40,682 nucleotides of DNA from Candidatus Tanganyikabacteria bacterium (GCA_016867235.1 VGJY01000014.1:1-40682); one strand, 5' to 3'; positions 1 to 40,682 are shown, counted from the stretch's first letter. The notes: generated from the letters alone by a model not told the origin. A program made the numbers and translations.

Positions 1-363
1 GCCGTCCGGACCGCAGTAGAGCAGGGACACGGTCAAGACGCGCCCGCGATCGATCCCGGGCTCGATCTCGCGAACGGCGAAGCGACCGAAGAAATCCGGA
101 CTGATGCGTTCCTTCGGCCAGAGCAGGCCGCCATATCGGACGCACGCCCAGACATTCGAGCCCTCCAGCACCCGGGCCTGGCCGGTAATCGTGAACCATG
201 CACCGCCGCCCCAGGATCGGGGCTCCAGGCGCAGCATGTCGATCTTGGCTTTCAGCGGAGAGCCGCTCGCCTTGGGGGCAGCGGGCAGTCCGGGACTGCG
301 GGCCGTTCCGAGTAGCGCGAGCGACAGCAGCGCGGCGGTAGCCCCATGGACCGGAGCCATCAT
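1..363 (-). CDS. Partial secreted hypothetical protein (5' part only)
   Basis: This reading frame is open from its start to the window edge, so the C-terminus lies outside. Three consecutive ATG codons (366, 363, 360) follow a GGAGG at 369-373. The second or third has the best spacing (5 or 8 bases). The N-terminus reads as a signal peptide: a short polar start, the hydrophobic stretch ATAALLSLALLGTA, then a Pro/Ala-rich region with a plausible cleavage site. About 120 residues are visible. The mature part begins with alternating polar and hydrophobic residues typical of a beta-rich exported domain (for example WFTITGQARVLEG). There is no lipobox Cys directly after the signal core. No family is recognised. 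It is divergent from the unknown gene at 518, with about 150 bp between them holding both promoters. Confidence 0.6.
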   Translation of the reverse strand, partial: MMAPVHGATAALLSLALLGTARSPGLPAAPKASGSPLKAKIDMLRLEPRSWGGGAWFTITGQARVLEGSNVWACVRYGGLLWPKERISPDFFGRFAVREIEPGIDRGRVLTVSLLYCGPDG

Positions 364-517
364 CATCACCTCCAGAGCCTTCCGGGCACTCCGCCGTAAC
401 GAACGAACGGAGCCGAACATTCCGAATCGAGAAAAAGGGATGTGCCCTGAGCGCCTCGGGAATAGCGGCGCCCCGTCGTTCGTTGTGATCTCGGAGCCCC
501 CTCGAAAGGTCACTATC

Positions 518-1102
518 ATGAACCGCCAGCTTCTACCCGCCCGCTACCTCGGCCTGGTCGACGGAGCGACCGACCTCCCGCGCGAGCACGTGTTGCTCCT
601 GTTCGGAAGATCGCGTCAAGAACCCGCCCTGGCCGTCGTCGTCCCGCGCGACGACGGGATGGCGGTGCACCAGTGCCAGCGCCGCCGAGCGCGCGGGGCC
701 AAGGTTCACGACGTCCCGTCCCTGGTGGATCTCACGGCCGCGAGCCTCCAGGAGGCATCCGCCAGCGTCCGCCTCGAGCTGGCGCACGACGCCATGCGCG
801 ATGCGGTGGCCGCCTCGCTCGTGGTGCGCTTCCCGAGCGGACGCCGGGAGGTCATCGCCCCGCCCGTGCCGCTCGCGCTGTGCCTGTGCTCGGAGCTGCG
901 GGGTGGCCTGTTCGTAGAACCGGGGCTCCTCACGGCCGACTTGCAGGAGCTCGAGCGCGCCGGGGCGCGGATCCTGGCGCCAAGCCGCCAGCGCCGCCGG
1001 CAAGGCGACGACGCGGACTTCCGCGCGTTCTTGCGCGAGGTCGAGCCTGCCGACTTCGAGAGATATCAGCGAGGCAAGGGCCGGCTGGAACCTGGATCTT
1101 GA
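518..1102 (+). CDS. Hypothetical protein, 194 aa
   Basis: The ATG at 518 is preceded by GAAAGG at a workable distance. An in-frame extension upstream to 104 overlaps the divergent secreted gene and has poor composition, so the shorter form is preferred. The protein looks soluble: the N-terminal half alternates strands and helices (HVLLLFGRS, ALAVVVPRDDG), and a short Cys pair (LCLCSEL) lies near residue 120. The C-terminal 60 residues are charged and probably helical. No catalytic motif or known domain is recognised. An antisense frame at 533-1216 is long but Arg/Ala/Glu-biased like a shadow. Function unknown. Confidence 0.5.
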   Translation: MNRQLLPARYLGLVDGATDLPREHVLLLFGRSRQEPALAVVVPRDDGMAVHQCQRRRARGAKVHDVPSLVDLTAASLQEASASVRLELAHDAMRDAVAASLVVRFPSGRREVIAPPVPLALCLCSELRGGLFVEPGLLTADLQELERAGARILAPSRQRRRQGDDADFRAFLREVEPADFERYQRGKGRLEPGS

Positions 1103-1263
1103 GCCGGTCGCGTACTCAACCGGCAATGCATCGATGCCCGGCTTGCTAGGCATCAGGCCGAAACATAGACTGGTTGCCTCGGCCTGGCAGATGCGCGTGC
1201 AGAGTCCCGCTGCCAAGGAGCTGCTGATTCGCGTTTCCCCACCTTTCAGCGCGGAAGGAACAT

Positions 1264-1554
1264 ATGGCGAAATATGTCGAACCCCACGAGGTGAGGTACT
1301 CCGGGCGGCTCATCGCCGCGCTCGCGATGGCCGGCACCCTTCACTACCGGCAGGTCCGGAAGGGCCTCGACACCCCCGCGCCGCCCTACCTGTGCCACCT
1401 GCTGGCGGTTGCGTCCCTCGTCCTGGAAGCTGGCGGCGACGAGGACACGACAATTGCAGCGCTCCTCCACGATGCCGTCGGGCGTGGGAGCGGGGAACTG
1501 GCGTTACAGGCACCGATCTCGGGGATGGCAGTCAGAGAAATGAGCGTCCGATGA
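1264..1554 (+). CDS. N-terminal fragment of an HD-domain (RelA/SpoT-like) phosphohydrolase
   Basis: The ATG follows GGAAGGAA at a good distance. Residues 35-70 match the start of HD-type metal-dependent phosphohydrolases: a TPAPPYLCHLLAVASLVLEA segment supplies the first metal-binding His, and the AALLHDAV segment supplies the HD pair. In full-length relatives the HD is followed by an acidic helix and about 100 further residues with the last metal ligand (Asp). Here the frame departs right after HDAV into Gly/Ser-rich sequence and stops at 96 aa. The metal site is therefore incomplete and the protein is probably inactive or a decayed remnant. It ends about 50 bp from the convergent gene at 1607. 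Homology is clear by eye over roughly 45 residues; whether it is expressed is unknown. Confidence 0.5.
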   Translation: MAKYVEPHEVRYSGRLIAALAMAGTLHYRQVRKGLDTPAPPYLCHLLAVASLVLEAGGDEDTTIAALLHDAVGRGSGELALQAPISGMAVREMSVR

Positions 1555-1606
1555 TCGATCCCGCGCTCGCCACCTCGCGGCCGGGGATCGAGCCGAGCGC
1601 CGGTCG

Positions 1607-2560
1607 CTACGCCCCCGGCGCTCTCAGGTGCGAGCGTTCGCGCTCCGATAGGAGAGGCCAGACGTGATGGATGAGGAACCGGAGGTTCTGCTCCAGGTCG
1701 ATGGCCTCCTCGGTCCGCGCTGCGGTCGGAATCCCGCGCCACGAATCCCCTGGCGAGTTAGGCGGAATCTTCGAGTCAAGCAGGTCGGAGATCGTCCTGA
1801 TACCCTGGCCGTCGAGGTACCTGGCGGTCTGCCCGGTCGTGAAGAGCAGCGCGGACGTCGATAGATCGCGAAGCTCGTCGGCCTCGGCCTCCGGCAGCGA
1901 GTCTACCGTCCCGCGCAGTTCGGCCATCGCCAGTTGCCACCAGCGGGCCAGGCCACCTTCCCCGACCGGCGGGCCGGGCGCCTCGCTCGAGAGTTGGCGC
2001 CAGGCCCCCCAGAATCGGTCCAGCATCTGGAAGGCCACGTCCTGCTGTGCCCAATCGGTGCGAGCCCGGAGGTCCGAGACGACGATGCGCTCCAGGGCCT
2101 CGCACCGCCCCGGGGACACCAGCAGCATCGGTGCCAGCGCCCGCTCCACGCTCGTGTACACCTGGTAGTCGTCAGACACGCACATGTCCGGTATGAACCA
2201 TGCCCTGACGACCGCCAGGAGCCGCCCGAAGGTCTCGTAGTCACCGACCGCTCGCCAGGTGCACAGCGAGTCGAGGACGATGCCACCGTCCCGTCGCTCG
2301 ACCTCGACCAGCCTCCCGCCGTCCGAGTTGTCGAACACGAAGGAGATCTGGGCGGGCAGGTCCCTGATGGGATGGTAGGTCACGCCGAACAGCTCGTGAT
2401 CGCCCGCTTCCGGGTTTTTCGAGAGGCCGGCCAGCACCGGACCGGAGAACAGCTCGAACGGGATCCGCAGCTTGATTGCCAGTCCCACGAGGAACTCCTG
2501 GCAATCCCGCTGGGCGGAACGATCGGGCAAGGAGCCGCTCCACCAGTAGTCGCAGCCCAT
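1607..2560 (-). CDS. Hypothetical protein, 317 aa
   Basis: The frame is open further upstream to 3010, but that part overlaps the plus-strand gene at 2621 and is Arg/Pro-rich like a shadow. The first sensible start is ATG at 2560 (MGCDYWWSG), which leaves 60 bp for divergent promoters. No strong ribosome-binding site is visible. The N-terminal half is beta/alpha and rich in aromatic residues (ELFGVTYHPI, ISFVFDNSDGG); the C-terminal half is helical with many Trp (FWGAWRQL, WWQLAMAEL). No nucleotide-binding or catalytic motif is seen and no family is recognised. Its place beside the repeat protein at 2621 may link it to the NTPase cluster, but that is only position. Confidence 0.55.
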   Translation of the reverse strand: MGCDYWWSGSLPDRSAQRDCQEFLVGLAIKLRIPFELFSGPVLAGLSKNPEAGDHELFGVTYHPIRDLPAQISFVFDNSDGGRLVEVERRDGGIVLDSLCTWRAVGDYETFGRLLAVVRAWFIPDMCVSDDYQVYTSVERALAPMLLVSPGRCEALERIVVSDLRARTDWAQQDVAFQMLDRFWGAWRQLSSEAPGPPVGEGGLARWWQLAMAELRGTVDSLPEAEADELRDLSTSALLFTTGQTARYLDGQGIRTISDLLDSKIPPNSPGDSWRGIPTAARTEEAIDLEQNLRFLIHHVWPLLSERERSHLRAPGA

Positions 2561-2620
2561 GCCGCCATGATCGCATGGAAAGCGGTTGCCTGGTAGAGTG
2601 GGCCACGGAGAAAGGCGCCG

Positions 2621-5236
2621 GTGACACGTTCGCAGGACCGGGTCGTGGCCGAGATCCTCCTCTGGGCCCGGACCCACCGCCAGGGAGGATGCCTCTGGGT
2701 GGTCCGGCCGCACGACCCCGGAGTCCTGGAGGCGATCTCGGCGACCCTGAGGGCGAGTTGTGGTCTGGAGGTCGCAAATCCCTTGGCCTCGACCGATCGG
2801 AAAATCGCTGGCGAAGACCTGGTCGATACCGCGCTTCAGGAAAGCTGCAACGCCCTGTTGCGGCGCCGCCGGCTCGACGAGCTCCCCGGGTGGACGCCTT
2901 CTGCACTGCCCATGCTCCTGGCCCTGCTGGCCGACGGCGGGCCTGAGAGTCCGATGGCAATCGTGATGCCGGGCAGCCCGGATATCGCGCGGGTGGCGGC
3001 GGCCCTTCATGTTCCGGGACTGCTCTGGATCCTCGTGAGCGACGATTCGGCCGCCCTCGCGGAGATACTCGCGCCGGATCGCGGGGTGGAGCGCACTTCA
3101 CCGCATGTGGGGACGCCCCCGTCGGGGACGGCAGCGCGAGCGCCCGGACGGCGGGTGACGACGCTGGCGGGATGCCTGCAGGCCGCCCGGGAGAACCAGG
3201 AACTCCGCGATCTTGAGCCATTCGAGGTCTTCGAACTCCGGGGGCTGCCGAGCGCCTGGGCCCAGGCGGCGCGTTCGAGCTTGGCCTGCCTGGTCGCACT
3301 GGCCTGGCGACTTGATTTCGAGCGGCATGTCGGGCAAGCAGCCGAAACGCTCGATGCATGCTCGGAGGTCGTGCTCAGATGCTTGGCTGGTCCCCGCGAT
3401 CTCTCCGTCGCCGCCTGCCTGACGGCCATGTCGCCCGCCGCGCTGCACGAGTTCGCTCCCGGTCTGCTCGCCGCCGCCAGCCAGTCCCATGTGCTCGAGA
3501 CCGAGCGGCTAGCCCTGGCCCGCAGGCTGCTGCGAGCAGGCCGGACCGACGGCGCCCGCGCCCTTGCCGCGAGTCTGCGCGACGGCGCGCCGGGCCTCGC
3601 GCTGCGCCTGGAGGTGGCCCTCGCCGGCGGTGCGGCGCAGGAGGCGTGCGACCTGGGCGATCGGCTCGCGAAGGCGCTAGAGGGCCTGCCAGCGCCCGAA
3701 AATCACCGGGAACGGTGCACCCGCGCCGAACAGCGCGCGGTACTGGCTCTGGCCCGCTTCACGAGCGTGGGCAAAGAGGGCGCCAGCCCGATCCTGCGGT
3801 CGCTGTGCGAAGAAAGTGCCTACTGGTACGAAGCCGAACCCTGCCTGGCGGATGCCCTGTTGCGAGTCGGGGAGCACGCGAGCGCCCGATTCCGGCTGTC
3901 GTCGGCCTTGCGTATCCTGGACTTCCTTCAGGCGCCCGAAGCGGATCTGCCCGTGGCGAGTGCGCTGATCGGACGCTGGGCGGTGGAGATCGAGCCCCAC
4001 GACCTGCTGGCGGCCCTCTCGCCGCTCCGCCGCCCCTGGCTCCGGGCCGAACTGCTCGTCGCCGGCGCAAAAGCGTTGGCCCGGAGCGGGAAAGCCGCCG
4101 CCGGCCGGCAATTCTCTGACGCGGCGCTTGCCGCCGTGGGCCCCCCCGAGCAAGCCGTGATGAGCGCAGAGGAGCTTTCGAAGCTGCCCGCCATCATCGC
4201 GCGCGCGGCCGAGGCCCTCGCGGCGTGCGGGTATCGGGCCAAAGCTGTTGCGGCCCGCGACGACGCAGCCGCGGCGGCGGAAGCGCTACCTCCGGAAGCG
4301 AATCCCTTCTGGCTCCCCGCCGGGGAGGAGGCGCGGGGGATGGCATACCTGGCAATCGGGCAGGCTGCCCTGGCGGCCGGCGACCGCGAGGCGGCCGCCG
4401 GCTGGGCGAACCGGGCGGCGGCAGTGCTGACCGGGGGCCCGCAGATTCTGAGGAATTCCGTCGAAGACCTGCCCGATCTCGCGTTTCTCCAGGCCATGAC
4501 CCCGGGCAGCGAGGACTCCACGGGTGCCGTGGAATCGTGCTGGGGCAGGGAGGGGTTCTGGCTGGACATCATCGCCCGCCTGCTCGAGGCGGGAGAGACC
4601 GAGACAGCGATCCGCTACGCAGAGTTCATGACGCAACCGCACCGGGGGATCGATCCCGGGCCGGCGGAGGCCGACGCCGCGCTGGAGGCCATCCGGGCGG
4701 GGGAGCGAGAGGCGGCGGCGCACTTCGTCGTGGGGCGCCGGAAACGCACGAGCCGGCCCACTCCGGACGGCCGGGACTGGGAGCGAATCCTGGAGTCCCG
4801 TGGCGTGTACGAGGCACTTCGCTCGGCCCTGGGTATCGAGGGCGCGACCGAGCGGCGGCGGGCCTGGAGCACCCTTGCGCCCAAACTCGCCGGGCAATCC
4901 GAGCCGATCACGCCCCTGCTGGAAGCAGCTCTGAGCCAGGCCCTGCGCTGTCCGTTGCCGGAGAAGCGGCGGCGGCACGTGCTGAACCTCGCGGTGCTCT
5001 TTGCCAAGCTCGGTCGCGCCTGGGACTGCTTTCGCGCGACGGTGAGCCTCGGGGCAAACGAAGAGGCCCTGGAAGAGATCGCCCTTGCGGTCGCGGAAGC
5101 CGGCGATGCCGAGACCTTCTGCTGGCTCCTGCCTCTGTTTTCCGGTTCGCTGGCCGCGGCGAGGACCGCCAAGGTGCTGGCTTCCCTGGTGCCTGCCACG
5201 CCCGGCGACGGTCAGGGGAACGAAACACCCGGCTGA
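2621..5236 (+). CDS. Large helical-repeat protein with a possible degenerate NTPase-like N-terminal domain, 871 aa
   Basis: The GTG start at 2621 follows GGAGAAAGG at good spacing. Residues 1-165 have an alternating strand/helix pattern. The segment CLWVVRPHDPGVLEAI sits where a P-loop would be in a STAND or AAA fold but lacks the GxxxxGK[ST] motif. Later, MAIVMPGSPDI and LLWILVSDDS resemble Walker-B-type strands without the acidic pair. From about residue 210 to the end the sequence is Ala/Leu/Arg-rich helical repeats of TPR or HEAT type, such as ERLALARRLLRAGRTDGARA. This suggests a scaffold built on a catalytically dead NTPase-like head; the fold is inferred, not shown. It converges on the HEAT/WD40 gene with only 11 bp between stops. 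No exact family is recognised. Confidence 0.7.
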   Translation: MTRSQDRVVAEILLWARTHRQGGCLWVVRPHDPGVLEAISATLRASCGLEVANPLASTDRKIAGEDLVDTALQESCNALLRRRRLDELPGWTPSALPMLLALLADGGPESPMAIVMPGSPDIARVAAALHVPGLLWILVSDDSAALAEILAPDRGVERTSPHVGTPPSGTAARAPGRRVTTLAGCLQAARENQELRDLEPFEVFELRGLPSAWAQAARSSLACLVALAWRLDFERHVGQAAETLDACSEVVLRCLAGPRDLSVAACLTAMSPAALHEFAPGLLAAASQSHVLETERLALARRLLRAGRTDGARALAASLRDGAPGLALRLEVALAGGAAQEACDLGDRLAKALEGLPAPENHRERCTRAEQRAVLALARFTSVGKEGASPILRSLCEESAYWYEAEPCLADALLRVGEHASARFRLSSALRILDFLQAPEADLPVASALIGRWAVEIEPHDLLAALSPLRRPWLRAELLVAGAKALARSGKAAAGRQFSDAALAAVGPPEQAVMSAEELSKLPAIIARAAEALAACGYRAKAVAARDDAAAAAEALPPEANPFWLPAGEEARGMAYLAIGQAALAAGDREAAAGWANRAAAVLTGGPQILRNSVEDLPDLAFLQAMTPGSEDSTGAVESCWGREGFWLDIIARLLEAGETETAIRYAEFMTQPHRGIDPGPAEADAALEAIRAGEREAAAHFVVGRRKRTSRPTPDGRDWERILESRGVYEALRSALGIEGATERRRAWSTLAPKLAGQSEPITPLLEAALSQALRCPLPEKRRRHVLNLAVLFAKLGRAWDCFRATVSLGANEEALEEIALAVAEAGDAETFCWLLPLFSGSLAAARTAKVLASLVPATPGDGQGNETPG

Positions 5237-5247
5237 GGCCCCCGCCC

Positions 5248-7761
5248 TCACAGCGCGACGTCCGTTCCCTCTCCTGCCGGTACTCGCTCCCGGGTGTCCA
5301 GCCCCACGTCGCAGGTCATGCGGCCACTGGCCAGCGCGAGCGCCAGCTCGACCCAGGCGCGGTCGGCCCCTGCCAGTCCGCCGCCCCGGAGCGCGGCCTC
5401 CAGGCAGCGCAGCTCAGGCCACCGCACGCGATCGGCCGCGACCGTCCACAGCCGGCCGGCCGGGCTGGGCCAGAGACAGATGGCACTCACGCCCGACGCG
5501 GACGCCGCCAGGGAAAGCTGGCCGATCGCCACCGCTTCGACGTCGGCCGGGAAGCCCCTCACGCTCGCCTGCGGCGTGGCGGAGCCCGGCCGGTAGACGC
5601 CAACCGAACCCGAGGCGCCGCGGACCACCACGCGCTCGTCGGGCAGTAGGCCGGCCAGGTCGGCGGAGACCGGCGAAGCGTCGGCGTCCCGAAATCCCAC
5701 GGCCACCGGGGCGCCGGGCTGCGCCTTGCCAGAGTCGGCGCTCCACGAGGCCAGCCGGCCGCCGGGACCGGCCGTGGCGAGCCGATCCGACCCCACCCAG
5801 GCAAACGCCGCGAAGTGCTGCCCGTTTCCGCGCACCGGGATGGCGAGCGGCTTGCGGCCGGCCGCGGCGGCGCCGACCCAGGCGACAAGCAGCTGATCGC
5901 CGGCCAGCCACGCGATGCGCTGCCCGTCCGGGGAGAACGCGAGCCGCACGACCGGCGCTCCCCCCTGGGTCCAGGTACCCAGCCGCTCCCCGGAAACCGC
6001 ATCCCACGCGCGCACATGCCCATCCTCGGCCCAGCTGGCCAGAACGCCGCCATCGGGGCCAAACGCCAGGCCGACGACCGGCGCCTTGTGCCCGCGTAGC
6101 CTCAGCGGCGGCGCGCTCGGGTCCAGGAGCAAGGGCGGAAGCCCCTCGCAGGCGCCGGCGAGATCCCGCACCTTCACGTAGGCCGCCCGGTCGGCGGGCT
6201 CTGCCGGCAGCCAGTCGAGCTCCGCCAGCGGCCCGAGCGCGCGCCTCGCCCAGACGACGGGCGCCTGCCGGCTGAGTCGCCAGGCCTCGCCAGGCGCTCC
6301 CGCTCGCCACAGCAGGGCGAACGCGACCTCCCACTCGGCAGCGGTGAGGTCGGGGGCCCGCCGGCCTTCTTGCGGCCGCGCCACCGCCGCAACCCATGGC
6401 AAGCTGAGCGTCCGGAGCGCCTGCTCGCAGGCCCGGGCGCGCAGGCGTTCGGGACACGCCTGGAGGGCCGCGCCGAGCCGCTCTCCCTGCGGATCGCACC
6501 CGGCAAACGTCTCCGGCGTGCCGAGCAGGAAGAGGTGCAGCGCCCTTTCCTCGGGGACGCTCGGCAGGTACGCCGCCGCCTGTACCGTGCGCTGCGCCTC
6601 GGGATGATCCTCGTGGAGCGCCAGCCGGCAGAGCACATCGCTCGCGCGCGGATCGGTCAGCCGCAGGAGCGCCCGCCGAGCCGACACGGCCAACCTTGGC
6701 ACCTCCAGCGCGGCCAGCAGCGCCGGGACGCCCTCGGGTCCGAGCGTCCCGAGAAGGCGGTGGCAACCGTTGAGCAGTGCGGTGAACACGCGCGGCCGCA
6801 TGTCGCGCGTCCCATCCGACCCGGTCGCCTGGCCGCTCGCCACGTAGCCGCCCTCGACGATCGCGTCCTCGAGGGCATCGCGCCTCGCTTCGGACTTCTC
6901 GGCCACCCACGCCTCGCACACGCGATCGATCAGGGGCTGCTCGCCCAGGGTGCCCAGCAAGCCCAGCCAGGTGTCCCAGACGGCGCCGCGGAAGCGGTGC
7001 CCGTAGGCCAGGAGCGCATCCAGCTCGGCCAGCGTGAGCGTCACATTGCGCCGCGCCCGGCTGCGCGTCAGGACCGAAACCGCAAGTTTCCAGGTCTCCT
7101 GGTCCTCGCGGCCGAATCCCGGGGCCTCGTCGCCCGCTCCCGCGAAGAACGCCGAGCGCCGCGAAGCGGCGATGACGTCTCCAGCGGTGGGATCGGCCGT
7201 GCGTACCCACCAGTCGCACAGGGCGTTCCAGGCGTCCCGGCGCTCCAACCGCGAGAGGATGCGCCGGCCACGCTCGGCGAGGGCGGGCTCGGCGCTTCCC
7301 ACCAGGCGGAGCAGCGGGACCACAACGACCGGGCCGCCCGCGAGCAACCGCTCGGTCCCGGCCCCGTCCAGAAACGACTCCACCCGCGGCACCGGGCCGG
7401 GAAACCAGCTCGGGTTTGGCCTGGTACCCCGCTCGGGCCGCTCCCACAGGAGCGCAACGAGTTCCATGGCCTCGTGGGACCGGAGGCGCATCAGGTAGGC
7501 CCATGCTGCTGCGCGGACGTCCCCCTCCGGATCGTTGAGCGCCCACAGGAGAAACGGCACGATCCGCGGCCCCGGCGACGCCCACGGATCGGCCAGCCCG
7601 AACTTGAGATGCGCCAGGATGCGCAGATCGAGGGGCCCGGAAGCCCGCCACCCCCGTTCGCGGATCTCCCGCGCGAGCTCGCGATCCCGCGTCTCGGCCC
7701 AGCGGGCGATCGCCAAGTCGATGTCTGCCTGCGTGGCCGGCGCGCGCCGCGAGAACCACAC
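5248..7761 (-). CDS. HEAT-repeat plus WD40 beta-propeller scaffold protein, 837 aa
   Basis: This is the last gene of the chaperone operon. The upstream extension of the frame overlaps DUF1257. The GTG at 7761 lies 11 bases after the DUF1257 stop and follows a weak GAGAG, so it is taken as the start. Roughly residues 1-560 are helical HEAT/ARM-type repeats (IVPFLLWALNDPEGDVRAAA; GVPALLAALEVPRLAVSARR). From about 600 there are WD40 blades: LRLRGHKAPVVGLAFGPDGG, HVRAWDAVSGERL, VVRLAFSPDGQRIAW. No enzyme motif is visible. Such proteins act as binding platforms. Its place in the Hsp70/AAA+ operon suggests a client receptor or assembly scaffold (inference). The blades degenerate toward the C-terminus, so the propeller may have fewer than seven good repeats. 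Confidence 0.8.
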   Translation of the reverse strand: MWFSRRAPATQADIDLAIARWAETRDRELAREIRERGWRASGPLDLRILAHLKFGLADPWASPGPRIVPFLLWALNDPEGDVRAAAWAYLMRLRSHEAMELVALLWERPERGTRPNPSWFPGPVPRVESFLDGAGTERLLAGGPVVVVPLLRLVGSAEPALAERGRRILSRLERRDAWNALCDWWVRTADPTAGDVIAASRRSAFFAGAGDEAPGFGREDQETWKLAVSVLTRSRARRNVTLTLAELDALLAYGHRFRGAVWDTWLGLLGTLGEQPLIDRVCEAWVAEKSEARRDALEDAIVEGGYVASGQATGSDGTRDMRPRVFTALLNGCHRLLGTLGPEGVPALLAALEVPRLAVSARRALLRLTDPRASDVLCRLALHEDHPEAQRTVQAAAYLPSVPEERALHLFLLGTPETFAGCDPQGERLGAALQACPERLRARACEQALRTLSLPWVAAVARPQEGRRAPDLTAAEWEVAFALLWRAGAPGEAWRLSRQAPVVWARRALGPLAELDWLPAEPADRAAYVKVRDLAGACEGLPPLLLDPSAPPLRLRGHKAPVVGLAFGPDGGVLASWAEDGHVRAWDAVSGERLGTWTQGGAPVVRLAFSPDGQRIAWLAGDQLLVAWVGAAAAGRKPLAIPVRGNGQHFAAFAWVGSDRLATAGPGGRLASWSADSGKAQPGAPVAVGFRDADASPVSADLAGLLPDERVVVRGASGSVGVYRPGSATPQASVRGFPADVEAVAIGQLSLAASASGVSAICLWPSPAGRLWTVAADRVRWPELRCLEAALRGGGLAGADRAWVELALALASGRMTCDVGLDTRERVPAGEGTDVAL

Positions 7762-7772
7762 GGCGCAGTCTC

Positions 7773-8165
7773 TCAGGCCATCCGGCGCATCAGGAGCCGG
7801 ATGGCGCCATCCTGCTGCCGTTCCTCGACCACGTCGAAGCCTTGGTCGTGCAGCCTGGAAACCGTCGCGTGGTAAGCATAGCGCAGCGCGAGTCGAGAAA
7901 GCCAGGCTGCTCCGAGCTTGCCCCGGTCGACCGCCTCGATCCGGGCGACGTAGGTCCCGTCCGCCTCCCGCAGGAAGCCGAACTCGTACTGGTTTTGCTC
8001 CCCGGCCCGCACCACGACGTGCGCCTGGCCCTGCGCGCCCGGGTAGCCGCGCAGCGGCATCGGGTCGTCGCCCGATACCACGTCGTCGAAGCCCAGATCC
8101 TCGAGGGCCTTCTGCAGGGCCTCGCGATCTGCAAAGCGGGTCCGGATCCGCGTGTAGTGGCTCAT
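7773..8165 (-). CDS. DUF1257 (Ycf35-like) protein, 130 aa
   Basis: The start MSHYTRIRTRFADREAL, then LEDLGF, RGYPGAQGQAHVVV and QYEFGFLREADGTY, match the DUF1257 family, which includes Ycf35 of cyanobacteria and algal plastids. Members are about 110-140 aa. The central block is a small alpha/beta fold of unknown biochemical function. The C-terminal part (LALRYAYHATVSRLHDQGFD) is the conserved tail helix region. The ATG at 8165 overlaps the stop of the radical SAM gene by four bases (ATGA) and follows AGGAG at 8 bases, so the two are likely translationally coupled. DUF1257, DUF2997 and a Ycf46-type ATPase in one operon is the strongest clue that these three act together. No catalytic residues are proposed. 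Confidence 0.85.
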   Translation of the reverse strand: MSHYTRIRTRFADREALQKALEDLGFDDVVSGDDPMPLRGYPGAQGQAHVVVRAGEQNQYEFGFLREADGTYVARIEAVDRGKLGAAWLSRLALRYAYHATVSRLHDQGFDVVEERQQDGAIRLLMRRMA

Positions 8166-8788
8166 TTCCCAAGCTCCTGTGGTGACATCGCGACCGGGTC
8201 GATGCCGGTCGCGACGAGGGTGCCGTCCGGGTTGATAACGACCTCGCAATCCGGCACATTCCGGAGATCGTCTGGCGAGTACCGGTCGGTGAAGAAGTGG
8301 GGGACCTTGTTGGCCGAGCCCAGGAGTCCCCGAGCCAGACGCTCGGCCGCGACGAAGCGCCCCGCCAGCAGGATGTCGATGTGCTCCCGCAACTCGGGGA
8401 ACTCGGGCAGGCGGCTCAGCTCGGCTAAAGAGAACCCGCTGAAGACGACGACCGACAGCCGCGTGCGCCGCCGGATCTCTCGCAGCAGGTCGAGCAGGGC
8501 GGCTGGCTGCAGAAACGGCTCCCCGCCGCTGATGGTGATGCCCTCTACGTCCGGGGCCAGCGCGGCGATGCGATCTCCGAGGCCGGGTGTCGACCACTCC
8601 TCGCCCCCCGCGAACGAATGCGAGGCGGGATTGAAGCAGCCGGGGCAGCCCAGGGAGCAGCCCTGCACCCAGACGACGGCCCGGACCCCCGGGCCGTTGG
8701 CGCGACTCGCGGCCAAGAAGCCATGCACCCGGAGCGCCGGCCCGGCGCGGCTGGAGCGCGAGCCAGTGCGAGGCCCCCGCTCACCCAC
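8162..8788 (-). CDS. Radical SAM protein, NrdG/PflA-like activase type, 208 aa
   Basis: The motif CSLGCPGC (Cys 44, 48, 51) is the radical SAM CxxxCxxC that binds a [4Fe-4S] cluster. It is preceded by RANGPGVRAVVWVQG, as in anaerobic ribonucleotide reductase activases, and followed by ITISGGEPFLQP, the SAM-binding GGE motif. The length fits the minimal activase class without extra cluster domains. The GTG at 8788 overlaps the DUF2997 end by 8 bases and follows GGAG; a GTG at 8806 is an alternative. Classical members activate a glycyl-radical enzyme, but none is encoded in this window. The partner may therefore be elsewhere, or the protein may modify a component of the operon (inference). The Cys motif is unambiguous; the substrate is unknown. 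Confidence 0.88.
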   Translation of the reverse strand: MGERGPRTGSRSSRAGPALRVHGFLAASRANGPGVRAVVWVQGCSLGCPGCFNPASHSFAGGEEWSTPGLGDRIAALAPDVEGITISGGEPFLQPAALLDLLREIRRRTRLSVVVFSGFSLAELSRLPEFPELREHIDILLAGRFVAAERLARGLLGSANKVPHFFTDRYSPDDLRNVPDCEVVINPDGTLVATGIDPVAMSPQELGK

Positions 8789-8981
8789 GCTGGCTCTGCT
8801 CCACACGCTGCGCCACGGCCTCCTCGAAGGCCTCCGGCTTGAGGGTGCGCTCGCCCTGGCCCCCGAGGGCCTGCTCGAGTTCGTGCGTGAGCACCGTGCA
8901 ACTCATCCCCGCGACTCCGAGCACCTCGATGCTCACCTCGCCGGTCGGCCCGATGACCACCGCGATCTCCTGCAACTGCAT
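8781..8981 (-). CDS. DUF2997 family small protein, 66 aa
   Basis: The protein reads MQLQEIAVVIGPTGEVSIEV, then GVAGMSCTVLTHELEQALG and a charged tail. This follows the DUF2997 pattern of two beta strands around a GxGxV turn, a conserved small-residue/Cys segment, then a helix. The Cys in GMSC is the usual conserved position. ATG at 8981 is chosen because AGGAGG lies 9 bases upstream; a GTG two codons earlier is too close to it. The AGGAGG overlaps the 3' end of the AAA+ gene, so the genes are tightly packed. DUF2997 genes often sit beside DUF1257. The biochemical role is unknown; a small partner or carrier protein is possible. Confidence 0.8.
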   Translation of the reverse strand: MQLQEIAVVIGPTGEVSIEVLGVAGMSCTVLTHELEQALGGQGERTLKPEAFEEAVAQRVEQSQRG

Positions 8982-8987
8982 TTGCAC

Positions 8988-10544
8988 TTACCTCCTGTCG
9001 GTCCGCCCGCCGGGCAGCACCTCGATGCGCACGCAGCGTTGCTCCGCCTCGCGCGCCTCCTCGAAAGATGCGGATCGCGCCCGCCCCTCGCGGAGCCACG
9101 AGCGCAGTTCGTCGACGCTCTCGCGCTGCGAGACCGACAGCGGCACCTGGCGCTCGAAGGCCGCGCCGATGTCCTGTGTGGTGAACTCGCGGTCCTCGCT
9201 GAATGCGACGTACATCGCCTCGACTATCGCCTGCTCTATTTCGGCGCCCACGAAGCCCTCGGCGCGGGCCGCCAAGCGGGCGACGTCGAACGCGCCGACC
9301 GCTCGGCCGCGCTTGCGCAGGTGTACGGCGAGGATTTCCATGCGTTCCTCGAGCGTGGGCAGATCCAGGAAGAAGATCTCGTCGAAGCGGCCCTTGCGCA
9401 GCAGCTCGGGCGGGAGCCGGCCGATGTCGTTGGCCGTGGCAACCACGAAGCAAGGCTTCGCCTTCTCCTGCATCCAGGTCAGGATGGTGGCGAACACGCG
9501 GTTGCCCGTGCCTCCGTCGAGGCCGCCGGTCGCGAAGGCCTTCTCCATCTCGTCGATCCACAGCACGCACGGGGCCAGGGCCTCGGCCACGCGCAAGGCG
9601 CGCCGGGCCCGCTCTTCGGACTCGCCAAGCAGGCTGCCGAACAGGGCGCCGGTGTCGAGCCGCAGGAGGGGCAACCGCCATAGGCCGCCGATCATCCTGG
9701 CCGTCAAGCTCTTGCCGGTGCCGGGGATGCCGATGAGCGCGACGCCCCTGGGCACCGGCAGCCGGTACTCCCGCGCCTCGCGGCCGAAAGCCCGCTCGCG
9801 CGCCGCCAGCCACAGCTTGAGCACGCCGTTGCCGCCCACGTCGTCGGCCGACCCGGCCACCGGAAAGAACTCGAGCGCCTCGCTCTCGCGCACGATCTGC
9901 TGCTTGTCGGCCGTCACCAGGTCGATGGCGCGGTCGTCGAGGGTGCCCTCGGCCGCGACGACCTGGCAGAAGGCGCGCCGCGCCTGCGCGACGGTCATGC
10001 CGAGCGCGGCCTGCACGAGCTTCTCCCGGCCCAGGGGCGTGAGCGCCGACCGGACGCCGGGGCTACCGAGTAACGCTCCTAGCACTTCCTCGACGTCCGT
10101 GGCGTCGGGAAGCGGCATGTCGAGGACTACCGCGACGTCGCGCAACTCCTCCGGGATGCGCCCGGACGGCGCGAGCACTATCAGCGACCGCGACGTGTAC
10201 TTCAGCCGCTGCGCGACCGCCCGCAGCTTGCGACGGGCAGGCGGCGCCGTCCAGCAATCGTGGAAGTCGGGCAGCACGACGAGGGCGTTGCCGTCGAGGC
10301 GTTCGACGTGGTCGAGGGCGGTGAGGGGATCGCGCGCCGCCGGCAGGGAGTCGCGCATGGGAGTCACGGCCCGGAAGCCCTCGGCGACGTCCCAGGACAG
10401 GCACGGGCGCTGCGTGCGCGAGCATAGCTCGGCGATGATCTCCATGGCCCGCTCTTCCTCGACCGTCGCGACGACGATGAGCGTGAAGCGGGCGCGCACC
10501 AGGGTCGCGAGCCGCTGCGCGAAGGTCGAGTTTGGTACTTCCAC
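8988..10544 (-). CDS. Ycf46-like AAA+ ATPase, 518 aa
   Basis: The whole length aligns by eye with Ycf46. An N-terminal domain (residues 1-160) begins RARFTLIVVATVEEERAMEI and contains LVVLPDFHDCW. A linker carries LEFFPVAGSADDVGG. The AAA+ module has Walker A GIPGTGKS (272-279), Walker B VLWIDEME (327-334), sensor 1 ATAND (369-373) and the arginine-finger region LRKGRFDE (382-389). The C-terminal AAA lid carries GFVGAEIEQAIVEAMY. Ycf46 proteins are soluble ATPases known from cyanobacteria and plastids, with no settled biochemical substrate. The start is GTG with no clear ribosome-binding site. It lies 27 bp after the Hsp70 gene and directly before DUF2997. All catalytic residues are present, so it should be an active, probably hexameric, remodelling ATPase. 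Confidence 0.9.
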   Translation of the reverse strand: MEVPNSTFAQRLATLVRARFTLIVVATVEEERAMEIIAELCSRTQRPCLSWDVAEGFRAVTPMRDSLPAARDPLTALDHVERLDGNALVVLPDFHDCWTAPPARRKLRAVAQRLKYTSRSLIVLAPSGRIPEELRDVAVVLDMPLPDATDVEEVLGALLGSPGVRSALTPLGREKLVQAALGMTVAQARRAFCQVVAAEGTLDDRAIDLVTADKQQIVRESEALEFFPVAGSADDVGGNGVLKLWLAARERAFGREAREYRLPVPRGVALIGIPGTGKSLTARMIGGLWRLPLLRLDTGALFGSLLGESEERARRALRVAEALAPCVLWIDEMEKAFATGGLDGGTGNRVFATILTWMQEKAKPCFVVATANDIGRLPPELLRKGRFDEIFFLDLPTLEERMEILAVHLRKRGRAVGAFDVARLAARAEGFVGAEIEQAIVEAMYVAFSEDREFTTQDIGAAFERQVPLSVSQRESVDELRSWLREGRARSASFEEAREAEQRCVRIEVLPGGRTDRR

Positions 10545-10571
10545 GGAAAGGTAACGGCGGGCGGCGCGCGA

Positions 10572-12167
10572 CTATTGCAGCCTCACCACCGGGAAGTCGC
10601 GATGGGTCAGCCGATCGCGGCGGAGGTCGCGGACGGTGACCAGCAACCGCTTCTGCGCGTCCACCGCGAATGCCACCTCGAAGCGCGTCTCGCCCTCGCG
10701 AGCGGGGGGTTCGGCCTCCAGGAACGTCGGGGAGTGCTCGTTGATCCAGAAGGCCGAGCGATTCTCCTCCTGGTCGGGCGTGACGGGCGCCAGGCGGACA
10801 GCGCCCCCGGGGTCGAAGACGATTTCGAGGCCCCCGGTGGGGCCGCGGCCCGCGCGCTCTCCCATCTCGAACAGCGCCAGGCCGAGGCGGGACTGGCCCT
10901 CGTACGTGGCCTTGATCCGGAGGGTGCGAAGCGCGTCGTGGCTGGGATAGGGCGTCCCGCGCCGGACCACCGGCTCGAAACGGTAGCCGCCGGTCTCGAG
11001 GTCCACGTAGCGGATCGCATAGTCGTGCTGGATGTGGTCGTAGAAGTCCACGCCCGATACGAAGGCGGCAGCGCCGCGCGCCACCGCGTCCAGCGGCCGA
11101 TCGAGCATGACCCGGTCGCGTCCGAAGATTCGCCGCAAGGTCGCCTGCACGGCGGGGATCTGACTGCTGCCGCCGACCAGCAGCACGGCCTTGATGCGCT
11201 CCTCCGCGTAGCCGCGCTCCCGGGCGTCGTTGAGCGCGCGGCGCAGCGTCCGATCGAGGTCGGCGAACATGTCGTGCCGGTCCAGTAGCTCTTCGAACTC
11301 ATGGCGCGTGAACTCGGCGGAGAGGGCCCGCCCCGTGCGCGGGTCCACCACCGTGACGTCAGCACGCTCGTGCTGGCTGAGCCGCTCCTTGGCCCGCTCG
11401 CATTCCACAAGGAGCGCGCGGCCCAGCAAGCGCACTTCCGGATCGTCGGGCCGCCGGCCGACCCGCCGGAGGACCTCCTCGAACAGCCACTGGTCGACCG
11501 TGGCGCCCCCCAGGTCGCGGCCGGCCTTGCCCAGCATCCGGCAGCGCCGGCCGGTGGCCACCGCCGGATCCTCGGCCTCGACGAGCACCACCGCGACGTC
11601 GAGGGTGCCCCCGCCAAAATCGAAGACCAGATACACGTCGCCCGGCTGGATGTGCGCACCGTAGCCCAGGGCGGCCGCCGAGGGCTCGTCCACCACGCGG
11701 AACCGCGAGATGCCGGCCTCCTCGGCCACCCGCGCGAGCCAGTCCTCGTAGTACTCGAAGGCCTCGACCGGGACGGTGAACGCGACCTCCTCGTCGCCCA
11801 CGCCAAGCACCGCGGCGGCCTGGCCCAGGACTTGCGCCAGGAAGTCTCGGCCGGCGTCATGGTGCGTTATTCGCCGGCCATCGACCATCACCGGTACCTG
11901 GGTCCGCGACGAGATGTAGCGCTTCATCCACCGGAACGTCCGGTCGGACGAGTAAAGGTTGTTGCGGTGCACCTGGTGGCCGACCCAGTGCTGGCTGTCG
12001 GCCGAGTAGTGGATGAGGGAGGGTACGAGCGCCAGGATCTCGGCACCCTGGCCCTGGCCGCGCGTCAGGTCGGGCAGGATCAGCGTGTCGGCCTCCTTGC
12101 GCGCCGCGTCCCAGACCGCGAGCACGGTGTTGGACGTGCCGAAGTCGACGGCCAGCCGACCCGCCAT
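10572..12167 (-). CDS. Divergent Hsp70-family chaperone, 531 aa
   Basis: The nucleotide-binding domain is complete: phosphate-1 loop DFGTSN (8-13), connect-1 VVDEPSAAALG (158-168), phosphate-2 DFGGGTLD (183-190), connect-2 helix CERAKERLS (256-264) and adenosine motif VGGSSQIP (331-338). Residues 370-531 are beta-rich and correspond to a substrate-binding beta domain (for example RRGTPYPSHDALRTLRI). The protein then stops, so the helical lid of DnaK (about 640 aa) is absent. ATG at 12167 lies one base after the GrpE-like stop, which implies coupling. ATPase activity is expected; substrate release without a lid would differ from DnaK. This is a specialised paralogue rather than the housekeeping dnaK, given the neighbours and lack of a J-domain gene. 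Confidence 0.9.
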   Translation of the reverse strand: MAGRLAVDFGTSNTVLAVWDAARKEADTLILPDLTRGQGQGAEILALVPSLIHYSADSQHWVGHQVHRNNLYSSDRTFRWMKRYISSRTQVPVMVDGRRITHHDAGRDFLAQVLGQAAAVLGVGDEEVAFTVPVEAFEYYEDWLARVAEEAGISRFRVVDEPSAAALGYGAHIQPGDVYLVFDFGGGTLDVAVVLVEAEDPAVATGRRCRMLGKAGRDLGGATVDQWLFEEVLRRVGRRPDDPEVRLLGRALLVECERAKERLSQHERADVTVVDPRTGRALSAEFTRHEFEELLDRHDMFADLDRTLRRALNDARERGYAEERIKAVLLVGGSSQIPAVQATLRRIFGRDRVMLDRPLDAVARGAAAFVSGVDFYDHIQHDYAIRYVDLETGGYRFEPVVRRGTPYPSHDALRTLRIKATYEGQSRLGLALFEMGERAGRGPTGGLEIVFDPGGAVRLAPVTPDQEENRSAFWINEHSPTFLEAEPPAREGETRFEVAFAVDAQKRLLVTVRDLRRDRLTHRDFPVVRLQ

Positions 12168-12168
12168 G

Positions 12169-12702
12169 CTAGCGCTCCCCCGCGGCCGAGACGATCCCCG
12201 CCTCGACCCCGGCCTTGCGCAGCACATGCTCGCCCATTCGCAGGCCGGGAATCCGGATCACCACTTTCTGCCCGGGTGCCGGCACAGCGCCCTCGCCGAC
12301 CGGCTCGTGCCGGCCGGGATCGAACCGAGCGGCCTCGCCGGAACCGCCGACGAGCTCGATGCCGTGGTCGCCCAGCACCCGCACCAGGCGCCGCACGACC
12401 GCCATCACGTCGCCGGGCTCGAGCGCGCCAACTCCCGCCTGCAGCAGGTGCGCCTGCGTGGCGAGCAAGGCGACGGGCCCGGCCAGATCCGCCAGCAACG
12501 GCTCCACCGCGGCCTGCACGGCGACGACCCGGCGCCCGCACTCACCTGCACGCTGGCGCTCGAGATCGCCCTGCAGCTGCGTCAACGCGGCACGAACCTC
12601 TGCCAGCTCCAGCCGCAGCGCCTGGGCCTCGCCCTCGGCGGCGAGGCGGGCAGGGCGATCACGCCGCCAGTGAAGCAGCTCCCGCCAGAACGGCCAGTCC
12701 AT
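12169..12702 (-). CDS. GrpE-like nucleotide exchange factor, 177 aa
   Basis: The C-terminal domain carries the GrpE signature RFDPGRHEPVGEG (126-138) followed by VVIRIPGLRMGEHVLRKAGV, the beta wing that contacts the Hsp70 nucleotide-binding domain. Residues 20-60 form a charged helix suited to a short coiled coil (ALRLELAEVRAALTQLQGDL). The middle is helical. GrpE speeds ADP release from Hsp70. Direct linkage to the Hsp70 gene (one base apart) supports a dedicated pair. ATG at 12702 follows GAGAGG at 9 bases. It is the first gene of the minus-strand operon and diverges from the GTPase operon. Sequence outside the signature is far from housekeeping GrpE. Confidence 0.88.
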   Translation of the reverse strand: MDWPFWRELLHWRRDRPARLAAEGEAQALRLELAEVRAALTQLQGDLERQRAGECGRRVVAVQAAVEPLLADLAGPVALLATQAHLLQAGVGALEPGDVMAVVRRLVRVLGDHGIELVGGSGEAARFDPGRHEPVGEGAVPAPGQKVVIRIPGLRMGEHVLRKAGVEAGIVSAAGER

Positions 12703-12738
12703 GTGTCACAACCTCTCGCTCAAGCAACGAGCGAGTGC

Positions 12739-12783
12739 GACGAAACATTTCGACGGCCTGGCAACCGGCCAGTCGGAATTCCG
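12739..12783. promoter_or_regulatory. Divergent promoter region with palindromes between chaperone and GTPase operons
   Basis: The 144 bp between the GrpE-like ATG (12702) and the first GTPase ATG (12847) must hold promoters for both operons. Two palindromes are visible: CGAAACATTTCG at 12741-12752 (arms CGAAA/TTTCG, extended weakly to 12739-12754) and CGGAATTCCG at 12774-12783. Between them lies CTGGC/GCCAG. Their spacing of about three helical turns is compatible with a repressor or activator binding both. No clear sigma-70 boxes are recognised and the binding protein is unknown. This is pattern observation only. Confidence 0.35.
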
Positions 12784-12846
12784 GAATAACGACGAGCCCC
12801 CCGCCGTTTGCTGGCCAGGTTCCGGCACTCGAACAGGAGGACTCGA

Positions 12847-14517
12847 ATGACCCGCCTTTCCGCCGTCGATCGCGCTCGCCAGGAGGCTCGCGAGGTCGTG
12901 GCCGAAGCCAACAGCCTGCTCGCCGCCAGCGGCCTCCCGCAAGTCGAGTGCGCACGCGCCCCCGAACGCCTGTCCATCGCCCTCATGGGCCGCTACAACG
13001 CGGGCAAGAGCACGATCGCCAACGCCCTGCTGGGCGAGCGCCTGGCGGCCACGGGCGATCGCCCCGAGACCAAGCTCCGTCGGACCTACGACTGGCGAGG
13101 GTTCCGCCTGGTCGACCTGCCCGGCACCGACGCCCGGATTGCCGATCAGCGCGAGGTGGAAGATGCGCTCACGGGCGCCCACGCGGTGCTCTACGTCGTC
13201 AGCTCCCGCACCGGCTTCGACGGCCGCGGGCTCTGGGACGATCTCCTCGTCCTCGAGGAACGCCACGTGCCGTGTCTCCTGGTCGTCAACGACAAGCAGG
13301 CCCACCAGACCACCGAGGGCGAGCAGGCCTTCCGCGAGGCCGTCCTGGCCAACTTCGACAAGCTGGCGCACCAGCATCTCGGGCGGAGCCATACCGTGTT
13401 CTGGGTGCGGGCCAAAGAAGCCGAGCTGGCGCGCACCGGCGGCCGGCCGGAACTGGAGGCGCACAGTCGCATCGAGCCCCTCGAGGAGGCGCTGATCGCG
13501 GCGCTGACGCGCAACGACCCCCTGCTCCGGGACGGCGCCGCGCTGCAGCCGCTTGCCGACGCCCTGGCCCGCGTCGAGGCCGGCCTGCGGGGCGATCTCG
13601 CCGCCGGCGAGACGCAAGAGCTGGCCAGAATGCTCGAGGACGTCGGCGGCGCCACGCAGACGCTGATCGACCTCTCGCAGGTCGTCGCGCAGGAATGCTT
13701 CGGCGGCCTGGCCGATCACCTCGCCGCCCGGATGGACCTGGCCGCCCGCTGCGAGGCGGCCGACCGCGACGGCGTGGTGAACGACCTCGAGGCGCTGATC
13801 GATGCGCAGCTCGAGACCGCCGGAGCCGCGTTTGGCAAGCAGGCGGCCGCCCGCATCGGCGCCCTGGCCGGAGCCCTCGGAGGCCACTCTGTCGAGCCGG
13901 GCGAGCCCAGGCTGGCCGGCTCGGTGCGCCTTGGGGACATCCCGGGCTGGAACGGAGAAGGCGCCGACTGGCGCAAGGTTCGTGACAACATCGCCGAGAG
14001 CGCGAAGCGGGCGATCGGGTTCATGGAAGCCGCCGCGCTCGCCGGCCAGCGGATCTATGCCGAACTGCCCGGAGCGGGCGGCATCAAGGCCATCTCGGCT
14101 GGCGGCAAGGCGGCCCGGGAAGTCGCCCGGGCCGGATCCTCCACGGCGACCGTCATGGCCCGCACCGCGCAGGTCGTCGGCGTCGTGATGGTGGCCGTGG
14201 AGGCTGGCATCGAGATCGCCGAGGGCTTCGCGGCGGCCGAACGGGAAAAAGCCGCCATGGTTTCCGTGGCGAAGGCGTCGCGAGCGCAAGCCGACATCGC
14301 GGCGAACTCGGCGCGGCACGTCTTCCTGGCTGCCGCGGCCGAACTCGTGTTCAGTAACCTCGGACCGCTTGCCGGCGAGATCCGGAAGGGCCTCGGCGTC
14401 GCCCGGCGGGCCGAGCGGTCGACGGCGGGCAAGCTCGGGGAGGTGTCGGCGCTGCGCGGGCGCATCGGCCAGGTCCGGGCGGCGCTGCGGACGCACTGCC
14501 GGTGGTCTCATGAGTAG
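12847..14517 (+). CDS. Dynamin/Era-like large GTPase, 556 aa (GTPase 1)
   Basis: ATG at 12847 follows AGGAGG with ideal spacing; an upstream in-frame start at 12808 has none. The G domain shows G1 GRYNAGKST (48-56), a Thr-containing G2 region around 75-80 and G3 DLPGT (90-94). At the G4 position the sequence is VVNDKQ (146-151) instead of canonical NKxD, so base recognition may be altered. The C-terminal 400 residues are helical with hydrophobic Ala/Val stretches (VVGVVMVAVEAGIEIAEGF), suggesting a stalk and membrane contact as in bacterial dynamin-like proteins. It is the first of three overlapping GTPase genes, whose ends overlap by 8 and 4 bases. A role in membrane remodelling is inferred from the family. 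Confidence 0.82.
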   Translation: MTRLSAVDRARQEAREVVAEANSLLAASGLPQVECARAPERLSIALMGRYNAGKSTIANALLGERLAATGDRPETKLRRTYDWRGFRLVDLPGTDARIADQREVEDALTGAHAVLYVVSSRTGFDGRGLWDDLLVLEERHVPCLLVVNDKQAHQTTEGEQAFREAVLANFDKLAHQHLGRSHTVFWVRAKEAELARTGGRPELEAHSRIEPLEEALIAALTRNDPLLRDGAALQPLADALARVEAGLRGDLAAGETQELARMLEDVGGATQTLIDLSQVVAQECFGGLADHLAARMDLAARCEAADRDGVVNDLEALIDAQLETAGAAFGKQAAARIGALAGALGGHSVEPGEPRLAGSVRLGDIPGWNGEGADWRKVRDNIAESAKRAIGFMEAAALAGQRIYAELPGAGGIKAISAGGKAAREVARAGSSTATVMARTAQVVGVVMVAVEAGIEIAEGFAAAEREKAAMVSVAKASRAQADIAANSARHVFLAAAAELVFSNLGPLAGEIRKGLGVARRAERSTAGKLGEVSALRGRIGQVRAALRTHCRWSHE

Positions 14518-15217
14518 CCCGTCGGAGGGGGCTCGCGTGCGTGATCGCCGCCTTGGCTATCGCGTGGTGGCCACGGGGATCGTCAACTCGGGGAAGTCGG
14601 CGCTCCTCTCGGCCCTGGCCGGGCAAACCGGCCTGTTCCCTTCGGCCGACGTACCCGGTTGCACTGCGAAAGTGACGACGGAGCCGGTCGGACCTTGGCT
14701 GCTGGTGGACACGCCCGGGCTGGACGGGCCCGGCAACCCGCTTCCAGAGGTGCTTGGCGAGGTCCGGAAGGCCGACACCGTGCTATGGTGCCATTCCCTG
14801 CGCCAGGGGGAGCTAAGGCCCGGGGAACTGGCAGCCCTGGCTCAGATGCGCCTCGCCACGGCATGGCGCACCTGCTTCGTCCTGACTCACGCCGACGACC
14901 CGCCCGATCCCGACCGCCAGGCGATCGTCTCCGGGCGCATGGCCGCGCAGCTCGCGGAGGCGTTCGGTCTGGCCATGAGCCCCGCTGGGCTCATGGGCCG
15001 CGATCCGGGGATCGGGCCCCGGCGATGCCTGCGCCCGTTCGACATCGTCGGCGTCAAGGCCTACTGGCTCGCGCACTCCCGGAGCGGCGAAGCGCGCGCC
15101 GCCTTGCTCGCGTGCTCGGGCATTCCGCGCTTGCGGCGCTTTCTGGACCATCTCGCGGCCGGCCATGGCCCCCGCAGCGACGCACGGCCACCCGCAACCT
15201 CGGAGGTACTTGCATGA
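14510..15217 (+). CDS. Small Era/TrmE-like GTPase, 235 aa (GTPase 2)
   Basis: The G domain nearly fills the protein: G1 GIVNSGKS (23-30), G2 Thr in GCTAKVT (50-56), G3 DTPG (67-70) and a G4-like THAD (126-129) in which His replaces the usual Lys. The C-terminal 80 residues are mixed and end in a Pro/Ala tail. ATG at 14510 overlaps the end of GTPase 1 by 8 bases; its own stop overlaps GTPase 3 by ATGA. No ribosome-binding site is needed if translation is coupled. The frame is open upstream to 14369, but that part lies inside GTPase 1. Small Era-like GTPases next to dynamin-like ones may act as regulators or recruit partners (inference). Confidence 0.8.
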   Translation: MSSPSEGARVRDRRLGYRVVATGIVNSGKSALLSALAGQTGLFPSADVPGCTAKVTTEPVGPWLLVDTPGLDGPGNPLPEVLGEVRKADTVLWCHSLRQGELRPGELAALAQMRLATAWRTCFVLTHADDPPDPDRQAIVSGRMAAQLAEAFGLAMSPAGLMGRDPGIGPRRCLRPFDIVGVKAYWLAHSRSGEARAALLACSGIPRLRRFLDHLAAGHGPRSDARPPATSEVLA

Positions 15218-17109
15218 TGTCGACGTCGGTCCCCGGGATGGCGCCCGCGGCCTGGAGCCGCTGGGTCGACACCCTCGCCCACTTCGAGGCCGCCACCGCC
15301 GGGGGCGCGGCCGGCAAGGCCCAGCGCCGCCTGCTCGAATCCCGCGTCCGCAAGTTGCGGACCGAACTGGCGGGCACTGCCTCGCCGGGCCTACCGAAAG
15401 GCACGCCGCACGGTCTCGAAGCCAAGCTCCGGGAGCTGATCGGCGGGCTGCGCGCCGGGCAGGCGCGCCTGGTGGACGATGTCGCGGCGGCCCTCGAGGA
15501 CATCGAGCAGGCGGCAGAAAACGAGGATCGGCTCGTGGTGCTGGTCTTCGGCGAGGTCAACGCCGGCAAGACCGCCCTCGCGCTCCACATGGCCGGCTGG
15601 GATTTCGACGTGCCCCGGCGCGGCCGCCTCTTCTGCGGTCCCGATCTGGACTGCGCCCGCCGCCTGGTCGAGTTCCCCGTCGAGGCGACGCGTGAGTATC
15701 AGGGCTTTCGCCTGCCCGGGCTGCTCTGGATCGATTGCCCCGGGGTCTCGAGCTGTACGGCCGAAAACGCCAGGCTCGCCCGGCGGCTGGTCAGCCGCGC
15801 CGACCTGATCCTCTTCGTCACCAGCTCGGACGCCCCTTTCAAGCCGAGCGAAATGGCCGAACTCGCCCGCCTCGTCCGGGCCGGGGGGTCGCCGGATCTC
15901 GCGGGCCTCCTCGTCATCACCCAGTTCGACGAGGCGCTTCCGGACTACGATCCCGCAACCCGGAAGGTGACCTGGAGCCTGGTCCGCAAGGGGTCCTACG
16001 AGCAACAGGCGGCCTGGGCGCTGGAATCGCTCCGCGAAGCCGGCCTCGCGCACCTCGTCGCCGACCGTCCGCCCCTGGCCGTCAGCACCCACCTGGCCCG
16101 CGAGACGCTCGGTCTGGAATGGACCACGGGCAAGCCCCTGCGCGTCCCGGCGGCCGGCTGGGAGCCCGCCTACGCGGCATCGGGCATTCCGGCGCTGTGT
16201 GCCGCTCTGGACGAAATCGTCAAGACGCGGGGGCGAGAGCTCAAGGCCTCCTGGCCGCAAAAGCGCGAGGCGGCGCTCAGCGCGCGCCTGGAAGACACAT
16301 TCGGCGGGTCGCTTGCCGCCCTCGCCCAGATCGGCGCGCAGCTCGACAAACTGGCCCGGGACCTAGATCTCGCCGGAGAGCGGGCAGCGCAGGAGGCGTC
16401 GGAGCGCGCCGCGGGACGGGTGGCTCCGTGTCTCGGCGGCAACGGCATCTACCGCGGGGACTTCGACGCGAAAACCGCTCGCCGCGAACTCGCCGACCAC
16501 CTGCGCCGCCGGGTCGACGAAGCCGTCCGCAGGCATGCCGGGCGGGTCCTGGACAGCAACCTGCGGTCGCTCGACCGGGAGCTCGCGGCCTACGACGCAA
16601 CTATCCGGCTGGAAATCGATCTGCAGCGCAAAACCCGCACCATCCGGCGGACCAGCACGACCCGGGGCCGCGCGGTGGGCGGGGCGACAGGGGCGGCGGC
16701 GGGAACGCTCGCCGGGGCCTGGGCCGGGGCAGAAGGCGGGGCGGCCCTGGGCACGCTCTTCCTTCCCGGGCTCGGCACGGCGATCGGCGGCATCCTCGGC
16801 GGCCTGCTGGGCGCCGTCTTCGGCGGAGCCGGCGGCAGGGCCGTCGGGCGCTGGGCGGGTGCGCAGGTGCAGGAAACCCAGGTGGTCGAGGTACCCGCGG
16901 GCTCCAACGCCGCAGACGTCGTCGACAAGGCCACACGCAAGGTGGGCAAGGCCGCAGGGCGACTCGTGCGCGAGCGGTTCGCCCTATTGAAGGGGAGTGT
17001 CGTGATTCCGTTACAGCGTGAGGTCAAGGCGCTCGCGGACACGGTGGAAGGCTGGCTCGCGACGTTCGGCACGCCGCACCGCGCGGCCGGGTCCCGTCGC
17101 GCCAGCTAG
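15214..17109 (+). CDS. Dynamin-like GTPase with C-terminal glycine-zipper membrane segment, 631 aa (GTPase 3)
   Basis: ATG at 15214 follows GGAGG and overlaps the previous stop (ATGA). An N-terminal helical region (1-105) precedes the G domain: G1 GEVNAGKT (113-120), G3 DCPG (174-177), G4 TQFD (236-239, Gln in place of Lys). The middle is a long helical bundle. Residues about 486-549 are a glycine zipper (TGAAAGTLAGAWAGAEGG; AIGGILGGLLGAVFGG), a pattern that inserts into membranes as a helical hairpin. This supports a membrane-active dynamin-like protein. After the zipper an amphipathic tail follows. The stop codon lies in a CTAG palindrome shared with the stop of the convergent STAND gene, so the genes overlap by four bases. 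Upstream in-frame sequence from 14659 lies inside GTPase 2. Confidence 0.83.
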   Translation: MMSTSVPGMAPAAWSRWVDTLAHFEAATAGGAAGKAQRRLLESRVRKLRTELAGTASPGLPKGTPHGLEAKLRELIGGLRAGQARLVDDVAAALEDIEQAAENEDRLVVLVFGEVNAGKTALALHMAGWDFDVPRRGRLFCGPDLDCARRLVEFPVEATREYQGFRLPGLLWIDCPGVSSCTAENARLARRLVSRADLILFVTSSDAPFKPSEMAELARLVRAGGSPDLAGLLVITQFDEALPDYDPATRKVTWSLVRKGSYEQQAAWALESLREAGLAHLVADRPPLAVSTHLARETLGLEWTTGKPLRVPAAGWEPAYAASGIPALCAALDEIVKTRGRELKASWPQKREAALSARLEDTFGGSLAALAQIGAQLDKLARDLDLAGERAAQEASERAAGRVAPCLGGNGIYRGDFDAKTARRELADHLRRRVDEAVRRHAGRVLDSNLRSLDRELAAYDATIRLEIDLQRKTRTIRRTSTTRGRAVGGATGAAAGTLAGAWAGAEGGAALGTLFLPGLGTAIGGILGGLLGAVFGGAGGRAVGRWAGAQVQETQVVEVPAGSNAADVVDKATRKVGKAAGRLVRERFALLKGSVVIPLQREVKALADTVEGWLATFGTPHRAAGSRRAS

Positions 17110-20100
17110 TCGATTTGCGCGACTCTGGCGCGGATTCTCGCCCACCATGGGTGGTTGCCGCAGTCCGCGGGTAGGGCCAATCCGGCTTCCCAGGCCTGCC
17201 GGGCCGCCGCGGGGGAACCCGCCGCCAGCAAGGCATCGCCAAACTCCAGGTAGACTCGTGCCAGGCTCTCGGTGCGGGCCCGGGCCGGGCCGTCCTCGGG
17301 GGCGCCTTCGAGCACCTCCCGGAACGCCCCGGCCGCAGCCGCGGGGTCGCCCCTGAGCAGCGCGAGCCTGGCCAGGATGGGTCCGGAGAATCGTGGGCCG
17401 CCGAACTTCGCCACCCAGGAGTGCGCCAGCAGGCTCGCGCCCAGGCCCTCGGCGGCATCCCGGTCTCCCCGCCAGAAGGCCGCGTCGAAGCGATGGGCCA
17501 GACAGTTCATCACCCACCGCTCGGCGACCGGATTCCACCGCTCGGTGGCGAAGACCGCGTGGGCGGCCTGCAGGATCGCGTCGAACCGGTCCGCGCCGAT
17601 TTCCTCGTACTGCGTCTCGAAGTGGGCCTTCACACACCGGCCGATCCAGGCCCCCACCTCGTCGCCGGCCAGCGCGGCGCGGTCGCTGCTGAGATCCAGC
17701 CAGCGCCGGGCTCCGGCGAGATCGCCCAGCAAAAATCGAACGTACCCGAGTTCGTACTCCAGGCGGCCATACTCCTGGAAGAGCGCCGCCGGGGCCTTGG
17801 GTCCCGGGAAGAGCGCGGGCAAGCCGGCCTCGAGCTGCGCCTGCGCCGCACCCAGATCGCCCTGCCTCCGGAGGATCCCGGCATGCCGGCCCAGGAACGC
17901 CGCCGCGATGAGGCGCCTGGTGGCCACGGCGGGCCAGCAGCGCTTCCAGGCAGCCGGCCTGGATGCCCGGGAAAGGAAACTCATGTACGCGTCGAAAGCC
18001 GCATCCCGCCGGTAGGCGATCTGCGCATGGACGATGGCCAGATCGTCAAGGACCGCGAGCGCCGCGCCGGGTCCCAGGTCGGCCGCGCGCCGCTCGTGAT
18101 AGGCGAAATCGGAAAACAGGCGCAGTGCACTTTCGTCGTCTTCGAGCCTGACAAGCTGCCGGATGCCGGCCGCGTAGGCCTGTTTGCGTGCCGTCGCCCC
18201 TGCCCCGCCGGGGTCGGCCGCAAGGGATTTCCACCCCTCCGCCACGGCGGCCCGGGCGTTTCGCAGGCTCGGCGTCTCGAGCAGGTGCGCGGTCAACTCG
18301 TCGTGATACGGCAGGTACGCTTCAGGAGCCGTCGCGATGGTCCGGATCATCGCCCGAGCGCGCGCAAGCGCCTCCTGGACGATCGCTTGGTGCTGCGAGG
18401 CGGTTGCCGCCTTGAGGTGCCCGGCCCTGGCGAGCACCTCCGCGATGGTCTCGGCGGCGGGAGCCTCGACCGCGAGGGCCACTACCGCCATCAGCAACGG
18501 CAGGGTCGCCGCCGGATCGTCCACACCGGATCGCGCCAGCAGGCTGTCGAAGTAGGCAGGCAGACCGGATGGCGTGATCTGGCCAACGGCCACCTCGAAG
18601 GTGCAGAGGTCATCGAGCAGCAGCGTGATGTAGGCGGGCAAGCCGCCTGACTGGCGACGCACCGCCACGATCCATGGCGCCACCCCTCCCTCGCGTGCTT
18701 CCTGCCTCACGATCATGTCGCGCTGGGGTGCCGGGGCGTCGCGCTTGAGCCACTCGTCCACCTCCCGGTCCGACAGCCCGGGCAGGCCATCTCCCGGGAA
18801 GATCCGCGTGCAGCCCGCGGTCTCGTAGAGGCGGTCGAGAGCCGGTTCTGGCCTTCCGGCGCAAACCCAGACGACGCCGTCGCCGGCATGCTGCAGCGGG
18901 AGCTCCGGGAATTCGGGGTCGATCCGGGCTATCTCGTCGAGGCCGTCGAGCAGGAAAACCACGCGGAGCGGCGGCGCCACCACCCGCAGGAGGTCGCCGA
19001 GGCGGCGCTCGAGACGGCGCGGATCGTCCGGCAGGTCGGTCCGGGGCACGCCCAGGCGACGCCAGGACTCGAGCCGCCCCACGGCGTACCGCAGGAATTT
19101 CGCCCGGGTGGACCGCCGGTCGCCGGCCCGGAACCGGTAGGCGACAAGCCGCTGTCCCCGCCCCTCGGCTCCCTCGAGATCGATCGCCATCCGTGCCATC
19201 ACGGCGCTCTTACCGGTCCCTGGTCTGCCGTGCAACCACAGCACTCCCGACCGGGCCGCGCGCACCGCCGCATCGATCCTGCTGCACACGTCCGCCCGGC
19301 CCACGAGTGCTTCCGCCTCCCGGCGGAACTCCTCGCGGAAGTCATCCGGCGCATCGCGCCGCAACCCGGCGATCTCGGCGATCCGGAAGAGTTGCTCGAG
19401 CCGATCCACGGCGGAGCCGCGCAGCTCGGAAACCGGCATGCTCGAGCCGAGCCCCGTCATCTCGAGGCGACTGCCCTGGCGCTTGGCGTAGACCAGGGGA
19501 ACCGGGTCTTCTCCCGCAACGGTGTCTCCCCGGCGCGTGCGCAGCAGCTCGGGCCTGAGATACGCTTGCAGCGGCCACAGCGCCACTACCCGCTCTCCAC
19601 GGACCAGGGCAACCTCTCCACCTCGGGCAGCGAGCGCCTCGCGGGCGGCCGCCGACAGGTCGGCCGTGCCGACCACCGCCGGAAAGCGCGGGCCCGCGAG
19701 GATCACCGGCTCTCCGCCCGCTCCGGAGGCGACAAGCTTGACCTCGGTCAGCCAGCGCAGCTCCCGGACCGCGCCGAGCAGTCGCTCGCGGTATCCGGGT
19801 AGGAGCGACTCGCCGGCCTCCCGGCCGAAACCGGCCCCATGCGCGAGCCGGTTGCGGAGGTCGAGCACCGACTCCTCCTCGCCCTTGCGCCGTCCGGCGA
19901 CCAGGCCGAAGAGCACCTCGTCCACGGTCGCTCGCAGCTCGGGGACCACGGCGCCGCTTCCGACGGTGCTCTCGACTCCCTGGGCGAGCGTGCTCGCCAT
20001 CTCCAGCCACTGGTGGAGCGTCGGGCGTTCGATCCGGCTCGCGACCAGCTCGGCGAGCGACTCGGAGATGCCGCCGGCGGTATCGAGTTCGGAGGCGGCG

Positions 20101-20333
20101 ATGGCGACGACCAAGCGCAGCAGCAGCTCGGCGGTATCGCAGATCCGCCACAGCCTGACGATGGGGTGCGTCTCAGTGTCCATCTCGGAGAGCGGAATCG
20201 CGATCACCGAGGGGAGGGTGTCGAGGTCCACGCCGGCGCTCGGAGCCGGCGTCGCCTCGCTGACACCGTGCTCCGGGCAGACCGCGAACCGGCCGACTAC
20301 CTGGAGTTTCGTGGCGCAAACCTTGCACTGCAT
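17106..20333 (-). CDS. STAND NTPase with N-terminal zinc ribbon and HEPN-like motif, 1075 aa
   Basis: Residues 1-22 contain CxxC and CxxH (Cys 3, 6, 19, His 22), a likely zinc ribbon. A helical domain (about 55-200) carries LRNRLAHG with Arg160, Asn161 and His165, matching the RNxxxH pattern of HEPN ribonucleases, although similar motifs occur in non-catalytic helical domains. The STAND NTPase has Walker A GRPGTGKS (369-376), Walker B VVFLLDGLDE (458-467) and VVWVCAGRPEP after it. The C-terminal half is TPR-like repeats (GAAQAQLEAGLPALFPG; PAAARQAWEAGLALP) that would sense a ligand. STAND proteins are signal-triggered switches in defence and regulation. ATG at 20333 is used; its ribosome-binding site is weak. 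It converges on GTPase 3. Confidence 0.82.
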   Translation of the reverse strand: MQCKVCATKLQVVGRFAVCPEHGVSEATPAPSAGVDLDTLPSVIAIPLSEMDTETHPIVRLWRICDTAELLLRLVVAIAASELDTAGGISESLAELVASRIERPTLHQWLEMASTLAQGVESTVGSGAVVPELRATVDEVLFGLVAGRRKGEEESVLDLRNRLAHGAGFGREAGESLLPGYRERLLGAVRELRWLTEVKLVASGAGGEPVILAGPRFPAVVGTADLSAAAREALAARGGEVALVRGERVVALWPLQAYLRPELLRTRRGDTVAGEDPVPLVYAKRQGSRLEMTGLGSSMPVSELRGSAVDRLEQLFRIAEIAGLRRDAPDDFREEFRREAEALVGRADVCSRIDAAVRAARSGVLWLHGRPGTGKSAVMARMAIDLEGAEGRGQRLVAYRFRAGDRRSTRAKFLRYAVGRLESWRRLGVPRTDLPDDPRRLERRLGDLLRVVAPPLRVVFLLDGLDEIARIDPEFPELPLQHAGDGVVWVCAGRPEPALDRLYETAGCTRIFPGDGLPGLSDREVDEWLKRDAPAPQRDMIVRQEAREGGVAPWIVAVRRQSGGLPAYITLLLDDLCTFEVAVGQITPSGLPAYFDSLLARSGVDDPAATLPLLMAVVALAVEAPAAETIAEVLARAGHLKAATASQHQAIVQEALARARAMIRTIATAPEAYLPYHDELTAHLLETPSLRNARAAVAEGWKSLAADPGGAGATARKQAYAAGIRQLVRLEDDESALRLFSDFAYHERRAADLGPGAALAVLDDLAIVHAQIAYRRDAAFDAYMSFLSRASRPAAWKRCWPAVATRRLIAAAFLGRHAGILRRQGDLGAAQAQLEAGLPALFPGPKAPAALFQEYGRLEYELGYVRFLLGDLAGARRWLDLSSDRAALAGDEVGAWIGRCVKAHFETQYEEIGADRFDAILQAAHAVFATERWNPVAERWVMNCLAHRFDAAFWRGDRDAAEGLGASLLAHSWVAKFGGPRFSGPILARLALLRGDPAAAAGAFREVLEGAPEDGPARARTESLARVYLEFGDALLAAGSPAAARQAWEAGLALPADCGNHPWWARIRARVAQID

Positions 20334-20443
20334 CGCCGCATGGAGGATCCCATGCCTGGCGCTTCATGATCCAGGCCGTCGTCCGACGGCCGGCAACCAC
20401 CGACGTGAGATGATGGGGGCGGCCGGAGGTCATCACCCTGCAC

Positions 20444-21178
20444 ATGATCGAGCCCAAGCTGCACAAAGTGGCGCCCGTCAGGCGCGCCAGGGAGGCAGCC
20501 GTCCTTGTCCTCGGGTACCTGTCCGAGGACTGGTCGCACAACCCGACCAGGTGGGTCGAGGCGGTGCGAGCCGGCGGGTTCCGGGGATCGATCTACTCTC
20601 TCTGGTGGGACGCCTCCAGGATCCTGGACGTCATCCCTACGTTGATCACAGGCCTTGCCGGGCCCCCGGATCTGCTCGGCAAGGCCATCAACATCAAAGC
20701 CGACTGGGACCGGGCCCAAGCCAACGCCGAACAGGTCGGCCGGGAGCACTTCTGGGACTGCCTCGCGGACCTTCCCGAGAAGCGGGTCGACCTGATCGGG
20801 TACTCGCTGGGCGCCCGGGTGCTGTTCTACGCGCTGACCGAAGGCCGGCGACCGGTCACCGCCCCGACCTGCGAGAACCTCCTGCTGGTGGGCGGCGCCG
20901 TGCGGCGCAACAAGAGCTGGGACGCCGCCAGAAGAGCGATCACCGGCCGGGCCGTCAACGCATACAGCCGCGACGATCTCATCCTCACGACCCTCTTCAA
21001 GGTGGCGCGCCTCAACACGGCGAGCCCCTGCGGCAGCAAGCCCATCGAGTTCGGAAAGGTAAACAACGTGGACCTGACGGGCCAGGTCAAGCACCACTTC
21101 GACTACGAGCGCGTGTTGCCGGACGTCGCCCGGAAACACCTCAACTGGGGCCGGTCCTTGCTGCGATTCTGGAACTGA
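20444..21178 (+). CDS. Alpha/beta-hydrolase fold protein (DUF726/TMCO4-like), 244 aa
   Basis: The nucleophile elbow LIGYSLGARVLFYAL places Ser121. Candidate triad partners are Asp177/178 in AYSRDD and His217/218 in VKHHFDY, in the usual order for the fold. The N-terminal strand AAVLVLGYLSED and the following WVEAVRAGGF resemble cytosolic hydrolases of the DUF726 type, whose members lack signal peptides. Substrate is unknown; lipase or esterase activity is possible. GGAGG lies about 12 bases before the ATG. It diverges from the STAND gene with 110 bp between starts. A hydrolase beside a STAND switch can be a downstream effector in defence loci, but this is contextual only. Confidence 0.7.
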   Translation: MIEPKLHKVAPVRRAREAAVLVLGYLSEDWSHNPTRWVEAVRAGGFRGSIYSLWWDASRILDVIPTLITGLAGPPDLLGKAINIKADWDRAQANAEQVGREHFWDCLADLPEKRVDLIGYSLGARVLFYALTEGRRPVTAPTCENLLLVGGAVRRNKSWDAARRAITGRAVNAYSRDDLILTTLFKVARLNTASPCGSKPIEFGKVNNVDLTGQVKHHFDYERVLPDVARKHLNWGRSLLRFWN

Positions 21179-21281
21179 AGTCCCTTCCAAGGCCGGCCGT
21201 TTTTCCTGCCCCCCGGGAGATTCCCCGCCCCGGAACTACCGCCCCGTCCGCTTGCCTCTCCGGACGGAAGGGAGGTACCGG

Positions 21282-21410
21282 GTGCCGGGCGGATCGCTGG
21301 TCAAGACCCTGTTGCAACTGGCCGTCATCCGCAACCAGCGCTCGGCAGCCGCCGCGCTCACGACTCGCGCCGCGATCGCGTCGAGCCCACTCATAGCGGC
21401 GCTCAAATGA
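21282..21410 (+). CDS. Putative small protein, 42 aa
   Basis: A short frame starts at GTG 21282, six bases after a strong GGGAGG, and stops at 21408-21410. The product has a basic, hydrophobic first half (SLVKTLLQLAVIRNQR) and an Ala/Ser-rich second half (AAIASSPLIAALK), consistent with an amphipathic or membrane-associating helix. No family is recognised. Support is the ribosome-binding site and composition only; it could be chance in GC-rich DNA. It lies between the hydrolase and the convergent double AAA+ gene. Confidence 0.35.
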   Translation: MPGGSLVKTLLQLAVIRNQRSAAAALTTRAAIASSPLIAALK

Positions 21411-21430
21411 CCTGGCGCCTACCGGACGCA

Positions 21431-21481
21431 GGCACGGAGGCCTGCGCCACCGATGCAACGGGTGGGGCCGGCCTCCGTGCC
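21431..21481. repeat. Near-perfect intergenic inverted repeat (hairpin)
   Basis: The arms at 21431-21451 and 21461-21481 pair at 19 of 21 positions around the 9-base loop GATGCAACG. The GC-rich arms (starting GGCACGGAGGCC) resemble the palindromic intergenic repeats dispersed in many environmental genomes. There is no T-tract, so a classical terminator is unlikely. It lies between convergent genes, where such elements usually sit, and could protect 3' ends of transcripts. Copy number in the genome cannot be judged from one window. Confidence 0.6.
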
Positions 21482-21560
21482 GGCCGCGATGCCGGAGCGA
21501 AGTCATCAGAGCCGCGCTATCAGGCCCGGGTTCGCGGGTAGCGCCCTTCACCTCTTCGCC

Positions 21561-21579
21561 CATGGCCTTCAGGGCCATG
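21561..21579 (-). other. Short hairpin directly after the double AAA+ stop codon
   Basis: CATGGCC (21561-21567) and GGCCATG (21573-21579) form a perfect 7-bp stem with a 5-base loop, abutting the TGA of the minus-strand AAA+ gene. No U-rich run follows, so it is not a clear intrinsic terminator. The rest of 21179-21579 holds the small ORF and the long inverted repeat; I see nothing else in it. A minus-strand frame starting at 21614 runs through this hairpin and the repeat and is judged unsupported. Confidence 0.3.
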
Positions 21580-23865
21580 TCAAGCCAGGGTCTGTCCGTC
21601 ATGGTATCGATCAAGCTCTACGTTGCCTGTCTCGGTCGCCCCGTTCGCCACGAGTCCCGGCGGCCGGAACCCGACCGCGCCCTTCCCGTTGCGATCCCGC
21701 CTGGCCTCCTCGGCGGCGGCCTCGGCCAGGAGGCCGGCGGTGATCCGCCCGGCCGCCATCTGCGCCCGCGTGGCGGCCCGGAAGGCCGCCTGGCGGATCT
21801 GGCCGCCCGATAGCTGGTAGGCTTCGCCGAGGGCTGCGAAATCGATCGCCCCCTCGAAGGGCACGGTGTCCGGGAAGTGGTGAGCCCAGATGCGGGACCG
21901 GGCGGCGGCGTCGGGGAACGGGAACCGCACGGAGTAGGCCAGGCGCCGTCCTAGCGCGTGGTCGAGGACCTCCGGCCGGTTGGTGGCGAGGATAAGCAGG
22001 CCGTCGAAGTGCTCCATCTGCGTGAGCAGGACGTTGACCGCGCTGTCGTCGTGGCGCGAAGCCCGGCCGGAGCCGCGCTCGGCCAGCAGGCTGTCGGCCT
22101 CGTCCACGAAAAGCACGGCCCCCTCGGCCTGCGCCCGCTCGAAGAGGCTCTCGAGGTGCTTCTCGGTATCGCCTACGAACTTCGACAGCACGACCGACAT
22201 CGATGTCAGCAGGAGACCCCGGCCCAGTTCGGCGGCGATGGCCTCGGCCGTGAGCGTCTTGCCGGTCCCCGGCCCGCCGGTGAAGAGCACGGCCAGGCCC
22301 TTGTGGCTCCCCAGGTCGGCGCCGATGCCCCACCGCTCGATGACCTCCCGCCGGTAGCGCACCGCGTGGATCAGCTCGACGATGTCGCGCCGGGTCTCGT
22401 CGGCCATCACCACCTTGTCGAGCTTGACCTTCGGCTGCACCAGGCAGAAGTCTACCCAGTCGAGGCCCGTCGCCTGGGCCTTGGCGGCCGCCTCGAGGTG
22501 CCGCTGGTGGAGCACCGGCGCTGCGGGATCGTCGTGGACGGCCAGCGCCAGCGCCTCGAGCACCGCGTTTTTGATGTAGCCCCCCGCCAGCTCGTAGCGC
22601 GAGGCCAGCGCCTGCAGGTCGACGTCGGCGGCCAGATGGGCCTGCTCGGGGAGCAGGCGGCGCCAGATGGCCTGCCGGGCCTGGGAATCCGGCTCGGGGA
22701 AGCAGACGCGAACCTGCATGCGGCGCTTGAGCGCCGGATCGAGCATCTCGGGCAGGTTGGTCGCCAGGACCACGATGCCCTCGTAGCGCTCCAACTCCTC
22801 GAGCATGAGGTTCATCAGCCCGTTGCCGTCGCGCCGATCCTTGAAGAGCAACTCGCACTCGTCGAAGAGCACGAGCGCATCCTGCAGGGCCGCCTCCCGG
22901 AAGATGCGCGGCAGCAGGTGGTCGGCCTCGTGGGTCATCGTCATGAAGGCCAGGACGTCCACGCGCAGGACCCGCTTGCCGAGCCGCGCGGCGATGGCGT
23001 GTGCGGTCAGCGTCTTGCCGGTCCCGGGTGGGCCGTAGAAGAGCATCCCCAGGCTCCGCCCGTACCGGATTCTCTCCTCGAAGCCCCACTCGCGCCGCAC
23101 CTCCAGGTAGCGGTCATGGGCGCCCAGGATACGCGTGATCCGCGCCAGATCGCCTGGATCGAGCACCACGTCGTCGAAGGTCGCCCGCGGGTCCTCGAGC
23201 GACGAGAACTCCATGAAGTCGTCGTCGAGGCACTGGTCGCCGACCAGAAACTTGAACGTCCGCATGGGCAGCGTGATCGAGGCGGATAGGAGATCCTTGG
23301 GATCGACCAGGCGGTCGGGAACGTCGAGCTTGACCAGGCCGCTGCCGACCAAGGGGGCCCGCGCCCCGAACATGGACCGCCGCCGGATGCGCTCCTGGAA
23401 GGGCATCTCGAGGAAGAAGAAGACATCGTCGACGCACAGGTCGAACCACCGCGCCCCGCCGGCCTCCTGCAGGCGTCGCGACGTGCACAGGCAGGTGGCC
23501 AGGATGATCACGATGCGCGCCTCGGCATCCAGGTGATGCCGCTCGCACAGCAGATCCAGCGCCAGGGGCATGTTGGCGTCGCGGGTGGCCGCCAGGCGGC
23601 GGTCGACGCGGGTGCGCACCTGCTGCTCGGCCTCGCGCAGGGCCTTGATTTCCGCCGGCTTCGGTCGCCTTTCGCGGGGCTTGGCGGCTTCCTGGCGGAT
23701 GCCCGCCTTGAGCTCCCGCCGGCGAAACGGCGAAGGCTCGTCGGCCGGGATCTCGTCGTGCTCAGCCTTCAATCGCGCCGCCCGCGCCACGGCCCACTCG
23801 AACTCCGCCTCGAGGTACTCGAGATCGGACTCGAACCGCTCGTTGCCCACAGCCTGGTCGGTCAC
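21580..23865 (-). CDS. Double AAA+ ATPase, 761 aa
   Basis: Two AAA+ modules are visible. Module 1: Walker A GPPGTGKT (278-285), Walker B LVLFDECE (331-338), sensor region VVLATN. Module 2: Walker A GGPGTGKT (530-537), Walker B AVLFVDEAD (583-591), sensor LILATN. In each case only one clear Arg-rich finger region follows (PALKRRMQ; ALGRRLAY). The N-terminal 270 residues are a coiled, charged segment followed by a helical/winged region (LALDLLCERHHLDAEARIVI). This recalls the N-terminal domain of the AAA+ ATPases of contractile injection systems, though no injection-system genes are present. GTG at 23865 is preferred over ATG 23883 because GGGAGG precedes it by 5 bases. It probably unfolds or remodels protein complexes. 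It is divergent from the WYL gene. Confidence 0.85.
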   Translation of the reverse strand: MTDQAVGNERFESDLEYLEAEFEWAVARAARLKAEHDEIPADEPSPFRRRELKAGIRQEAAKPRERRPKPAEIKALREAEQQVRTRVDRRLAATRDANMPLALDLLCERHHLDAEARIVIILATCLCTSRRLQEAGGARWFDLCVDDVFFFLEMPFQERIRRRSMFGARAPLVGSGLVKLDVPDRLVDPKDLLSASITLPMRTFKFLVGDQCLDDDFMEFSSLEDPRATFDDVVLDPGDLARITRILGAHDRYLEVRREWGFEERIRYGRSLGMLFYGPPGTGKTLTAHAIAARLGKRVLRVDVLAFMTMTHEADHLLPRIFREAALQDALVLFDECELLFKDRRDGNGLMNLMLEELERYEGIVVLATNLPEMLDPALKRRMQVRVCFPEPDSQARQAIWRRLLPEQAHLAADVDLQALASRYELAGGYIKNAVLEALALAVHDDPAAPVLHQRHLEAAAKAQATGLDWVDFCLVQPKVKLDKVVMADETRRDIVELIHAVRYRREVIERWGIGADLGSHKGLAVLFTGGPGTGKTLTAEAIAAELGRGLLLTSMSVVLSKFVGDTEKHLESLFERAQAEGAVLFVDEADSLLAERGSGRASRHDDSAVNVLLTQMEHFDGLLILATNRPEVLDHALGRRLAYSVRFPFPDAAARSRIWAHHFPDTVPFEGAIDFAALGEAYQLSGGQIRQAAFRAATRAQMAAGRITAGLLAEAAAEEARRDRNGKGAVGFRPPGLVANGATETGNVELDRYHDGQTLA

Positions 23866-23949
23866 GCTTTCCTCCCGTCGCATCGGTTTCTGGACTGTAG
23901 ACGGACGAAACGCGATCGGAATTGCGGTTTGTGTAACCTGTCGGCCCAG

Positions 23950-23964
23950 TCGATCGTTTTCGCT
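23950..23964 (+). promoter_or_regulatory. 15-base motif upstream of the WYL gene
   Basis: TCGATCGTTTTCGCT lies 26 bases before the WYL start codon in the 125-bp divergent region with the double AAA+ gene. Closely related 15-mers occur at 26406-26420 and 27824-27838, both just ahead of other plus-strand genes. A further partial match on the other strand (GACGAAACGCGATCGG) lies in the same intergenic region. A shared operator, perhaps for the WYL protein itself, is inferred. Confidence 0.35.
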
Positions 23965-23990
23965 GCAAGGGATGTGAAAGGAGCCCGGTC

Positions 23991-24932
23991 ATGAGAGGAC
24001 AACGCCAGGCGACCGGGAAGAAGGGTCTGGCCGAGCCATTGCGCCGGCTTTTCGCGCTGGCCGTCGCCCTGCTGGAAAGGCCGCGCCGGCGGGAAGAGCT
24101 TGCCCTGGTCGGCGTGGCCGACCCGCGCGACCCGTCCAGCGTCACGCGGGACATCAACGCCCTCCGCTCGCTGGGCTGGGAAATTCGCAGCCGGGGCGGC
24201 CGCCCCTACACCCTCTACACCGGGAATATCCCCCTGCTGGTGGACACCGGCGAGGCCAGAGCGCTGCTGCTGATGGCCGAACTGGCCGAGCAGGCGGGTT
24301 TTCCAGATCACGACGTCCTGCGGCGTCTAGTCGCCCGGATCCCCGCGCCGATTCGCTCCGGGGCCGCCGCCGACGGCCGGGTCCGGATTCACCCGTCCCT
24401 CGTGGGCTACCGGCCGCACGACGCCACGCTGCGGCTCATCCGGCAAAGCCTGGCGCGAGGCCGCCGGATGCGCCTGGTCTACGGCCACCCCTGGCACGAC
24501 GAGTCCAGGACCTACCTGGTCGATGCCGCCGAGCTGAGCTGGATAGATGGGACCCTCATCCTCTTCGCGTTCTGCCCCGAGGCACCTGGCGCGCACGACG
24601 CGCAGAAGACCCGCGAGTTCCGGGTCGACCGGATCCTGGCGGTCCAACCGACGTCGCTCGCGTGCGAGCGGTCCTTCGCACCGAAGTTCTCCTTCACCTA
24701 CCGGATCCTCCCGGGCCTCAGGCGCGCCTTCGGCGCTCCGGGCTCCCACCGGCTCCTGGCCGAGGCCGCCGACGGGACGCTGACGCTCCGCGGCGTCGCC
24801 AACACCGAGTTTCGCGCCCAGCGCTACCTGCTGGCATTCGGTCCCTACGCCGAGGCCGTCGCGCCGGAGAGCCTCCGCTCCCGCCTGGCCCGCGTCTCGG
24901 CCGAGACGGCGGAGATCTACCGGTCAGGGTGA
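23991..24932 (+). CDS. WYL-domain transcriptional regulator (divergent), 313 aa
   Basis: ATG at 23991 follows AAGGAG at 8 bases. Residues 14-75 form a winged helix-turn-helix (LFALAVALLERPRRREELAL then SSVTRDINALRSLGWEIRSR with a YTLYTG wing). From about 140 a WYL-type ligand-sensing domain follows: ATLRLIRQSLARGRRMRLVY, then RTYLVDAAELSWIDGTLILF and REFRVDRILAVQPT. The exact W-Y-L triplet is not present, since the position reads TLILFAF, so ligand binding may differ. A C-terminal extension contains FGPYAEAVAPESLR. WYL proteins often control defence and mobile-element genes, sensing nucleic acid or nucleotide ligands. Its position, divergent from the double AAA+ gene, suits local control. Confidence 0.82.
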   Translation: MRGQRQATGKKGLAEPLRRLFALAVALLERPRRREELALVGVADPRDPSSVTRDINALRSLGWEIRSRGGRPYTLYTGNIPLLVDTGEARALLLMAELAEQAGFPDHDVLRRLVARIPAPIRSGAAADGRVRIHPSLVGYRPHDATLRLIRQSLARGRRMRLVYGHPWHDESRTYLVDAAELSWIDGTLILFAFCPEAPGAHDAQKTREFRVDRILAVQPTSLACERSFAPKFSFTYRILPGLRRAFGAPGSHRLLAEAADGTLTLRGVANTEFRAQRYLLAFGPYAEAVAPESLRSRLARVSAETAEIYRSG

Positions 24933-24996
24933 TCCAAACCGCCACCCGCGCTGGTGCCGTCGCCCGCTATGGTCGCCATGGTCGAAAGGAGGGCCC

Positions 24997-25299
24997 ATGG
25001 TTCGGCAGGGCGACATTCTTCTGGTCCCGCAGGACGAATTACCCGAGGGCGCCACGGAACTGCCGATCGCGGCGGCCGAAGCGCTGATCCTCGCGGCCGG
25101 CGAGGCCACCGGCCACGCCCATACCGTGGCGACCGCGGGCAACCGCTACTGGCAGTTCGGGAGGGCGCGCTACCTCGAGATCGGCGTCGCGTCGGAAGTC
25201 ACGCATCAAGAGCACGCGCCCGTCGCGTTCGCGACGGGGCTTTACCGCGTCGTGAGGCAGCGCTCTTACCAGCCCGCCGACGAGGCGGACCTGGATTGA
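24997..25299 (+). CDS. Small conserved protein with GHAH motif, 100 aa
   Basis: ATG at 24997 follows AAAGGAGG. The sequence starts MVRQGDILLVPQDELPEGA, then ILAAGEATGHAHTVA, YLEIGVASEVTHQEHAPVAF and TGLYRVVRQRSYQP. This matches a compact beta-barrel-like family with the conserved blocks RQGDxLL, GExTGHAH and HxEH. The four conserved His residues could bind a metal (inference). The family is usually found directly before DUF6745-type genes, as here: the stop codon overlaps the proposed start of the next gene. Biochemical role unknown. Confidence 0.75.
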   Translation: MVRQGDILLVPQDELPEGATELPIAAAEALILAAGEATGHAHTVATAGNRYWQFGRARYLEIGVASEVTHQEHAPVAFATGLYRVVRQRSYQPADEADLD

Positions 25300-26375
25300 G
25301 CGGCATTGACCCCGGGCCCCTTGGGCTGTGCGTGGAGCCCGCGGACCGCCCGCGGGCGGAGGCCGCCATCGCGGCGCTGTACCGCCGCGATGGCCTGCGC
25401 CCGCCGCGCTTCGTCTGGGCGGCCTCACCGCTGGCCGGGGCCTTTGCGGCCGCTCTCGAGGAAGCTTCCGGCATGAGCGGCGAGCGCCTGGAATGCATCG
25501 GGGGCGTCGAGGCCTGGGGCGATCGGCTGATGGCCGCCTCCGACTGCTGGCCCGAGGGCCTCGGCGAGAGCTACCAGGCGCTGGTCGATGGGTTGGTGGC
25601 CGGCCTCGAGGCCTGGCTGCAGGACGGCTTCTTCGGGACGCTGCTCGCCCAGTCCACGTCGAGCGGACGGCCCTCGGAGTCCGAACCGCTTCGCGACCGG
25701 ATCCTGGGGTTGGCCCGCGGAGCGTTCCTGGGCCAGCACGTCGGGGACTGGGTGGTTCGCGCCTGGCGTCGCAGGCGGAGATTAGCCGGGCGGTTGCCCC
25801 TCGGTTCGCGGGCGCTGGAGGCGGTCGTCGAGGTCGCCGCCTCCGCCGGCTGGTGGTGGCCCTTCGAGGGCCTGGTCGTCATCTCGGACAGGCCGGCCCT
25901 GCTCCGAACGCTGGTCCTGCCTCGCAGGACGCGGACCTTCGGACTGCACGCGCTTGACGGCCCTGCTGCCCGATTCCGGGACGGGTGGTCGGTGTACGCC
26001 ATCGAGAACCGGGTAGCGCCGCGGATCCTCGTCGAGGCGCCGACGGAGGCCACGCCTTCGGACTTGCTCGGGGCGCCGTTCTACCGGCAGGTCATGCACC
26101 TGGTCGCACGGTTCGGCGAGGACCGGTTCCTGGCCGAGGGGCGGCCGCTGATCCTCGACGCGGATCGCGACGCCGCCGGGATGCCCAGGCGACTGCTGCA
26201 CTTCGCGGCCCCGGACTTCCGGGAGGGGGTCCTGGCGATCGTCGAGGTCGTGTGTCCGTCTACCGCCCGGCGGCACCTCCTGCGCGTGCCTCCGCGGGTG
26301 AGGACTTGCCACCAGGCCGTGGCGTGGACCTTCGGCCTGCTGCCCTCCGAGTACCGGCCAGGCGCCGAGGCCTGA
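25296..26375 (+). CDS. DUF6745-like protein, 359 aa
   Basis: The block CVEPADRPRAEAAIAALYRR near the start, FVWAASPLAG, then WWWPFEGLVVISDRP, RFRDGWSVYAIEN and finally RVPPRVRTCHQAVAWTFGLL follow the order of conserved segments in DUF6745 proteins. The start is uncertain: TTG at 25296 overlaps the previous stop and fits typical family length before CVEPADRP; GTG at 25332 is an alternative. The frame is open upstream but overlaps the GHAH gene. The middle has a Trp-rich hydrophobic patch. No enzymatic role is known for the family; the paired small gene suggests they form one functional unit. Confidence 0.72.
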   Translation: MSGIDPGPLGLCVEPADRPRAEAAIAALYRRDGLRPPRFVWAASPLAGAFAAALEEASGMSGERLECIGGVEAWGDRLMAASDCWPEGLGESYQALVDGLVAGLEAWLQDGFFGTLLAQSTSSGRPSESEPLRDRILGLARGAFLGQHVGDWVVRAWRRRRRLAGRLPLGSRALEAVVEVAASAGWWWPFEGLVVISDRPALLRTLVLPRRTRTFGLHALDGPAARFRDGWSVYAIENRVAPRILVEAPTEATPSDLLGAPFYRQVMHLVARFGEDRFLAEGRPLILDADRDAAGMPRRLLHFAAPDFREGVLAIVEVVCPSTARRHLLRVPPRVRTCHQAVAWTFGLLPSEYRPGAEA

Positions 26376-26405
26376 CGGCGGGCCGAGTGAAATAGCGCGA
26401 GCCGC

Positions 26406-26420
26406 TCGATCGTTTCCGCT
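26406..26420 (+). promoter_or_regulatory. 15-base motif upstream of the beta-propeller gene
   Basis: TCGATCGTTTCCGCT differs at one position from the motif at 23950-23964. It lies 32 bases ahead of the ATG at 26453, inside the 77-bp gap after the DUF6745-like gene. Either a shared operator or a promoter element is possible. Confidence 0.35.
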
Positions 26421-26452
26421 TTGTAGTCGAGTTTCCAAGGAGATGCGCAGCG

Positions 26453-27766
26453 ATGATCGAGTCCCTCAGGCCGAACCAGGTGTCCTTCGATGGCCGCCGT
26501 GGCTGGCGCACCGTGCTGCCGGGCGGCCGGCCGGTGGCGACGCCCGCCATCGCCGGCGGGCGCGTCTTCATCGGCGGGGGGTACGCGTCGCACGAGTTCT
26601 ACTCGTTCGATGCCGTCACCGGCCAGCTGGCCTGGCAGATCGGCACGAAGGACGATGGCCCGACCGCCGCCATCGTGTCGGCCGGCCTCGTGGCGTTCAA
26701 CACCGAGTCCTGCACGCTCTACGTCGTCGAGGCCGCGACCGGCCGGGTCGTCTGGGAGAGGTGGCTCGGCGATCCGCTCATGGCGCAGCCGGCCGCAGAC
26801 GGTGAGCGGGTGTACATGGCGTATCCCGACCGGGAGCACCGCCATCAGCTCGCCTGCTTCGACCTGGCCTCGGGGGCGCCGCTCTGGACCACGCCTGTCG
26901 GCCACGACATCATCACGGCGCCCGTCCTGCACGAAGGGGCGCTGTACGTGAGCACGTACGACGGCCACGTCCACCACCTCGACGCGCTCACCGGCAGGCG
27001 CGTCTGGGCCGAGGATTTTCGCGCCACGAGCGCCCCATGGGTGGTCGGCGACCGGGTGCTGGTCAGCAAGCGCGCCGAGGGCGAGGCGGTTCCGGTGGAG
27101 GAAGTCCACGCCTATCACAGGCACACCGGGGAGCGCTCGGGCCGCCGGGCCTACGCCTCCGAGGAGGCGGCCTACCTCCGCACCAAGCGCGGCACGCTCG
27201 ACGGGCAGCGCCTGGATGCGCTGGATGCGGCCGTCGGCTTCGCGCACGCTCCGGCGGCGGCGAAACTCAACTCGGTCGAGAGCCTGGTCGGCGAGTACCG
27301 CGTGTCGGGGAGCTGGCGCTACCAGGGCTCGCGGCCCGTGGTCGCCGGCGATCGCTGTTTCCTGATCGTGGGCGACGAGATTCGGTGCAACTCGGTCGCG
27401 ACCGAGGAAGTCCTCTGGCATCGCCCGGCCCCGGCCGACGCGTCCGTCACGCGGCGTCTCTCGCCGCCGGCGCTGGCCAACGGCAAGCTGTTCTTCGCGC
27501 TGGCCGACGGGACGGTGCTCTGCCTCGACCAGGCCACCGGCGCGGATATCTGGTCCTGCAACGTGGGCGAGCCGCTGGAGTGGAGCCCGGCCGTGCACGG
27601 GGGCCGGGTGTACGTCGGGTCGGCAACCGGCAGCCTGATCTGCCTGGAAACCGGCGATCCGGCCGACACCGGCTGGCCCATGTGGGGCGGCGGGCCCGGG
27701 CACAACGGCTACGAGGCCGGGCGGGAGACGCCCGTCACCGAGGCCCGACTGGTCGTGGCGCCCTGA
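26453..27766 (+). CDS. PQQ-type beta-propeller protein, cytoplasmic, 437 aa
   Basis: Repeating blades with the pattern W-x-x-x...G-x-V-x-x-G-x-x-x-x-x-x-x-A-x-D-x-x-T-G follow each other: GGRVFIGGGYASHEFYSFDA, LYVVEAATGRVVWERWL, ACFDLASGAPLWTTPVG, HHLDALTGRRVWAEDF, LCLDQATGADIWSC and LICLETGDP. About seven blades are recognisable, with a longer, less regular insert around residues 215-300. There is no signal peptide, so unlike PQQ dehydrogenases or BamB it should stay in the cytoplasm and act as a binding platform. The extreme C-terminus WPMWGGGPGHNGY is also typical of such propellers. AAGGAG lies 10 bases before the ATG. Function is not known. Confidence 0.75.
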   Translation: MIESLRPNQVSFDGRRGWRTVLPGGRPVATPAIAGGRVFIGGGYASHEFYSFDAVTGQLAWQIGTKDDGPTAAIVSAGLVAFNTESCTLYVVEAATGRVVWERWLGDPLMAQPAADGERVYMAYPDREHRHQLACFDLASGAPLWTTPVGHDIITAPVLHEGALYVSTYDGHVHHLDALTGRRVWAEDFRATSAPWVVGDRVLVSKRAEGEAVPVEEVHAYHRHTGERSGRRAYASEEAAYLRTKRGTLDGQRLDALDAAVGFAHAPAAAKLNSVESLVGEYRVSGSWRYQGSRPVVAGDRCFLIVGDEIRCNSVATEEVLWHRPAPADASVTRRLSPPALANGKLFFALADGTVLCLDQATGADIWSCNVGEPLEWSPAVHGGRVYVGSATGSLICLETGDPADTGWPMWGGGPGHNGYEAGRETPVTEARLVVAP

Positions 27767-27823
27767 GCGCAGGACGGGCTTTCGTGGAGCGGGTCCCTGT
27801 AATCTGACAGCTACCGGCGCCGT

Positions 27824-27838
27824 TCGATCATTACGGCT
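27824..27838 (+). promoter_or_regulatory. 15-base motif upstream of recQ
   Basis: TCGATCATTACGGCT matches the two motifs at 23950 and 26406 at most positions (TCGATC, TT, and the final GCT-like end). It sits 42 bases before the recQ ATG in a 114-bp gap. Weaker than the other two; a chance resemblance cannot be excluded. Confidence 0.25.
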
Positions 27839-27880
27839 ACCTTCAGACCCGCCGGGCCTAATCAAGGAAACAAACGAACC

Positions 27881-30811
27881 ATGATCCGGACACAGCCTCA
27901 TTCGCCCGCCTCGCTGCTCCCGCTGCTTGGCCGGTACTGGGGTTACGAGTCGTACCTCCCCGACCAGGAGGAAGCCATCCAGGCCGTGCTGGACCGCCGG
28001 GACAGCCTGGTCGTCATGCCGACCGGCGGAGGGAAGTCGGTCGTCTTCCAGTTGCCCGCGGTGGCCGGCGAGGGCGTGGCTTTGGTCGTCTCGCCCCTCA
28101 TCGCCCTGATGGAGGATCAGGTGCGGGCCCTGGCCGCGATGGGTATCCCGGCCGCGGCTCTCAACCACGCCAAGACCGGCGACGAGCGGCGAGCTATCGC
28201 CCGCGACGTGCGCGAGGGCCGCCTCAAGCTCGTCTACGTCTCACCCGAGGCGCTCCAGCCGCGCGGCGACCGCGACAGCACTTACCTGCTCGATCTCCTC
28301 GGGGACGCCACCTTGCGCTTCGTCGCCATAGACGAGGCGCATTGCATCAGCCAGTGGGGGCATGATTTCTGGCCCAGCTACCGGCAACTCGGCACCCTGC
28401 GGGACCGCTTCCCCGGAGTGCCGATCCACGCGTTCACCGCGACGGCGACCGAGAGGGTGCGCGGGGACATCGTCGCGTCGTTGCGCCTGCAAGACCCGTT
28501 TGTCCTGGTCGGGGACTTCGATCGCCCCAACCTCACCTACCGCATCCTGCCCAGGAGGGACACCTTCGCCGACGTTTGCGAGTTGCTGGCGCGCCACGCG
28601 GGCGAGGCCGGCATCATCTATTGCGGGACGCGCGACGAGGTGGACCAGCTTGGCGCCAGGCTGGCCGAGAAGGGCCACAGGGCGCTCGGCTACCACGCCG
28701 GCCTGACGCCGGAGCTTCGCAAGGAGCGCCAGGATTCGTTCATGGCGGGCGAGGCCGACATCATGGTGGCAACCGTGGCCTTCGGCATGGGCATCGATCG
28801 CCCGGACATCCGGTTCGTCGCCCATGCCGCGATGCCCCCTTGCGTCGAGAATTACTCGCAGGAGGCCGGCCGCGCCGGGCGCGATCGCCTCCCGGCCGAG
28901 TGCGTGCTGCTCTTCTCAGCTCAGGACCTGATGATGTGGAAGCGCCGGAAGGGCGAGCCACGGACCGCCTTTGACCACGAGGACCACGCCCGGCTGCAGG
29001 AGATGTTCCGGTTCGCGGCCTCGCTGACCTGCCGCCACCGCTTCCTCGTCCAGTACTTCGGGCAACCCTTCGACGCGCCCTCGTGCGGAGCGTGCGATGT
29101 CTGCCTGGGCGAACGCGAGGCCATGCCGGACTCGGCGCGAATGGCCAAGCTCCTGCTCGAAGGCGTGCGCCAGGTGCGGTTCTTCGGCGGGGCGCACGTG
29201 GCGGATGTCCTGCGAGGCGTGGCCAACGCCAAGGTCAAGGAGAGGAGCCACGACCAGTTGCCCTGCTACGGCTCGCTCCGCGGCCACGACCTCCGGGACA
29301 TCCGCTCATGGCTCGACCAGTTGCTGGCGCAAGGCTTCCTCGCCCAGGGCGATCACGCGGTCCTGCGCCTGACGGACGCTGGCCGGGATCTTCTCGAGGA
29401 CCGGGGCATGGTGCGCCTGAGCCAGCCCCCCAGGACCAAGGCCGGCAAGCCCCGGACGACGGCGGCCGCGCTGCAGCTCACCGCGCAGGAAGAAGCGCTC
29501 TTTTCCGAACTGCGGACCTGGAGGCTCCAGGAAGCCAAGCAGCGCAACTGGCCCGCCTACGTGGTCTTCGCTGACACGACCCTGATCGAGATCGCCCGCG
29601 CCCGCCCGACCAGTCTGCCGGCCCTCTCTCGGCTCAAGGGAGTCGGCGAGGCGAAGCTGGCCGAGTTCGGCGAATCGGTCCTCGCCTTCCTGGCCGAGGC
29701 GCTCCCCCGGCTCGGATTGACTTCCGGCGCGAGCCAGGCACCGGTGCCCTCCCGGCCCGCTCCGCCCGCGGGGCAACTCGCCCCCGGAATGGTTCGCCCG
29801 ACCGCCCCGGGGCCCGGCGGGCCCCCGCTTCCCGGGCCGGGGCGCCCACTGTCCCCGCATTCCGGGCCGGCATCCTCGCCGACCCCGCCCTCCGGGCCCG
29901 CATCCTCGGCGACCCCGCCTTCCGGGCCGGCATCCTCGGCGACCCCGCCTTCCGGGCCCGCATCCTTGGCGACCCCGCCTTCCGAGCCGGCATCCTCGGC
30001 GACCCCGCCTTCCGGGCCGGCATCCTTGGCGACCCCGCCTTCCGAGCCGGCATCCTCGCGGCCGCCACCCGCCAAGGGCGACATCCCCGTTTCCGCCGAA
30101 ACAGCAAGGGCCCGACTCTCGCCGGAAGGCCTCACGCAGACCGTCCAGGCGAGCCTGGATCTCTTCCGCGCCGGCCAGGCGCCCGAAGAAATCGCCGCAT
30201 TGCGGGCCCTGACGGTCGAGACCGTCTACAGCCATCTGGGAACCGCCGTAGACAAGTGTCTCCTGGCTGCGGACGACGTGGTGCCGGCGGCCTGCTGGGC
30301 CCCGGTCGAGGAGGCGGTCGCGATCCTCGGTGGAGATCAACCACTCGGGGCGTTGCGAGCGCTGGTGCCGATGTCCGTCCCGTATGGCATCCTCAAGATA
30401 GTGCTCGACACCTGGAAGCGCCGTGGCCTGCCGCTAGCGGCCCGGGATCCCGAGGTTGTGGCCTCGCTCCAGTGGCTGGTAGACCTGGGCGCCACACCCG
30501 ATTCCGAAGCGGCCGGCGACCTCGCGGACCGGTTTGACGATGCCGACCACCGCGTGCGGTCCCTGGCCCTCAATGCCTACGGGGCGATCGAAGGCGCGCC
30601 GCTCGAACCGGTGCTCGCCGTCCTGGATCGCGACCCGGTCCCCGTGGTCCGCCAGAGCGCCCTGCGGACGCTCGCCCGCCGCGGCGGCCCGGACCTGGTG
30701 CCAATCCTGGAGCGGATTGCCGCCGATCTCGGCGAAGATGCCGGCACGCGCACGGCCGCGACGGCCGCCATCGCGCGCCTCCGGAAAGCCGCCCGCTCGG
30801 GGGCGTCCTGA
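27881..30811 (+). CDS. recQ: RecQ-family ATP-dependent DNA helicase with long C-terminal extension, 976 aa
   Basis: The helicase core shows motif 0 with DQEEAIQAVL, Walker A MPTGGGKS (46-53), DEAH (151-154), motif III TATATER and motif VI QEAGRAGRD. A zinc-binding Cys cluster (CRHRF...CGACDVC, about 385-410) and a winged RQC region follow. An HRDC-like domain lies around 540-610 (LSRLKGVGEAKLAEFGESV). Residues 661-726 are Pro/Ser/Ala decapeptide repeats. After them comes a helix-turn-helix segment (GQAPEEIAALRALTVETVYS) and C-terminal HEAT-like helices. E. coli RecQ has 609 aa, so the extension is large. RecQ unwinds DNA in repair and fork processing. The start is ATG with AAGGAAAC upstream. 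All catalytic motifs are intact. Confidence 0.93.
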   Translation: MIRTQPHSPASLLPLLGRYWGYESYLPDQEEAIQAVLDRRDSLVVMPTGGGKSVVFQLPAVAGEGVALVVSPLIALMEDQVRALAAMGIPAAALNHAKTGDERRAIARDVREGRLKLVYVSPEALQPRGDRDSTYLLDLLGDATLRFVAIDEAHCISQWGHDFWPSYRQLGTLRDRFPGVPIHAFTATATERVRGDIVASLRLQDPFVLVGDFDRPNLTYRILPRRDTFADVCELLARHAGEAGIIYCGTRDEVDQLGARLAEKGHRALGYHAGLTPELRKERQDSFMAGEADIMVATVAFGMGIDRPDIRFVAHAAMPPCVENYSQEAGRAGRDRLPAECVLLFSAQDLMMWKRRKGEPRTAFDHEDHARLQEMFRFAASLTCRHRFLVQYFGQPFDAPSCGACDVCLGEREAMPDSARMAKLLLEGVRQVRFFGGAHVADVLRGVANAKVKERSHDQLPCYGSLRGHDLRDIRSWLDQLLAQGFLAQGDHAVLRLTDAGRDLLEDRGMVRLSQPPRTKAGKPRTTAAALQLTAQEEALFSELRTWRLQEAKQRNWPAYVVFADTTLIEIARARPTSLPALSRLKGVGEAKLAEFGESVLAFLAEALPRLGLTSGASQAPVPSRPAPPAGQLAPGMVRPTAPGPGGPPLPGPGRPLSPHSGPASSPTPPSGPASSATPPSGPASSATPPSGPASLATPPSEPASSATPPSGPASLATPPSEPASSRPPPAKGDIPVSAETARARLSPEGLTQTVQASLDLFRAGQAPEEIAALRALTVETVYSHLGTAVDKCLLAADDVVPAACWAPVEEAVAILGGDQPLGALRALVPMSVPYGILKIVLDTWKRRGLPLAARDPEVVASLQWLVDLGATPDSEAAGDLADRFDDADHRVRSLALNAYGAIEGAPLEPVLAVLDRDPVPVVRQSALRTLARRGGPDLVPILERIAADLGEDAGTRTAATAAIARLRKAARSGAS
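29861..30058 (+). repeat. 30-bp tandem repeat inside recQ (about 6.6 copies)
   Basis: Units begin TCCGGGCC(G/C)GCATCCT and keep a 30-base period. They encode the decapeptide PPSGPASSAT with variants LAT and SEP. Copies differ by a few bases each, so the array is not freshly expanded. It forms a disordered linker between HRDC and the HTH/HEAT tail. Perfect frame retention shows it is coding and not CRISPR. Arrays like this can change copy number by slippage. Confidence 0.85.
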
Positions 30812-30846
30812 TGTCGATCGGGCCCAAAGCGCCTCGGCCGACGCGC

Positions 30847-30864
30847 GAAAGACTGTGGTCTTTC
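30847..30864. other. Perfect small hairpin downstream of recQ
   Basis: GAAAGAC and GTCTTTC form a 7-bp stem around TGTG, about 35 bases after the recQ stop. No T-run follows on either strand, so a terminator is not proven. The 378-bp gap to the next gene otherwise holds a second hairpin (30956-30987) and a palindrome (31108-31123). Confidence 0.35.
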
Positions 30865-30955
30865 AGGCGCACACAATGCCGAGTCCGACCAGCTGGCTTG
30901 CCGCGGCTCTCGCGGGCCGGCGATCCGCCGCCGGCATTCGCGCGCTACTCGAGCG

Positions 30956-30987
30956 GTCCCGCGCAATCGCTTGCGGGACGTTCTTTC
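30956..30987 (+). terminator. Weak candidate intrinsic terminator after recQ
   Basis: GTCCCGC (30956-30962) pairs with GCGGGAC (30973-30979) across a 10-base loop and is followed by GTTCTTTC. The T-run is short and interrupted, and it is 145 bases from the stop, so the call is tentative. Confidence 0.3.
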
Positions 30988-31107
30988 CCGCCACAAGCGG
31001 GGCCTCGAACCGACCTTGGCGGGGTCGTTGGTGCCGAAATGGAGATCCGCGGCCAGGAACATCGAGCCCCTCACTGGAGTAGCTCATCCCCGATTACTTT
31101 TCTTGCA

Positions 31108-31123
31108 ACCGGACGGATCCGGT
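31108..31123. promoter_or_regulatory. Palindrome upstream of the cyclase-ATPase gene
   Basis: ACCGGA (31108-31113) and TCCGGT (31118-31123) flank CGGA, 66 bases before the preferred start at 31190. It could be an operator; nothing identifies the regulator. Confidence 0.25.
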
Positions 31124-31189
31124 CCAGGAGTAATGTCGCGCCCCGGGTACAGGGCCCGCAGCCCCCGCTTTCGCGGTAAGATCCCGCCC

Positions 31190-34036
31190 ATGCCTGCCAG
31201 CAGCCAGCCCGAGGCCCTGCTCTCCGGCCCGCCGCCCCCGACCGGCGTGGTCACCCTGGTCTTCACCGACGTGCAGGGCTCGACCGTGCTGTGGGAACGG
31301 CAGCCGACCGCCATGCATGCCGCCCTGGGCATCCACAACCGCCTGCTGCGCGATTTGCTGGCCGAGCACGGCGGCTACGAGGTGAAGACCGAGGGCGACG
31401 CATTCATGGTCGCCTTCGCCGCGCCCGACGCCGCCGTCGCCTGGTGCCTGGCCGCCCAGGAGGCCCTGCTGGCGGCCGAGTGGCCCGCCGACCTGCTCTC
31501 GCAGCCCGACGCGGGCGAGGAGCGGGATCCGGCGGGCATGGCGCTCCGGCGCGGCCTGCGGGTGCGTATGGGCGTCCACGCCGGCGAACCGTTCTGCGTC
31601 CCTGATCCGCTCACCGGGCGCATGGACTACTTCGGCCCCATGGTCAACCGCGCCGCCCGGGTGGGCGGAGCGGCGCACGGCGGCCAGGTCGTCGTATCGG
31701 GCGGGGTCTGGGCCGCCCTCGGAGACGCCGCCCCTCCGCGCGCTGCAGCCCGGGATCTGGGCGAGCACCGGCTCAAGGGCCTGGACACGCCCGAGCGGCT
31801 TGTCCAGCTGCTCCCCGAAGGCCTGGCGGGGCGGACGTTCGAGCCACCCAAGTCGCAGGCCGGCCCCCGCGCCAACTTCAAGCCGGACACCACGAGCTTC
31901 GTGGGCCGGGAGCGCGACCTGGCGGCCATCCGGGAAGCATTCGCCGGGGGCGCGGCGCTGGTGACCCTGCTGGGCCCGGGCGGCACCGGCAAGACTCGCC
32001 TCTCGCGCCGCTACGGCGAGGTGCATCTGGGCGACCACCCCGGGGGCGTCTGGTTCTGCGATCTGACCGAGGCGCACGATCTCGACGGCGTCTGCGCCGC
32101 GGTGGGCCGGGCAATCGGCGTGCCGCTGTCGGCCGGACAGAGCACGGAAGACCAGGTGGAGCAACTGGGCAACGCCATCGCCGGGCATGGCAAAGCCCTG
32201 GTCATCCTCGACAACTTCGAGCAGGTCGTGGCCGACGGCCCGGCGTCGGTCGGGCTCTGGTTGGCGCAAGCGCCGGACGCCAGGTTCCTCGCGAGCTCGC
32301 GCGAAGTGCTCAGGCTCCCGGGCGAAGTTGTACTGGAACTCGCGCCGCTGGGCGTTCCGGGGCAAGGCGACCGGGTGGCCGACGCCGAAGCCGTGAAGCT
32401 CTTCGTCGACCGGGTCCGGGCGGTGCGGCGGGATTTTCTCCTCACCCCCGACGACGAGCCGACCGTCGCCGAGATCGTGCGGCAACTCGACGGCATCCCC
32501 CTGGCGATCGAACTGGCCGCCTCGCGCATGGGCGTCCTGAGCCCGGCCAAGCTGCTGGAGCGCCTGCCCCGCCGCTTCGACCTGCTGGCCTCGGGCAACC
32601 GCGGCGCGTCGGCCCGCCAGGCCACCCTCGGGGGATTGATCGACTGGTCCTGGCGACTGTTGCAGCCCTGGGAGCAGGCGGCACTGGGCCAGTGCGCGAT
32701 CTTCCGCGGCGGCTTCACGCTCGAGGCGGCCGAGGCCGTGCTGGACCTCTCCGGTTTCCCCGAGGCGCCGTTCGCCCTCGACGTGCTCCAGGCCTTGCGG
32801 GACAAGTCGCTGCTGCGGGCCTACGAGCAGGGCGGGGATTTTCGGTTCGGGATGTACATCTCCATCCGCGAGTTCGCCGAGAGCCGCCTGGCCCACCCGA
32901 CCGCGACTTACGATCGCCACGCGGCCTACTACCTGGCCGAGGGCGAGGCCTGGGCCGCCAGGCTCGAGGCCACCAACGACCTGCCCGCCCTCGCTTGCCT
33001 GCTGGCCGAGGCCGAGAATCTGCTCATCATCCACGACCGCGCCCTGGCGACCGCGCCGCTGACGCCCGAGGCGGCCGCCCGGGCGGCGCGGGTGGCGCTG
33101 GCGCTGGATCTGGTACTCAGGTTCCGCGGCTCCTCGCACACCCACCTGGAAATGCTCGATCGCGCCAAGGCCGCGGCCGATCAGGTCCCGCTCCCGGACG
33201 ATCTGCTCGCGAGGCTACTGCTTGCGCGGGCCTGGGCGCTGTACTACCGGTCGCGCTTCGGCGAGCTCACGGTCGACGCCGTGCGCGCGCTGGATGTCGC
33301 GCGGCGCACGGGGGATCGGGACCAGGAGGGCCTGGCCCGCTTCGTCCTGGGCCTGTGCGAGCTCAAGAGCGGCAATCCCGAAGGCGGCATCGCGGGACTC
33401 GAGGCGGCCTTGGCCCTGGGCCGGGAGCTGGACAACGGCCAGATCATGGTCCCCGCGCTGCTATTCCTCGGCCAGTGGCAGGTCGAGAATGGCCGCCTCG
33501 CGGCGGCACGGGCCTGCTACGACGAGGCGCTCGTCCTGGCGCGGCGCTTCAAGATGCGCCGTTTCGAGTACATCGTCGTCATCAATTTCGGCATCCTCGC
33601 CTCGGACGAGGGCGACCTCGCCGAGGTGCGCCGCTGGCTGGACCTGGCCCGCGACGCCGTGGAGGCCATCGGCGACCGGTTCGCGGAGGGCCTGCTGAAT
33701 GCCAACTTCGGGGATCTCGAACTCGAGGAGGGCGACCTGCAGGCGGCCTTGCGCTACTTCGAGGCCGCCGTGGCCCGTTTCCGGGACACCGGCAGCCTCC
33801 GCCAGGAGGGCTCCTTCCTGGGCCGCCTCGGCTACCTCCAGCAGGCCCTCGGCCGGCCGGAGGCCGCCGAACTGGCATTCGAACGCGCCGAGGCCCTCTT
33901 GACGAGCCTGAACGCGAAGGCGTTCCTCGGGGCCCTGGCGGTCTGGCGCGGCGACGCCGACCTGTCGGAAGCCGTGGCCATGGCGGATCGCTCCGACGAA
34001 ATCAGGTTCGCGCTGCGGGTGGTCGGGAGGCGGTAG
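31190..34036 (+). CDS. Class III adenylate cyclase fused to NB-ARC-type ATPase and TPR repeats, 948 aa
   Basis: The cyclase domain (15-190) has metal ligands Asp27 (FTDVQGST) and Asp70 (KTEGDAFM), adenine-selecting Lys66 and Asp146 (MDYFG), and transition-state Asn153 and Arg157 (VNRAARV). The set is complete, which predicts active cAMP synthesis. An NB-ARC/STAND ATPase follows: SFVGRERDLAAI, Walker A GPGGTGKT (262-269), Walker B LVILDNFEQ, LASSRE and DGIPLAIELAASR. TPR-like repeats fill the C-terminal 350 residues. There is no LuxR HTH at the end. Signal binding by the TPRs is expected to gate the cyclase. ATG at 31190 is preferred; ATG at 31133 is in frame behind a very close AGGAG. Confidence 0.85.
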   Translation: MPASSQPEALLSGPPPPTGVVTLVFTDVQGSTVLWERQPTAMHAALGIHNRLLRDLLAEHGGYEVKTEGDAFMVAFAAPDAAVAWCLAAQEALLAAEWPADLLSQPDAGEERDPAGMALRRGLRVRMGVHAGEPFCVPDPLTGRMDYFGPMVNRAARVGGAAHGGQVVVSGGVWAALGDAAPPRAAARDLGEHRLKGLDTPERLVQLLPEGLAGRTFEPPKSQAGPRANFKPDTTSFVGRERDLAAIREAFAGGAALVTLLGPGGTGKTRLSRRYGEVHLGDHPGGVWFCDLTEAHDLDGVCAAVGRAIGVPLSAGQSTEDQVEQLGNAIAGHGKALVILDNFEQVVADGPASVGLWLAQAPDARFLASSREVLRLPGEVVLELAPLGVPGQGDRVADAEAVKLFVDRVRAVRRDFLLTPDDEPTVAEIVRQLDGIPLAIELAASRMGVLSPAKLLERLPRRFDLLASGNRGASARQATLGGLIDWSWRLLQPWEQAALGQCAIFRGGFTLEAAEAVLDLSGFPEAPFALDVLQALRDKSLLRAYEQGGDFRFGMYISIREFAESRLAHPTATYDRHAAYYLAEGEAWAARLEATNDLPALACLLAEAENLLIIHDRALATAPLTPEAAARAARVALALDLVLRFRGSSHTHLEMLDRAKAAADQVPLPDDLLARLLLARAWALYYRSRFGELTVDAVRALDVARRTGDRDQEGLARFVLGLCELKSGNPEGGIAGLEAALALGRELDNGQIMVPALLFLGQWQVENGRLAAARACYDEALVLARRFKMRRFEYIVVINFGILASDEGDLAEVRRWLDLARDAVEAIGDRFAEGLLNANFGDLELEEGDLQAALRYFEAAVARFRDTGSLRQEGSFLGRLGYLQQALGRPEAAELAFERAEALLTSLNAKAFLGALAVWRGDADLSEAVAMADRSDEIRFALRVVGRR

Positions 34037-34098
34037 CTCGACCGCGCGATCGCACGGCCGATCGTGATCCGCGGCTGGCGCCCCGCCCCGCCGGGGGC

Positions 34099-34133
34099 AA
34101 AAAAGGAAGAAGACCCAGGAAGGACCTGGGTCT
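34099..34133 (-). terminator. Intrinsic terminator of the flagellar operon
   Basis: Read on the minus strand, a perfect 9-bp stem AGACCCAGG/CCTGGGTCT (34111-34119 with 34125-34133, 5-base loop) is followed by TCTTCCTTTTTT. It lies 54 bases after the flgE stop and closes the operon. On the plus strand no T-run follows, so it does not serve the cyclase gene. Confidence 0.8.
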
Positions 34134-34137
34134 CATG

Positions 34138-34165
34138 GGACTTAGGACTTAGGATATAGGGACTT
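34138..34165. repeat. Short 7-bp tandem repeat between flgE and its terminator
   Basis: GGACTTA occurs twice in a row, followed by GGATATA and GGGACTT, four 7-base units in the 3' untranslated part of the flagellar transcript. It is AT-richer than the surroundings. No function is evident. Confidence 0.5.
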
Positions 34166-34187
34166 CGGGGTTTACCGTCGATAAACT

Positions 34188-35930
34188 TTATCGCTTGAGC
34201 TGGATCAGCTCCTGTAGCAGCTCGTCCGAGGTGGTGATGATGCGGGTGTTGGCCTGGAACCCGCGCTGCGTGATGATGAGGTCGGAGAACGACCCGGCGA
34301 GGTCGACGTTGGACATCTCGAGGTTGCCCGACGAAACGGTGCCGCGGCCACCCGTGCCGGCCACGCCGATCTGCGGTTCGCCCGAGTTGTTGCCTGGCCG
34401 GAACATGTTGGCGCCCAGCGACGTGAGGCCCTGCGGGTTCGTGAACGTGGCCGTGGCGACCTGCGCTATCTTGCGCATCTGCCCGTTCGTGAACACGCCG
34501 GTGATGATCCCTTCGTCGTCGATGCTGTAGCCCTGGAGCGTTCCCGACGAGAAACCGTTCTGGTCGTTGACCAGCGCGGTGCTGGACGTCGTGAACTGCG
34601 TCAACCCCGTGATCTCGCCGCGGATCCCCGCGTCGAAGCTAATGTTTGAATCGGCAGATCCATTGAGATACTTGAGCTTCAAAGTCTGCAAATTCGACTC
34701 GACGAGGAGGCCCGCGTTGTCGAAGCTCACGGTGCCGAGTTCGATGGGAAGCGGCCCGCCGCCGGCGGGCGGATTGGCGGACGTGTCGTTCTTGATGGCC
34801 GTGTCCGCGTGGGCGAAGGACACGCGCCAGCGCGTGGGAGCGCCGGCCGTGGCCTTGTTCTTGTCCTGCTCGTCGAGGTCGCGGGAGAAGATCAGGTTCC
34901 CCGCGTGGCCATTGCCGAGCGAATCGAAGAAGTTGACGGTCATGGTGTAGCTGCCGGCCGCGACCTGGCCCGCGGCGCCCACCGGCAACTGCTGCCCGGA
35001 TGGCGCGGCCAGGCCGATGCGCGAGGCCTGCACGTCGGGCCGGAGCACCAGCTGGCTGGGCACGACCGGGATGTCGATGGGATTCGCGCCGTTTGTCGGC
35101 TTGAAGGCCAGCTTGAGGTTCTGGAGCGTGTTGGAGATCAGCTTGCCCGAGGTGTCGAAGGTGATGGTTCCCATTTCCTGCGACGTCGCGCCCTCGATCT
35201 TGCCGGCGTCGGCCGAGTCGACGTCGAACTTCACGCTCCACGCCGCCGTGCCCTTGATGGGCGAGATGGTCAGGAGGCCCTTGACCAGTTCGTTCTTGGA
35301 CGTCGTCAGCTTGACCTGCACGGTCGTGGCGGTCGGATCGACCGCCGGGTCGGACGATCCCTTGAGCACGCCGTCGAGGATCAGATCCTGCACGTCGGAC
35401 TTCAGGTTGCCCTTGAGCTTCACCTCGGAGGTCGCGTTGGGCTGGAGGTTCAGGCCCCTGGCGACCTTGATGTCGCCGGGCGGCGCCGTCGTGTCCAGCT
35501 TGCCGTCCACGGCCTGCCAGCCCTGGACCTTCATGCCGTTGGCTGGCCGCACGAACGTGCCCGACCGGTCGAAGTCGAAGCCGCCGTCACGGGTGTAGTA
35601 GGTGCCCGTGCCGTCCTTGACCAGGAAATAGCCCTCTCCCTGCATTCCCAGGTCGGTGTTCTTCCCCGTGTACTGCAAGGCGCCCTGCGTCAGCATGGAG
35701 CTGATGGCGCCGATGTTCACCCCAAGGCCCACCTGTTGCTGGTTCGTGCCGCCCCGCAAGCCGGTCGGGAGCGTGCCCTCCCGGATGATCTGCGACACGA
35801 GAGTCTGGAACTCGACGCGTTGCTGCTTGAAGCCGTTGGTGTTGACGTTGGCGATGTTGTTGCCGATCACGTCGATCCGGGTCTGGTGGCTCTTGAGTCC
35901 CGTGACCCCAGAGTTGAAAGACCTCATCAT
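34188..35930 (-). CDS. flgE: Flagellar hook protein FlgE, 580 aa
   Basis: The N-terminus MRSFNSGVTGLKSHQTRIDV followed by GNNIANVNTNGFKQ is the hallmark of flagellar rod/hook proteins, and the C-terminus SNVDLAGSFSDLIITQRGFQ plus ANTRIITTSDELLQ completes the paired coiled coil. A central region of about 400 residues holds the exposed hook domains and LGMQGEGYFLVKDG. E. coli FlgE has 402 aa; this longer form has expanded outer domains, which is common outside enterobacteria. Two ATG codons (35930, 35927) are possible, with GGAGGGG upstream. It is exported by the flagellar type III apparatus, assembles the hook with help from FlgD, and its length is set by FliK. All three are in this operon. 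It is the last gene before the terminator. Confidence 0.95.
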   Translation of the reverse strand: MMRSFNSGVTGLKSHQTRIDVIGNNIANVNTNGFKQQRVEFQTLVSQIIREGTLPTGLRGGTNQQQVGLGVNIGAISSMLTQGALQYTGKNTDLGMQGEGYFLVKDGTGTYYTRDGGFDFDRSGTFVRPANGMKVQGWQAVDGKLDTTAPPGDIKVARGLNLQPNATSEVKLKGNLKSDVQDLILDGVLKGSSDPAVDPTATTVQVKLTTSKNELVKGLLTISPIKGTAAWSVKFDVDSADAGKIEGATSQEMGTITFDTSGKLISNTLQNLKLAFKPTNGANPIDIPVVPSQLVLRPDVQASRIGLAAPSGQQLPVGAAGQVAAGSYTMTVNFFDSLGNGHAGNLIFSRDLDEQDKNKATAGAPTRWRVSFAHADTAIKNDTSANPPAGGGPLPIELGTVSFDNAGLLVESNLQTLKLKYLNGSADSNISFDAGIRGEITGLTQFTTSSTALVNDQNGFSSGTLQGYSIDDEGIITGVFTNGQMRKIAQVATATFTNPQGLTSLGANMFRPGNNSGEPQIGVAGTGGRGTVSSGNLEMSNVDLAGSFSDLIITQRGFQANTRIITTSDELLQELIQLKR

Positions 35931-36076
35931 ACTGGCGCTAGTTCCCCTCCCTCACCGGGATGCTTCGGTCCCGGTCGCTGGGCCTCCCCGCGGGGGTCCG
36001 GCCCTGTCACTCCGCAGCGGCCACCACCAAGCAGCCCTGCCAATCCGTACCGGCCGCTGCGAACGGCCGCTCCCGC

Positions 36077-36093
36077 GGCCCCGGTCAGGGGCC
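36077..36093. other. GC hairpin in the gap before flgE
   Basis: GGCCCC and GGGGCC pair around GGTCA. The 200-bp space between the TIGR02530-type gene and flgE holds this hairpin and nothing else I can identify. Such a gap may set a lower flgE level or hold an internal promoter; no flagellar sigma-28 box is clear. Confidence 0.25.
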
Positions 36094-36130
36094 CCGGCGA
36101 GTTAACCCATGAAAACCTTCCTCCTTCAAA

Positions 36131-36523
36131 TCAGCCGATCACGGCCGAATCGATGTTGGTGAAGACGTTTTCCTTGATGTTCTGGCCGTCCACGGCCGTG
36201 ATCACGGTCCGGTTGCGCACGGACACGATGAAGGCCACGTCCTCCATCAGCACTAGCGATTCGCGGGCGCCCTTGGCGGCCGCCTTGTCGATCAGGGAAT
36301 TGAGCCGCTCCTGGCGGGTCTGATCCCAGGGGATGTTGCGGCTCTTGAGCCGATTCTGCGCGTGGGTCGAGAGCTTGACCTCCCGGCCCTTCTGCTCGAG
36401 GACCTCGCCGAACGTCGGGCCGGCTTGCGGGCCGACGCTGATCGGCGGCCGCGGACCGGCCGGCCCGATGGGGCCGACGGCCGGCGGCGTGGCCGACATC
36501 GAGGAGAAATCGTCGATCGTCAT
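36131..36523 (-). CDS. Flagellar operon protein, TIGR02530 type, 130 aa
   Basis: After a Pro-rich N-terminal 40 residues comes KLSTHAQNRLKSRNIPWDQT, then LIDKAAAKGARESLVLMEDV, AFIVSVRNRTVITAVD. This matches the small proteins encoded between flgD and flgE in many Gram-positive and deep-branching bacteria. The core is about 85 aa. The exact function is not established; a role in hook assembly or export is likely from the constant position. ATG at 36523 overlaps the flgD stop by four bases. Confidence 0.85.
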   Translation of the reverse strand: MTIDDFSSMSATPPAVGPIGPAGPRPPISVGPQAGPTFGEVLEQKGREVKLSTHAQNRLKSRNIPWDQTRQERLNSLIDKAAAKGARESLVLMEDVAFIVSVRNRTVITAVDGQNIKENVFTNIDSAVIG

Positions 36524-37131
36524 TGCAGCGCCGAGAACCCTTCAGGGAGCTGGAAAGACGGCGGCACGAACCTGGCGGCCTGCTGCGCCGCGGCGGCCAG
36601 CGCCATGTTCGACTCGGTCTCGTTCTGGAACGACTGGACCTCCTCGGGAGTCATCCCCACCTGCAGCACCTTCTCGAGGTCGAAGGCCTTGTCGGTGAAC
36701 GTGTTGCCCTGGTAGTCGACGCCCTTGAGCACCACCTTCACGTCGCCGCCTTCCAGGCGCACCTGCTGCACCGTGCCCATGGCCCGCTGCGTCATCGACG
36801 GGCCCGCCGTGACCACCTTGCCGATGAGGTTGGAGGCCTGGGCTAGCGTCTGCAGCGCCGACGTGTCGGCCACGGTCTTGTTGAACGAGTCGAAGTTCTT
36901 GTTGAGCATCTGCATCTGGTTGAGGCTGCTGAACTGCGCCATCTGGGCGATGAACTGCGTGTCCTCCACCGGCTTGAGCGGATCCTGCGCCTTGAGCTGA
37001 GTGGTCAGGAGCTTGAGGAACTCGTCCTGGCCCAGCGTCTGGCCCCGCCCGGCCCGCGCCTTGGCGTTCGCCGACGTGGGCTGGGCTCCCGTCATGTTGA
37101 GCGCGGACGAGATCGCTTCGGTACTCGGCAT
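36520..37131 (-). CDS. flgD: Flagellar hook-capping protein FlgD, 203 aa
   Basis: The conserved N-terminal block LGQDEFLKLLTTQLKAQDPL, then KPVEDTQFIAQMAQFSSLNQ, identifies FlgD. It sits at the hook tip and guides FlgE polymerisation before being discarded. Residues 90-160 form the variable beta domain (SNLIGKVVTAG, VKVVLKGVDYQGN). The C-terminus is Ala/Gln-rich. The length is close to that of typical FlgD. It starts nine bases after the fliK stop and overlaps the next gene by ATGA, so it is part of a continuous transcript. Confidence 0.95.
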   Translation of the reverse strand: MPSTEAISSALNMTGAQPTSANAKARAGRGQTLGQDEFLKLLTTQLKAQDPLKPVEDTQFIAQMAQFSSLNQMQMLNKNFDSFNKTVADTSALQTLAQASNLIGKVVTAGPSMTQRAMGTVQQVRLEGGDVKVVLKGVDYQGNTFTDKAFDLEKVLQVGMTPEEVQSFQNETESNMALAAAAQQAARFVPPSFQLPEGFSALQ

Positions 37132-37140
37132 TTGACCTCC

Positions 37141-38487
37141 CTACGCTCTTACGTCCAGCGCCGTCACCCGTTCGACGGCGCCATCCCCCTGCGGGTCGGC
37201 CACCTGACCGACCTCGGCCCTGTCACTTCCACCCTGGAATAGAGACCGGTAAGTCTCCGGCAGCGCCCAGGAACCGTCCTGGCCGCGGGATTGCGGATCG
37301 GCCTGGCCCTGCCACTGGCCGCTTGAAGCCCACTCGTCGGCATCGGGCCGCTGATGGTCGTAAGAGCCCGCGACGCTCACCTCGAGCTTCTCGATCTTGA
37401 TGCCCTGCTCGGCGAGGCTGGCGCGCATGATCTCGAGTTGCTGCGCCACGGCCTCGCGGACCTGCGGGTTGTCGACGCGGACCATCGCGTTGATGGACCC
37501 GTCGATCAGGGTCAGCCGCACGTGCACCTCGCCCAGGTGCTCCGGCTGGAGGATGAGCTTCACCGACGGCGCGCCGCCCTTGGCGTACGCCTCGAAATGC
37601 TCGACCATGGCCGATCCCAGGGGGCCCGCGCCCTGCTGGATGTTCACGGTCTTGGCGTCGCTCGCATGGGCCGGCCCCGCCCCGGCGGCCGCCGGGGCCG
37701 CCGTGGGTTCGGTCGGTTTGGCGGCGGCCGGATCGGCCTTGGCGGGCGCGCCTTCCGGCGGTTCCGCGTCGCGCAGGCCGGCGTCGGCGAGATTCGCGCC
37801 GCCCTCGCCGCTCGGGGCGCCCTGCTTCTCGCCGGCCGCGTGCCCCTCGTCGCCGAGGTTGAGATCCGCCAGTTCCACTGCGGGGAAGCCGGTCCCGGGG
37901 CCCTGGGCTGGTGATCCGGGCTTTTCAGCGCCGTCCGTCACTTGCACCTGGGTGATCGACCCTTTGTCGGGCCCCGGGATCTGGCCTCCGCTACCGGGAG
38001 GCTCCCCTGGTCGGCCTCCCGGACCCGCACCCGGGGATTGCCACGTCAGCCGCTCCTCTTCGTTGGGGGTTGCCGGCCCCGCGGCCCCTGCCGCCGCGTT
38101 TCCGGCTCCGGCCGCCTGCTCGTCCGCGGCGCCGGCGCTCACCGGCACCGGGCCGCTCGCGGCGGCACCCACCCCGTTCCCGGGTTCCTCCACCATGCCA
38201 ACGGGCGTGGCCGCGGGATTGACCGCGGCCACGGCCAGACCGGTCTGCGCTCCGTCCAGCGCTTCGCCGGCCCTGGGTTTCTGACCCATGAGACTCTTGT
38301 CGGCAGCCTGTTCGGCAGCGGCCTTGCGGAGCAGCTCGGCGAACTGCTTGGCAACTTTGCCGGCCTTGCTCGCCGAGGCGTGGCCGCGGTCCTGGGAGAG
38401 ATACCCCGTCTTGCGGCCGCCCGACAGCTTCGCCGGCGCCGCGACAAGCGGCGACGCAAGCGACACGGGCGTGCCCGACTGGGTCAA
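37141..38487 (-). CDS. fliK: Flagellar hook-length control protein FliK, 448 aa
   Basis: The C-terminal domain has the FliK signature: VKLILQPEHLGEVHVRLTLI, then VRVDNPQVREAVAQQLEIMR and LAEQGIKIEKLEVSV. The first 280 residues are a low-complexity Ala/Gly/Pro-rich ruler region with no stable domain, as expected for a molecular tape measure. TTG at 38487 is preferred because GGGGAGGGAG lies just upstream; another TTG at 38517 is in frame. FliK measures hook length and switches the export gate to filament substrates. Order fliJ-fliK-flgD is standard. Confidence 0.9.
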   Translation of the reverse strand: MTQSGTPVSLASPLVAAPAKLSGGRKTGYLSQDRGHASASKAGKVAKQFAELLRKAAAEQAADKSLMGQKPRAGEALDGAQTGLAVAAVNPAATPVGMVEEPGNGVGAAASGPVPVSAGAADEQAAGAGNAAAGAAGPATPNEEERLTWQSPGAGPGGRPGEPPGSGGQIPGPDKGSITQVQVTDGAEKPGSPAQGPGTGFPAVELADLNLGDEGHAAGEKQGAPSGEGGANLADAGLRDAEPPEGAPAKADPAAAKPTEPTAAPAAAGAGPAHASDAKTVNIQQGAGPLGSAMVEHFEAYAKGGAPSVKLILQPEHLGEVHVRLTLIDGSINAMVRVDNPQVREAVAQQLEIMRASLAEQGIKIEKLEVSVAGSYDHQRPDADEWASSGQWQGQADPQSRGQDGSWALPETYRSLFQGGSDRAEVGQVADPQGDGAVERVTALDVRA

Positions 38488-38574
38488 TTCTCCCTCCCCG
38501 AATGGCGCCCGCGGCAAAGGGGCGCGTGTGGACCAAGGTTACAATCGGATTGCGGGTACGCGTTCCGCAGGGTG

Positions 38575-39048
38575 TTATGTCCCCGAACGCTCGATCCCTA
38601 GAATCTTGCGGGCATGCGCCTGGGTGGCCAGTTCGTCGATCAGCTTGGCGTCGGCCGCGTCGAGTTCCTTGAGGTACTCGAGGTGCTGGTTCTCCCTGAG
38701 CCGATCCAGGACTTCCCGCTCCTGGCGGGCGAGCACCAGTTCCTGGCGGGCGGCTTCCTCGGCCTGCCGCTGGCGTTCCAGGTGGCGCCGGCGCTCCACC
38801 TCCTTGGCCTGCAGGGCCGAAAGGTAGCGCACGTGCTCTTCCAGATCCATGGCCGTGAACCGGCCCGAATGTTGCAATTCGGCGCGCTTGCGGTTGAGGT
38901 CGGTTTGCGCGTCCAGCACGGCCTGCAGGGCGGCTTCGGCCTCCTGCCGCATGAGCACCGCCCGCCCGAGCGCGCCGGCCTTTTCGTCCTCCACCTGCTT
39001 GCGGTGCTTGAGGACGGCCTCCAGGCGGAACTTGAATCTTTTCGGCAT
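38575..39048 (-). CDS. fliJ: Flagellar export protein FliJ, 157 aa
   Basis: The start MPKRFKFRLEAVLKHRKQVE is typical of FliJ. The rest is a single highly charged coiled coil (EEHVRYLSALQAKEVERRRH). FliJ sits in the FliI hexamer, like the stalk of F1 ATPase, and escorts export chaperones. It follows fliI by 112 bp, in which I see no gene. The length matches the family (about 147 aa). Confidence 0.9.
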   Translation of the reverse strand: MPKRFKFRLEAVLKHRKQVEDEKAGALGRAVLMRQEAEAALQAVLDAQTDLNRKRAELQHSGRFTAMDLEEHVRYLSALQAKEVERRRHLERQRQAEEAARQELVLARQEREVLDRLRENQHLEYLKELDAADAKLIDELATQAHARKILGIERSGT

Positions 39049-39160
39049 TCGGCGGCCTACTACTCGGCGACCCGCAGCGGCCGCTCCGGCCGGGCGGTCG
39101 CGGTCGCCGAGCCTGGCCGCGCACGGCGGCCCCGCGAGACCGCCCCGAGCAGGCGCCCCC

Positions 39161-40480
39161 TCACTGATCCACCAGGTACGCCAGCCCCGCCAGCGCTTCG
39201 TCGTAGCTCGACGCCTCGGTGAATTTCTGCCGCAGGAACCGGTCGATCGGCTCCTTGAGCGTGATCGCCCGGTCGATCGCCGGGTTCGAGCCGTGGGCGT
39301 AGGCGCCGATGTTGATGAGATCCCGGGCGTCGCGGTAGGTCGCCATGACCTCGCGCAACCGCCCTGCGCGGCTCTGGTGATCCTCGGCCGTGATCTCGGG
39401 CGCGACGCGCGAGATGCTGTTCAGCACGTCGATCGCCGGGTAATGGTTCATCGCCGCCAGATCGCGCGACAGGATGATGTGGCCGTCGAGGATGCCGCGC
39501 ACCGCGTCGGAGATTGGCTCGTTGAAGTCGTCGGCGTCGACGAGCACGGTGTACAGGCCGGTGATCGACCCCTCGGGGCCCATGCCGGCCCGCTCCAGCA
39601 GGCGTGGCAAGAGCGCGAAGACGCTGGGTGTGTAGCCTTTCGTGGCGGGCGGTTCGCCGGTCGCCAGGCCGACCTCGCGCTGCGCCATCGCGAAGCGGGT
39701 CACCGAGTCCATCATGAGCATGACGCTCGCGCCCATGTCGCGGAACGACTCGGCGATGGCGGTCGCCACGAATGCCCCCTTGAGGCGCACCAGGGCCGGC
39801 GTGTCGCTGGTGGCCACCACGACCACGCTGCGGGCCAGACCTTCGGGGCCCAGATCTTTCTCGATGAACTCGCGGACCTCGCGGCCTCGCTCGCCGATCA
39901 GGCCGATGACGTTGATGTCCGCCCGGGCGTTGCGGGCGATCATGCCCAGCAGCGTCGACTTCCCGACGCCCGACCCGGCGAAGATGCCCAGGCGCTGCCC
40001 GATACCGACCGTCAGGAGCGAGTCGATGCAGCGCACGCCCATCGGGATGGGCCGGTCGATGCGGCGGCGGTGCAGGGGGTTGGGGGGCGCGCGGTCGATG
40101 GGGACGCGAAACCTGGTCCCCAGCGGCCCCCGGCCGTCGATGGGATTGCCCAGGCCATCGAGGATGCGGCTCTGCAACTCGAGTCCGACCGGCACCTGGA
40201 ACGGCCGGCCGGTGCCTATCACCCGCGAGCCGGGCTTGATGCCGCCCATCGGCCCCAGCGGCATCAGCAGCAGGCGGTCGGCGCGGAAGCCCACGACTTC
40301 GGCCAGGATGGGCGGTTCGCCGTCCGGGACGATGCGGCAGACCTCGCCCATCTTCGCCGGCGGGCCATGCGATTCGATGACCAGGCCGACGACCTGGGCG
40401 ATGCGGCCTTCGAACCGGACGGGATCGAGGGCTTCGAGCTTCTTCTCGTAGGCCGGGAAATCGACAATCGGCGAGGTCAT
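39161..40480 (-). CDS. fliI: Flagellum-specific ATPase FliI, 439 aa
   Basis: Walker A lies in GIFAGSGVGKSTLLG, followed by VIGLIGERGREVREFIE, VMLMMDSVTRFAMAQREVGL and GEPPATKGYTPSVFALLPRL, all strongly conserved in type III export ATPases. Full length is as in E. coli (457 aa). It energises and orders export of rod, hook and filament proteins. ATG at 40480 overlaps the stop of the upstream partial gene by ATGA. Confidence 0.96.
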   Translation of the reverse strand: MTSPIVDFPAYEKKLEALDPVRFEGRIAQVVGLVIESHGPPAKMGEVCRIVPDGEPPILAEVVGFRADRLLLMPLGPMGGIKPGSRVIGTGRPFQVPVGLELQSRILDGLGNPIDGRGPLGTRFRVPIDRAPPNPLHRRRIDRPIPMGVRCIDSLLTVGIGQRLGIFAGSGVGKSTLLGMIARNARADINVIGLIGERGREVREFIEKDLGPEGLARSVVVVATSDTPALVRLKGAFVATAIAESFRDMGASVMLMMDSVTRFAMAQREVGLATGEPPATKGYTPSVFALLPRLLERAGMGPEGSITGLYTVLVDADDFNEPISDAVRGILDGHIILSRDLAAMNHYPAIDVLNSISRVAPEITAEDHQSRAGRLREVMATYRDARDLINIGAYAHGSNPAIDRAITLKEPIDRFLRQKFTEASSYDEALAGLAYLVDQ

Positions 40481-40682
40481 AGGCCGGGCATCTCGAAGTC
40501 CTGGCTCCGGCCCGGGTCCGGCATGCCGCCTGCGGCACCGGGGGACTCCGGGTCGAGCGCGCCCGGGGGCATCGGGGCCCCGCCGGCGGCACCGGAGGGA
40601 TCCGGGTAGAGCGCGCCCGGGGGCACCGGGGGCCCGCCGGCGGCACCGGGGGGATCCGCCTCGCGCGCGCCCGAGGGCGCAG
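40477..40682 (-). CDS. 3' end of the gene before fliI, probably fliH (partial)
   Basis: Only the last 68 codons are in the window. They encode a Pro/Gly/Ala-rich tail built from an 18-residue unit (ALYPDPSGAAGGAPMPPG and variants; DNA units 40668-40615, 40614-40561, 40560 to about 40519), ending RSQDFEMPGL. By position this should be fliH, whose product inhibits and recruits FliI. Normal FliH ends in a folded FliI-binding domain, so a disordered repeat tail would be an addition; identity rests on synteny alone. Confidence 0.5.
   Translation of the reverse strand, partial: APSGAREADPPGAAGGPPVPPGALYPDPSGAAGGAPMPPGALDPESPGAAGGMPDPGRSQDFEMPGL

Follow-up and report, generated by a model that had tools for sequence, protein, structure and literature searches.

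Hsp70 and GrpE cycle client proteins with ATP, AAA+ rings of the p97 class unfold proteins, and HEAT and propeller repeats bind partners. Ycf46 is known only for a carbon-use phenotype in Synechocystis (Jiang et al. 2015, as cited in PMC7496141). Ycf35 (DUF1257) and DUF2997 are without an assigned biochemical role. In five cyanobacterial loci fetched here, the genes for DUF2997 and Ycf35 are accompanied by one for a small ferredoxin-like protein, the fed7 product of cluster g (PMC4284462). According to that paper, two-hybrid tests show binding of Fed7 to a protein of the DnaJ type, DnaJ-Fed7 fusions occur in algae, and mutants without fed7 tolerate oxidative, metal and iron stress less well. 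A literature search that left subscription papers and preprints mostly outside its reach found nothing joining these families.

The window, a 40,682-nucleotide stretch of DNA from a Candidatus Tanganyikabacteria bacterium, carries an operon that is one instance of a so far uncharacterised, putative protein-remodelling cassette, copies of which occur in many bacterial phyla and in methane-making archaea. The earlier note, made from this DNA alone, had described a tightly packed minus-strand operon of seven genes, and all seven do lie between 12702 and 5248, with spacings of -8, -4, 1, 6, 11 and 27 bases. They are, in order of transcription:

12169..12702, minus strand: GrpE-like nucleotide-exchange factor, 177 aa, with a coiled-coil N-terminus and FDPGRHEP beta-wing
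10572..12167, minus strand: divergent Hsp70, 531 aa (Pfam PF00012, 5e-36)
8988..10544, minus strand: Ycf46-type classic AAA+ ATPase, 518 aa (Pfam PF00004, 2e-25)
8781..8981, minus strand: DUF2997 protein, 66 aa (Pfam PF11211, 7e-15)
8162..8788, minus strand: minimal radical SAM protein resembling NrdG and pyruvate formate-lyase (PFL) activating enzyme, 208 aa, with motif QGCSLGCPGCFNP
7773..8165, minus strand: DUF1257 (Ycf35 family) protein, 130 aa (Pfam PF06868, 1e-14)
5248..7761, minus strand: scaffold of HEAT repeats and a WD40-like propeller, 837 aa (WD40, 5e-7)

One base separates the GrpE-like gene from Hsp70, 27 separate Hsp70 from the AAA+ gene, and 6 separate the latter from DUF2997. 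The DUF2997 and radical SAM genes overlap by 8 bases (GTG start at 8788), the radical SAM and DUF1257 genes by 4 (ATGA), and 11 bases precede the HEAT/WD40 gene, whose likely start is the GTG at 7761; a longer reading frame, reaching 8259, would overlap DUF1257. Pfam matches rise above cut-off for DUF1257, DUF2997, Fer4_12/radical SAM, AAA, HSP70 and WD40, and fall below it for HEAT_2. An 871-residue reading frame at 2621-5236 and the flanking GTPases at 12808-15217 were rejected as cassette parts, having no homologue among the fetched loci. The cassette's neighbours within the window include LeoA-like GTPases and a STAND NTPase.

Besides the ATPase domain, the Hsp70 has a short C-terminal stretch that resembles the beta substrate domain. 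It aligns with DnaK over residues 91-409 and, weakly, over 483-516; the alpha-helical lid at the C-terminus is missing from the alignment, and at 531 residues the protein is too short to hold it. Most cassette Hsp70s are of similar size (525-549 residues). The host genome, 6.12 Mb and estimated at 100% completeness, encodes two ordinary full-length DnaK proteins besides this divergent one, which upholds the earlier claim that the cassette Hsp70 is a dedicated one. The GrpE-like protein scores poorly by itself (0.012 in Pfam; 5e-7 against NCBIfam GrpE models, below cut-off). Its cassette relatives match PF01025 in ten cases of ten, the best at 4e-11, and their profile matches the solved GrpE structures 4ani and 1dkg (7e-9 for 1dkg); by these comparisons the window protein is homologous to GrpE over the coiled coil and beta-wing. 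DnaJ was rejected as a general fixed member. A DnaJ gene adjoins Hsp70 and the AAA+ gene in four rumen Anaerolineae loci only, being sporadic and distant elsewhere, and those four cassettes lack DUF2997 and radical SAM and have an Hsp70 nearer to ordinary DnaK.

The AAA+ protein shows the full-length N-domain and classic AAA+ architecture of Ycf46, with intact Walker A (GIPGTGKS) and Walker B (LWIDE) motifs; its nearest solved structures are p97/Cdc48 (8e-45). The earlier note called it Ycf46-like; membership in Ycf46 proper is ruled out by a FastTree tree of 128 AAA+ proteins. Nearly all hits of the genome scan described below group with the window protein and two extra cyanobacterial copies in a clade of their own, with support 99, and the core cyanobacterial Ycf46 copies belong to its sister clade. 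The core clade contains the single full-length copies of two small picocyanobacterial-type genomes and also Hsp70-linked cyanobacterial copies, so that Hsp70, GrpE, DUF2997 and DUF1257 are linked to members of that clade too (three loci). A scan beside the Hsp70-linked copies for CxxCxxCxxxC gave no ferredoxin, with a motif that also misses Fed7-type proteins. DUF1257 also lies close to another AAA+ paralogue of cyanobacteria (three loci). In the scaffold protein, WD40 is above cut-off (5e-7) and HEAT_2 below it (1e-4); a longer relative has HEAT_2 at 2e-19 together with the propeller.

Both small proteins belong to their families, DUF2997 scoring 55.1 bits against a cut-off of 24.1 (PF11211) and DUF1257 scoring 54.9 against 22.2 (PF06868). 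Fold recognition against the PDB and searches with sequence profiles returned no significant match for either. Cys28 of DUF2997 occurs in 87 of 87 relatives; Gly14 is likewise invariant and Gly25 nearly so. The protein is predicted to form strand-strand-helix (AlphaFold mean pLDDT 73, about 80 over residues 1-50), and in the model Cys28 begins the only well-predicted helix, a position that may favour a reactive thiolate. In DUF1257 (mean pLDDT 91.5) the N-terminal Met-Ser-His is almost invariant, with S2 and H3 at 100% in 60 cassette copies. The fifth protein is a radical SAM enzyme, as the earlier note had it: Fer4_12 matches at 7e-29, Radical_SAM at 4e-7 and PFL-activating enzyme at 7e-9, and CxxxCxxC is intact in all 57 relatives. 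It is not an NrdG by the NCBIfam model, scoring 87 bits against a cut-off of 126.1. Its gene is often adjacent to that for DUF2997 in cassette loci, as in the overlapping pair of the window, and it is present in 32 of 35 long loci with DUF2997 and in 0 of 13 without (p 3e-9). In gut genomes of the Melainabacteria type, radical SAM, AAA+ and DUF2997 are retained along with a DUF1257 so divergent that it was identified by comparing profiles (96% probability, E 2e-9). Since the DUF2997 cysteine is conserved also where radical SAM is missing, a radical step cannot be its only role.

The gene-neighbourhood survey that the earlier note had called for was run on some 85,000 species genomes. The query consisted solely of three aligned AAA+ proteins, which left the neighbouring genes unselected; the best 80 of a larger number of matching loci were kept, and contig ends truncate many of them. 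These best 80 span at least 14 phyla, all from Bacteria except for a group of methanogenic archaea. Profiles grown from the window proteins find HEAT/WD40 in 44 of 47 long loci (where the profile may over-reach because of its repeats), DUF1257 in 41, Hsp70 in 36, DUF2997 in 34, radical SAM in 31 and GrpE in 14. With all candidate frames counted, 39 of 48 long loci carry at least three of the other six families, and 31 carry five or six. The same strand is used in 273 of 277 neighbouring cassette pairs, with a median gap of 6 bases. Recurrence across phyla places the linkage far beyond chance, and the repeated linkage that the earlier note's survey was to look for is borne out. Pairwise distances of the cassette parts are correlated (rho 0.37-0.68, values reached by 0 of 200 permutations), which means that they were transferred or inherited together, and the cassette behaves as a unit. 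Gene order differs between lineages, GrpE and radical SAM are optional parts, and some cassettes lack both radical SAM and DUF2997.

A close AAA+ relative is encoded by 39 of 147 Anaerolineaceae genomes, by 27 of 81 from Methanoregulaceae and by 5 of 199 from Streptomyces, and a Chloroflexota copy is 72-76% identical to copies from Streptomyces, Glycomyces, a planctomycete and a cyanobacterium. Neither a close Hsp70 nor DUF2997 was found in four genomes of the host's own family. Cassettes of methanogens and Anaerolineae keep fixed housekeeping neighbours. The cassette is an accessory one, spread horizontally yet stable locally. The DUF2997 genes of same-order and same-class relatives (seven loci) have no cassette genes nearby and say nothing of the cassette itself.

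The earlier note had associated these families with oxygenic phototrophs, and in this the survey does not support it. No photosystem reaction-centre family was found in the host genome or in the order-mates and class-mates searched, although four genomes of the host's phylum have one; the host is therefore most likely a non-photosynthetic relative of cyanobacteria. The cassette occurs also in Anaerolineae, Streptomyces, Verrucomicrobiota, Planctomycetota and Methanolinea. A phototroph-specific reading is ruled out by this spread together with the host's missing reaction centre, and relatives of Ycf46, Ycf35 and DUF2997 are not restricted to oxygenic phototrophs.

We tentatively favour, with confidence just short of even, the reading in which the operon codes for a dedicated remodelling machine of Hsp70/p97-like type, under the control of an Fe-S partner that acts on the invariant cysteine of DUF2997. 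Hsp70 and the GrpE-type exchange factor would bind and then release client proteins, a hexameric p97-like AAA+ ring would pull clients apart, and the HEAT/propeller protein would serve as scaffold or client adaptor, with DUF1257 and DUF2997 as a small regulatory or adaptor pair. The Fe-S partner, an NrdG-like radical SAM protein here and ferredoxin Fed7 in the cyanobacterial version, would target Cys28 and change its state, so that client handling could be switched by redox or iron status. Linkage, co-divergence, intact ATPase and radical SAM motifs, the restriction of radical SAM to loci with DUF2997, and the Fed7-DnaJ tie all argue for such a machine. With the Fed7-DnaJ tie, DUF2997/DUF1257 are joined to an Fe-S protein and the Hsp70 system in two independent ways. 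Against the machine stand the low count of GrpE (only 14 of 47 long loci), the cassettes without radical SAM and DUF2997, the conservation of the DUF2997 cysteine where radical SAM is missing, the lack of a client protein encoded with the cassette, and the scores of the DnaJ-flanked rumen Hsp70s. We infer the physical complex, the order of action, the cysteine chemistry, the substrate or clients, and the radical SAM target. A larger claim, which we regard as doubtful, is that of a proteostasis system extending over two domains of life, in which radical SAM modifies DUF2997 and thereby controls dedicated Hsp70/AAA+ unfolding, with plastid ycf35 and ycf46 descending from its parts.

The Isc set is a natural comparison for an Hsp70 found with an Fe-S protein and a small cysteine protein, and that likeness is one reason to consider a system that matures a single enzyme or cofactor. 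Radical SAM would place a modification or a radical on DUF2997 or on an unlinked enzyme, while Hsp70, AAA+ and scaffold would do no more than open the client, in the way that HscA works in Fe-S assembly or activases work on stalled enzymes. The radical SAM protein is of the NrdG/PFL-activase type and strictly follows DUF2997, which speaks for maturation. We nevertheless consider this unlikely: no glycyl-radical enzyme and no recognisable client is linked, the DUF1257-DUF2997 pair is also kept where a ferredoxin replaces radical SAM, and the radical SAM protein falls below all NCBIfam cut-offs for known activases.

The patchy spread over both domains (the Streptomyces, Anaerolineaceae and Methanoregulaceae fractions above) and the absence from the four relatives in the host's family are what might be seen of a biological-conflict, or anti-phage, system like those of the chaperone-threshold type in multicellular prokaryotes. 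Other such systems include Hsp70/GrpE and radical SAM (PMC7159879), and the LeoA-like GTPases and STAND NTPase nearby would fit. The cassette itself has no effector domain, however, and in methanogens and Anaerolineae its place among housekeeping genes is fixed. Related DUF1257, DUF2997 and Ycf46 are retained in the picocyanobacterial-type genomes examined, and PADLOC matches to cassette genes are weak and partial. The recurrent neighbours include neither a linked effector nor the MoxR-vWA or GTPase core that marks the systems of PMC7159879, and the window GTPases do not recur. An anti-phage role is thus rather improbable. The differing gene order might point to genes brought together by chance, or to a loose housekeeping cluster with no shared function; this is hardly credible when content and co-divergence persist over two domains despite that varying order.

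The remodelling machine, if correct, would give Ycf46, Ycf35 and DUF2997 a role open to test, in which a chaperone remodels clients under redox control. It rests on the finding that, across many phyla, relatives of the three are fixed together with Hsp70, GrpE and an Fe-S enzyme. This suggests that these orphan families, known from cyanobacteria and algal plastids, are components of a chaperone system, and the radical SAM-DUF2997 pair would be a small two-protein system for possible radical modification.

Among known systems, DnaK-DnaJ-GrpE with ClpB, and p97/Cdc48 with its cofactors, share with the cassette an Hsp70, an exchange factor and an AAA+ ring; the cassette has instead a single AAA domain joined to the Ycf46 N-domain and an Hsp70 too short for a lid, and it adds the small DUF proteins and radical SAM. 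NrdG and the PFL activase have the same minimal radical SAM fold and CxxxCxxC motif, whereas the partner in the cassette is DUF2997. The Hsp70/GrpE GTPase conflict systems and FtsH ternary systems (PMC7159879) share chaperone parts, superstructure repeats and radical SAM with the cassette, but none is described there with Ycf46, DUF1257 or DUF2997, and the cassette lacks MoxR and vWA. Ycf46 (slr0374 and its plastid homologues) has the full-length architecture of the cassette AAA+ protein, which is about 43-49% identical to the cyanobacterial core copies of the sister clade; the cassette protein differs in forming its own cross-phylum clade, and the core Ycf46 loci, of about 4.4 kb, are without linked Hsp70 or radical SAM. 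Cluster g (PMC4284462) has no Hsp70, GrpE, AAA+ or HEAT protein and carries a ferredoxin in place of radical SAM, whereas no 4Fe-4S ferredoxin adjoins in the window operon; it resembles the cassette in setting DUF2997 beside DUF1257 and an Fe-S protein, and in the two-hybrid tie of that protein, Fed7, to a DnaJ co-chaperone.

The DUF1257 proteins of the window (7773-8165) and of the other cassettes begin, nearly without exception, with Met-Ser-His. Loss of the initiator methionine would expose an N-terminal Ser-His, a candidate metal binder. Some cassettes in other genomes carry two differing DUF1257 genes: locus L088 at 7760 and 10528, L112 at 7281 and 7783, and L078 at 4855 and 7640. One copy lies by DUF2997, and the other, in L088 and L078, follows the AAA+ region. 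In L110, a full EcoRI restriction-modification gene pair (10573-12429) sits within the cassette and separates AAA+ from DUF1257; the pair is absent from the closely related L111 and L115.

Genes on both sides of the window operon are listed here.

2621-5236, +, 871-residue open reading frame
12808-14517, +, LeoA/LeoBC-like (dynamin-type) GTPase
14510-15217, +, LeoA/LeoBC-like (dynamin-type) GTPase
17106-20333, STAND/NACHT NTPase
21580-23883, winged-helix double AAA+ protein
24954-26375, DUF6745 protein
within 17106-31857, PQQ propeller
27881-30811, RecQ with HRDC and HEAT repeats
31768, tRNA-Asp, after the RecQ gene

The GTPase pair is divergent to the operon, 105 bases upstream, and does not recur next to other cassettes. 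The 871-residue frame, convergent with the last operon gene across a gap of 11 bases, has no match in Pfam, NCBIfam or PADLOC. The stretch of conflict-type and repeat genes at 17106-31857 is possibly a genomic island; flagellar FlgE/FliK genes follow it.

Among cyanobacteria, proteins with NPNTPLELLQQLARD repeats, of the HEAT or LRV type, are recurrent neighbours of the Hsp70-linked copies in L066, L070 and L071. L178, L180 and L181 have a DUF1257 gene directly adjoining a second Ycf46-like paralogue, without any Hsp70 context. L040, L041 and L044 hold AAA+, DUF1257 and DUF2997 copies within a region that shares genes of unknown function and looks phage- or plasmid-derived.
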